In this document: piece after piece, positions 1 to 64,000 of the stretch
Layout: each line of letters begins with the position of its first letter
Position numbering within the stretch: the stretch's first letter is position 1
Assembly (NCBI GenBank): GCA_950106755.1
Contig: OX467083.1
Location: forward strand, 45,088,555 to 45,152,554
Source: Climacium dendroides
Taxonomy: Eukaryota > Streptophyta > Bryopsida > Hypnales > Climaciaceae
Length of the DNA: 64,000 bases
Direction: 5' to 3'
Position numbers and translations under genes: made by a program
Notes under the pieces: generated by a model
The model's input: only the letters and a program-made list of their open reading frames with translations
What the model was told of the DNA's origin: nothing
Databases searched by the model: none

Positions 1-16
1 GAGGAGAAGCATTTAC

Positions 17-55
17 CTCATCGTCTTCAAGCAGCTTGATGAGGCCGGGATCCAT
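17..55 (-). CDS. TAF4-like TFIID subunit, first coding exon only (partial)
   Basis: Read on the minus strand, an ATG at 55 opens 13 codons (MDPGLIKLLEDDE) that end at a GTAAAT splice donor at 16-11. The rest of the gene lies before the window. The peptide resembles the conserved start of plant TAF4/TAF4b (MDP, then KLLEEDED), the TFIID subunit with a histone-fold domain that helps assemble the Pol II pre-initiation complex in the nucleus. Upstream on the minus strand (about 60-250) the DNA is GC-richer than its surroundings and holds an AAACCCTAAACCCC telo-box at about 177-192, common in promoters and leaders of plant housekeeping genes. Only 13 residues are visible, so the family call rests on a short but distinctive N-terminus; another protein starting this way cannot be excluded. 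Confidence 0.4.
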
Positions 56-300
56 GGCATGGCCCGGTGGCGGACAGCAGAAGCGGCGATAGTGTGGGCA
101 AGATGAAGCCGAATTCGGTGAGCGGGGAGATGTGTGTGAGGAGGGCTCGGGCGGAGCATACATGAACCAAGCGCTCCAAACCCTAAACCCCTTCCTTGCC
201 TAACGCATATGGACCTGCCTCGCCTTAAGAATGACGAATTGGCTCAGATGTTCACAAAGCTGCGGTAGGGCCGTCGGACGGCGGCAGGCGACGGCCGTCA
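56..300 (-). promoter_or_regulatory. Probable leader/promoter of the TAF4-like gene, with telo-box
   Basis: GC-rich island next to the 13-codon exon, containing AAACCCTAAACCCC. It is inferred to be leader and promoter from its position and composition; no TATA box was recognised. Confidence 0.35.
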
Positions 301-3220
301 GGTACTACAGTACTGGTAACACTATTTTTGAATCTTGTCATTTTCATATCACATTCATATGATTTTGTGGATCAACTTCCATACTGCACTAGACGTGACT
401 TTTGTATGAACTTCATCCGACTAGAAATTTCAGTAGCCTTTTTAAGACTTACACCTTAAAAAGGTTGCAGTTTAACCTTTCAGTGCTTGGATTCATTGTG
501 ATAGAAAAAAAAAAAAAAAAAAAAAAAACTCAAAATTGCAAAGTAGATGATCACATACAATTGAAAACTTTTACTCCATGAGAGATACATGCCCATATAA
601 TCTACAGAATGCAAATCTAAATTAATATATCTCGCAAAAAAATGAAAACCTAAATTAATAGATCACACAAAAAAATTTAAAGAAATGTTAGTGGATTGAA
701 AGATTACATAGTTTGACCACTAAAATATTGGTGTTGACTACAACACATGGCCTTAATCTCCTTAATCTCCTTCATACTTAGCACTGAAATTTTTTGCAAT
801 TTAAAATTTGCAAAAAATCACAAACTAAAACAACTATACTAGAAGCATGTTTCTCAGGGGGTGTACTCCCCTTTTTTTATGTTAGCGTGTGAATAAAACT
901 TTGGACCTTCTATTTACTTTTTGAATTTTAAATACAATTAAATGATTAAAACATAAAGAGATTTTCCTACTTTGAAAGTTTATGTTTTGAATTATTGATA
1001 TTTTTATTTGTTAATAATAAATAGTTATAAATTTTTGAAGTAAAAAGATACACTGTAGAACTGAAAAACAATTTTCACACCACTACATTATATAAGAAAA
1101 AATTGTTTAAAAAATGAACAAAAAAAGCCTAAAAATAACTCTCTATTGAAAGCTCATTTTGAGTAGAATATTGATACAATGGTCATCTAAATGTATTCTC
1201 TGAAAATATTTGAGTTAAAAAAATATGTCATTTTAGTGCATTTTTAACCTCTTCTAGAAATCATTCCATATTTTATTTAAGTTTGAAATTTTGAGAGTAG
1301 AATCATATAGTCATTAGAAAACAATGCTCAAAATTTGAAGTTAAAATTATAATTTATTAAAAACCACTTGTTCGCACGTGATTAGTTGTAGTAGAACTAA
1401 GTGCAACCCCGGGGCATGTTTTCAACAACTTTTCATACAAATAATATATCTAAATTTGGAAATATTGAGCTTACAATAAGAAGACTTGGAAGTGAAATTT
1501 AAGCCTCAAGGTACCCTATGTGAAGGTCAAATTTGACAAAAATTAAGTCATTTTGTAAATGGTGAAAATCCAATGTGGAAATTCAATCTATCCATACATC
1601 ATTTACATTATCCAATGGCAACCATCTCATAAAACAACTAAAGTTGCATATTCAGATGGAAGTTGAGGAAAATGGGTAAAATTTTACCCATTTTCTTGCT
1701 TGGTTGTCAAGATAAACACCTACAACTGTATCATTCAACACCAAGGTATTATGGCCTAGAATTTGTTTTTTCACATTCATTTGGGTGAACTATTACTTGT
1801 TTTTGAAAAGCAAATAGTCTTGAGAAGGATGATAAAGCCACTAAGTAGTTTGCTTGGGCATTTCATGGTTAATCCTTGAAAGGCCTTTGGAATCCCTCTA
1901 TATAACCCATATTTAGCCTTATAATTCTTCAATTGTGGTATAATATATGAATTGTGGTATATTATTACTTGCATATTATTATGATAATTGATTTACTTTA
2001 TAGTGAAAAGTATTTGGTCAATGTTTTTTTAATCAAATACGGCCAAATTCATAAAATACTATATGGCTGCAAAAGGCTTTCAAGGGTTAAGAACATATTG
2101 AAATGTTTTGAATTTACACTTTGATTCTTAATAGATATTGAATTAGAATTAATTGTAAAGTTACCTAAAATCTATGTTTATGTGGTACTTCTTTCAATGC
2201 TTATTCTAGACAATTAAAAAAAATTGATACAACTTATGATTTTTGTTCAAATTAAGAGCAATTTCCAAGAAGCTTGGGCATTTAGGATAAAATAAATTCA
2301 ACATATAAACAATATATGCCAGTTCTTTTAGAAGGCAACATCCTTAAGGGGTTAATCAAAAGAAAATCAAAACTACTAGAAATGAGGTGTCTTGATTGAC
2401 ATGATCATAATTATCTACTTTGCGATTTGGAGTTTATTGCCTACTTATATTCAAGGCAATTCCATTTCTACTAAAGTAAGAAGGTAGAATGACACATTTG
2501 GGTGTTTTTAAGTCAACAATGTTCTACACCATAAGTCCATAGCCATACCAAATATCATAAGTTAGAGTCTATCTTTTCATCTTGTTGTCCCATCTTGGCT
2601 TGTCCCAATCCCATCTCTAGTTGCAAGTGTTTCAAAGTTTTAGTATTCCATAGTTCTTATATTTCTAGTTGAGTGTTTCTAAAAGAAGGAAGCTATAAGA
2701 ACCCTTGAACAACTAAAAATGTATTTCTCGCTTATTTAGGTGGAGTATATTTATGATCAATAAGGTGAATCATTCAAGATTCTCATGGTGTTCACGAGAA
2801 AAGTCAAATAATCAAATCAAAGTAGACCAACTTCTTTTAAGTAGTTTCATCTACCATTAAGCATTTAAACCTTATTTAAACCTAAATAAATCAAAATTGG
2901 ACCCTATATGATTTCATTGCACTCAAGGCGATTTGTGATATGCCAAAATAGTTAAATATGGCATATCACAAAATTTCTCATTATTTTGTTTTTTCCTCCA
3001 TAGTGTTAGGAAGCTCATGAATTCTAAGGTTTTGGTTGTGATGTTTAGGGGTTAAGAAGAAGACAATTTGATGTGATTAGATTGGATGCAACCAATGAAT
3101 GCTTTGTTGTTATTCTTCAAAATTCAAAGTGGAGAAATTCCTACTTTTTGTGAATCCAAAAAAACCTCAAATTGAATTAGATTTCAATTGCTAGGCATAA
3201 GGGTCTTAAAACTATGAAAA
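250..3220. repeat. AT-rich gene-free stretch with repeats; poly(A) run at 505-528
   Basis: No convincing exon was found. The stretch has a 24-base A run (505-528) and several boundaries of the form TTAACCC...GGGTTAA (1869, 2090, 2355, 3055) that recur across the window. Most of it reads as decayed non-coding repeat. Confidence 0.5.
1869..2090. mobile_element. Short TTAA-flanked inverted-repeat element (MITE-like), 222 bp
   Basis: The left end reads TTAATCCTTGAAAGGCCTTT and the reverse complement of the right end reads TTAACCCTTGAAAGCCTTTT, an inverted match of about 18 of 20 positions. Both ends carry TTAA, as expected for a TTAA target duplication. There is no coding capacity. It belongs to the same terminus family as 17701-17939. 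The resemblance to piggyBac-type ends (TTAA target, CCC start) is an inference. Confidence 0.6.
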
Positions 3221-3610
3221 TCTTTCAGCTCTCTTTTTGCATGTCAAATCTAAAAAATTGGTCAACAAAAAAATATGAGGTTGAAGGGCCTAATATGCAT
3301 AATCCGAATCAATTTATGACTTCTCAAAATCTACTCTACAAGTTTAAAAAAGAATTGTTAATGTGATTTTTTCTCCAAGATCTAGTGTATTTGAGGCTCA
3401 TTTCCAAGAGCCCTCACCACTATGGAAAGTCAAGATTACAATGGACACCCTTGCACAAAATTTAGAATAGAGAAATCATAATCGTTCATTTTCAAAATCA
3501 GATTTTTGATGCTAAAATTAGACTTTGAAAAGAATTTGTCAAAAATATAAACTACTAAAAGTTGCAACTTAGTTGGGTCTTATTTTACTTCAAAGTATTA
3601 AACTATTAAA
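3150..3610 (+). repeat. Dispersed AT-rich repeat, copy a (matches 18650-19110)
   Basis: Shared landmarks in the same order include a CATGTCAAATCTAAAAAA block, a CTTCTCAAAATCTACTCTAC block, and a block around CATTTCCAAGAGCCCTCAC followed by AATGGACACCCTT. Visual identity is roughly 80-85 percent. No ORF is conserved between the copies. Confidence 0.7.
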
Positions 3611-3619
3611 AATAGAAAC

Positions 3620-4120
3620 TTAAGGTGAAGGTGCCCATAACCGATCAAATAAGCAATTATGGACATGATTTGGAGTCGTGCAAGGCAAAGCAAATATTTT
3701 CATAGTTGCATTGATGATAGGAATGAAGAGGATTGCAAAATTCTTGGTAATTCTATTGCTTGAATTGAAATTACTATGAACTTTGGAAGGCAAAAAGTGC
3801 TCCAAACCCATAGCCAATGTCTACATTCTTTTAATTCCAATCATTCAAGAACAACTTTCTTGTTTATTGTTTCTTACTTTTTTGCTCACTACTTTGGAAC
3901 ATGCGCCATGTACTTAATAGTCCAAACCTTGAAAAGAAGAAAAAAACACATTCCAAACTCCATTTCGAAATTTGTTCCAACCTTAGTTGGAAATATTGCA
4001 CCCTATTAATTGCTAATGGGGCATCAGTTAGAAATGGGTGCCTTCACCTTAGTTGGGTCTTGTTTAACTTCAAAGTATTGTCAACACCAGAATTTGGTGC
4101 CTCGGACATTTAAGGTTAAA
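3620..4120 (+). repeat. Dispersed repeat, copy a (matches 46615-47040)
   Basis: The stretch from GGACATGAT through GGCAAAGCAAATATTTTC and GGTAATTCTATTGCTTGAA recurs downstream of RPC9. It ends in ACATTTAAGGTTAA, close to the TTAA-type boundary seen elsewhere. It lies immediately before the methyltransferase leader; short ORFs in it are not conserved in the other copy. Confidence 0.65.
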
Positions 4121-4259
4121 ACAAGCATAGGGTTAAAACAAGCACGCTTCATCCTTTTTGTCAGCCTGTTTTTTTTCCAAATTCCCTCTGCCTCGGTGAT
4201 TGCCCCCATACGGAACGCCCAGCTCCGTATGAACCACGAACGTGATGATTGTGCCTAAA

Positions 4260-4350
4260 AGCACGAGACCCAAGGTCCATCCCCGCGTCCCCATCCTAAA
4301 CCCGCGGGAACCCATGACCAAATGGACGCCATCCGACCGTCGCAGAAGTC
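4260..4350 (+). repeat. Leader module A, copy 1 (matches 43573-43662)
   Basis: GGGAACCCATGACCAAATGG and its flanks recur upstream of RPC9 in the same orientation. Together with module B (4854-5053) it shows that the 5' regions of two unrelated genes share ancestry. Confidence 0.75.
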
Positions 4351-6661
4351 AATGGCCACGATGAGGGGTTCAGTTTGGGACCAGCCCGCGATCATTTGCT
4401 TCTTCTTCTTGCCACAAAGCAAGCAAGCTTACGGCCGCAGCAGGTGTCCAATTCACGCGCACGCCTCGCCCAGATCATCGCACCCCGAATTGTGCATCTC
4501 CCCGGTACGTCCCCGTGTTCGATCTCACCTCTGTGCGTCGCAACAGGAATTTTTTCGACACCGATTTAGATTGCTGGAGTGCCGGAACGAAGAAGCTCTC
4601 TTTGGTGAACTGTTGCTTGAATGGTTGCGTGTGAGGGTGACTGGATGCCTGTGCCGGGTGCTTCGCGGTTGCTGTGCAGCTGGAGTGGTGCTTGGACAGG
4701 CATTGTGTCGTCATGTGCTTGGGGCAATGCTGGTGACTAATCCTGCAGTCACCTTCTCTTGTCGCTCCCTTTTTCTTCGTGTAGGGCATCTTGGGACGAG
4801 TGTAGTCATGCTGGCGAGATTTCGGATGTATCCGATGCGATCCATATTGTTTGAAAATCTGTTTCTGTTTTTCTCCTTGGCTCTCTGAGATTCGCTGTGC
4901 GAGGTTTCAATTTCTAATTTGTCCTTGTGCTCCTATTTTACATACGCTTCTTGCACTGATTGGTAATTCACATCCATAGTTCATTATTGAACTCATTCAA
5001 TTGCTGACAGACATCTTGATTGTTCGTGGAAGAAGAAGTTGTTATCCGAAATTCTCGTAGAAGAATATGTCTGGCTTCTGAAGTGAGGGATTGGGAGTGG
5101 TGAAATTCGCATGGCTAGCAATGACTGTTGATGATGAGTCAATTCCATGGGCTTTGAACCGTCACGTTTTCGAGAGGATTGTCAGTGGAGGGGATATTAA
5201 GAGTAGCTGTGGGATAAATGGGGTTACATGCCAGGGCTCGAATCCTCTGCTATGTAGTTCTTATTTCAGTCGCCTTCACATTGCGCACTATCCTTCGGGT
5301 AACCGCTTAGTTGAGCTGACTCTTGATGATGCACCAATTGGTTTCAAGGTCGGTGGGTTTGATTGGCGTTTTTTTACTGTCTTTTGGACATTTACTGGTG
5401 AAGGCGTAGCCAGAAAGGAAATCGATTGAATTTTGTCTTATCAGATATAAACGATGCTGCAATTTAGGTGGTACTTGGCACCTCCTAGTTGAGTGTTTCC
5501 TTTGGTGCGATACTCACAGGAGTGATGTCTCTCTGCGATCGTTTGCCAGTTAGGCACTTTTTGCCGACGTTTAGTCTTTACAGTTTAAATAAGCTGCTCT
5601 AATGCTGCTGAAGCTTTGTGACGATTGCTCTTTATGCTGGTTCTGATCTTTTTATATCCTCGCCTCTTTGTTATCTGAAAAACTTATAGCATGTACTGCG
5701 ATGTGAATCAATCCGTCAACTTGCTACTTCTTCCGAGCGTTCTGTTCTGATACTGTAGGGTTGGGTGATTGGTGTTTACCTGGATCACTCTGATACATTG
5801 GAAAGAAAACACTATTGCCCACAACCGTGAATTGGGTTCGCCTTTCTCTTCTTGTAATTTTAACCAGTAACTACTCCAGCTAAATCGTGTTTCCTATTTT
5901 TAGCTGGAGTAGTTAACTTCCAAATCAATTTGGACACTGATTTGGGATCAACCTCTGCAGATTTATTATTCTTGCTCTTATCAAACGAACTCCTTACAAA
6001 ATTCGGTGTTGTGATATAAGTTTTGCATCTTGGCACCGAATCTTAGTGATCAATCGTGTGTTTGTATTTGAACATTCTGCCTTTTCATCATCTTTTCTGT
6101 TACCTGTTCTTTTCTTGGTTAGTCGCTGTTTTGGACGAACGGTATCCCCTTCGAACGTGAAAAATCTCGATTGACAGCTTGGTGATTGATTGCGTTGAGA
6201 TTGCTGTTTACTACCTACCAAAAAGTTAAACGTTTTTTACATTCCTTGAGAAGATGGAGGTATCTGTGCATGGATCAGATGGCAATCTCACCTCAGTGTA
6301 CTTCGCTTCCTTAGGTCGATGTAATTGTTAAGCCTAGGGTTTAAATAGTTTCCTCTGAAATACAGAAGAGCGATGTGCATAACGTCTTGTCAATGCATCT
6401 TGTCTTCAGTGCTTTCCTCTGAAATTATTCGTGAGGACTTGTGAGGTAGTTTGGACAATTATTTCTCCAGTGTTGCGAATCATGTGAAATCTGCTACCAA
6501 ATCGAACCCCTTTATGTTATCTTCCATTAAAAGAAAGGTGGTAGTGCTCAATCTGTTTTCGTTATTGCGGTTCACTGTAAGTGTTGAGAGTAAGAAGCTG
6601 TTGATCAAGAAAGTGCTGTCTCATTTTCAGGTTTCAGGATTTCTTTTCATGTAATTGAAGT
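4351..6661 (+). promoter_or_regulatory. Promoter and long 5' leader of the methyltransferase gene
   Basis: A GC-richer, pyrimidine-tract-bearing stretch (4400-4900) is followed by about 1.7 kb without a long coding exon. A TTTCAG acceptor-like site shortly before the ATG at 6662 suggests a leader intron; its donor is uncertain (CCCCG|GTACGT near 4505 is one option). The apparent 188-codon ORF at 4322-4888 lacks recognisable motifs and is treated as leader sequence. A 17-bp hairpin lies at 5868-5914. Confidence 0.4.
4854..5053 (+). repeat. Leader module B, copy 1 (matches 44145-44340)
   Basis: About 195 bp is near-identical (visually over 90 percent) to the sequence ahead of RPC9, including CTCCTTGGCTCTCTGAGATT and CATACGCTTCTTGCACTGAT. 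Such identity between non-coding copies 39 kb apart suggests recent duplication, gene conversion or constraint. Confidence 0.85.
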
Positions 6662-9600
6662 ATGACGAAAGGAAAGGGCCAGCCTCAAGCCTATGGAGAT
6701 GAATCGTACTGGGACAACAGATACAGTCAAGACGTTGGCTCGTTTGATTGGTACCAGCGGTATGCTGGTTTGGCCCCTCTTATCAACATGTATCTTCCCA
6801 AGACAGACAATGTGATGATGGTTGGCTGCGGTAATGCAGGTTTGTGCCAGTCCTAGTTATATTTTCGAACTAGAGGGATTATTTTGTAAAAGTTGGCGGT
6901 AGTCCTGGTCTTCCAAGAATAGGACTAGTGGACTTTATTGCATTTAAGTCCTGCGTACATTGAAAAGTATCATTCCATGAGTATCACTTCTTCCAAGCAC
7001 TCTTAGGGTACGGTACATGACCACTTTCTAGGCCATGTCGGATCACGCTTTTGGCTGGTCTTAGATACGGTATCTCTTTAAGAGTTCTCAAGGGCAGGTG
7101 CTAGCTTGTGGTTGTGGGGACAGTCATATCGGAGGACATGATAAACGATGGCTATCAAAGTATTATGAATATCGACATCTCTCAAGTTGTGATTAACGTC
7201 ATGATTGAGAAGTACAAGGACATGCCACAACTTCAGTGTACTTTTGCTTCCACCTTACGTCGGGTCGTTCATTAGCCGTTGCTTTACGTTACTTGAGGCT
7301 GCAGCTTATCTGTTTCAGAATTCCTGTTGTTCAACTAGAAGTACAAATGGTAATAGGAATCTCAGGTTCTCGCCTTGCATCAGTGTCCTTGATTACTTTC
7401 ATCTATTTTTTCAAAAAGGATATAGTAATTTGGCAGAGGCGCTTACATGTTGCACATTTGTTCCTGTGTCTACAGACCGAAGGATGGATGTTCGACAGTT
7501 GGCTTTTAATGATGGAGAATTTGATTCTGTGCTTGATAAAGGTGCTTGCCAGTCTACTGTTTTTTGCATTGTAGGACTTGTAACAGACGGATGAGTCAAT
7601 GAATTGTCCATAAGTTTGAAGAGCGTATAACGTGGATTTGTTATTAGACGTGACCGGTTTACTGAGGGTTCTCTCAACATGAAAGTTAAATATTTGTTAC
7701 GTCTGTTCCATCACCTTATGATTGACGCCACTATATGTCATTAGTCTCAAACTGATTCTATTTTCTTGGCAATACGTGCAGGCATGTTCGACTCATTGAT
7801 GGTATTGGTCTTTTTCCTTTGTATCAGTTTTCCTAACCATCTAGTTTTCGTATGCGTTTGTGATTAATGCACTGCTTTGCGGTTCTTATCAAGGAATGTA
7901 TTCCTGATATGCCAAATGATATCATGGCATGTACAATATAGCAATCATGTTTTGCAGTTGACTGCTTCGCGGTTGACAACATGTTATTATGAAGTAGTGC
8001 GTGTAACTACATATGATACATCTTATATCGATTTTGTGAAAATTATGGGTTGTGAACTACGAGCTTGTTGCTAGTTGTATAGCAAGACCCTCCCATCTTA
8101 TAGCATGCACTGGTCTGTTGGTGGTAACAGTGCGGGTCTAGTGCACCAACAAGTGCTGCATCCATGATTAAAGAGGTTCGCAGGTACATGATTCATTTCT
8201 GTTATATTTCTGTTATATTTTTTGGTCCGCATGTATTCCAACACTACTATTGACTTGTAGTTTCTACTATTAATTTTTTAGGATTCCAAAGGTCTCTGAA
8301 TAAAACCTATGAATAGACAAGGAGTCAAAGATAGACGTTTCTGCTCGTCTTGATGTTCCGTGTTACATTGAATTTTGATTATCTACTTGCGTATATGTGA
8401 CGAGTGTGGGGATTTCCAATTGAAAGTAATCCTATTCAGCTTGAAAGCTTTTTCAAACATAATTGTCCCCAAACTTGGTTCTTGTGCACCCACAACATTT
8501 AGCTCACCCGTGAGGCTGGTTGCAGGGTGTTGAAGCCAGGAGGTGTTTATATGCTTGTAAGTGTTTTTTGCATTGCTAAGCTATTAAACATAGTTACAAC
8601 ATGTGTGTAAGTGCGTCACTTTTTGTACCAGGGACTTGCCAATGGGCAGTCACGCACCAAGGTGCTTCTGTAGGTCCATTGTGTATATATCTTTACCTTC
8701 GGTACATTCGCTTAGTTTCTTACATTGTTATCTTGAGCAGATTACATATGGTGACCCACGGGTTCGATTCCCTCATTTGAAGAACGAGGATGCTCCTTGG
8801 GAAATCAAACTGCATGTAATACGTATGTTTTGCATCTTCTCTTGAATTTCTAATGTGCTCTTCTTTTGTTCTGTCCAGCATGATTGAATGCATCTAATTA
8901 GGTCACTTTTTACTAGACAATGCTTGAAGGATCTGTAATCAAGACGCCAAATCTCTGGGTTTTTTGATGTTTCACTATTTGGTGACCGTGAACTTTCTGA
9001 GGTTTTATGTTCTTGGATAGGTACGATTGGACATTCTGATGTGTAGAACCACAAGGTAGTCGTAGAAGAGCTGTTTTGCACATCTCTGGGTGTATTGATC
9101 TTATACCAGATATGAGCAAGCATTCGATTTTTGCTTAGCTTGTTTTCATAGTTAATGAATCATGATTTATGTCGCGGCAGCAAGACCTGGCTCCAAGAGG
9201 GCAAATGAGGGTACATCCCGGCCCATTACTGAACCTGTTCCTCTTGGAGATGACATGACAATTGGACCGACATTCAACCTTGAAGATCCTGATTTGCATT
9301 ATGTTTATGTTTGTATTAAGGTGAGAAACCCATACCTTTCAGAGGTAAGTTCCTGTATGCTGGAAGGTATGTAGCTTTTACATATGTTTACGAGTATTAT
9401 GAATCGTTCTATCCTAATCAATTTCAGCCAGGAGAAAGTACAGAAGTTAACCCTGGAAGGACGTGGCCTATCGTAAGGGTTAAGTATTGTAACTGGAGGT
9501 TCTTGTGCTTCATATGTCATTTACGTTTCTTAGAAGTTTCTTTAAAACAAATGAATAAAACACATGGAAGCTGAAAGGGTTTAATTTGGGAGATTTGCTG

Positions 9601-9685
9601 CATAACGTCACAGGAAGGTAGCGCTGCTACAGCTAAACGCCCAGACAAGAGATTATCAGAAAGGAGGCCACCAGAAAAGAAGTAA
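6662..9685 (+). CDS. eEF1A-lysine-methyltransferase-like class I SAM methyltransferase, ten exons
   Basis: Exons by frame and GT-AG sites: 6662-6839, 7124-7237, 7476-7541, 7782-7801, 8131-8183, 8526-8556, 8741-8822, 9181-9320, 9428-9472 and 9614-9685; 266 residues. The N-terminal SYWDNRY and SFDWY motifs, the glycine-rich SAM loop VGCGNA (motif I, about residues 54-59), NIDIS (motif post I), a DSVLDKG core, LKPGGVYMLITYGDP and the final LHYVYVCIK strand are those of the METTL13/EEF1AKMT4 group and its plant relatives (At4g34360 type). The family methylates lysines of elongation factor 1A in the cytosol; the substrate here is inferred. Exon 4 is a 20-nt micro-exon. The 45-nt exon 9428-9472 keeps frame whether used or skipped (251 residues without it). 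The basic tail KRPDKRLSERRPPEKK is a likely species-specific extension. The start is the first ATG before the conserved YWDNRY block. Confidence 0.85.
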
Positions 9686-12440
9686 CCAATTCAGTGTCTC
9701 CGAATGGTGAGCACAAGCACAAGTACTAACACTAAAGCACCTTATCGATCTGTAATAATGAATAGTTCGAAAGTTTAGTTAAATTGACATTTAAACTACC
9801 TGTAAAGGGTTTAGTAGATATAATTTCATCCGCGTCAATATCATGATTAGCCTTGTTGAGGAACGTAGTTTATTGTTATCCCATGCGAAGCCCGTTCTAA
9901 TTCTCTCATTAATTTTCCACGCGTAATATTTGGAGAGAAAATTGGAGTTCCCTTAATCCCTAAATGCCTACCATTTTTGGATTTTTCTGTAGTTCAAGAG
10001 AGTATGCCTTGGTGCCGCAAGGAGCACTGATAGAATGCCAACTCCTCGATCCTGGCGATGTTCTACATGTCTTCTAAAATTCTTCGTGATGGATGATAGC
10101 AGGTTGAATGTGATGATGTGACGTATATTTCTTGTAGGCATTAGGGTTTATCTTGACATGCACTCTTGCAGTTATTGTGTGAAATTCTCTGTACTTTACC
10201 GTGCTTTCCACATGGGACAGGTTTACATCAAATAGGTGAGGAGAGCGGCTAAAAATACAGGGATTATTTGTATGAAATTAACCAAGTTCGAAGGACTAAG
10301 CAACATTGTTTGACCTTATCATGTGGCCCAATTTCCAAGCCGAATTAATGATGAGTAGGATTAAATGTTGTCGTAGAGTCCTTTGAATTAGCTACTTTCT
10401 CTTCAATAATTATGCATTTCTAGCCATTCTCCTCCCGCTGTTGAGTGTCGTGTGCAGAGAACTGTTTGCTTTTTTCTGTGTTGTCGTTTTTTACTGCAGA
10501 CAATAACTGTTGTCTTTCACTGGCAGAAGGGTGAAAAAGAGACTAAGATGCAGTTAGGTGGCGCCAAAGGTAAATTTAAGATGGAGCCGGGGCAATTCAA
10601 TTTATAATAATGGAATTCTCCATATTGACGTCAAAGGTATGCATTGTTGCATACCCTTTTCAAATTCGTGGGAACTGTCTGTGACGCAGTTGCACCATGG
10701 GGATATCACTTGAGCTAAGCTTACTGTGTTCAGCGTGTGAAGTGGATGTGTCGAAGGACCACACTTGTGGTATGAGGTCGTTGAAAGCCATTTTAGTAGT
10801 TGCTTTGTGATTTGGTACCTGTAATTTGGGTTAGGGAGTAGGTTAGCCGCTTAGCAATGCTAGAGCAGTGATCGTGTGTGGTGCCCTGCATATTTAAAAA
10901 CATTGCTGCAGATCGATGCATCTAAGGTTATTGGAATCTATTTTCATTGGAGCATCATAATTTGGTGGATATTATGCAATTGAAGGGGTTTCGGGAGAGT
11001 GTACTCGTCGATTGGTTTTTGTTCCAGAGTCTAAATGCTTGATACTGGATGGTCATGTGCCTCTCGTGAGCATACTGTATTCAGTATCATTAGATTTGAT
11101 ACTTCATCAAAGGATGTATCAATAGAAATTTATCCCGGGGATTCCAGGAGGACTCCAATGTACAGTATTTCAACAAGAGAGTAAGGTCTCATGCGTTTGA
11201 AGGAACCGGCATGCATTAAGAGTCTGTTTGTTCAGGGTCCCACATCAATTTGTACACTGTACAATAAATACTTCTTTGAGGAATGTTTTGGTAATTTTAG
11301 ATACTTAAATGTTGATTAAGGTTGAACCATTCAAAGTATGGTAGAAGTACCTATTTCAGACAGCTCCCTTGTGATGGTTTTTTAGGGTGACATATTGTGG
11401 ATGATAGTTGGATGCACTATTCAATGAATTTGTGTTTGTACCATCTCATCTACTCATCTCTTTTCCCTCCTTATTTAGGGAGAAGTGTCAAAGCTAATTG
11501 TAGTAGGTGAGTCTATGAGATTGGAATGGTTCCAAATGAAAAAAATACATTTATATAGAATAACATATTCATTCTTGGGGGAAAAAATTCACTTTTTCAT
11601 GTAATCTTCATCCTTATGTTTGTATATATAGAATTTAATTTCTCAACAAACTTCCCGTATCCTATAGGTTGAAATGCTTAGGTTATTACAAAGAGGTACT
11701 GATTAGTTGGCTCTCATTTAGTACTGCCACACTTATTATATTTCCTACAGCTGTATTATTTTAGAGAGGATTATTAGCTTATAGAATATTGACTTAGGGA
11801 GGTTCTACCTATTGTTGAGTCCAAAAGTACTCATCACAAATCATCATTGCTCTACAACTTGTTAACCCTAAAAGGATGAGACTTAGCACCAAGGCAATGA
11901 GCTAAAAAACAATCCAATTATTAGATGATTAGGTACATTTTTTTGTGTCTATAGTAATTGTGAAAGTCATTTATCAAACACTTTTATGATATTCTATGAC
12001 TTAATTTATAGGTTTTAACTTTCAACCACAATTAATCATTTGTAAAAAATGTTTGACAAAGATTTAAATATGCAAAGTAAAAAAGAAAATTTCTTCAAGG
12101 TTAACTATGCAATTCAACTTTCCAAATAAAGCATTTTGAAAAGTACTTGGAGAGATGGCAAATAGATGTTCTATAAAGAGATGAAGATGAAGAGACTCAA
12201 AAATAGTGTAAACTTGACTCTAAATGACCATTTACACTAGCCTACCATTCTTCATCCCATTTGAATGTGCACCTTTTGCTTTTGAAAATAGAATCATGGA
12301 TACATTTACGGGTACTTTTCACCATGATTGGCTCGCATTTTGAATTTGAACTTAATAAGCACTAGCGTGCCTTGTACAATTGTTACAACCAAAATAAATG
12401 TAAATGTAATTTTCTAATTTTCTAATTAATAAAAACTTTG
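9686..12440. other. 3' flank of the methyltransferase gene, then gene-free DNA
   Basis: No exon was recognised. Roughly the first kilobase has balanced composition and may hold the 3' UTR. After about 11300 the sequence becomes AT-rich, with a TTAACCCTAAAAGGA boundary at 11872 of the TTAA family. Confidence 0.4.
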
Positions 12441-13240
12441 AAATTCAATAATTTTTACACCATAGGTCCAAATGCCACAAAATAAAGTCCGTACACCCTT
12501 CCTTGCAAAGAGCTTTCTGACCAAAGGACACATAATCTACGAGATCTTGTTGTAACACACAAAACAAACAACCCAATTTTAGCTGGTATATGCTGTTCCC
12601 ATAGAACTTTATATGGAATGCACACACTCCATGAGTGACTCTTTCATATTAGTAAAATTGCAAATTGGCATTTATAAGGGAGGCAATCCATTTTTTACCA
12701 CTTAAGCAGATACACCAATCTACATGTCAAGTTTCTTCAGAGGAGAAATTTTCCCACATGCAGAAATAGAGTTCCAATTGGATGGTTTCCATAGTTTTCC
12801 AGATTTTCATTTCTCAAAACATAATTACTATGAATTTTTTAGATGCAGATTTTGTTTGACCCATATAGATCTCTCCATTTCTGACCAAAGGCTGGTTGCA
12901 AAATCCACTAAGGCTTGGTTGCAATATTGAGAGTCTTGTAGCCAATCATTATGTGCCACAATTGCATCAGGAACTGTGCCTTAATTTATGACTGCTCATC
13001 TCTTCCTGCACGGAAAGAGAGCAGCCTACATTGCCAGAATGGTGGGATCAGGAATAGTTTGCCTCCCATACAAACTTCACAGAACTACAGAAGCATTGGG
13101 TAGTACCAGAATGATGAATTTATATCTTACCTTAGTGCGGAGCAGTGAGATTCCAACGAATGTCATGAACAAGTACTGCAAACTGCATACATGTCAGGGT
13201 TTCACGTGTCCCGGAGAATCAATGCAAATTTATCTATGAC
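12440..13240 (-). pseudogene. Decayed LINE reverse-transcriptase 3' end (zf-RVT-like region)
   Basis: Conceptual minus-strand translation, broken by stops and frameshifts, gives pieces such as LATRLS..., FGQKWRDLYGSNK and, near 12560-12610, LWEQHIPAKIGLFVLCVTT. The last matches the W-x-x-x-IPxKIxxFvW pattern of the zf-RVT domain that follows the reverse transcriptase in plant LINEs. No intact frame, endonuclease or poly(A) tail is evident, so this is a dead fragment. The call rests mainly on the IPAKIGLFV motif and the tryptophan-rich spacing around it. Confidence 0.5.
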
Positions 13241-13838
13241 AGTTGTGCAGAGAATGTGCTTACACATTGTTTCCAATTGTTTATTGGCATAAACGGCATG
13301 ATTCCATGTGATGATTGCGCTGTCTAACTACCCACAATAATGTGCAACACTAACTTAAACGCCGGAAAGTGGAATCATGGAATCTCCTTTCCTAAGAGTG
13401 CTCTGATTTCAACAGATTCAACACGGACTCCACATCCAGTGTAGTATTGTACTAAGCTTACAGTACATGTTTACAACAGTTCGGGGTCACATGAATCCCA
13501 ACATTTACATCCACCCTCCGCCCAAGTGAACGGAGAAAGGTGGTGCCGCTGGCTACAATCTAAAATCATGGAGACAACCAACTCTCTCCACCTTGCGAAG
13601 AAGTCGGTACTACACATGCCAAGGTGGAAGCCCTTAACCGTTCAGAGACACATGGAATGGCAGGGATTGAATGCATTTGGGCTGAGTGAGTGAGTGAGGC
13701 AGACTTGTGAGAGAATTGAAGCAGTCGATCGATCAGCAACCACTTGGAAATATAGTCCGGGCAAAATTGGTGGATAAGAGCCTCATTTGGATCACTTTCA
13801 GGTCACAATACTGAAAGTGATGTTCTTTTGCTTATTTG
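13241..13838. other. 3' flank of X8 gene copy 1
   Basis: Mixed-composition sequence without a recognised exon. It lies downstream of the stop of the minus-strand X8 gene and probably includes its 3' UTR. Confidence 0.35.
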
Positions 13839-16018
13839 TCATGTGAAGAGGTGCGTCAGAAGAAGAACTGCAGTGGAGACACTGAAGAGGTGGTGGGGTT
13901 GCCAGGTCACCGGGGCTGCGGAGGGACTATAAATTGGTGATCCATTTGGTGATAAAGGAGAATTAGCAGGTGGAGAACCAGGTGTTGTACCATTCAGTGT
14001 TCTGCAAGGACAGCAACAAAAACAACATTTTCAGTCGCAAAATGCGCCTCAGCCCGGAACCCGAGGAAAGCAAATTTGAAAATCCAGACAAGATGGGTCG
14101 ATAGTGATGGCACCCATTCATCAACAACACACCAATTCTGAGTAGGCAATTCACGTTTGATATGGCATGAACCGCTTTAAATGGTGAATTTTCGCGGGTG
14201 GGATCAAAACTGTACATTCAATTCTCTATTAAAGCAGGAATGAACGAACCACTACTGGACGCAATGAGACTAAACTGGAAGTGAAACTCAGGAAGTGGCA
14301 ATACTTACACATTTGATGGTGAGAATACACAAGTCCCTGAACCTGTTTGCATCAAAAAAATACCCCAAATCAGTACAAAAATAAACCACTTCAGGAACAG
14401 AATCTCCGGCACAAGTAGGCCATGGAATTGAGCAAAACTAGACTTCAAACTGACACCTAGGTACTCACAATTAGGTCTCAAAATGGATTCCCCGTCGAAC
14501 TCTGACTGCAATCCCCGACAAGTCTCACATTCCACATAAACCTCAGCTTTTGTAACCAGTTTAAACTTTCCCATCAACCAGATGACCTAAACAGAAGTCC
14601 CATCGACATTGGAGGCACACGTGAAAGACTCACGGGGACAGGGAATCACACTACCTCAAGATATAAATGGGCATCAACAATGCACTTCCACATCAAATAT
14701 TTCCAATCAAACGTGCAGAGATTCTGAGGAACGCAATTCCGGATGCAATTGCAGAGTACATCGTCGAAAAGGAAAGAGGGTAAGGTAGAGTTTCCATTGA
14801 CCAAACATGTGAGCTTTCATTCATGCTAAGTGTGAAACTACTTGACAGTCTATTCCCATTTAGATTTGTGCAATTGATTTTTACTTAAAACACAGAATAG
14901 ATATGCGAAATTTAAGATGGTGCAAATTTCTAGATTGTTTTACGAAAAAGCCTTTTCCTTACAGTGTGGTGAACGGAGCCTGTACATTACATCAAACTTG
15001 GTGGGGAAAAGGGAAGGGGTTCATACTAGGATCGACGGAGACTTCCTGAGCAGTGCCACTGAAGTCACAAGAGTCCGCACTAGCATTCATCCGAAGGAAG
15101 TAAGCATTGAAGGCCCAGTCGCAATGGTGAGACAGTGTGTTGGGATCGTAGCAAACCCCTCCGGAGTTGATAGGTCCGCAATTGATTTGCCCTTGGTTGG
15201 CAAGTGGACCACACACCCAGTCCAAGGAGCTTTGCAAGGAGGTGTCGGAAGTGTTGGGGACGGAAATGCACCACACCGAGGTAGTGGCCAGGCGCCGTGC
15301 ACGCGGCCTGGTACTGTTCAATGTCCCGTTGATCGTTATCATGGGCACGTCCTCCAACTTCGCCAACTTCGCCGTCTCAGTGGTCACGTTTCCTTCTCCT
15401 GCCAGAGTTCCTGCCGTTCCACAACAGAATCTCAGCAGAGGGTTCAGACTAGCTAGCTAGGGCCTCTGGAAATGCACGTGGAGGAGAGGATTACACTCTG
15501 CCAAATGCTCCTCATTCTGAACCTGGCTACCACTGAAGAGCGTAACAAAGTCAGAATCCTAATAGGAGGATCGATTTGCAGACTGCGTGTACGGATCCTG
15601 CGTAGGCACCCCTGTCTCTCGATTCTTCACAAACCTTCACCTCCTTTCAGATTGAAACTCTACTACTACTACTTTCTCCTCGTCTAACTCCTTCGAGTTC
15701 TAATCCAAGTCCAGAAACCTAGCAACAGATGGTGTCTCCGCAATTCAGAGGAGGCTCTGCACCATTTCAACAATGATAGCATTCCGCTACTTCTCCACAA
15801 GCTAAACGAACAAATAGAGGCACTTGCTACCCGGGTCTCCCAGTGATTCGACGAGCTTCATCAGCATTGCTCAAAGATTAGGGTGCTGACCATCAAATTC
15901 AAGGTGCATCAGTCAAGGGGCAACCCAAATTGAGGATTGACAGCAAAACCACTCACGTACCTAGCAGGAGGGGCGCCATCAGAAACAGAGCCACGACAGT
16001 CCAGCACCGCTTCATCAT
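13839..16018 (-). CDS. X8-domain (CBM43) GPI-anchored protein, PDCB-like, copy 1
   Basis: Four minus-strand exons: 15961-16018 (signal peptide, MMKRCWTVVALFLMAPLLLG), 15027-15410 (X8 core), 14309-14342 and 13839-14001; total 639 nt, 212 residues. The X8 core begins at VWC (residues 65-67) and shows WC, LDWVCG, NCGPI, CYDPNTLSHHCDWAFNAYF and SCDFSGTA; the small third exon supplies the closing SGTCVFSP cysteine. The intron after the DP dipeptide is where X8 genes are usually split. The last exon is rich in Ser, Pro and Gly (GSPPANSPLSPNGSP) and ends in a hydrophobic tail (LFSVSTAVLLLTHLFT), typical of GPI attachment. X8 modules bind beta-1,3-glucan (callose); such proteins sit at the outer plasma membrane, often at plasmodesmata. 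It has a paralogue at 27986-29784. Opposite-strand ORFs here are shadows. Confidence 0.85.
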
Positions 16019-17700
16019 ATCTGCAATCCGAGTTCTCCACCTGCCGATCGACGACTACAAGCTCACAATACCCCAACCTACAAAGCAAAGTACAAAGCAC
16101 CCACCATCACTCCCATTCTTTCAGATACACCTTGCCCTCCGTCCAGCGCGAAAGCACCTCCAGCTGCACAGATGAAATAACCCCCGTGGCTGCCAACCGT
16201 TCAATTGCCGCTGTCGAGAACACCACCACCTTCTAGACACGACGAAAGAAAGTTAAAGCAGAGGATCGGCAGACAGACACATCGAGCTGTACTCACAGCC
16301 GGAATCTCACAACTAGCATGAGCGAGATGAGATGAGAGATCCGGTGCTGCGAAGCTAGCCAAGTGAAGACAAGGGGACAATGCGTGATGTGATATACGTT
16401 GTATAATGGAGTACAGGACAGACGTACTGGTGGAAATTTTGGTGCCCGTGTTCTGTGCCAGGCGGAGAATAGGTCCGCCTAGGATCCTCCTTGGAAGGGC
16501 TGGCCTCGCTGCTGCTGGTGATGGGAAGATGCACGAGCCAGGATCTGCTCCCTTGTACTGCCCTGAGTCCTCCATCTGGACTCATCTCCGCCTTTGATTC
16601 TTTCCTCCATCTGTAATTCTGTAAACCCTTGCAAACCCTGGCGGCCTGGCCTGGCCTACCCTGGCCTGCTTTTTCAGTCCAAAGAAGCAAAGGCTCGTCT
16701 TTTGAGTTTTGCTTGACGCTGTGTCATTCCGACATCATAAAAATCGGGTTTCGAGATGCCCTGCCTTGTTGGTGCTCCTGAAGTTCTGGCTGGCATCGGT
16801 TGATGGGTATCCGTTAGCCACCAAATCTAGTAAGCAGCCGAAACTAATAAGGGATGCTCCTACACCGGGCCAGAAAGAGCAATTACCGGTTCAGTAAACT
16901 GAACTGACTGCGTTTTAGGAGCAGTTATTGTAAACAATATGAGTTACTGATCATCTTACATCTCGCAGTTCTAATTGATACTTGTGCCACATCTCATAAT
17001 CAGCACTGACATCACACTAACCGGGCGTTTTCATTCTAATCACATTTGTGATGTATATTCGGATTCAAACATGAAACCCAAAGCAACTGAAATGCACCGG
17101 CTTTCCGGCGATATACTCGCGGTCGCACTTGAAGTACAAATATGCAACAGGTGTAGTGAGAGAATCTGGTGTTCTGTGTAAAAGCTGATTGATTGATTGA
17201 TTCGATGAAATTCTGGTAAAATTTACTTATATTCAAGAGAAGAGTGTTGACAGTCGAGACGAAATTAGTTGGAAGTGATTATGGACGAGCTTGATACAGG
17301 AACTCGGATGGTGATGATTTTTTTTCTTTTTTCTTTTCCCCTTCTTCTTGTTGTTCAAACACGTGATGAATAGGACTGTTTCCTCTTATCAATGGAAATT
17401 GTCCATGTGTTTCAAACAAAAGCAAAAACACGTGATGAATGTTTTCAATGGAGTTGTGTGTTGGTGTTTCTTTGACTTCACTGAATAGTTCGCTTCTTTC
17501 ATGTGTGCAGCACAACTCTGGCCATGTGACCATGTGAAAGGAGGGTAATCTTCAAGAATAAAATGTAGTTGAGGTCCATTCCATGTCCGACTGACACGCA
17601 GTCTGTAACTCTTTGCGTGGTATTGTATTCATGAAAATTATGTTACTGGGATGTTGAAAAGGCAGGTATATTTAAGGTAAGAGAAACAGAAACTGCCCAT
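14240..17700. repeat. Segmental duplication, X8 block copy 1 (matches 27905-31200)
   Basis: Collinear with copy 2 across exons, introns and flanks, for example GCAACAGGTGTAGTGAGAGA at about 17144 and again at about 30552. Similarity starts just 3' of the third exon and excludes the fourth exon of copy 1, so the duplication endpoint falls inside the last intron. Confidence 0.85.
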
Positions 17701-17939
17701 TTAACCCTTTACGTACTAAGAATTCACTATTTCAAGTAGTGGACTTTGATTGAATGTTTTGTAGAAAGCATAATCTAAATGGAAAATTTTATTATATAAT
17801 TATCTTGAGTGAAGAACATTGCATTCGTTGGTTTAAATAAATAATTATTTAAATAAATAAAAATCCCCATATAAAATCTCTAAAGTTGCTGAAAAAAACA
17901 TGAGACCCAATTTGGGCTTCTTAGACACTAAAGGGTTAA
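17701..17939. mobile_element. TTAA-flanked inverted-repeat element (MITE-like), 239 bp
   Basis: The left end is TTAACCCTTTACGTACTAAG; the reverse-complemented right end is TTAACCCTTTAGTGTCTAAG, matching at about 16 of 20 positions. TTAA is present at both ends. It sits exactly at the downstream boundary of X8 block copy 1 and has no ORF of interest. Confidence 0.65.
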
Positions 17940-20900
17940 GAGCATATTGGCTTAAGACTGGATCTCTCCTATGCTGATCGAAGCATTTTCTGACAAATTT
18001 TCACTTACCAAATTTCTTTTTATGTTTTCAAATTGCAACCAATTTTTTCCCCAATTTCACCCTCTAACAATGATAATAAAATAACCGGCTGGATGGTCAG
18101 TACTACCCCCAAATATTATCCATTTAGGCGGAGGATTTTTTCATAAAATAGTCAAACTAATTGGTGGAGTCAGTCTATTTTACGGCTCTGCCACTGTCTA
18201 TTTGCAGGGCAATTTAGCGGCAGCTTTCCGGCACTACAGTGCTTGGTCAACAGTTCTGCTCAATAAAACAATTAAATTTACGGTTGTCCTTCCCCCACTT
18301 GACCGGTTCAGTTCACCCTGGAAATTGGTAGAAAATACGTGGTTCATGCCATGCCCTTGAAATAGTTTTTATTATCGACATCACCTACCACCAGTTGCTT
18401 TAGCTTATCATCTTCACCAAGGCACCCCAAGGTTGCACTGTAAATCATGAGTAAGGTAGAGGTACATGTAACGGGTAACTTAACCCAAGGCCTTTTCTGA
18501 GCTTCTAGGAATTTACTCGAATTAAATTGAACAAACAAAAGTCAACATTTTGATAAGTTGTATCGAACTATCAATTTCTTTTGAATTGTAATGTACAAAT
18601 TCAAACTAGAGATGTTAGAGATCACTTAGGAAAAGAAAATACAACAATATCACTTGTGGATTGAAAGATTATAATGATTGTTCATGAAGGTATTAAAACT
18701 GCAAAAGTGATTTGAATTTTTTCAATCATCTTTTCACATGTCAAATCTAAAAAACTGGTCAACAAAAAAAATATGTTGGAGGATAGAGGGCCTAACATGT
18801 ATAACCCCAATCAATTTATGGCTTCTCAAAATCTACTCTACAACATTTTAAAATGATTTTCTAATGTGTTTTTTTCTCTAAGATCTAGTGTACTTGAGGC
18901 TCATTTCCAAGAGCCCTCACACTTAGTCTATGGAAAGTCAAGATTGTAATGGACACCCTTATACAAAATCTCGAACAAGAAAAATCATAATCAATCATTT
19001 TCAAGATCAGATTTTTATGATAAAATTAGACTTCCAAAAAAAATCAAAAATCAAAAATATTAAAACAGCACCTTGATTAGGTTTTATTAACTTCAAAGTA
19101 TTATGAACACTAAAATTGGGTGACTTGGGCATTTAGGAGTTAAGTATTTTTGATGGTAGAATATGGGAAATTTGTTGAAAATTTGAGCTCTATATGTGTA
19201 GGAATAATGATGAGGAAGAATGCAAAAAAAAGGAATTTTTTTCTCAGTAATGAACATTTTATTCAATATAAATGTGGATTTTTCATTGAGACCTATTTCA
19301 GTCTCATAGATTCACCTATTATAGTTAGCTTTGACACTTTTACCTAATCAAGTAGAGAAGAGAGATTAGTGGATGAGAAGGTACAAACAAAGAATCTTTT
19401 TCAATAAACAATACTTCCAATTATTGTCTACAATACATCACCTTATAAAGACATCACAAGGGGACTACTTGAAATAAGTACGTTTACCTTAAATCTTCCA
19501 AAATATGGTGTTGATTTCAACATTTACTTCAACTCTTTTTTGGAACTATACTTCTTGTTAGGCCCCTATTGTTTTCTATTCTTGCAAGCAATGAACAAGG
19601 AGTTTATGAGGTGACTCAACTTTATTCCTTTCATCTACCCAAAACCATTTGTGATTTTGAGTTATAGACAAAATTCACATAGGATGTTTGAAAATATCAA
19701 ATAAAATGTCCTTTCTACCCCTTCTTTGAACTTTGTCTATAACTTTTGATTGGAGGTTTTAAAAAATGAAATTTAGCTTCATTTCCCAACTTTTCTAAGT
19801 TTAAAGTGTTTTGAAAAAAATCATTCTACTATATTGTTCAAAATGAGGTTTGAAACTCTAGTTTGAACGCAATTCCTCCTTTTGACTTAAATCCCAAAGG
19901 ACCACCTTGTTTAGTGGCCCAAAACTACTTCATTGATATTTAATTTTTTAACAAAACCAACTATATGATCTTTTGTGTAAGTTGTTTAAGTACATTGTCC
20001 CAAAATTTTAGAGTGAATACTTCTACCACTTGCAAGTTCAATGTGCCTAAACTTCCCAAAGGTGAAATTTTGTTTTTCAACATTTTTAGAAAAAAACATG
20101 TATATTCTACAACTTGTACATTTTAGCCAATAAGTTGAAAAATGGGTTGAAAATACATATTAAAAAATTAAACCAAAATATCTTTCATATTCATTTAATA
20201 AAAATTGAAGTGGAAGGTGTTACTAAATGAAAGATATAACTAATATGCTAATAACTTTTGGAAAATTCTTTAAAGTTTTGTTCCCAATGGTAAGAATGTC
20301 TAATAAACAATCAATATTCTTTATTTTTATTTTTTAAATTTTATTTCAAAATTGAGAGAAAAAGAAGACTTCATATGTTTTTTCTACCTTCATTGCCCAC
20401 AAAATAAAACTCCTCAAATCTTCGACCTCATTATTTGGAATTCAATGGTTCAATGGTTTATCTTTTTGAATAGTTATCAATCTATAAAATTCCAAAAAAA
20501 TAATAAATATTTTTCCAAAATATATTTTTATTGTCTTGTTTGACATTGAAATAAAAAAAACTTATAACTTTTGCAATATTAATCAAAATGATGTGAAACA
20601 AAACTTCACATAGATTACAATGAATAGCATCCATCATAAAAAAATTCATAAAAAAATTCTAAATTTTAAATTCAATAGAACCTACCTAAGTTCTCAAAAA
20701 TCCCAAAGTGGGCTCTTTGGTCCTTTAGGGGTTAACTATTAGCAGTTGAACTGCTACTAATTCTAATTTACAAATCCCATATGGGTTGTTTAACTCTTAC
20801 CTCTCCACTTGCACAAAGAGCCTGTCTTTGCTTCTCTAAACACTCACAATAAATGACTTTTAAAGCTATGTGAAATAGTTGTCAGATATTAGATTTTTTG

Positions 20901-21674
20901 GATTTAATGCTAAATTTTTAATATAAGAGCTAGTTCTAATTGGCTATATCCTTGAGCTATTCATCAACTAGGAACCATTGGAAGCTTGTATAGGGTAGTT
21001 AAAATCCACTTGTTTTTAATGGAGAAAGGATGAAAAACTTTTTTTTTTTTCCATAAGCAATTCATTTCTTATACTTTTGGGTTTTTGTTAGGTTATGCAA
21101 CCTATAATATTGAAATTAATACTCTAATTTGTTGATTTCACTCAGTTGATTTTACAATAGTTGAATTTCCTTGTTCATTGCTTGCATATAAGGAAGATCA
21201 ATCTATGACCACTTAGATTTGCTATCTAGGTAACATGGAGAAGCTATTTATCAACTTACATATTTTTTAAAGACTGAAAAGTTAAAAAAAAGTCACTTGC
21301 AAATAGAATGGAGGCATAGGAAATGAATTTTTTTATGTGATTTTTGAAAGTTTGTTGGGATTACATTGGCAGTAAAATATGGGTAGACCCATACTAAACT
21401 ACATAATGATGTGTCCATTGTCATGATGCTAAAGGATTGCTAAGATTGTTGTGGTGGATGTGATCATCACAAATGGGAGGGTTCAATAAATGTTAGAATT
21501 AGGTGATTGACAGCATTGGTTTGATCTACCTCAACACTTACTTATCAAAGACGCTAATCTAATTTGTGTTGGATAAATTATTATAGTATTTTATTAATAT
21601 CCAAATAAAAATATTATATTGACACTATACTAAAAAAATTACTTGGTGTCACCTACATTAAATACTTACTCGAG
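17940..21674. repeat. AT-rich repeat stretch, includes copy b of the 3150-3610 repeat
   Basis: No gene was found. 18650-19110 repeats 3150-3610. A boundary at 20735 (CCCAAAGTGGGCTCTTTGG, then TCCTTTAGGGGTTAA) carries a longer form of the TTAA terminus; its reverse complement aligns over about 30 bp with the right end of 17701-17939. 19990-20160 resembles 25480-25690. Confidence 0.55.
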
Positions 21675-24600
21675 CCTAATAATTTTTTACAATAAATGAA
21701 TATTTTTATCAAGAGTATAGATATCAATACTATTCAAAGTGTACCCGATATCTATAAATATAGTTGGTCCTACTAAAAATTGATTAATTAAAAAGGCGTA
21801 GATAATCCAAAGATGAATATTGTGCACTTTGCATTTGAAAGTTGATGACCTCATCTAAAAATGATTAAATAAGAATGTAGTCACTATTATTAATTTATCT
21901 TAGTCTTTTGTTGTTGTTGGCAATTGAAAGACCAATCTAAATTCTCTTAGCATGTATTTTTGTGCATCATATTAATGAAATTTAAAATTTTCAAAGAGTT
22001 GATTACAAATGTATTAAAAATAGACTATAGATTTTATATTTAGAATTTGTGAATTCAAGTAAAATTTAAAAGAAATAGATTATTTAACAAGGGTTTGAAA
22101 AGGAAAAATGTCTTGATAAAATACTTACTAAAAAGGTGGAAAAGCGACCATTTGAACTTGAAAATGATATAGAACACATCTTCTCAACCAATAATCAAAA
22201 ACCATCTCCTACTACAAATTTGTTTTTTTAAATAAAGGAACCGTTTGCTTTATTAATATTTTTTAAGCTAACCACATCCAAAACCAACCTACTGACATCT
22301 AAATAAGGTTTTTATTATTTTATTGTCTTAATTTTTATTTGATGTTGTTGGTAATTGAAGAAGGATTTGATAATTATAGCATATTGAAGTTTGACATTTG
22401 TATGAAAAAAAGCCGTAGGAACAAAGTTCAAAGAGGTTTAGGATTTAAAATATATTTGACAAATATCCACATGGCATGTCCAACTGGTATGTTGTTCAAA
22501 TTAGACGTGTTGGACTAGTGAGATGTTAAGATTGATAGGCATTAAGTTTGACCTTACTATTTCTTTCAATACAATTACATTGTCTTTGAACAATTCATTC
22601 TTTGTTGAAAATTTGTTGAAAATAGTAATAATATTTATTATAAAAAATGATTTATACTAAGGTTTCCTCAAAATGAAGAATAGTATAAATATTTTTAAAT
22701 TGACAATTTTTTTCTCTCTAAACACTATTAGCATTGATCTTGAACATTGTTAGCATTAATCTTGAAGTCAAATAACCACCATCACGCTCAAGCTAGTCTT
22801 TATATAATTCCTTAATAAGTTTTGATGGTAAAATGTGTAAATTAAAGCATATTAATCAAAACACATATAAAAATCATTTTAGATTTTACTAAGTATTTAG
22901 AATGGGGAATGATTTTTTGTATTTGAAATATAAAAAATATTTATATAGGAAAAATACATTCCTCTCTCTATATGAATGAATGAAAAATATATAGTCAATA
23001 TTGTGTAGTTTGGATTTCAACATATAGAGTTTGCAATTGCAATAACTCATTGTATTTTTTAAATTTCATAATTAGTAGAAACACCTTCATATTGTTTGAG
23101 CCTAATTTTAATATTAAAAGTAAATGTTCTGAAAGTTACAATTACAAAATCAAGTTTGACCAATGCAATCTAGTTTTGGATGTTGGGATCTTTAGAAGTG
23201 AAGGTTGTCTTTAGAATCTTTGAGGAGATCCAATGTAGCAGAGCCCTAGTACGCCAATGGCAAAACAATGGGGCTACTAGAAAAACAATGCTCCAATGCA
23301 ATTGACATTGGTCTCTCTTTAATCCCGGCCCCACCATTTTTGCCCTCCAACCCTGCAATTTGGCAAAATATGAAGAGCCCATAAGTTGGCTCACAATAGG
23401 AAAAGTCATAGTTGTCATACATTTTCAAGCTTTGTTATGTATGCCAATAAATTGAAATTCCTTTTTTTTGCATGAAAGAATTTTTTAAGGTAGAATCTTT
23501 TCTTCTCTCTTTTTATAATGCGGAGAAGTCTATTTGAGGTTTGAATTACCAAGCTTTGAATTGGATCATTTTTATAAAATCGCCAGAATTGAATGAGGTC
23601 CACCTTCTTGCACTTCAAAATCTCCATATTGTCCTTCTCATCTGACCGTCCCATGGTGAGAAGTGTAGGTATGGTGGATAAAGGGTTAGGCTTGTTGGAG
23701 CTTCTATTCTGGTACATGTACAACAACAACACCTTCCTATCTCACTATATTTTCCTTTGTCCACACCACCATTTGGAGCTTGAAAAATTCTTCACCAAAT
23801 TAACGAAGCAAAAAATCACTATCTTTATTTTGTTGTCATTGCTAGCTAGATTCCAATAGGAGAGCTTGATTATAGTCAAGATCCACTTGAATTTTCTTTT
23901 GATTATTGAGTTTGCTTTCAATAGAGACCAACAATATCTACACCTTAAAATAGACACCATGAGCCCTCTAAAGCTTATATGGTGTGCTATAGATGGTGGG
24001 TCACTGTGACCATGCTCTAATACCTGAGGGCTTTGGATATAATAAAGATGAGGTATGATATATTTCTTAAAGTTTGCATTGAAAGAAGAGATGTTAGACA
24101 TGAAATTATCTACATTATAGAATTTGAGAAAAACACTTGTAGATCTTTATAAAATGAATGTAGAAGCATTTAAATTTAAATATTCATCAAAAATGTATTT
24201 CCTATTTTTTTTACTTTGAATTTGGGCATGATTGGTTAATTTTATGAGGTTATCAACTCCACGGCATAAAATAAACAACCAATTTTATTATTTTATTCAA
24301 GGCACTAGCGGTTGGTGCTTGCTTTGCTACACATTAACTATATTACTTTCATCAATTTTTCATGTGATAGAATGTAGATTAATAAAGTGTGTATAATCTT
24401 TAAATGAAAATATTGACATCTTCATACAATATTCTTTAGAAGTACATATATTGTGCAATAGAAAGTAATTAAAGAAAATCTTTATATCATAATTTTCACA
24501 AAAGAAACTTTGCAAACATGAAAACATTACAAGGACACCACCAGTTGATAAATTTCTTCACTTACAAAAAATGGTGACTAAATTTGAAGAATTGAACGGC

Positions 24601-25775
24601 AAATTTGTCAAATTGCAAAGACTTTGTAATTACTTTGTTGTAGAATCCAAAATTGCTTCAATCTAACAAAGCTTCAAATCATTTGGTAGTAAGAAAAGAA
24701 CATTAGAATTGAAAACATTCAAAGCCTAAAAAATCATAGAATATGCAAGTAAAATGAAGCATGAAGCTAAGAAATATGAAACCTCCATAATATCACTATA
24801 CCTCTGTAATATCACATTTTAACACTGTATGATATTACAGAAGTGGAATGGCTATTGGAACTCTATAATATCATGTTGTGTATAAATATGATATTACAGA
24901 GGGATTGGACCTCTGTAATGTCATACAGTATAAAAATGTGATATTATGGAAAGCCTTGTGATTTTAGTAGTATGATTACACTTTCAATATAAAGTGAATC
25001 TTTTAACACAAGAAAAACGTCATTCCTTCATGGGGTTTTTTAAAAATCTTTTTTCACATGGATAGATGTAGCATTAATGTCCAATGGTTTGAAATTTTAA
25101 AGGTTATGTAGGCAAATGAAAATGAAATGTCTATTAAAAGCAATAGTGGCATGTTAGGGGCGATCATTCTTATAAATTAATGTCTTATGTCTCATACAAG
25201 TGAAGATATAGGAACATTAGTAATTTCAAGATTGTCACATAGGAATTTTAATATTTTCAATATAAATCAATAGAATATTATACTAAATATCATATAAAAA
25301 AAACACTTGTAAAAAGAACATATATTTAGTTAGATAGAGGTACTTGTGATTAGCTTCTTGTTAACACCAAAAACTGTAGTGTTTTGAAGTCCAAAACCTC
25401 TTCAAAATACCTATATCCAAAGCAAGGTTAAAATCTTCATCTATATTTTTTCTTTAACAAATCTAATAATATTATCCTTTAGTTAACTTGTCCAAGTATA
25501 TCCTTTCCAAATATCCAAAGAAAATTTCCACCCATTGTAAGTTTAATGTACTTGAACTTCTAAAAATATTTTTTCCTAGCCTTTTCCAAAGGTGAAGTTG
25601 TGTCTTTGAACATTTTCTGAAAAAACTAACACTTATGCCACATAACTTTTGCATTTTTGACAATATGTTGGAAATTGAATTGAAAATAAATGTAAGAAAA
25701 TTATGATTTTAATAGTGCGTGCTTGAGCACTCAATAAAAATCCCAAAGTGGATTCTTGAGTCTTTGAGGGATTAA
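21675..25775. repeat. Long AT-rich block B, copy 1 (matches 32435-35757)
   Basis: Many ordered matches to copy 2, such as TTTTTATCAAGAGTATAGAT, GAAAATGATATAGAACACAT, AACCACATCCAAAACCAACC and CACTTGTAGATCTTTATAAA. Copy 1 has about 660 bp at 24308-24970 that copy 2 lacks, including three palindromes. The right edge (CCCAAAGTGGATTCTTGAG, then TCTTTGAGGGATTAA) is a degenerate TTAA terminus. No open frame is shared, so the block is probably non-coding. Confidence 0.75.
24784..24950. repeat. Three consecutive imperfect palindromes inside an outer inverted repeat
   Basis: CTCTGTAATATCA...TGATATTACAGA, CTCTATAATATCA...TGATATTACAGAG and CTCTGTAATGTCA...TGATATTATGG follow each other at about 55-bp spacing, enclosed by CCATAATATCAC and GTGATATTATGG. 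They are present only in block B copy 1. Confidence 0.8.
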
Positions 25776-26780
25776 TAGACCATCAACATTTAATGATACG
25801 TAGATTCTTTGTGTATTCAATAATTTTCATCACTATCTTCTAAGAAGCTTCTTATTGAATGTAATGTGAATTTGAAGAGAATGAATGCTACAAGGAACAT
25901 ATAATGTTTTGCAATAATGGGGTAAATGAAGGCTTAAAATGAAATTGGACCTAGAATAAAGTATGTTCAAGGGATGAAAGCAATTTATTGTCCAAATTCA
26001 CTTAAATAGCCCCTACAAAATTTGGATACTATTAGTATAAACCCGAAAAAATTTCAATTGATCTAATTCTTATGGAATTGAAAAAATATTGCACAAAAAT
26101 ATCTAAAAATTATAGTTTATATCCTTGTTCCTAATGTCTAGGTTAGATCTAATTTAGGTGACAAATTGCCAAATTGTTTACACTTAGTTCCATCACTATC
26201 CATGACACCTACATTTGTGATACTTTAGTCCTAAAAGAACAAGGCTTATTACGAAGGCACTTTGCATCCATTTGCCACTTTTTGGCTTGTGAAATGTTTT
26301 AAGGTTATTGACGTAGATCAAATGGTAATGAAAAATCTATTAACATAAAAAATAAAAGAATAAAAACTTATTGGATTTGCATAAGGCAAAGTGGCATTTT
26401 TTCCACAAAATCACTTACGATGAGCAACATTTTCTGATGTAAACTATAGGAGGATGATTAGAACATAAGTGGATGAAAAATGCATGAGGTTAGTAACACC
26501 CATAACCTTCTCTATACCCATAATGCTCTCCTCTAAAACCTTGAATAATCTTTGAAAGTACAGAATAGATGCGATTACAAGGATGTACTACATCTAAATA
26601 TCAAACCCTAGTGTTGATATTAGTTGTATTTATAGTTTGCTCTTTAAAAATTCACAACTTACTCTCACATTTGTCCAAATAATACATTCGAAAGTGCACA
26701 TGAATTACTTTTCTCTTGCTAATAGGGTCCGATAATTTGTCAGATGCCTAATAGAAATCATGTTCAAAACACTTAAATTC
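25776..26780. other. Gene-free AT-rich spacer
   Basis: No exon or clear repeat boundary was seen. Together with 26781-27410 it is absent from the second unit, where block B copy 2 runs directly into the sequence matching 27455. Confidence 0.4.
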
Positions 26781-27410
26781 ACGGCTATGGGTGCTGCTAC
26801 TGTGACCCGGTGATCAGATCATATGTTTTGGCCATGATAGAAACATTTAGGGTTTCTGAGCTCTTCTGCTTCGACTGTTGCATCTCGTCTTCTCTGTCTG
26901 TCTGTCTGAGCATTCAAGGATTGGTTCAGGATTTGTGTGGGAGAGGAAGAGGTGAGCATAGCTTTGTAGTTGGCGAAATTCGAAATGACGGAGCAACAAG
27001 GTTCAAGTATCTCCTGGTTCCAGTTATATATGGTTGGGGATGTGATGCACCTTTCCTTTGAATGGGATGCGATCCTCATATGCACGACAGCCACCAAGCT
27101 ATCATATATATGATTGTCGAATGCTTCCAACTTCTGTGGCTTTCCGCAGTGCATATCATTTAGATCTTAAAAGTGTGGAACATCTTGTTGAAGGTGATCC
27201 TGAAGCAGAACCCCAAGGCATCTTGAATGAATCTGCTCTGCTCGTGATCTTAATCTGGTATCCTACATGCCCCTTTCCATGTTTCAGTGAAGTTTCTGCA
27301 ACAACGTTGAGAATATCCGTTCTTCTAGACACTGTGTGTGCCTTCGAATGTCAATTCGATCACATTCGAATCTTACTTGGGTTAAGCTTTGGCAATTTCG
27401 AGCTCTAGAA
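26781..27410 (+). pseudogene. Leader-like fragment with an exon-like segment; orphan gene piece
   Basis: Composition shifts to that of a plant 5' leader: TTTAGGGTTTCTGAGC at about 26848, then a pyrimidine-rich CTCGTCTTCTCTGTCTGTCT, then a donor-like GAAGAG|GTGAGC. An exon-like frame further on (about 27150-27240) reads AYHLDLKSVEHLVEGDPE and continues open to about 27405. I do not recognise the protein and found no continuation, so this may be a fragment of a captured or broken gene. Confidence 0.3.
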
Positions 27411-27454
27411 GCTCACAGAACAATCACACAGTCAGTGCATGAAATCTAGAACCT

Positions 27455-27960
27455 ACAATAAATATGCTCAAAATTGTGACTTCACAGTCTCTGTAAAATC
27501 TACACTACCTGTATCATTGTAGGGTTTCCGAAACTACTATACGGTGAAATAAACCTCTTGTGAGCAAGAGTGATTGCAGGGTTGAAAATGGAAAACAAGT
27601 TTGTCGTTCAACACTTCAATGTCCACACAAACATTGCCATGAGCACGTCCCCATTCAGCATACGATGCCAGCATTGTGAAATGCATCTCATTCCATCAAT
27701 TCTCCAGGATTCAATCCACATCACATCTGGGAATCAATGGTGCTCAGATGGAAAATTTAGAAACAGATGCACTGTACTAATATATATATTTACGTCCTAC
27801 GCAAAATACGCTACAATGCGAAACCAGTCAAACTGTCAAACCTCAGATCAAAATGACTAGCTACAGGCAAAACATCAAGTCCATCCCCAAGAAGCTCCTC
27901 CAACTCCTGGAATTACTACTGGAACGACTACGTTACGCAACGAGACTAAACTCGAAGTGA
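27455..27960. repeat. Duplicated segment, copy 1 (matches 35757-36330)
   Basis: AATATGCTCAAAATTGTGAC, ATGGAAAACAAGTTTG and CATGAGCACGTCCCCATTCA occur in both copies in order. In copy 2 the segment directly abuts block B; here about 1.7 kb intervenes. Confidence 0.75.
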
Positions 27961-30900
27961 AACTCCGGGAAGTGGCAACACTTACACATTTGATGGTGGG
28001 AATACACAAGTCCCTGAACCTGTTTGCACCAATATAATACCCCAAATCAGTACAAAAATAAACCACCTGAGGAACAAAACCTCAGGCACAAGTAGGCCAA
28101 GGAATTGAGTAAAACTAGACTTCAAACAGACACCTAGGTACTCACAATTAGGACTCCAAGGGAATTATCCGTCAGACTCGGACTGCAATCCCCGACAAGT
28201 CTCACATTCCACAGAAACCTCAGCTTTTGTGACCAGTTTAAACTTTCCCTTCAAGCGGATGACCTAAACAGAAGTCCCGTCGACATTGGAAAAAAACTTC
28301 ATAGACTCTCGGGCACACATGGAATCACAGAATGTCAATTGTCTCAAATGACACTCCAAGTCACATCAGGATAAACAACCCTGACCTCTAGAGACAATTG
28401 AGCATCAACAATGCACTTCCATATCAAATATTTTCATCAAACGTGTAGAGATTCTCAGGAATGTGACTTGGGATGCATTCCCGAGTGTATTTGAGAACCA
28501 TCGTCTCAAGAAAAGAGATTTAAGGTAGAGGTTCCATTGAACATACAGTGCAGTAGCGGCTCCACCATTGACCAAACATGTGAGCTTTGATTCATGCTAA
28601 TTGTAAAACTACTTAACAGTCTACTCCCATGATTCAGATTTTTGTAATTGATTTTTACTTAAAACACAGAATAAATACACAAAATTTAAGATAGTGCACG
28701 TTTCTTGACTGTTGTAGCCTTGTAGGAAAAGACCTTTTTCTTGTACAGTATGGTGAACGGAGCCTGTACATCAAACTGGAAAGACCATAACTTCACTGCG
28801 GTGGGGAGAAGGGAAGGGTCCATACTAGGATCGACGAAGACTTCCTGGGCAGTGCCACTGAAGTCACAAGAGCCAGCACTACCATTCATCCGAAGGAAGT
28901 AAGCATTGAAGGCCCAATCGCAATGGTGAGACAGTGTGTTGGGAATGTAGCAGGCGCCTCCGGCGTTGATAGGTCCACAATTGACTTGCCCTTGGTTGGC
29001 AAGTGAACCGCACACCCAGTCCATGGAGCTTTGCAAGGAGATGTCGGAAGTGTTCGGGAGGGAAATGCACCACACCGAGGCAGTGGCCAGGCGCCGTGCA
29101 CTCGGCCTGGTACTGTTCAATGTGTCGTTGATCGTTATCATGGGCACGTCCTCCAACTTCGCCGTCTCCGTGGTCACGTCTACTTCTCCTGCCACAGTTC
29201 CTGCCGTTCCACAACAGAATCTCAGCACATGGACGAGAGAACTACACGAGAGAACTACGCTCTGCTAGAAGCTCTCCATTCTGAACCTGGCTACCACTGA
29301 AGAGCGTACCATGTCAGGATCCTAATTAATACGAGTATCGATTTGCGGACTGAGTGTACTGACTCTGAGTAGGCAACCCCCGTCCCTCAATTCTTCACAA
29401 ACCTTCACCTCCTTTCAGATTGAAACTCTACTACTACTACTTTCTCCTCGTCTAACTCCTTCGAGTTCTAATCCAAGTCCAGAAACCTAGCAACAGATGG
29501 TGTCTCCGCAATTCAGAGGAGGCTCTGCACCATTTCAACAATGATACCGTTCCGCTACTTCTCCACAAGTTAAACGAGCAAATAGAGGCACTTGCTACCC
29601 GGGTCTCCCAGTGATTCGACGAGCTTCATCAGCATTGCTCAAAGATTAGGTGCGACGATCAAATTCAAGGTGCATCAGTCGAGGGTCAACCCAAATTGAG
29701 GATCGACAGCAAAACCACTCACGTACCTAGCACAAGGGTCGCCACCAGAAACAGAACCACAACAGTCCACCACTGCTTCATCATAGTTGCAATCCGAGTT
29801 CTCCACCTGCCGATCGACGATGACAAGCTCACAATGCCCCAACCTAGAAAGCAAAGTACAAAGCATCCACCGTCACTCCCATTCTTTCAGATACACCTTC
29901 TTCTCCCACGTCCAGCGATAAAACACTTCCAGCTGCACAAATGAAATAACCCTGTCAATCAATTGCCGCTGTTGAAAACAACACTACCTTTTAAACACGA
30001 TGTAAGAGCTAGAGCAGAGGATCGGCAGGCACATCAAACTGTATTGACAGCTGGAATCTCACAACTAGCATGAGCGAGATGAGATGGCGAAGCTAGCCAA
30101 GTGGAGCCAAGGGCAACGTCTGATGTGATGTATATTTTATAATGGATTAGTTGAGCACAAGTCAGACGTACGGGTTGAAATTTTGCGGCTCCGTTTTGCG
30201 GCTCATAATGACTCTGGCTGCTCCTGGGTCGTATTGGTTCGTGCTGTCTCCTGTTTGTGTCCTGTGTGACATCGAGGTCCGTGTTCTTTTTTACTTGACC
30301 GTTGTGTGGGTTGAGTACATTAATTTAAGAAATAGGCTTCTCATGCTATGAAGGCAACTGACATTGCATAGATTTTGACATTTTGTCATACAATCCTATT
30401 ACAGGAAGCATTGTTCCTCATTGATTGTGTGCTTGGCAATGGTTTCTAAGGTAACTCCCTTTCAATCGGAGCAGGTGCCAAAACATTAGTTCGAGGAAGA
30501 CCTCGGACACGCCCCAAACTGCTGTACTCGTGGTGGGGCGAAGTGCAAATATGCAACAGGTGTAGTGAGAGAATCTGGTGCTGTGAGTAAAAGCTGATTG
30601 ATTTCGTGAAATTCTGGTAAAATTTACATCTGCTGTGAAACTGTTGAGAAGAGTCAGTGACAGTCGAAATGAACTTTGTTGGAAGCAATTGTGGACGAGT
30701 TTGATCCATACAGGAACTGAACTCGAATGCCGTGATTCATGAATGTTTTCAATGGAGTTGTGTGTTGATGTTTCTTTGACTTCACTGAATAGACTAGCTT
30801 AGTTCGCTTCTTTCATGTGTGCAGCACATTCAACATTCAACTGGAAGGAACTCTGGCCATTGTGAAAGCTGAAACGTCGAGGAGGACGTTGACAGAATCC

Positions 30901-31200
30901 TTCTTACTAGGACGAGAGTGCAACTATTGATCCTCAAAATTTTGTTGTGAAAAGGGGAGGTTTTTTATAATAGTTTGACTTCCAATGAGTACTTTTGCAA
31001 TTTTTTAAAGCAAATGATCTACACAGTAACCAAAGGAATGATTTCACCAATCATTAGTCCATCCTTAGTGCTAATCTTCAAAAATAAAACATAGTTTAGG
31101 TCCATTCCATGTCAAGTGATACGTAATCTGTGACTTTTTGTATTGCTTCTTATGGTTTTGTATTCATAAAAATATGTTTTAAGGTAGAAATACCATAAAT
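27905..31200. repeat. Segmental duplication, X8 block copy 2 (matches 14240-17700)
   Basis: See X8 block copy 1. Divergence is modest in exons and introns alike. Indels are scattered, and a shared TCCATTCCATGTC stretch marks the far end before both copies run into AT-rich repeats. Confidence 0.85.
27986..29784 (-). CDS. X8-domain protein, copy 2, GPI-anchor exon missing
   Basis: Minus-strand exons 29727-29784 (signal peptide, MMKQWWTVVVLFLVATLVLG), 28826-29200 (X8 core) and 27986-28019 (SGTCVFPPSN) match copy 1, with all splice sites retained. The X8 cysteines and the SVWC, CYIPNTLSHHCDWAFNAYF and SCDFSGTA motifs are intact. The homologous block ends inside the next intron: no counterpart of the Ser/Pro-rich GPI exon of copy 1 (13839-14001) was found down to 27460. 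If the GTAAGT donor is not used, the frame stops at once (GTG TAA), giving about 156 residues, a secreted X8 protein without an anchor. Without splicing at 28826 the second exon also stays open to 28686, giving about 190 residues. Likely role: soluble callose-binding wall protein, or a gene on its way to inactivation. Confidence 0.7.
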
Positions 31201-32434
31201 AAAAATTTAAGCATTTCAACTTGTAGGATGTGGAGAATTCATTGGGAAGTTGAACATGAAAATCAGATGACGATGAATTCACAAATAATAGAATTTTTTT
31301 CTTCAAGAATGAATATTTTATTCAATATATATGTGGATTTTTTATATGGAATCATTTGTGGCTCATAGCTTCATCTAAAATATCTACCTTTCAAACTTGT
31401 TCTTACTACCTATGTGGCATAAATTGTCTATATGGCAATGGGCTCTCGAAGGAAGTTTGGGTTGGCTAAAAATAGAGGCCCAAATTATGGCTCCTAAACC
31501 TTATAACAAGATCTCAATTGTTAAATTGCTAAGAGTTTGGACTTTGGCTTGGCATTTGGAGGCTTCACACTATGACCATTCAAGTTGAGAGACCATTTAA
31601 GCAAAATGTTGATAAGGTAGGTGAGGCTAAAAGTGTCTATTTAAGAGGAGATCCATCCATTACAATTTGATTTGTATTTTCTTAAACTTATAAATATATA
31701 TTATTTACTTCAATTTTATTGAATTCATCATATATATAGTGTGGTTTAAAAAAAGTCAAGGACATGGGTTTGAATGAGAAGTTCTCTGGTAAGAAAAGTT
31801 GAGTAGAAAACCATCAGGTACACAGAGAGGCTTTAAGAAAGATGCTTCTCCTTCAAAAAATAACTCATACAAGGCTATAGGTAGGCAATTTGAAAATTCA
31901 ACAAATGACTGTAATCATTTTGGATGTACACATCTAGTGGTGGATTAGAATGTAATTGTCCAACCAACATTTCTTCCTGTTTTCCAATGTGTATTTCTTT
32001 CATCTTTCTTCATTAATAGATTGTCCAATCAACTTTCCTTCCATCTTTGGTGTAGGCTTGGGTGCCATTGCTTTATGAAGAGATTTTACTTCTGTAAATA
32101 TTTGCATTATTACCCCATGTGCTTCAAATTTCAAAAGGAGCCCTAATTATATTGTAATGATAAGGAATGTTTTGCAATAAATTATTTAGATTCAACCTAA
32201 TTTGATAACAATTATAGTATTAAATTTATTAACATACTATCTTTTACCATCACTAGTACAATAACATGGGATGCTTTAAGTAAGGTTTTTAGTATAGTTT
32301 TCTAATACTAAAACTTTAAGATAGTGACTTTCTAGGAGATTTTTAGTAAAAATTTATTAAAAATGCATAATTTCAAATAAAAATTTGCTTAAAAATCTTC
32401 TAAAAGGTCATTATTTAAGATACCCTAATATTTT
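31201..32434. other. AT-rich spacer after X8 block copy 2
   Basis: No gene recognised. Short ORFs (for example 31397-31588) lack motifs. 31300-31340 resembles 19250-19290. Confidence 0.4.
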
Positions 32435-35400
32435 ACAATAGATGAATATTTTTACCAAGAGCATACATATCAATACTATTTCAAAGTCAAGAGGATCTCT
32501 ATAAACATAGTTGGTCAAAATATTTATCAAAGGTAAAATTTTATAGTATTTTCAAAATAATTACTGTAGGTGACACTTAATACAATTAATTTTTTGGTGT
32601 ACTTTTGTAAGTGAGAGAGTAGTGCAATAAGACTTCATTAAGGCCAAAAACGCAAGTGGTGCGTTTGTGTAGAGCCCATGGATTACTTGTTTATCCTACT
32701 TGTACAACTCACCGTACAAACTTTCAACCAATTGCATATCATTTTTCTTATATAGAAAAATAAAAAATATCTCTATTATTTACACACCATGCTAAGTACA
32801 AAAAAAAACAATGTTGAAGAGTATTGTTCATCCAACTAAAAATAATCTAATTGTAAGGGCATAGAAAATTTGAAGATGAGTATTGTGCACTTTACATTCA
32901 AAAGTTGATGTTGTTAGAGATTTTCATGCCATTGGTATAGATGGTTTAAAACTTTAGAAAAGGGAAAAACTGTAAGAAGACAACCTCATCTAAAAGTGTC
33001 TAAATAAAAATGTAATTACTAATATCAATTTTGTTTTATTTTAGTTTTTTGGTGGTATTGTCAGGAATTGAAATACATTCTAGATTCTCTTAGTGTTTTT
33101 TTTGCATCATATATGAGTAAAATTGTAAATTTTCAAAGGGCTCATTACAAATGTGTTTAAGAAAGATTTTAAGTTCTTATGTTTAGAAAGTATTGAATTT
33201 AAATATTCAACAAGGTTGCAATCAACTATTTTCACCTCAATAGGTGTTGAAAAGGAAAAACATTGTCTTGGTAAAATACTTGAGTAATCCTAAAAAAATG
33301 GAAAAGAGACCATTTGATTTTGAAAATGATATAGGACACATCTTTTCAACCAATACTCAAAATTCATCGCATAGCATATATTTGTTTTCTTAAAACAAAG
33401 AAATTGTTCACTTTATTCACATTTCTTAAGCTAACCACATCCAAAACCAACCTACTGGCATCTAAATAAGTCTTCTATTATTTCAATATCTTAGTTTTTG
33501 TTTGATCTTCTTAGTAATTGAAAGAGGATTCCATAATTATAGAATTTTAAAGTTAGACACCCATATAAAAAAAACTATGAACAAAATTCAAAGAGGGGTA
33601 GGGTTTTAAATATATTTAACAAATATCCACATGGGATGCCCATCTAGTGTGTTATTCAAACTAAGAGTGTGAGTACCAATTGGATGCTAAGATTGATTTG
33701 TATTATATTTTGACTATACTATTTCTTCCAATTAATACAACTACATTGTTTTTGTTGAAAATGTGTTCAAAATAGCATTCATATCAGTTATAAAGAACAA
33801 TGATTTATGCTAATTTTTTTTCAAAATGAAGAATAGTATAAAGATTTCTAAAGTAATAATTTTCTTTTTTTTCCTCTCAAAACACTATTGGCATTGATCT
33901 TGAAGTCAAATAACCAATATCATTTTCAAGCTAGCCTTTATATAATTCCTTAATAAAATTTTGTTATTTTTAATATGTGAATAATTTTTTAGGGGGATAC
34001 AAGAATTTTGATGGAAAAATAAAATTATTTTTTCTTTTTAAGTGAAGCATGTAAATTAAACTACATCAATTGAAGCACATATACAAATAATTTTTTGAAA
34101 TTTTTACTAAAAATTTAGAATGGAGAATGATATTTTTTATTTGAAATATATATATGAATGAAAAAGACACAATATTGTGTAGTTTTGGATTTCAACATGT
34201 TGAGCAAGCAATTTCAACAAATCATTTCATTTTTTTAAGTTTCAAAATGAGTAGAAACCTAATTTATTTGCTTGCATTTTGTTTCTGTCTAAATTAAATA
34301 TTAAAAGTAGATGTTTTGAAAGTTATATTTACAATCAAGTTCAACCAATTAATTTTGGATGTTGGGGTCTTTAAAGGTGATGATTGTCTTTTGACCTTTA
34401 AAGCATCACCACTATGTCATGGTAAGGGATTTAGGCATTGTAAGTAAGGAGCAAGACTTGTCAAAGCCTCTATTGGAGCACATGTACAACAATGGCACCT
34501 TCTTATCTCATCCGATATTTACTTGTGTTCAAACCAACATTTAGAGCTTTGCAAATTCTCCATCAAATCAGAAACCAAAAAATCATTATCTCTATTTTGT
34601 TGTCATTTCTAGATTTCTAGTGGGAAAGCTTGATTGTAGTCAAGATTCATCTTGATTTTCTCTGGATTTATGAATTTGCTTTTAATAGAGGTTAACAATA
34701 TCTACACCATAAAATGGACACCATGAGCTTGCTAAAGCCCATATGGTGTGTTACAAATGGTAGTTCATTATAGTTGTGCTCTAATACTTGAGGGCTTTAG
34801 ACAAAATCTAGATGCACAATGACATATTTCATAAAGTTTTTATTGAAAGAAGAAATGTTAGACATAAATATTGATATTGCCAAATTTGAAAAAACACTTG
34901 TAGATCTTTGTAAAATGAATTTAGATGCATTTAGATTTAAGAATTCATCAAAAACATATTTCTTTTTTTATTGTTTTGAATTTGGATATGATTGATTAAA
35001 TCTATAAGGTTATTAACATGGTATAAAATAAATAACCAATTTTATTATTTTAATATTCAAAGCATTACAACTTTCAATATAAAGTGAATCCTTTAACAAA
35101 GGAAAAACTTCATCCCTTCATTCTTTATCCATATGGAGAGATATGTAGGGAAATATGGCATTAATGAGAAATAGTTTGAAAGTTCAAAAGTTATTTAGGC
35201 AAATGAAAATGAAAAGTGTATTAAAAGCAATAGTAGCATGTTGGGGTGCATCATTCTTATAAATTCATTTCACTTATATCTCATAGAACTTTGACATGTA
35301 GATATAAAAGCATTAACATTTTAAGATTGTCACATAGGGATTTTAATGTTTTCAATCAACAAAAATCAGTAAAGAATTGTACTAAATATCATATGAAAAA

Positions 35401-35757
35401 GAGACATGTAAAAAGAACATACATTTGCTTAAGTAGAGATACTTCTAATTAGTTGCTTGTTCACCCCTAAAGTTTTGAAGTGTTTTGAGGTTCAAAACCT
35501 CTTCAAAATACTCATATCCAAAGCAAGGCTAAAATCTTCATCTATATTTTTTCTTTAACAAACCTAATAGTAGGATCCTTTAGTTAACTTGTCCAAGTAA
35601 TTACATCTTATCCAAGTAAAAGTTCCTTTTGATTGCATTTACACAATATGTTGGAAACTGGATTGAAAAGAAAAGTAAGAAAATTACGAGTTCAATAGAG
35701 CTTGCCTGAGCACTAAGAAAATCCAAAGTGGGTTAGCCTTGAGTCCTTGAAAATCAA
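32435..35757. repeat. Long AT-rich block B, copy 2 (matches 21675-25775)
   Basis: Collinear with copy 1 apart from an extra segment at about 32520-32835 and the missing 660-bp palindrome segment. Spacing between the copies is about 10.5 kb, consistent with duplication together with the X8 blocks. Confidence 0.75.
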
Positions 35758-36335
35758 TAAATATGCTCAAAATTGTGACTTCACAGTCCCTGTAAAACCC
35801 ACACTACCTGTATTATTATTGTGGGGGTTCTCAAAACTACTATACAGAGAAATAAGCCTCTTCAAAATTGTTGTGAGCCTGTGATTGCAGGGTTGTAAAT
35901 GGAAAACAAGTTTGGCGTTCAAAACTTCAATTTCCACACAAACATCGCCATGAGCACGTCCCCATTCAGCATTGAATGCCAGCATTGTGAAATGCATCTC
36001 AGTCCATCAACTCTCCAAGATTCAGTGCACATCAACTGGGAATCGATGGCGTTCAGATGGAAAGTTTAGACAGTAACCGATGACCAAGTGCACGGTATTA
36101 ATATGCACGTCCTACACAAAATTACGCTACAATGCGAAACCAGTGAAACTTCAAATCAAAATGACAAGAGCATGATTTATGTCTCTGGAATTGAAGGCAA
36201 GGCAAAACATCAATTCCATTCCCAAGAAGTTCCTCCAAGATTTTACAATAATTCAGCACGATTACATTACGGCATTGTCTGTTAGGTCTCTGAAACTGCA
36301 AGAGCATGATTAATGTCAATATCAGGTCTCTCAGG
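35757..36335. repeat. Duplicated segment, copy 2 (matches 27455-27960), no X8 gene attached
   Basis: Same order of landmarks as 27455-27960, then similarity stops where X8 block copy 2 would begin. The X8 gene is therefore absent from this third unit. The 76-codon ORF at 35767-35997 is broken in the other copy. Confidence 0.7.
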
Positions 36336-36337
36336 AT

Positions 36338-37095
36338 AGAGTGAACTCCACAAAGTTTTCAAATGAACCTGGAAACATCCAAAAAACCCTAACCTCAACG
36401 CAGCAAATGATCACGACTCAAGCAACTCGACTCGTTTTGCGCAATTTGGCTGATGATGGCCCTCTACCACTCCCACAAATTTCAGCAGCCCAATTCAGTA
36501 GCCTTTCAAAAGTGCATTGTCGAATGAGTATCCAAAATGTCGCTTACACGCACAAACCCTTGACCTACGAATGCGCTTATCCATGATTACCCTGGGGCAA
36601 TTTTCAAGAGCAAGATTTATTTCAAAACCAGGTCGACGCGAACTCCACAAAGATTACAAATAGACCTGAAAGACCTTAAAAAAAAGGCAGGGTCACGCCG
36701 GACCTCTAGACCTACGCGAGCAATTCTCAAGCAACTCGACTCCTCTTCAGCAATTTCGCTGATGATGAGCCTCTACCACTCACGCACGTTTCAGCAGCAC
36801 AGTTCAGCAATATTCCATAAGTGCATTGTCAGTTAAGTATCCAAAATGTCGCTTACACGCACAAACCCTTGATCTAGGAATGCGCCTATCCACGACTACC
36901 CGGATGCAATTTCAATTCCAAGATTTTATTTCAAAACCAGGTCAGCGTGAACTCCACAAAGATTACAAATGGACCTGAAAAACATTCAAAAAGAAGCTCT
37001 CCACCTAGACAAGCAAGAGCAATTCTCCAGTAACTCGACACTCGTCTTCAGCAAATTTGGCTGAAGATGATGAACCTCTACCACTCACAATTCTT
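36338..37095. repeat. About 300-bp tandem repeat in the LQY1 3' flank, 2.5 copies
   Basis: GAACTCCACAAAG starts near 36343, 36640 and 36949. Each unit carries GCAACTCGAC-like, CCTCTACCACTC and (first two only) AAAATGTCGCTTACACGCAC landmarks. The last partial unit runs to the LQY1 stop codon, so the 3' UTR lies in the array. Confidence 0.8.
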
Positions 37096-37115
37096 ACACC
37101 GCGTCGCGTCGCGCC

Positions 37116-37631
37116 CTAATCGTCGTCCTTGTACTCACGGCGGTCGAGGTATCGTGGCTGCACTCCACTCCCCTGGCACGTCGTGCACGTCAAGGAGCCA
37201 GAGCCCTCGCAATTGATACACCGGGAGACTTCCCGCTCTCCACCTCCAAGCTCCACCGTGATGTTCCCCGCACCCACGCAGAAGCGGCACACTTGCGAGC
37301 CCGTTCCTTTACACGGGAAGCACGGCTGGTCATTCTCCCGACCCTCCGAGCTTTTCACCTGCGACTCGTAGAAGATCGGCACGCCGATCCCGACTGCGAC
37401 GCCTGCCACGCCCACGCTGATTGCAAGTATCGTATCCTGGTCAAGCTCCAATGCGCGCACCACCAAGCTCTTCCTGCTTCTCGACGAATTTTTCACTCCA
37501 TTCTTGGCCAAATTGGCGCTCAATGGGGGCAAAAAAGAGCTTGAAAGAGAGGGCTTCGACGAGGCAGGCGCAATTCCAGGCAGCGAGGGTGTCGTCCAGC
37601 ACGGGCAGCGGCGAAGAAGAGACGACGCCAT
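37116..37631 (-). CDS. LQY1: LQY1-like thylakoid zinc-finger protein (DnaJ-type Cys-rich domain)
   Basis: A single uninterrupted frame of 171 residues from the ATG at 37631. The Ser/Pro/Arg-rich first 55 or so residues look like a chloroplast transit peptide. A membrane segment follows (ILAISVGVAGVAVGIGVPIF, about residues 68-87). Then come four DnaJ-like CxxCxGxG-type repeats: CFPCKGTG, CRFCVGAG, CINCEGSG and CTTCQGSG. The C-terminus GVQPRYLDRREYKDDD matches the family signature. Arabidopsis LQY1 is a thylakoid protein with disulfide-isomerase activity that associates with the photosystem II core and assists its repair under high light; the same role is inferred here. Length and domain order match the family. 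It lies downstream of the FLAP1-like gene on the same strand. The opposite-strand ORFs here are GC-rich shadows. Confidence 0.93.
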   Translation of the reverse strand: MASSLLRRCPCWTTPSLPGIAPASSKPSLSSSFLPPLSANLAKNGVKNSSRSRKSLVVRALELDQDTILAISVGVAGVAVGIGVPIFYESQVKSSEGRENDQPCFPCKGTGSQVCRFCVGAGNITVELGGGEREVSRCINCEGSGSLTCTTCQGSGVQPRYLDRREYKDDD

Positions 37632-38375
37632 GGCTGCGGCAGCAGCGATGCTGGCAAGGGGGAAGAAGGCCTTCGGATAAGGGCCCCACGGATTCGCACG
37701 ACGGTTCTCACGGGGATAGGGGGTTGATCAGGGCCCCACGGAGCTTATCCTTCGACCCGGAGGTCTGTTATGAATTTCAGTTTAGGCTACGTGGCAAATG
37801 GGGAGGGCCTTTTGGTTCTTTTGCGTGGGGTCCTTATCTCGTAAGAAATTTGAGAAACTCATGGCCGAGACATTCAATGGTTGCACTCAAATTCTAAATT
37901 CAGATTTTGAGTGCATTTCTCAATCAAATGTTCTGAGTGATGTCTTGTTGGAAAGCTACTTAGAATGTACGAGTGAGCTATAACAGACCCTCTAAGTCCG
38001 AGTATTGAGATCACAGCAAGAAATTGAAAACGGACACTATTGGATCTTGTAGGAATAGGATACTATGGACTTCAAGGATGTCGAAGCTAAAGTACAGTAG
38101 ATAAAAATCGGATAACTTGTAAGCAACACGAGCAACAAATGGACTGTTTATAAAGAAACCATTTCAGATAACTTAGAAACCAGGATTACATTCGGTTTCA
38201 AATACCAGGACAATCGAAACTATCTGAAATGCATCTTATGCACACAGATGGCCTGTATGTCACTCCAAATATTGGAACTCTGTAAATGTACACGTTATAT
38301 TGAAGGCAGGACTGTGTTCTGGCTGGAGAAAATCTCTGTGAAATGTACAAGTGCTTCCTACCTAGAGCTGGGTTC
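37632..38375. other. Intergenic: LQY1 upstream region and FLAP1-like 3' flank
   Basis: 37632-37780 is GC-rich and likely contains the LQY1 leader and promoter. The remainder is ordinary intergenic DNA. ORFs here lack family features. Confidence 0.4.
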
Positions 38376-40815
38376 CTACAAAGACCTCAGGAGAGGATAC
38401 TTGCGAAGAAGCTCCCCCTCCGACAGTGTATCATTCTCATCTTGCGGAGTCCATAGAACTTCCACAGCCTGCCAAAATACGCAATTCAACGCTTCATGCA
38501 AGCCCAAGCCAAAAGTACTACAGAAAAAAAAATCCTCAGGACAGCACAAAGAATTAAGATAAGACAATAATTTGATAAGGCTGAACCAAGAGAATTACGG
38601 AATAAACATACCTGTATAGAGCTCTCTGACAAAGAGCCCAACTTCTGAAGAGCTAACTGCAAATCTGCACTACTGGAGATCGCTGGCAGCTTATGCTCTC
38701 CCTCCACAGCAACTAAAATAGTCACCTGTACCAAAGTCAAGAAACTCATGAAGAATCTAAATAAAGGATGAAATTGCCATGTACATGGCTACGGATGTGC
38801 AATTCCTTTGAAACTAATTTGTAAGCCATCAACTACCGCAAATGACGGTGGACAATGAAATGAATTATATAATATATTCACCACGATAAACTCGTTGCTA
38901 AATCGATTGGCTTTAGATGCCGCCATCATGCGCTTCCGTATACTATTCACATTTATGAAAGTTTCCTCGTCAAACTTTCCTCGTTCCTCCAATGACAACT
39001 GATTGAATTGCTCTTCAGTGTCGCTTTCATTGCGCTTCACAAAAGACTGTTACCAATGCATCTTTCGTTAGTAGCACGTACTATGTACCAATGTGCTATA
39101 ATCAAAACTTGTTGAATCTTTAAACTTTACAAACGTGTTACAGTATGATGCAAAGGAGCATGCAGTTTGAAAAATTATATAGCAATGCCATTGCAAAGAA
39201 AAACCACAGAAATGAAATGAAATGAAATAACAAGATATTAAAAAGGACTAAGCTAATGATAATAAACACGCAATAAAAAGGAGGATAGAAATGGCGAACA
39301 TACCGAAGAAAGTCCAGACATACAAAAATCTGGATGCCTCAGCAATGACAGACATGCCTCTGCAAACAAAAGTAATGAACACAGTCCTCATCAAGTGTAC
39401 AAATTTTCTAAACAACATCTGGTGTAGACGATAAGGACGTACATCAATTAGTTTACAAAACGTTACCTGTCAGAATATTGTGCAATCCTTTCGTTGTCGT
39501 AGTGTCAGCATCCTCAGCAATCTGGTCCAGATCCTGCTGTAGCGTTCTCGCTAGCCCTAATAACCCAACCTGTATTTCCGTCTCGAAGGACTATGATTAT
39601 TAATTCCAATATTTTACGAGTACCCTAAAATCCTACCTACTTTATCAAATACTTTGCTGAGGCCAAAGATCTGTTTACAATTCATGTCAGCTCTAAACCT
39701 AAAATAAATAAACTGTCCAGAGCTCTAAACCTAAAACAAATAAATAAACTGTCCAGCATAAGTTGAAGGCAGGGGTACCTGAAGTTTAAGAACGCTCGAA
39801 GTTCGTGTTCCAGCTCGTAGTGAGCCACCAAATGTCTTCTCTGAGAGAAAACCGTTCACTGAAATCATAGATGCGCATCCCATACAAAAGGCAATGAAGA
39901 AGAGGGAGCTGGAACCAAGTCCGAAGCTAGTTGCGGGACCCATATAGTGACTGGGAGCTGGGACTGAGAGAGGAATGGTGGTGATGTACTCATTGTGATA
40001 GGTTTGAATCGGTGGTGCACTGTAAATCGGCGCACTTGGTCGTGAATAAGATTCCCTTGGTGCTGGCGATGGCCTGGCTGGTGCAGACCTAGTTTGCCCA
40101 CCTGTTAGAATCCAAAGAGACATGCACAAACTTCAGTAACCTATATGAAAGTATGCACCCAAGACAACAAAAAATAGAACAATCAAAACGCACATACGAT
40201 GTTGCGAAAAATTCAGATATACTCCGTCTGTTTGATACTGTAATACTAAGTGGTTCGAAATTAAAAGCCATTCTTCTAGTTAACAACTACATCTTCAAAT
40301 TAGATTTACAAGATTTCTACAGGAATATATACAATCATAACACAATCTCGCAGAGCGTAAGAATAATAACTTCGAAACGAATTGCCACCGACTCTGCCTC
40401 CTGAAGCCGCAACTGCCATCTCCGGGCCCTGTGAGACCAGCAAGCAGAAAAGAAGAGCCACCATAGCCGGCTTTTTCACCAAACAAACAGCCTCCAGCAC
40501 CGACTTGGCTACGCCCTTCACCAAGTCTAACCTAGTTGCGTCCATCCCTGCTCCCTTAGACATTTCGTCCTCCTCGTCCTTCTCCGCCCTCACCGCCACG
40601 ACTTGCATCTCCTTGCCCTGAATTTGACCTACTTTCGAAGACGTAATCCTCAAAAAACAACGCCCATGCAACAAACTGCCCAGCTGAGGAAACCCACGCA
40701 ACCCTAAATTGGAGTCACCCCAGGGCGTCACATTTGGCTTCGATTGCCGTGAACCGAGGCTGCTTCTCGTTCGGTGAAGATGAAGCAGCATCCCATGAGA
40801 GGCGAAAGCTGCCAT
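38376..40815 (-). CDS. DUF1517 chloroplast membrane protein, FLAP1-like, seven exons
   Basis: Minus-strand exons 40371-40815, 39779-40101, 39467-39569, 39304-39359, 38882-39046, 38612-38725 and 38376-38468 join in frame to 432 residues. The first 60 or so residues are a plausible transit peptide. A hydrophobic stretch (MVALLFCLLV...) and AASGGRVGG precede a Pro/Ser-rich segment (SAPARPSPAPRESYSRP), a second membrane helix (LFFIAFCMGCASMISV, about residues 212-228), and the soluble DUF1517 region with VGLLGLARTLQQDL, LLRHPDFC, EERGKFDEETF, VTILVAVEGEHKLP and the closing EVLWTPQDENDTLSEGELL. DUF1517 proteins are conserved in oxygenic phototrophs. Arabidopsis FLAP1 (recalled as At1g54520) acts in thylakoid and envelope membranes in proton homeostasis and non-photochemical quenching under fluctuating light. 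Orthology to FLAP1 rather than another DUF1517 paralogue is inferred. Confidence 0.9.
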
Positions 40816-43572
40816 ATCTACTAATCACCCGCTGCGTGGAAACCTAAAATTATTTCTGTCAAGAGTCGAAACAAAGTGCGAGAACACACAAAAATCGTAT
40901 CAACTGGAGACTGAGGCGCAAGCTTCTGGAATTCGGAGGTGCAAACATTCTAGTATAATGCATAACTCAGCAATCAATGCAGATCGAAGCTTCGGCAATA
41001 CCAGACAAATTCCTTCAGAAGACGGGAAATCCACCGCTTGAGGGAATGAATCACAGAGAGTCCTGTACTCCTGTTGCGGTGGAATTCAAGGCCTGGGGAT
41101 TCTTCGTGGTGATGCACTGGACTAACGTAGCAGGTGCTAATGCATCCTCAGAAATATCTACAGAAACTTTGGATAGAATCGTCGATTATCATACTTTCAT
41201 CCACAATCTCATCCATTTTTTCTTTTGTTGGGTTATGGAAATTTGAAGTATTCATCCACTGGAACATAAGACCGAATATTCTATTTGCTTTTCCAGATAA
41301 GATTTTGCAAAACTCACCAGTAAGTTACTACAGTCCACCCTCGATATTTATTAACACTTGGGAACAAGGAAACTTGTAACACTTATGTGGTGTTGACACT
41401 TTAACTTTTAAGGTACCGTACATGTAGGTCAATTTCGGAAATAAGTAGGGAAAATTTGGATCAGGTCTAAAATTTTAAAAATTGTACAACTATTTTGAAA
41501 ATCTGAAGAAATTTCATTGTTGCTAAATCTAAATATCTAAAAATTATTCCTAAGAAAATTTAGAAAAAGGAACACATTTGTACATGACTAGAAAAAATAA
41601 AATCCAAAATTGGGAGTGTTGAAAAAGTAGAAAGAACAAAGTGCCTAAAGCCAAGGAAAGCAAATCAGGTTGGCAAACTATCTAAATTCCAAAATTAAAT
41701 AAATTTGGCATCGAAGTGCTGAAATTGACTTGAGTGTCTAGCAATCTACTCTGAAAGCACTTGTATTCTAAATGTGATTCCTATTTAGGAATGAATGATA
41801 TATTGTGTGAAATAGTTATTATTATTAATGATGAGTTAGAGAGGCTTAAATGGTCGCTTTAAGAGCAAACTACCTTGTAAGGGATAGCATAAACAATTTG
41901 TAACACTTAAATGAATAAGTAGAATTAGTCCAAGCCCTATTGGTAATACTTTGTCTACTAGACACAAACCTTTGATGATATTAAAGGATCTCTTTCTTTT
42001 GTACCAAAGTAAATTTAGAGCCCTTTCCTATTGTAAATCTAAACTTCCAGCCTCTCTACATCAAAAAATCAAAAATTTGTTACAACATCATAACTTTGTT
42101 GAATCTTCAAATGGTACAATACTAGAATACAAAGAGGTTGATGCAAGGGAGCTTGAAGTTTAATCCCTAAAAGTTTTTTACTATGTTTTCACCAAAAATA
42201 TTCCAAAACCACCATTTCTAATACAAGTACCTTGCAAGATATTAGTGTTTGAAGTGACAAAAAAATTTCTAGGTCTTGCAAAAAAACTAGACAGTTGTAC
42301 TTTACAAAGTTAGATTATTATTAAAAAAAATGTCTAAAATGGTTATAATTCTTTGCATTCATTCTTCAAGGCAAGGTGGCTATATGCTTGAAAATTTTCA
42401 AATCATTTGGAATTGTACAACATATAGGAAAAAAATAGTAAGTAGAAAGAAGTAGAGAATGATCAAGAATACTTCATTGTTAACAATTCATTCATGGAAT
42501 TGAAAAATGCCAATCCCAATGGTTGTAATGTTGTAATAAACAATTTACTCCCAATGTTTTTATTTTTTACAAAGATATTAAAAATTATGTTAAATAAAGG
42601 ACTTCAAAGTTTACTTTAATGTAGAGATTCCATAACTACCTGCAAAATAAATCTAAAGAACCATTTAAAATTTTGTATTTTTTTTAAAAGTGATCTTTAA
42701 AGAAGTTTTTTTTGTGGCCCAGACTATCCATTGATCACTAAAATTCACATATCATACAATAATTTTTTAACCATGTAGTCAAAAGTTATGAAATTGTTGG
42801 GCCTTAAAGCTACTCCTTAGGCACATATTATGTGAAAATTTCAAAGTAAAAAAAATTCTATCCGTAGTGAGCTACCCAAAATTGCTATGTTGCCAAAAAA
42901 ATGTTGTTTGGTCCATTAGGGGTTAAATCCTAAAGAAGTTGATAGAGTTTATACCCAATATTGTTTGCATGATGTAGAATGTGTAGTGCACGATGTAGAA
43001 TGGGTGATGTATAAAGATGCTACAAACTATAAACAATAACAGTACATAATAAACCTAATTCAATTTCATCTAGTTACAAATTTTCATAACCTCACTTTCA
43101 TCCAAATTAATACTAATTGAGGTAAATTCATTGAAGAAGAGAGTATAGTTTTCATAAATTCTCTTAATAATTAATACTTAATCCTTACAGGGGAAACAAA
43201 TATCGAGGGCGGACCCTTGTTACCAATTTGAATTAATGAAGGACTGATGCAAAAGATAAAGTAAACCAACCTATGACAGGCAGAATGATTGGTTTGCCTT
43301 GTTGACATTTTTGAAAAAATATTGAAAATTTTCATATAAAGACAAATATGAGAAATGAAGAGAATTATAATTGACATTTCGTTTTTGGACAAAGAATGAA
43401 TTTGTTATGAATTTTTGAAGTGTATTGCCCAATTAAAGCAAAATAGTCTTTAAATTATCCAAAATCAACAAAAAAGTGTTTTCTTAATGGTCATCTTACC
43501 ACCTAAAGCACCTAAAGCAATCACAATATTTTCTAAATTGCTTGTCATGGACTGGTTTACCCTAGTTCCAAA
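40816..43572. repeat. FLAP1-like upstream region, then AT-rich repeat DNA
   Basis: About the first 400 bases are the probable promoter of the minus-strand gene. A candidate TTAA-bounded element spans 41401-42926 (left TTAACTTTTAAGG; reverse-complemented right TTAACCCCTAATGG). No coding sequence was recognised in it. Confidence 0.45.
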
Positions 43573-43662
43573 CTGACGAGACCTAAGGCCCATTTTTGCA
43601 TTCCCATCCTAACTTTGTGGGAACCCATGACCAAATGGATGCCATCTGGCTGTTGCAGAACC
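43573..43662 (+). repeat. Leader module A, copy 2 (matches 4260-4350)
   Basis: Contains GGGAACCCATGACCAAATGG, with an ACGAGACC(T/C)AAGG landmark upstream in both copies. Confidence 0.75.
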
Positions 43663-44612
43663 TTGTCTCCAGGCAACCTCGAATTTGAGGATGAGTTCCC
43701 TCCATCTGAGCCGTTCAAATGGATCCATGGTGGAGATAGAAGGGCGGGCTCCCCTCAGTCCGATGTCTAGGGGCATTCTAGTTTTTGCCTGTCCACCCAC
43801 ATCATTGCATGGGAAAAACACTAAAAAAAATTTCTTTGCATTTGGGTCCAAGTTGTAATGTCAATTGTTTTATATTTTTTTAATAAAACCAAAAGATCTT
43901 AGCTAGAAATAGAGGTTACCCCTTCATATTTACCCTAAACGGTGCTACGTGCCTAACGGCACTTCACTCCAAGCCCAAACCCTACTCGCTTTGCTACATA
44001 GGGTTTGGGTGCTACAATATAATTATAAAATTTCATTTTCAAGGAGAACCTTAAACTGGGTGGATTGATTTTTTTTATTTGTCACATATGACAAAATTTA
44101 CAAATTTAGAATTCATATGTGATCCATCACAGGATTGCATACTAAAAATCTGTCTCTGTTTTTCTCCTTGGCTCTCTGAGATTCGCTGTGCGAGGTTTCA
44201 ATTTCTAATTTGTCCTTCTGCTTTTATTTTTCATACGCTTCTTGCACTGATTGGTAATTCACAGCCATAGCTCATTATTGAACTCATTCAATTGCTGATA
44301 GACATCTTGATTGTTCGTTGAAGAAGTTATTATTCGAATTTCACGGCAATCGAAGCACAATGTGATGCCCTGGGGTGGCTCCAAGTTAGGGTTGCGTGAG
44401 TTTCCTCGGCTGGGCTGTTTGTTGCATTGGCGGGATTTTTTTTGAGCAATGTTCTTGCTCTTTCTTCGTGCAGGGTCTTCTTGAGCTGATGTGGACCTGG
44501 AGCTTGATGTCGGTGCCACTTATTTCTAGGACTGCGGCTTGATTTCCCACGCAATATTTTCTCGCCTTCCAATTCCAAAGAGAACTGCGCGGTGTGATAT
44601 ACCCTTGTCGCA
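43663..44612 (+). promoter_or_regulatory. Upstream region and leader of RPC9, with palindromic telo-box
   Basis: Includes CCCAAACCCTA at 43974-43984 facing TAGGGTTTGGG at 43999-44009 (a perfect 11-bp inverted pair), and leader module B at 44145-44340. ORFs on either strand lack motifs. Confidence 0.45.
44145..44340 (+). repeat. Leader module B, copy 2 (matches 4854-5053)
   Basis: Near-identical to the methyltransferase leader; ends about 270 bases before the RPC9 start codon. Confidence 0.85.
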
Positions 44613-46165
44613 ATGAAATTGTGAGATTCTCCGCCCTTGCACGATCCCTTCATTTGCGGGGACAGGTCCGTGAAGTTTGAATGTTACAATTGCTCGTCAA
44701 GACTGTTAGGGTCTGGAAATTTGGGAGTTGTGGAATCTATTAGGAGTGAAGAGTGATTTTTGAGGTGTGGTTGCTGGGGTTGCAGGAAAAACGGAAACGC
44801 AGGTCTGTTGACTAACTTCGAGACCATGGACTTGTTCAAGTCGCGTGGGGCTGATCGAGGGATGGGCGCTACCGGCAGCCTCTCAGCTGCCGAAATTAAG
44901 GTCTGTTCTACTCTTTTCCAGGATCTCTGTGTTATTCAAATCTATTTGGAGTCTTTTGCCTGAATTTTCATGTGTTAATTTGGTTGCCACGGTTGTATAT
45001 GATCCCGGAGAGTACTTTCTGGAGGGGTTGGTCTAGGGTTTAGGGTTTAGGGTTTTTAGGGTTCAGGGGCAAGTTCAAGCCCAAACGGATCAAGGATCCC
45101 AAATTGGGGCTTTTCCTTTTCTTGAAGAGTAGATCATAGGAGAATTTCATTTTATTTTGTTCTTTGATCAGCACATGCAGTATTCTTCACTGATTGTAGT
45201 GTTATAATCTTTGCCCATTTCTGTGTTTTATTTCTCACAATATGATCAATCGAATTGTTCATTTGTAACCATGTACCCTTGGCACTTGAATGATAAATTG
45301 GCTCATATATATACTAGGTTTTGTATGCTCTGGTTACTTTGATATAATAGCAGCAATCAAGGATTGCAATTGTTGTTTGCGATGATTTCCACATTGCCTT
45401 GTTGCTAACGGAGATAGCTTTGTTAATGCAGGTTTATGATTATTTGGTAAAGACACCTGCTGGCCAACAGACAAGAGAAAATATAGTGACATTTTTTAAG
45501 GCTACCGAGAAGTACAAGCTTACTAAAGCTGAGAGTTTACAAGCCAGCAACTTGCGTCCAGCTTCTACTGTTGAAGTCCACCTTGTACGTTACTCTCCTC
45601 CTCTGCACCATTTGGTGTATGGGATTCAGTCGCATTATCTTAATGCTATTTTTTGCTTTTAATTGAGAGAATCACTGTAGAAAATATAGTTGGCGTATTT
45701 CCAGCGAATTCATTGAATTTCATCCCTTTTCTGTTGCGCTTCATCACTATTTCTTGGCACAAGAAATGGAGGCTTAGGTGACAAGCCATAGTGCATTCTC
45801 CATGCAAGTTTCATCTACTCAACCCTTGATGAATTGGATTCAACAATGGACTTTGAGGAGACCATGTCCCCAATTTCAAGGAGGAATTTCAACCAAAAAT
45901 TTCACTGAATTTGCTGAATTTATTTTCACTACGATTCTCTGTTTCTTACTTCATTGTGCAACCCCACACGGTTCTAGTACCATTCATGTTCGTTCTCCTC
46001 TACCTAGAAGTTCCGCTGGTATTGAGTATGTGCTGACATTCTCTCTCTTTGGTGATGGAACAGATCGTGGAGGATTGTGATGAACGGTTGTCAAATGACA
46101 CTGTAGAGCAGTTTTTAGCTGAAGTAGAAGAAATTTTACCGCCAATTCCAGAATCCGAATCATAA
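44613..46165 (+). CDS. RPC9: DNA-directed RNA polymerase III subunit RPC9 (Rpc17/CRCP-like), four exons
   Basis: Exons 44613-44620, 44786-44900, 45432-45584 and 46064-46165 join to 378 nt, 125 residues. The short first exon (ATGAAATT) supplies MKL; the second gives NAGLLTNFETMDLFKSRGA, the usual RPC9 start; then KVYDYLVKTPAGQQTRENI, the HRDC-like core (LTKAESLQASNLRPASTVE) and the acidic end EEILPPIPESES. RPC9 pairs with RPC8 to form the Pol III stalk that contacts TFIIIB during initiation on tRNA and 5S genes in the nucleus. Length fits the family (about 120-150). The start was chosen because exon 2 lacks an upstream in-frame ATG and the GTGAGA donor joins MKL in the phase the family expects. 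Intron 2 contains a TTTAGGG run. The leader is shared with the methyltransferase gene. Confidence 0.85.
45036..45067 (+). repeat. Interstitial telomere-type repeat in RPC9 intron 2
   Basis: TAGGGTTTAGGGTTTAGGG is followed by degenerate copies (TTTTTAGGGTTCAGGG). This matches the plant telomere unit TTTAGGG on the transcribed strand. Confidence 0.8.
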
Positions 46166-47439
46166 CAGGTCCAGGTATTGCAAGTTCTAAATTACATGAT
46201 TACTCTTCTTTGGAAAGAACATTAGTGAGCAACACTTGTGGACAACAACCTGAAACCACTGGTGAATTGGTTTTCCATGCTATAATTGTAGCTGTACAGG
46301 CTTATATAAGTTCTTTCAATTGCCAGCGACATTATGAGGACTTGTTGATTGGATTCAGTTGATTTGAGAATTGAGACATCATTGTGCTTGTGTATATATT
46401 CAGAGTCGTTCACTATACGTTTTGATCTATATATCTATATATCTCTAGGTCAATTTGGGGCTTTACCTTCTCAAGTGTAGCTGTTTGCGGCTTCCCTTTA
46501 AAACTAGGGTTGGCCTTCTTCCCTACCTTCAAGTTTCAATATGCATCTCGTTTTCTAATTCCTAGCAGATTACGGTGTCTCTGAAGATACACTTCATTAT
46601 GCATGCATTGTAAGGTGGAGGAACCCATAACGGATCACTTAAGTAATTCTGGACATGATCTGGAGTAGTATAAGGCAAAGCAAATATTTTCCTGTGTGCA
46701 ACAATAGAAATGACAGGGATTGCAAAAAATTTGGTAATTCTATTGCTTGAACTGAAATCACTATGAATTTGAAAGGCAAAAGTTGGTTTGGACCCATGTC
46801 TAATGTCTAGAGTCTTCCAAAATTCCTCGCTTTAAAACTACTTGTTAATGTTGGCATTCTTGCTAATGTAAGCATGCAAATGAAGGACAATGAAGGACAT
46901 GTGTCATGGCACTTTGGTACTTAGAGTGTTACCACAACCCATGTTTTTTAATCACAAAAATCTTAAATGAGTTCTAGCCTTAGTTGAATTTTAGATACCC
47001 TATTGATTGTTGATGGGTCAATGGGTGCTTCCATTGTAAAAGGTGTGTCTTTTAATTGTACCTCATCAATGATTGTTATGAACTTGTCATTATTCCTAAA
47101 TAGTGAATGTTTTTTTAGTAAGGGTAGTTTTAACATAGTCTATTTTAATTGGACATATATTCTAAAGTATCATAGTTACATGGTTTGTAAAAAAACACAT
47201 TGTTCATTATATTGGACTACAGGGAGGGACTATCCTAACTTCTAAGAGAGTCAATATCTAATACTAGGACTATGATTGTTTTCAAGGGATTACTACTATC
47301 CAAGCTACATGGAATGGATGAAGTTCATCCATCAAGCACATTGTAAAAGAGCCTTTTATTATTTTTCACCACCATTTCTTATGACATTTTATCAATTGTA
47401 GAAGAAAAAGTAATATTTAGAAGAATTTTTGATAAATTA
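46166..47439. repeat. RPC9 3' flank, then dispersed repeat copy b (46615-47040)
   Basis: 46615-47040 matches 3620-4120 in the same orientation. The rest has no recognised content up to the transposon terminus at 47440. Confidence 0.55.
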
Positions 47440-47460
47440 CACTACAACAAAAGCAGTGTT

Positions 47461-48400
47461 TTATGACTGCAAAATATGACTGGCAGCAGTCATAAAATCG
47501 AAAAATATGACTGACGCAGAAATCACTGTAGATGACTCGGAATATGACTGACTCCAGTCGTTTCGAAGCAGTCGCTTCAGACATCAGTCATATTGGCAGT
47601 CATATTTTCCGAGGGGTATAAATACCCATTTTTAGCCATAGTATGCCAACTAGGCGTATACTTTGACTTTCCTAGGGGAGTCTTGACTTTTATTTGGGTT
47701 GCTCGGGCAAATAAAAAAATCCTACGTGGAATACGACTGGGTCGAGTCATATTTTTTGATGACGTGGAATATGACTGCGATTAGTCATATTTTTGATGAC
47801 GTGGAATATGACTGCCATGAGTCATTTTTTTGATGACGTGGAATATGACTGTGGTGAGTCATATTTCGCAGTAACATGGAATATGACTGTGGTCAGTCAT
47901 ATTTTGCAGTGATGTGGAATATGACTGCGGCGAGTCATATTTTGCAGTAATGTGGAATATGACTGCTTAGTCATATTTTTTGATTAAATGGAATATGACT
48001 GGTGAGTCATATTTTGCAGTAACATGGAATATGACTGCGATAAGTCATATTTTGTAGTGACGTGGAATATGACTGTGGTCAGTCATATTTTGCAGTGAGG
48101 TGAAATACGACTACGGTGAGTTATATTTTGTAATTATGTAAAATATGACTGCGGTCAGTCATATTTTGTAGTGATGTGAAATATGACTGGTGAGTCGTAT
48201 TTTTTAGTAACATTAAAAAATGACTGCAATGAGTCATATTTTATTATTATATCGAATATGACCAAGATGAGTCATACTTTGGAGTGATGTACAATATGAC
48301 TCATCAGTGAAGTTACATTTTGTAGTGATGTATAATATGACTGTGTTCAGTCATATTTTTGGAGAACACGCAATATGACTACAATGAATCATATTCCATG
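47461..48400. repeat. Left subterminal array: about 19 units of a ~40-bp palindromic repeat
   Basis: Units have the form AATATGACTG-N(2-5)-AGTCATATT and are joined by spacers such as TTTGATGACGTGG or TTGCAGTGATGTGG. Several spacers carry the TGACGTGG (ACGT-core) sequence recognised by plant bZIP factors. Each unit could fold as a hairpin. Position and density fit the TnpA-binding subterminal repeats of CACTA elements. Confidence 0.85.
47614..47627. promoter_or_regulatory. TATA-like box in the transposon left end
   Basis: GGGTATAAATACCC, with inverted flanks, lies between the first palindromes and the main array. Both strands offer a TATA-like core, so direction is undecided. The adjacent gene runs towards this end, which would make a rightward transcript antisense to it. 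Confidence 0.35.
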
Positions 48401-48793
48401 TTATTGTGCTTAGTTATATATTTTTAGAAGTATTCACATGTATTTCGAAGTACAAATTTCAAAAGCGATAAAGCAGTTCTACGCTACCTAAGCTTACTTG
48501 GATTATTCATTCATGTTTTTCATTGCTATGAGTGACTTCCACTAATAGTCTCTATAATTAGAAATCATTTTGTCTTCCAGACAAAGAAAATCAAATTCAC
48601 ACTCTAATATCATATCCTAAACATGTCTTTGCAACTTCTCAAATCACAAGACATGGATATACATTCCAAAATGTACTTCAATGACATTTATTACTGAACT
48701 TCAAAACACATATGAAAAAAATCACACTGAGAACACATAAACACACACCTCACTTTATATTAGAGTGAGCAATCCACTACTGCATACCTTCAC

Positions 48794-51700
48794 TCATTCG
48801 TTTAAAGAAGCCAACGCTTCAATGGGCCACTTTGTCACAGACTTCACAGCATCACCTACATGCACCATAGGAGGGTCGTCGTTGTTGTTTGCCTCATATA
48901 AAAGAACCATCTCCGATCCGGGAACCACAGATGTTATGCTTATAGATACATTGCCCTCTTCAATGAGCCGTCCATGAAGTGAACCTCCTGCAACATTCAC
49001 TATGACTCCATGCGCAATTACATTGTCTTTTGCCTTGTTGTCATCGTCCACATCGAACACCTTCACTTTCGACCCTACAGCCAAGGAGATAGGACTTTCA
49101 TTCTTTGAACTTCGAGAACCTTGAAGATATTTCTTCCCACCTTGTGCATCCTGCATTTACATTTACAATGGTTGTAGACATTAAGTAAACAAACGATGGA
49201 GCTTCACTTTCACTTCTGAAATTGAAAGGCAAACAACATATTCAAAAATACATACCTGGGGCAATGGATTCTGTAACTGACTGATTGCCTTGTCCAAGAA
49301 CATCACACAATATTCAATGTCGGAAGGATTTTGACTAAAAACTTCAAAGGGTCCTTTCATGTTCTTTAGGAAGTTGTCTTCTGAAGCTAGAGGATCCCAT
49401 GCAGGAATGTGTAATACATTTGTACCAGGTGACTTAGAGGTAGCTGTGGAATCCCAGTCCACTTGAAGGACCCTAGCTGATCCATGGGTTGGATCTGGTA
49501 TCATGTCAAATAAATCATGCAAGTCTCTTTTTCCACCACCAATTTCCTTTCCCCATAAAAAACACCACTTCATGGGTGTCCCCCGAGCTAGGAATCGAGC
49601 GACTTCTTGTAGAAGCGCCTCTCCAATTGGAGTCCATATCCCCACATCAAATCGATAGTGGAGCATTGTCACAAAAGCTGCACAGTCTTCCCTTTTCTTA
49701 ATTTTGACTTCGAACTCTCTCTCATAATGGATCGTACCACCTAACCCCCACTCTTTTCCATCATGTAGTGGTCGGATGTCACATAGAAAACCCAAGACAT
49801 TCAACACAAGTACCTTTCTTCGTGAATCATCCGAAACTCTCACCGGTGGAAACTTCAGTTTCCCTGAAATATTCTTTTTCTTTGAAGGTTTTCCAACCTT
49901 TGCGGCCCTCATTGGCCCCCTCCTTTTGGTAGGCTCTTCTTCCATTAATTTGGAATCGAATTCCACATGATGTTCTCTAGAGCCTCTTGCTCCAATCTAC
50001 ATGCACATCAACAATTTAGTATTCAATGTCATGGTATTATAACAATTATAAATTCAACACATACAACAACAAAATATCAATTATGAAACATAAATACATA
50101 CGACTCAATAACACTTTTGAGACTTCAAAAGTAAAACACCCACTATTATACACTTGGAATAATAGTGTCACTTTATTTAAATGCTGAAAAATTATTGACC
50201 CCCACAACATGCGACAAAATTTACTTCATGGTACGACTTCACATAATGAGAAATACAAATACTCCTTTTCATACACTTTGTACAACAAAAGGATCCTCTT
50301 AGACCAAAACAAAAAATTACTATCCCTCTAAATAGAAATGGATACAAATAATCAAACGTTAACAAAGGTACATACGAAAACGTATGGCACATACATCTGA
50401 CAAAAACATTAATATGACTCTCCACATAATACAAAATTTAGTCGTCATTACGTATATATTTTAAAATACAGCTTCCACTAGTTATATATTAAAAAATATT
50501 ACTGCCATTTACTCTAAAATATATAATATGACTGACAATTGTTATATACTATAGAATATGACTAGCATTAGTGATGCACAGCAATATATGACTGCCAACA
50601 GTCACATTCTGCATAATATGACTGACACCAGTCATGTACTAAATATTACCACTATGGTCAGTCGCATCATGCAAATAATGACTGCAATCAGTCACATAAT
50701 AAAGATTATGACCACCAGCACTTGTTTTCTTCTACATGTTACTGCTTTTAATTATGCACACATGCTTTTGTTCAAGTTATGGCACCTAATCCACAAACAT
50801 GTTCAACAGAACTCATACACTTACAAAACATATTCCATAAAATGAACCTCCCTACATGATGTCTAACATTGCACCATCTACCATTTCAAAGGAAGGACGC
50901 AATCCATAATTATATGTTCACCTATAAGAATTATACCTTGTTCCCACCCCTTTTGCACACACAATACCATAAACTACTGCAACATTTAATACAGTCATGG
51001 CAGTCCATCACACCTTGGGATCCTCTTTCACCTCCTTCATCTTCTCACCAATCTTCCCTCCAGTCAACGTTGAACGCCTAGATTGATAACTTATATCTGC
51101 CCACAATTTTTGACCCTCGCCCTTCCTCTTCTTCACGCTCCCTTGATCCTTTTTTGCTTTTGTAACATCTATTACTTCTTCAATTTGATCCAGCACTGGC
51201 AAAGTGCTGGGTTTTTGCTTTACATTTCTTGACTTATCAATCGTCCCTTCATCCTTTAAACTCACAATGACATCCACAATTTAGTAGTTGAGATTCCATG
51301 TCTACCTACTACACATTACATGAAATTCCAAAAAAATACAAAAGAAACAAAACCTATTCAATTACATTGAATGACACTAAAGGGTTTCTTATTTTTGTAC
51401 GAACCTCCACTGTTGCATGCACTACCTCAACACCTTTCGACACGTTCAATACATGTGCTTCTCTGGCTGTTTCTTCCTGTATCTTCTGAGGGTTAAGTTT
51501 CTTCAAACCTACCAATTCCTCCATGATCTCCTCACCACCTGCAACTTCTGGCACTGTGGTGCCTATTTCAGAACTAGACGGGTGTGTATTCCCTCCATTC
51601 TGCTTGCGGACTTCAAACAGAAGCTGCTTCACTAGGGAACCCATTTCACTTAATTCTCCCTTCACAGTCTCTTGAAATGTATACAATTCGTTTCGCACTT

Positions 51701-54700
51701 CTTCTATGCCTTTACCCGCCCTCCTTGAATTACTACCCGCCCCTCCTGAATTTGACGACCGAATGTGCACTGATTTGTCTGGTGAAGCTAGCTCTGCTTC
51801 CACTTCCATTTGAGTAGGGGGTCTCCCCAAATGTGCAGCCTACAATGACGGCAACCCTATATGTGTAAATTTCAAGACCAAAACATTCAACCATAGTGAA
51901 ATTTCTTGAAAGCATTGACAAACAATAAACTATTTCACATTGTGATGCACATGTCCAATTACAACAACTACTACTTACATAACTTACTATTTTCAAATGA
52001 AACTTCTCATATTGAAAACTAAATATGAGCACATGTACTTTTATAATTACCTACACATGACTATACATATTCACATGTACATCCAAATATGACTTCAAGT
52101 AGTCACATACAAGGCTAAATATAAATATACTTAGTCACAATACAATCTACATACAATTTTAAGTACATTAATGTTTGTTATTTATGATTGCAAGAACTCA
52201 AAGCAACATCCTATCCATCATTTTTTCTTCTCCTGAATATGTCCTACTTATGGCTAAGCATTGTCATATGACCAACAAAGTTTATCTTCAACACATATTA
52301 CATTCAGAATTTCATGTTTATAAAAATAAAATCCAAAAGACAATGACTACGAACACCCATCTACAATCACATGCGTACATAGAAGTTACAAAAGTGTAGA
52401 CATCTCTTTCACTTACCAGTCGTGACTTCACTTCTCCCTCAGATCGGCCACTATAGGACACTTTCTGCACGGTTTGCCGTGCAACCTTCATGCGTTCTGA
52501 ATATGCTACTTTGTCTGTCCTTTTGATGAGCTTCTTGAAGTTCTCTACATGATGAGCCTTCACAGTTCTGGGAATGGGAGCTTCGGCCTCTATCAATTTC
52601 TTCATGTTTGCTCTCTTTGTCTTCATTTGGGACCTCAGAATGCGGAAGAAGACATTATCAGGAACATCGCCTTTCCCACCACGATACTCGAATTTGGATG
52701 CCATTTTGTCCTTGATTGCTAGTAGTAGAGGTCGGGGATGTGAATTGAAGTCATCCACACTCCAATCCAAATCACGAGAATATCCACGCAGCTTTGTCAA
52801 CCAATCCGCCCTATGCACTCCTGTAGGACAACCAACAAGGTCCACTTCAACCCAATCTCTATCATCAACCTTCTGCAGATCCCTCCTGAATTGCTTCAAA
52901 TTGGATTGTCGTTGAAGACTTCTGCTTCGGTCCACATTGCTAACTTCCTTCCCTTCATTTCCACTCAGTTTCCGCATTTTCTCACGTACTTCCTTCAAGT
53001 TTGCTCCACTCTTTGCCATGCGCTTTAATATGCTGACTTCCCGTAACTCCAACTCATCCACTACATCATTGGACAACTCTTCATTTGGGACATCTCCATC
53101 CTCCTCCGTACTAAAGTGTTGCTCAATATCTTCATCCGATTCCTCCCCCATCATTGTCTCCTCTGTGTCATCGAACAAAAAATTGTCCTCTTCCAATGGT
53201 GTTGTGACCATCATTTCTGTTGATGAAGTCATCTTCTTCTTCCGTGTGGCTTCCTTGGGCCACGGCCTAGGGTGATGACGTTGATGGCTAAGCAACTGTA
53301 AATGCAGAAAGAAACAACTTATAATATGAGTATAATAAGTACAGAAGGAGGACCTTCATGTCCTACAGAACTAAAAAAAAACTACCAAGAAATAAATTTT
53401 TACAAAACATGAAGTTCAACTTCTGAGTTACTCTCTAGGAAATGCAAATTCTAATTATCTAATTTTCATCACATGAGTCTGAACTCCTAATTTTTACCTC
53501 ATATCTATCAAAAAAATGTCTACAATGAGCACAATTCTTTGTAATTGGCCTCTCTAAACTACAAACAGTCACGAAAGATCACTTCTGACTATAAATTCGG
53601 ATAAAAGCTAATGTCTAACTACAAACAGTCATAGAACACCATTTGCGACTGGGCTTCAAGTCACATAATAATGTTTGTGACTACAATTAGTTATAAAAAC
53701 TCATTTCTGACTACACGCAGTCATAGAACACCATTTCCGACTGGGCTTCAAGTCACATAATAATGTTTGTGACTACAATTAGTTATAAAAGCTCATTTCT
53801 GACTACATGTAGTCATAGAACACCATTTCCGACTGGGCTTCAAGTCACATAATAATGTTTGTGACTACAATTAGTTATAAAAGGTCATTTCTAACTACAA
53901 GCAGTCACACAACACCATTTGTGACTGGGCTTGAAGTCACATTATGATATTTGTGTCTAGAATTAGTTATAAAAGGTCATTTTCGTCTATAGACAGTCAT
54001 AAAACACCATTTGTGACTGGGCTTGAAGTCACATAATAATATTTGTGACTGCAGGGAGTCACAAATGATTATTTTTCAATTGACTTGCAGTTAGAAAACA
54101 TCTTTTCAGAACACCTATGAAGACTTGGCTTTCACTCACAAAATATCATTACTAACTACTCACAGTCACAACAGATGATACATCACTACAAAATGTCTCA
54201 ACAAATGAATATTGACTGCCACGAAGTCACAGTAAATCAATATAGACTAACAGTATACACAATTCTAAATTCTTCAGTTCGAAGTGAACAAAGCGTTGCT
54301 ATTCATGACTCCGGTCAATTAGACATGATCATTTTACAGTACAATGTATTGTAATTGGTCATTACTACTAAATAAAGGGTTATGTATTGACTTAGTTTAA
54401 CTCTAATGAATCACATGTGCTCATATGAGAGTAACTTCATTTACAAATTCTCTGTTCCTGCTTCTCTCTCACAAACATCAACCTTTAAAACTATTGAAAG
54501 TCAGAAATGACTAATACCAAATTGTTGAAGACAAATTATGAGTCTATAAATTAATGCACTTTTAAAGAGAAATTGAAAACTACTACTAACCACATACATA
54601 TGGCAATTGCAATAACAAAACACTTCAACAATGATGGAAAACTTCTTTAAAATTCAATGAATTATGTGTCTTTCTCCAACACAATTAGTTCCAATAGGAA

Positions 54701-55412
54701 AGGACTGAAGCTAACCTTTGACTTACAACAGTCTTCTTGCAATGTTTCTTCTACTTCTTTGTCATTGCCTCCTGAGTTGATGTCAAAACTACGTCCTGGT
54801 AAAGCCCTCCACGTTGTTGCCCGTGTGTGCCTCTCCAATGTTGGTAAGATAGTGCCAGAGTTCTCCACTCCTTTTCCTCGATTTATACCTTGTGGCTTAT
54901 CAAGGGGCACGTCGCGACTGCTCTCAAAAATCCCCGCAAGATGATTAGAAGTCATTTCCAATATAGGAAACGTAATTGCTGGAAAACTAGCAATTGTGCG
55001 AAACAATTCCACTTGCACATCATCTGGCAAATTAGCTATTTGTCTTGTCATTGTCGCCAAGATATTCTCCATAGTTCTCAATCCTAAAGCCCTGATGTAA
55101 TTGATTTAAGTCAAAAAACACATGGGTCAGGAATCTTCATTAAGTTTAATAAAAACAAAATTTCCAACATTTAACTTCTACATGTACATTCATTAATATT
55201 GAACAGGGGCAATGGTTTTAATTTCACAAAAGTTCAATACACGAATTCATTTACTTCTTAAAAACTACGTAGAGCTTAGTATCTTACCTTGTTTCTCTTA
55301 TGTTTGCCAATTGTGTCGCAATGTCGAACAAGCCTAGATCACTCAATTTTTGTGAGTTCCTTTGAATATTTTCCTTTCTCAACCTCTCGTACTTAGTGAT
55401 CTCTGAAGCCAT
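48794..55412 (-). CDS. Transposase_24-like protein with embedded degenerate FCP1-like HAD domain, seven exons
   Basis: Minus-strand exons 55288-55412, 54716-55091, 52417-53295, 51405-51839, 51014-51253, 49256-49996 and 48794-49150 join in frame (3153 nt, 1050 residues). The N-terminus (YERLRKENIQRNSQKLSDLG) resembles the YEKLRxERIKxNxExLxxLG motif of plant transposon proteins. An acidic, then basic region follows, with SGRSEGEVKSRLAAHLGRPPTQMEVE (about residues 450-475), like the GRxPT signature of Transposase_24/Ptta proteins. Residues 735-900 look like a plant FCP1/NIF phosphatase domain (KVLVLNVLGFLCD, RFDVGIWTP, LQVDWDS), but the DxDx motif I reads NVLGF, so catalysis is unlikely. The last 105 residues (AVGSKVKVFDV, VIAHGVIVN, GDAVKSVTKWP) match the C-terminal beta domain of such transposon proteins. 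Introns 2 and 5 hold TGACT arrays. Exon 5's acceptor (TTTAAAG) is weak; other joins are good. Confidence 0.7.
50520..50720. repeat. Internal TGACT/AGTCA array in intron 5 of the transposon gene
   Basis: About five units such as ATATGACTGCCAACAGTCAC and ATATGACTGACACCAGTCAT at about 38-bp spacing, in a different spacer context from the left array. Confidence 0.75.
53580..54070. repeat. About 93-bp tandem repeat, five copies, in intron 2 of the transposon gene
   Basis: Each unit has GACTGGGCTTCAAGTCACAT, then TTTGTGACTACAATTAG, then TTCTGACTACA..AGTCATAGA, giving three TGACT/AGTCA pairs per unit. The middle copies differ by only a few bases. Confidence 0.85.
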
Positions 55413-58400
55413 GCTATTGTGCTTGTTTACATCAAACAATCCTACTTGGAAAGGAAAAAATTGCATCTTAGTACAATAGTGACGTCTCAGACATTAATGC
55501 TAATATATTTTTCATCCGTATATATTAATAATAGGAAACAATAAAAAAGCACTACATAGTACTTCTTTAAATTGGAAACTACAAATACGCAAGAAACTGA
55601 AAATCATTGTACTAAACAATAATACATTGAATTGACATTCATAGCACAATTCAATGCATGCAGAACGTTCAAAACCTTTTTTACTTTCTTAGAGACCCTG
55701 TACTATACTCTGACTATGCGACAATATTATTTGAAGGCCACATATGAGAACAGAAATACACAAACTTATAGATAATTTTATTCCTAATGTCCAATCGCTC
55801 ATTGAATAACATGCACCTTCCTAAACTCAATTATATTGAAGAAGATTGTAAGCAGGGAAAAATTTCATTCCATTGTAGACAATTGTTTGAATTTACGTGA
55901 CCAATGTAAATGACTAAAAACACCTACAATGATTGTTTCTTACTAAATGAAGAAAGAGAACTGCATGTGGCTTCCCTACAAATCCCAAATGAACAAACAA
56001 ACAAGAAAAACAAAGACAATACACAATACTATGGGAGGCAAGGCATTCCTAATTAATCCCAAATTCTTGCAGTGTAGGGTGTGCTCTTTCGATACATGAA
56101 GAGATGAATAGTTATGAATGACTTGGAACAGTTGCTGTGAATTATGATTGTTTACAAGTCTCTCAATATTGTAAGCAACCCTTCATTGATGTTCTTGTGA
56201 AGCCATGGTCAAGAAAAACAAGTCCTACATCACCAGTATGGGAGGAACACTGTTTTGAGGTAAATAATTCATAGTAAATCCATTTTATATCAAAAAAATA
56301 TGAAAATTTCGGAAAACATCCCAAATTCTATTTTAGCTCATTTCAACATTCTTCCACTAATTTGAATCACCACACAGATGTGCAAATTTGCTTAAGTGGT
56401 TAGGAATGCATTGCCTCCCATAAATGTCCACTGTAAATAAACAAATAACAGGTGATGTGCATTAACGTACTTGTAATAAAAATGTTGCACTGCACTACCC
56501 TCAAAAGAGCAAATACGCTTGCTCTAAAGAATCACCAGTATAGCTTGTTATTTCCTCCGTTGCCAATATAACACTGCAAAAGCGAAGTGGAAAAAAAAGA
56601 AGTAAATACGGTTCAAACAACCTCAACAATCTGAAAAACCTTTCATCAGAAACGCTCTAAATGCTGACCAGATTCTCACCAATTGTGAACTGATAACCAT
56701 ACAGCAACACACACCAAGTGCACGCTACTTTCCTAACCATTTGCAAAATGACTGCATCACAGTACAGAACGAAATGAGCCTCACGAACGGGGTTCAAGGA
56801 GAAAATGGTTAAAAAACGAACAAGCAGGTCTCACTAAGCTTCTAAATAATTAACAGGTTTCATGAAATTTACAGCTGTAACAAGCAGTTTCTAATTGAAA
56901 ATTGGAATTGAAATAAAAAAGTCAGGGAAAGTAAGCCCTTCGGAACTGCGTATTTGTACTCATTCTGACTTTGCGAGACACAACATAATTATTTCTGACT
57001 TGTCTCTGTAAGAGACCTCAGTCGATGTAGCTAACTGAACGCGCTTCACACCGACCAAGTAACTACACGGCAAATGAGTGCGACTGACACATTTCAAACA
57101 GAAAAGATTTATAGAAAAAGAAACTGAAATCGCAGCTGCAAAATATCTGCAATACCTGCATTCTGAGCAGCCTTGCTCCATCAGACGATGTTCCAAGTTC
57201 CTTACTCCCGGTAGGGTAGAATTTCCACAGTTGATCAATTGCCTGCTCTGGAGCACGTACCTACTCCATATATCCAAAACGTGCAACAACAAAACACGAT
57301 AACACTTCTAATTAGACCGGCAGAATATGGAGTGATGAACAAACATGAATGTTTTCCAAAGAGCTGTTATTAATCCATGAATAAAGTCTGTGGCCAACTA
57401 TCTCTGTTGAGTTCTCGCTCTACAAGTCGACAGTGATCATCTCACTGGATATGCTGCACCCTATGAATGGTTTATTTTGCCCTCAATTTTGCACCCTAAA
57501 TCCCCGCCAAGCTCTTGTAGCACATGTCACACGTACATGATTTCGTCCAACCTTAGCATCGAGAATTGAAACAAATGCAGACATGGGATGATACATGATT
57601 CGCGGTCAATTGCAATCCCAAACTGCTTATACATACACGATGAAGAGCGTCACTCACAAGAGATGAATGCACTCCGACTATATATGCACTGTCTGAAAAA
57701 CGTCAGTAACTCATGCGCATAATACAACCAAAGCCAAATCATATATTGGTACAACCTGTGAAGAAACTGAACTGGCAAAGATAAAGTATCAGCACTTTAA
57801 ATTTTTAGAAGTACATACTTGCTGAAATTAAGTATGGACTGAATTCATTCTCCATACTAGCTAGGATACAGAAAATGATGTGCAGGATATCGTAAGTTGT
57901 TAACTTCTCGATTGCAGACTACTGTAACTAACAATAAATAAAAATACAATTCTTCAAAATTTTCTATAGCAGCTGGCATACTCCAATCTGTAATTCATCG
58001 TAGCTTGGAACGTGGAGAAGGGAATCCGGAAAATGCGGCAAACATGGGAAATCATTGGCAGAATTTTTTTTGTACAAAACAAATTTATAACTGGGAATGG
58101 AAATCCGGGAATCAGCCAGAAGTAACTTCATCTCCCTATGCGGCAACAACTCTTAGAATTTATGTTCACAACCGCTTAATTACAGACTACTGTGCAGTAC
58201 TTTGATTTTCAGCTCACAAAAGTCATATGTAATTTCTACAGTACCAATATTCCTAATTTTTATGCCATATTCCAATCTGTAAATCATCATGAAGAGCGAC
58301 AAAATGCCAGGATCGCACCTAAACCGAGAGCGAGCTTCCTGCAGAAGTTGAACCTCAATTGTGATGTAAGGGCCGCACCTGGCACACGATTAGAGCAGCT

Positions 58401-61400
58401 TCTCCAGTACGCTAACTTCGCTGTACTAATCTAAACGGACCGTCTGCACCAGAGCTAAGCCATCGAAGTGTCAATGTTATTATCACCGATGGTTTGCATG
58501 GCTTGCAGAGGGGGAAACAGAAGCAACTCAACAGGAAAGAAAGAGGCGGAACAGCAACGACGAAGAAGGAAATCAAATCATATTGAAGTCGCGGCTTACA
58601 AGCAAATGTTCACGTCCCACGGAGTCTCATGCCGGTGCTTGGCAAACCAAGATAGCTTAGGGAAATGTTCGAAATCTAGTCAACCAGCGAAGGAAAAACA
58701 AGAGTGCTCGGCTGGTGAAGGAAAGAAGTCGCAAGTTGTTGGGTAGCTGAACCTGCGCTTGAGTCGGAGCTGGAGCGGCGGCCAAACTGCACTGAGCCGG
58801 AGTTGAAGCGGCGGCCCACAAGTCATGAATGCAGTGGGACCGATTAGTAGGTGCTAAAATAGCACTGTCACTGGGGCACTGGAGTTTCACACACAGAAGT
58901 CCCCCGAAAAGTGAAGCGCTGCCACACTTTACAGAAATAACAACAACTAAAAATAGAATTTCGTTGTGGTGGCTTCTTCCGTTGCATTGCATGCAGACGT
59001 GTTCTCCTTCGTTCACCGATCTCTCGCAGGAATTGTTGGGCCCCTGAATTCTCGGTCATGTAGGAGCTTTGGTGAAGTATTTTTTCTTTGTTGGTTTAGG
59101 GGGTGCAGGCTAAGATTCAAGTGGTTTTGCCTGTGCAGGTGGGTTCCATTGACAGAGAATCCTCGGAGACATCCATGAGTCAAGAAATCGGTGGAGGAGT
59201 TTGCGGTTCGATGAAGATACATTTGCCGTCTGTCGTGATCACCCTGAAAGACCTTCCTTTCTATGTTTCCTAAGCTTTGAACTTAGTGAGAATCCAAGCG
59301 GCTTGTAGTAAAACTACTGTGCAGATTCCTTGCTTCTCGCTCCCACATGCTCTCTGGATGGCAGAAGTCCCTCCTGCGGCACTTCTAGGTAAGGATTTTC
59401 CTCCTTTTTTTTTTCTAAACCAAGCTCATGTACAGGGTGTGTGCTGGACTTTGTCTACGTAAACACATTCACGTAGTTAGACATGAATTTGATGGAAGGG
59501 GATGATGTTTGCCGCTTTGACCTTCAACTGTTGGCATGAAATCTAACAAGGGAAGCTGTTGCTGATCGATTCCTTCTCTCAATGCAGCATTTTGAAATCA
59601 AACAGATAGCAACTTAGACAGTCATGCCCTTGCAAATTTGTGAATTGGAACGATTGAATCAATTTAATTTGTTGAGTCAAAGGTAGCATTAATAACAAAC
59701 CACATTCTCAGGAATACATTACAACCAACCAGAGTGGGCATGACTAGAGCTCATCACTTCTCTTCCCGAAATGGTCACGTCAGTACGTAATAATGTACCG
59801 TTTCAGAGCTCTGACACTATGTTGAAGGAAACCTAGACATTTGCGTGTACAGAGTTCTCTGAACCCGGACTGGTATAAGCTAAGACTGATCAATGTCGGT
59901 CAGAGGTTCTAGATAGGAGTATGATAGTTTAAATTTGTAGAAATTTTGTCAATTTTACGATCATTACAATCAAACCAGTTGAAGACCTTGCAAAAAACGT
60001 GCATAGCTATCATAGAAATGGTATCATTCGGAGTCAGCTCATCAATATAACAATTAATTGTATGTGATTTTTCAAAGGTCATTCCACCGCATGATTGCAA
60101 CTTCCAAATGATAAGCCATGCAGGGTTTTAGTGTTTTTCAGGGTTGGTTTAGGGTTTAGGGTATCAGGTCTCATACAGTATGGATCACTCTGATGGTTCA
60201 ACTAAAGGGTGATAGATTTCATGGAACTACGTTTCCACAAGTTCCAACTTCATATGCACTAGTCCCTTGAAGTTGGTGTGGATCTTGAATCATTTTCATT
60301 GTTACTGTATGTCGGTTTGACATGGTACCGGTGGTTAGCAAATTTGTGAGTTTCGGTCAATGAATCGCATAAAGGCATCACATTCATGAAGAATCTGAAA
60401 AGCTAAGGAAAAATTCAAAGAGAAGAAAAGTGGCTGAATTCTTGAATTCGATCGTTGGTGGTGCAAAGTTTGGATTGATTGATCGAATGTGAATCCCAAA
60501 ACAATTTTTGAAATAACAATCAAGAATCAAGAATCCAGTGAGAGGAGTTGCAATGCCTTCACCTCCAATTTTAAAGTTTATTCATGTAATGCATGAACTT
60601 GGTGTTCTCCTTGTTGAATTCATATTCATAATTACCGCGTGCTGTGGACAAGGTCAAGATCAACGAGGATTGATCAAAATTCGGAAGTTTGGCGTGGCAT
60701 TTTTGCATCCTCCATGTAAACTAGGAACTTAAAACAGTCATAAATTTTGATCCCTTGTGTATCCTCATTCTTAATTTAAGTTTCACGTTCATGAATTCAA
60801 GTTGAACAAGGCATCATGAGTAGAATTGAAGGCAAAAGATTGATGCCACCATGTTCTTGACCATTAAATATTTATGGTTTGGAGTTCAAAATGCACTCAT
60901 TATGAGAACAAGTGAAGCCATTAAGAATATAGCTACCGTGTTGTTGACCAATAAGATGTAACTGTTCATAGACTCTCACCATCATTATGGAAATTAAAAT
61001 TTGTTAATTGTTTTAGAATTTAGGATTTCTGTTTGAATTCTATATCATAACATTAACCTCGTACGCAATGGAAATCAGGTATTCATGATTGAAGACGCGT
61101 AACTGTGCATCACTGATAGGCACGTTCCAAAGGTGTTGGTATTGTTCATGTTCTCCAATCCGAACTCATTGAAACTGATGTGGAGAATTTTTTGGTGGAT
61201 CCTCCCTTTCATCAATTTTGGTGGATCTTTCTTTTTACGAAGACGTTGGGGCGTGCTCTACCTATTTCCTAGAGGAGGTGCTCGTCTTCACATGCCAATC
61301 CATTACCTCTTTGTATTGTCTTGAATTCGGTTTTGCTAGATTCATACATTATTACTAGTAGTTGGTTTCTTCTGTAAGGTTAGTTTTATAGAATCTTCAA

Positions 61401-62220
61401 TAGGACGAAGCATCAAATGCTCCTGAAATTATAGTCACAAGAGTAGGAAGAAGTTCTGGGTCACTTGCCCAATTTAGGATTGAGTTCACTGTTTGAAATC
61501 ATCAAAGTCGAACCTTGAATGAATGGCAACGAAGTTTGAAACACTTGAACAGAGCGGCAGCTAGGTATAGGATTGGCTTACACGTAAGTCAATGACCTTG
61601 CACTACAAACATATGCAAGGAAATTGAATTAGAGATGTCATATCCCAAGCATTTGCAACCGGCCAGAAGCACTGGCCCTATTATCTTGGAACTCATTCGA
61701 AGAGAAAAGTAGCAATGTTTTTGTACCCTTCCGGATAACAAAGGCCACCCACTCCATTTACCAATGATGTACACGTCCAACCCCACTTGGTAGACCTCCA
61801 CATGGTACTCTTACTGAAGTAAACCCAAGGTAGTATGCATTGGATTTGTGAAGTTATAGGATCTGCTTTGAATTTAGAGTAGTGCCCCTTTTTGGGGGCA
61901 ATAGGTGCTCAGGGGTTAACAACAAGTGTGCAGCAATAGTAGTTTTAGTATGAGCTCTATGTTCCCACGTGTTGTTAGGTATATCTCCGTTGTTAGTGTT
62001 GGTGGCCCACTTTGCCACAATTTGCCACAATGCCTATTTTTGAGTAGGCATCGAAACGGGCATTTTCCATACTTAATAGAAAAGTATGTCTGGCCTTTGT
62101 GTTGGTGGTCCTCGTATTGTCCCATTGCACTGTGCGTTGGTATGAAATACCAAATTATACTTGAAATGTTGCAATGTTCTTGGCATCCAGCGTAGATGTA
62201 CAGTTGGTGATGTGAGCGAA
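55413..62220. other. Interior of the composite element (or nested DNA); no gene recognised
   Basis: 55413-56000 is AT-rich and presumably upstream of the Transposase_24-like gene. 58400-59300 is GC-richer with leader-like character, but ORFs there (for example 58468-58746) have no motifs. A TTTAGGG pair lies at about 60145-60160, a TTAA-type boundary (CTCAGGGGTTAA) at 61919, and an inverted-repeat pair at 56031-56424. TGACT palindromes are essentially absent, unlike the flanks. Confidence 0.4.
56031..56424. mobile_element. Candidate MITE with ~23-bp terminal inverted repeats
   Basis: TATGGGAGGCAAGGCATTCC at the left faces TAGGAATGCATTGCCTCCCATA at the right, with one internal mismatch. There is no ORF, and the target duplication is unclear (TAT/ATA context). 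Confidence 0.5.
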
Positions 62221-62224
62221 GTCA

Positions 62225-62600
62225 CATCACTATGCCTAGGGATATCATATAACCTAAGTTGTATCTCGACGAACATGACTGTACCAACTCATGTCATGTA
62301 ATGTGAGTTGTATTTCAACTTATATGACTGTACCAACTCATGTCATGTAATGTGAGTTGTATTTCAACTTATATGACTGTACCAAGTCATGTAACTTCAG
62401 TTGTATTTCGACCAACATGACTGTATGAAGTCATGTCATGTAACATGAGTTGTATGTCGACTTATATGACTGTAGTCAGTCATGTCATGTAACATGAGTT
62501 GTATGTCCACTTATATAACTGTATTTAGTCATGTCATGTAACTTGAATTGTACGTAGACTTCTAAGACTATACTGAGTACAGTTTAGGCATTCACAGGAA
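62225..62600. repeat. 49-bp tandem array ahead of the SET gene
   Basis: About seven units containing ATGACTGTA, then AGTCATGTCATGTAA and GAGTTGTATTTC...ACTTATA. It shares the TGACT/AGTCA core with the other arrays but has a distinct spacer. It lies just upstream of the SET gene and may be its promoter region as well as a transposon-protein binding site. Confidence 0.8.
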
Positions 62601-62755
62601 TGAAAGTAGTTGTTGTAAACAATTTCTATGACTCTGGAGTAGTCATAGCCATATTGCAATAGTCATGTTAATGTTCAATTATGACTAATGCAAAAGTGAT
62701 TGAAATATATTACATTGACATTTTTTTGGTAGTGCATATCAGGGAAGTGCACAGC

Positions 62756-63650
62756 ATGTCTGAGGGGGAGCTTCAAAGTTTGCAAGAGCTACGATTATGG
62801 CAAGAAGAAGAAATTGAAGCAGATAACATACGTCTAACAAAGTACCCATGCCCCTGCATGAAGTGTGCAGGAGGAAAAGTGCTTGATAGACGTACAATTC
62901 GAAAACATCTTCGCAGCAAGAAGAGGGACCCAGCTTTTACGGCCTCTATCTTGGTAAGGACATTCAAAATAATGAATTGTTTATTAAAAAAACAGTATGC
63001 TTTTGTCAATGATATACATCTACATTGTTTTCTTAAAGTTTCAGTGACTTGTGTAGGCCTTGTGGAGACCCTATGTGGAAGCCTCCTCTTTGGTTTCTTT
63101 ACAAACATTTGTAAGAGAGACACATACTTCAACGAATGGCACACTAAAAGGAACGTCTACAAGAGTAGTGGCTTTAGAGAAGTGGAGGTCAAATGTGTAT
63201 GATGGACAGTGGTGTGATGGTCCCATACTGAAACTAACAATATTTTCCTATTGGCAAAGAAATTGGGATGTGAAGGTGTCAACGTTTCCTTTCATGGGTT
63301 GGGGTCTTTTTGCCCTGCAACCCGCGAAAAAAGGGGAAGAGTTACTTCCCTTTGTAGGACCCCAGTACACACTAGTAGAGTATAAAATTTTAAAGGAAGG
63401 ACGGCCTCGCATAAAGTCATATGTGATGGAAGTTGAGCCGGACTTGTATATAGACGGAGATGTATTGAAGGGAAATGTAGCCGGATTTATTAATAGTTCT
63501 ATAGGTCGAGAGGAGTTAGGGAACGTCATGTGGGAGTTTCGCATGCAGCCCAAACCATGGAACAACTTGGAGTGGGGATATGTAATGACAATAGCGTCAA
63601 GGGATATTGTGGCTGGAGAGGAGCTGTATGCACATTACTATGTAAATTGA
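62756..63650 (+). CDS. SET-domain protein with N-terminal transposase-associated CCCH finger, two exons
   Basis: Exons 62756-62953 and 63057-63650 join in frame (792 nt, 263 residues) at good GTAAGG and TGTGTAG sites. Residues 30-56 (YPCPCMKCAGG, then RRTIRKHL) carry C32, C34, C37 and H51, resembling the Transpos_assoc domain of plant CACTA transposases. Residues 140-263 form a SET domain: GWGLFALQPAKKGEEL (SAM-loop strand), GNVAGFINSS in place of the usual R/N-F-x-N-H-S pseudoknot sequence, and IVAGEELYAHYYVN in place of GEELxxDY. SET proteins transfer methyl groups from SAM to lysines, typically of histones. The changed pseudoknot residues and the lack of pre- and post-SET cysteines leave activity open. 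Start chosen at the ATG after the acceptor-like CATATCAG; an upstream in-frame ATG at 62681 lies among the repeats. Confidence 0.75.
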
Positions 63651-64000
63651 AAAACGTATTGTCAAATGAATAGGATCATTGAATTTTTCGAAAAAACTAT
63701 GCGTAGTCACACTTTGTATTCAGTCATATTGTGTAGTTAGCAATGTTGTTGAGGCCCACTATATGTGGTGGAATATGATGGTAGAGTGCCAGATAGTGTC
63801 AATTGTTTACATGTGTTTTGGCCTTATGGGAAAGTAGATCATGAACATGAAATTGTGTATTCATGATGTAGTAAGGGAAAATGATAATTATTTTTAATTC
63901 ATACTAAGCATATAATGAATTAATGAAAATTGAATTTTTTGCCAATTTATGAAAACTAAAATTGATAATCATTTCTTTGACTTAAAAGATCCTATTTGGA
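63651..64000. other. 3' flank of the SET gene, still with TGACT-family motifs
   Basis: GTAGTCACA and CAGTCATATTGTGTAGT at about 63692-63740 belong to the arrays' motif family. No CACTA right terminus appears before the window ends. Confidence 0.4.

Follow-up and report, generated by a model that had tools for sequence, protein, structure and literature searches.

The moss Climacium dendroides carries, in the 64,000-nt stretch of DNA analysed here (the window), part of a single CACTA (En/Spm) transposon that has both ends and target-site duplications. This is a young, probably autonomous CACTA family that carries its own SET protein, which purifying selection maintains. The reading preferred here, drawn from sequence, is that the SET protein may serve self-directed anti-silencing of the element.

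Ends and copies of the element

The element runs from 47440 to 69413 (21,974 bp; contig C2:45135994-45157967), about 22 kb in all, and extends beyond the window. The predicted CACTA terminus, CACTACAACAAAA, matches exactly at 47440. The original prediction proposed looking past 64000 for an inverted terminus followed by TTA, and reading the contig further places it at 69413 (...TTGTTGTAGTG, then TTA), so that a TTA target-site duplication flanks the element on both sides.

47440..64000 within the window, continuing to 69413, + strand: CACTA element (both termini, TTA duplication, six other full copies)
47440..47474, + strand: left terminal inverted repeat, 32/35 identical to the right repeat at 69379-69413
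64097-65734, 66017-66937 and 67307-68185, outside the window: tnp2 transposase (Pfam)

A candidate right end at 62734 (TTTTTTGGTAGTG) is rejected, being followed by CAT instead of TTA; with two mismatches, TTTTTTGGTAGTG has seven matches in the window against 4.76 expected.

Further copies with the same arrangement had also been sought, and all six that were fetched are full length and colinear, with perfect 3-bp duplications outside. Across the seven copies these duplications are TTA, GAG, ATG, ATG, TGG, TGC and GTA. Substitution divergence is even along the seven (0.6-1.2% per 2-kb block), which identifies a single mobile unit. The DNA transposon family is recent and multi-copy, with many near-identical copies of which at least one is apparently intact; the window copy is the only one of the seven without stops in all exons tested. 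A nested mini-element is found in 7/7 copies. Searches for Rfam families and for tRNAs each gave 0 matches.

The element had been described as lacking a DDE transposase, which proves wrong because the window edge cut off tnp2. This DDE transposase begins some 0.5 kb past the SET exon and matches Transposase_21 (PF02992, E 2.2e-75), DUF4218 and DUF4216 in Pfam. It adjoins the SET gene in 30/30 loci, 24 of which are stop-free over the aligned stretch, the alignment at locus L017 covering only 190 of 334 residues.

Motif arrays and the second gene

The hexamers TGACTG/CAGTCA occur 87 times in the element vs 16 times in the preceding 47.4 kb, and together with the seven colinear copies these counts bear out the idea of one composite unit tied by a common palindromic motif. 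The outer 1 kb contains 24 hexamers on the left and 26 on the right, as subterminal repeated motifs, and further arrays lie inside the element.

47463..48400, no strand: left subterminal array of palindromic TGACTG..CAGTCA units, period ~38 bp (counterpart right array ~68500-69390)
50481..50710, no strand: internal motif cluster, intronic
53583..54110, no strand: internal motif array of 92-bp units, in intron 2
62242..62660, no strand: motif array upstream of the SET exons
63721..63737, + strand: isolated left-array unit with 1 mismatch, 3' of the SET exon; tnp2 follows beyond the window

Allowing the left-array unit CAGTCATATTTTGTAGT up to three mismatches gives 19 window matches where 0.48 would be expected; of these, the match at 7942 falls outside the element and that at 63721 directly 3' of the SET gene. 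Within the 600 bp upstream of the first SET-gene exon, 16-23 motif words are present in 30/30 loci.

On the opposite strand, a second gene occupies the TNPA position, with a splice model drawn by eye from DNA alone.

48794..55412, - strand: second gene, TNPA position (exons 55412-55288, 55091-54716, 53295-52417, 51839-51405, 49996-49256, 49150-48794)
52417..53295, - strand: exon 3, with the strongest conservation in the second gene, without a Pfam family (27 protein relatives)
49256..49996, - strand: FCP1/NIF-like HAD domain with Asn in place of the nucleophile Asp (NIF 4.6e-5; 14 protein relatives of the HAD exon)
48794..49150, - strand: C-terminal exon, in the same reading frame as the HAD domain in relative P0022

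An additional exon is likely within ~51010-51280, its ends not being fixed. The earlier assignment as a Transposase_24-type gene finds no support, as Transposase_24 (PF03004) has no Pfam match in the window proteins (E <= 10 or E <= 5) nor, among the 27 exon-3 relatives, in the 18 that were scanned. The NIF score is marginal for the window (23.6 bits, Pfam cut-off 21.8), 22.4 for the spliced form and below the cut-off in relative P0022 (19.3). HAD phosphatases have the catalytic motif DxDx; here, LNV stands at the nucleophile position in 14/14 rows covering the motif (15 rows aligned). The domain is FCP1-like with its catalytic Asp lost, a putative pseudo-phosphatase, as had been proposed. A PDB search with the HAD profile gave 0 hits, and the structure model, with a mean pLDDT of 53.3, was set aside. 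Among the seven copies, pN/pS is 1.00 in exon 2 and 0.90 in the C-terminal exon; for both, constraint is therefore not shown among young copies.

The SET gene and its possible roles

The SET gene has a motif array on its upstream side and the transposase frames on the other, and its identification holds, with a Pfam SET match of E 1.1e-9 on the spliced protein.

62756..62953, + strand: exon 1, CPCMKC...H finger (Transpos_assoc-like), possible first exon common to the SET protein and the transposase
63057..63650, + strand: SET-domain exon including the stop codon (Pfam, structure search, copies, selection)

Exon 1 scores 18.8 bits with Transpos_assoc (PF13963, cut-off 27.7) and 21.8 bits with U-box (cut-off 21.4) over the same residues. 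U-box is tentatively rejected as the better reading: its score is marginal and the CPC.KC pattern appears, by eye, to match the transposase finger more closely.

The gene is multi-copy, with 57 full-length matches, and in 20 of 30 loci the start codon, exon 1 and exon 2 are all open, a finger cysteine being lost in two of these 20; exon 1 has a stop in 1/6 copies of the second subfamily. Pooled ratios, computed from non-independent pairs, are dN/dS ~0.17 for SET and pN/pS 0.24 for the finger exon between subfamilies, and pN/pS 0.46 for SET within the second subfamily, where constraint is weaker. That the element manages its own silencing is a possibility that gains weight from purifying selection on the SET protein and the finger.

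In the mechanism that we propose, the element would move by cut-and-paste, its transposase being the tnp2 protein, and the second-gene product would bind the TGACTG/CAGTCA arrays. Alternative splicing may join exon 1 either with the SET exon (63057) or with a transposase exon (64145); the two junctions are in phase 0, and the products would be finger-SET and finger-transposase proteins. The finger-SET protein might be recruited to the element's DNA or its transposition complex and methylate histones, or an element protein, so that the element would stay transcribed or accessible. The outcome would be element-encoded anti-silencing or self-regulation, with a logic like that of VANC of Arabidopsis VANDAL elements. 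As a joint explanation, a CACTA unit, exon sharing and finger-SET methylation as element-encoded anti-silencing or self-regulation account best for the data, and we give them about an even chance of being right together. Only tentatively do we go further, to a plant CACTA family writing its own chromatin, in which one transcription unit would give, by alternative splicing of a shared finger exon, both the transposase and a histone methyltransferase guided by the finger; these, with the dead-phosphatase protein and the noncoding arrays, would keep copies active in trans.

In the strongest alternative, a possible though rather unlikely one, the SET protein serves transposition or self-limitation and not anti-silencing, either methylating the transposase or array-binding protein or setting a repressive mark that limits copy number. 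A finger exon common to both proteins would bring SET into the transposition complex. Among the structural matches are the repressive EZH2 and SET8 besides MLL, all tied within 1 Z, and Foldseek ranks PRC2 entries beside COMPASS, both of which suit this alternative; sequence-profile matches speak against it by placing H3K4/H3K36 writers first, although the E-values are weak and EZH2 is in the same list, too little for assigning a class.

Captured gene fragments are common in transposons, and in-frame stops in 21 of the 57 full-length SET matches would fit a passively captured passenger (Pack-type style) without a transposon role. This we consider improbable in view of the constraint on both SET and finger exons, and of a SET core preserved in relatives at ~40-80% identity. 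Moreover, the SET exon is stop-free in 7/7 full copies though in six of the seven the tnp2/DUF4218/DUF4216 exons contain at least one stop.

Canonical SET motifs are a GxG-like motif, NHS(C), in full NHSC, and a catalytic Tyr. Here NHSC reads NSSI/V, Pre-SET has no Pfam match in the SET protein and the protein ends three residues past the SET match, which leaves room for an altered or inactive enzyme. A pseudo-enzyme retained for binding, as a counterpart of the dead HAD domain, would agree with NSSI/V and with the nucleophile lost throughout the HAD rows of the same element, but the conserved WGL (GxG-like), Asn of NH and terminal Tyr positions make it a similarly poor prospect. Weakest is the reading of 47440-55412 and 62225 onward as two unrelated or nested insertions, to which the 55.4-62.2 kb stretch without a detected gene and the absence of a right end inside the window might point: with both parts and the intervening stretch colinear in 7/7 copies, even divergence and perfect outer duplications, two unrelated insertions are ruled out and the chance left to this reading is negligible.

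When the SET alignment was compared with viral and prokaryote contigs, 74 and 92 candidate stretches were obtained, 0 of them confirmed. Among the relatives listed, no SET relative sits on a contig of the same listed length as that of a second-gene relative.

Relation to known transposon systems

VANDAL21 belongs to the MULE superfamily, and VANC is not known to be a SET protein. Self-directed anti-silencing, as preferred here for the moss SET protein, has a parallel in VANDAL21/VANC, for which the accessible part of the source describes element-encoded anti-silencing together with dense arrays of motifs, located for the most part in noncoding parts of the element (PMC5735166); the moss element likewise has dense, mainly noncoding arrays, and by analogy may follow an anti-silencing logic. 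Transposon escape from plant silencing is an open question beyond a few cases such as VANC. With SET under selection and beside the transposase in all loci compared, a transposon-encoded histone writer in plants becomes a directly testable idea.

CACTA termini, a 3-bp duplication, inverted-motif subterminal repeats, tnp2 and large size are shared with maize En/Spm, Tam1 and soybean Tgmt*, the last a large autonomous plant CACTA element of 20.5 kb according to the accessible part of its description (PMC2613891). Unlike these three, the moss element has a SET exon between the finger exon and the transposase, and its opposite-strand second gene has a dead FCP1-like HAD and no Transposase_24 match. 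Exons shared through alternative splicing have precedent, since in Spm the tnpD ORF derives from intron 1.

The claim that no described family has this set stands in part: no plant CACTA element with a SET gene was found among the literature matches listed, judged mostly by title and abstract opening, with most subscription papers and the Repbase Reports originals outside the search. SET methyltransferase genes are, however, published for HarbingerS and MuDR DNA transposons of Phytophthora (cited in the accessible part of PMC12730594), and because SET genes in other transposon groups are already in print, a SET-bearing transposon is not new in kind. Those elements are likewise DNA transposons bearing a SET-domain gene, but belong to other transposase superfamilies and to oomycetes, whereas the transposase here is tnp2/Transposase_21 and not Harbinger-type. 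The same source, as far as accessible, describes TET/JBP-carrying fungal DNA transposons, including EnSpm, that are proposed to escape silencing (PMC12730594); these are similar as CACTA-related elements with a modification enzyme, theirs being a fungal DNA dioxygenase and not SET. SETMAR/Metnase unites SET and a transposase DNA-binding part in one protein, and is described in the accessible parts of PMC9062482 and PMC4593633 as a primate host gene fusion, vs the mobile element's own cargo here. In the moss element, the combination of finger and motif arrays hints at a chromatin editor with natural targeting.

Ends and copies of the element

The analysed window corresponds to C2:45088555-45152554, C2 being the contig's handle in a genome of 412.6 Mb in 123 contigs. 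Its X8-domain and BSD2-like genes point to a land plant, possibly a moss. The next 30 kb of this contig were scanned for the inverted terminus, followed by TTA, that the original prediction proposed to look for beyond 64000. It lies at 69413 on the minus strand (CACTACAACAATGGCAGGGTTTTAT, then TTA) and matches 16 of 19 positions; rival minus-strand candidates in the same scan reach 11 of 19. This TTA is also the triplet directly before 47440, giving an element of 21,974 bp. In the window copy, the two ends share 32 of their first 35 bases and are divergent beyond them.

With the SET exon as query against the genome, which yields lower bounds, at least 77 matches were found, and at least 57 of them span all 197 residues (36 of the 57 have no in-frame stop). 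Among the full-length matches, 39 show 91-100% identity as against 18 at 83-87%, and therefore at least two subfamilies are present. Element ends were examined in the window copy and in the six best-matching further copies, fetched as 26 kb each. All six are complete and colinear, measure 21,756-21,945 bp and carry a perfect 3-bp duplication (GAG, ATG, ATG, TGG, TGC and GTA). Counted in substitutions only, indels excluded, pairwise divergence among these seven copies averages 0.84% (range 0.61-0.97%), and varies by 2-kb block between 0.57 and 1.17%, the 55.4-62.2 kb stretch included. Second copies with the predicted arrangement thus exist, and colinearity, perfect duplications and even divergence rule out that 47440-55412 and 62225 onward are unrelated insertions rather than one unit.

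Some 6.8 kb of the element (55413-62241), which contain no recognised gene, are retained in all seven copies and have diverged to the same degree as the remainder. An inverted repeat of 72% (12910-13070 / 56030-56183), common to the host flank and this gene-poor middle, is either a dispersed repeat or a relic within the element.

Transposase and SET exon

The supposed absence of a DDE transposase reflected the window edge, just past which, downstream of the SET exon, the tnp2 gene lies in three parts:

64097-65734, first open frame of the tnp2 gene
66017-66937, second open frame
67307-68185, third open frame

The three frames match Transposase_21 (2.2e-75), DUF4218 (4.8e-39) and DUF4216 (7.5e-8). 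The peptides LALDG, VNDFP and MHCEKN, which we take to be the carriers of D, D and E in CACTA transposases, are unaltered in all seven copies. The window copy has zero stops across all exons tested, and among the other six, stops occur in tnp2 (three copies), DUF4218 (three), DUF4216 (one), exon 4 of the second gene (two) and its HAD exon (one), and in no SET exon. In all 30 loci compared, which are the best-matching ones and lie outside the second subfamily, SET is followed by an in-frame part of the tnp2 gene, stop-free in 24 of them.

The tnp2 protein would be the cut-and-paste enzyme of the element. The SET exon (63057-63650, plus strand) is located between the transposase and a Transpos_assoc-like finger exon (62756-62953, plus strand), whose donor after 62953 faces acceptors before 63057 and before 64145, the latter (CAG|GAT) identical in all seven copies. 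Since both possible junctions are in phase 0 and SET lies between finger and transposase, a single upstream array could serve both finger-SET and finger-transposase. Judging from its nearest sequence matches and conservation, the SET protein may favour expression of the element; a role in transposition or self-limitation would explain it nearly as well.

SET genes are described in the DNA transposons HarbingerS and MuDR of Phytophthora, as are fungal EnSpm elements with TET/JBP genes (PMC12730594); no plant CACTA with a SET gene was found in the literature searched. The claim that no such family had been described thus stands in part: SET-bearing DNA transposons were known, and what appears to be novel is the pairing of SET with a dead FCP1-like domain and with a finger exon that precedes SET as well as the transposase.

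The second gene and the motif arrays

In the splice model of the second gene (48794-55412, minus strand), which occupies the TNPA position, exons from 55412 to 51405 are connected in a single frame of 605 residues, and the HAD exon (49256-49996) and the C-terminal exon (48794-49150) also belong to the gene. The 605-residue product has no Pfam match over the cut-off, and Transposase_24, the identity originally proposed, was not found in Pfam scans of the window proteins and of 18 of the 27 exon-3 relatives. The pseudo-phosphatase character of the HAD domain is borne out by its motif, LNV in 14 of 14 rows spanning it. Comparison of the seven copies gives pN/pS values of 0.42 (HAD exon) and 0.48 (exon 3, 52417-53295), as against 1.00 (exon 2) and 0.90 (C-terminal exon).

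Database relatives number 27 for exon 3 and 14 for the HAD exon. Twice they are on equal-sized ENA contigs (P0036/P0022, 9,700 bases; P0061/P0030, 133,432 bases), which suggests, short of proof, that the two exons are neighbours elsewhere too. Among the relatives found, none of SET is on a contig size-matched to those of second-gene exons.

The motif TGACTG/CAGTCA occurs 87 times in the element, 85 times in its 14.9 kb of noncoding and twice in its 7.1 kb of coding sequence, with 24 and 26 occurrences in the outermost 1 kb on the left and right; the 47.4 kb left of the element contain 16. Subterminal-type repeats of CACTA elements are bound by TNPA-like proteins (PMC2613891), and VANC21, the anti-silencing protein of VANDAL21, binds dense motifs chiefly in noncoding parts (PMC5735166). 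The arrays are predicted to be bound, most likely, by the product of the second gene. For two relatives of its exons (P0041 and P0055), the reading frame apparently extends into an intron whose deduced amino acids are compatible with ATGACT..AGTCAT-type repeats, and intronic arrays may therefore be a family trait. Between two transposase frames, a 139-bp mini-element (65753-65891 on the scale extended past the window) with similar termini and the motif is present in all seven copies.

Host flank

Outside the element, about 10 kb are imperfectly duplicated in tandem (14246-25767 / 27922-36168; ~70-88% identity in pieces), and each of the two copies carries an X8-domain ORF on the minus strand (14995-15456 and 28689-29264). 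Two dispersed repeat pairs, 4854-5057 / 44145-44345 (92% identity) and 3232-3600 / 18729-19103 (82%), and a BSD2/DnaJ-type cysteine-rich protein (37119-37727, minus strand) are also found there.
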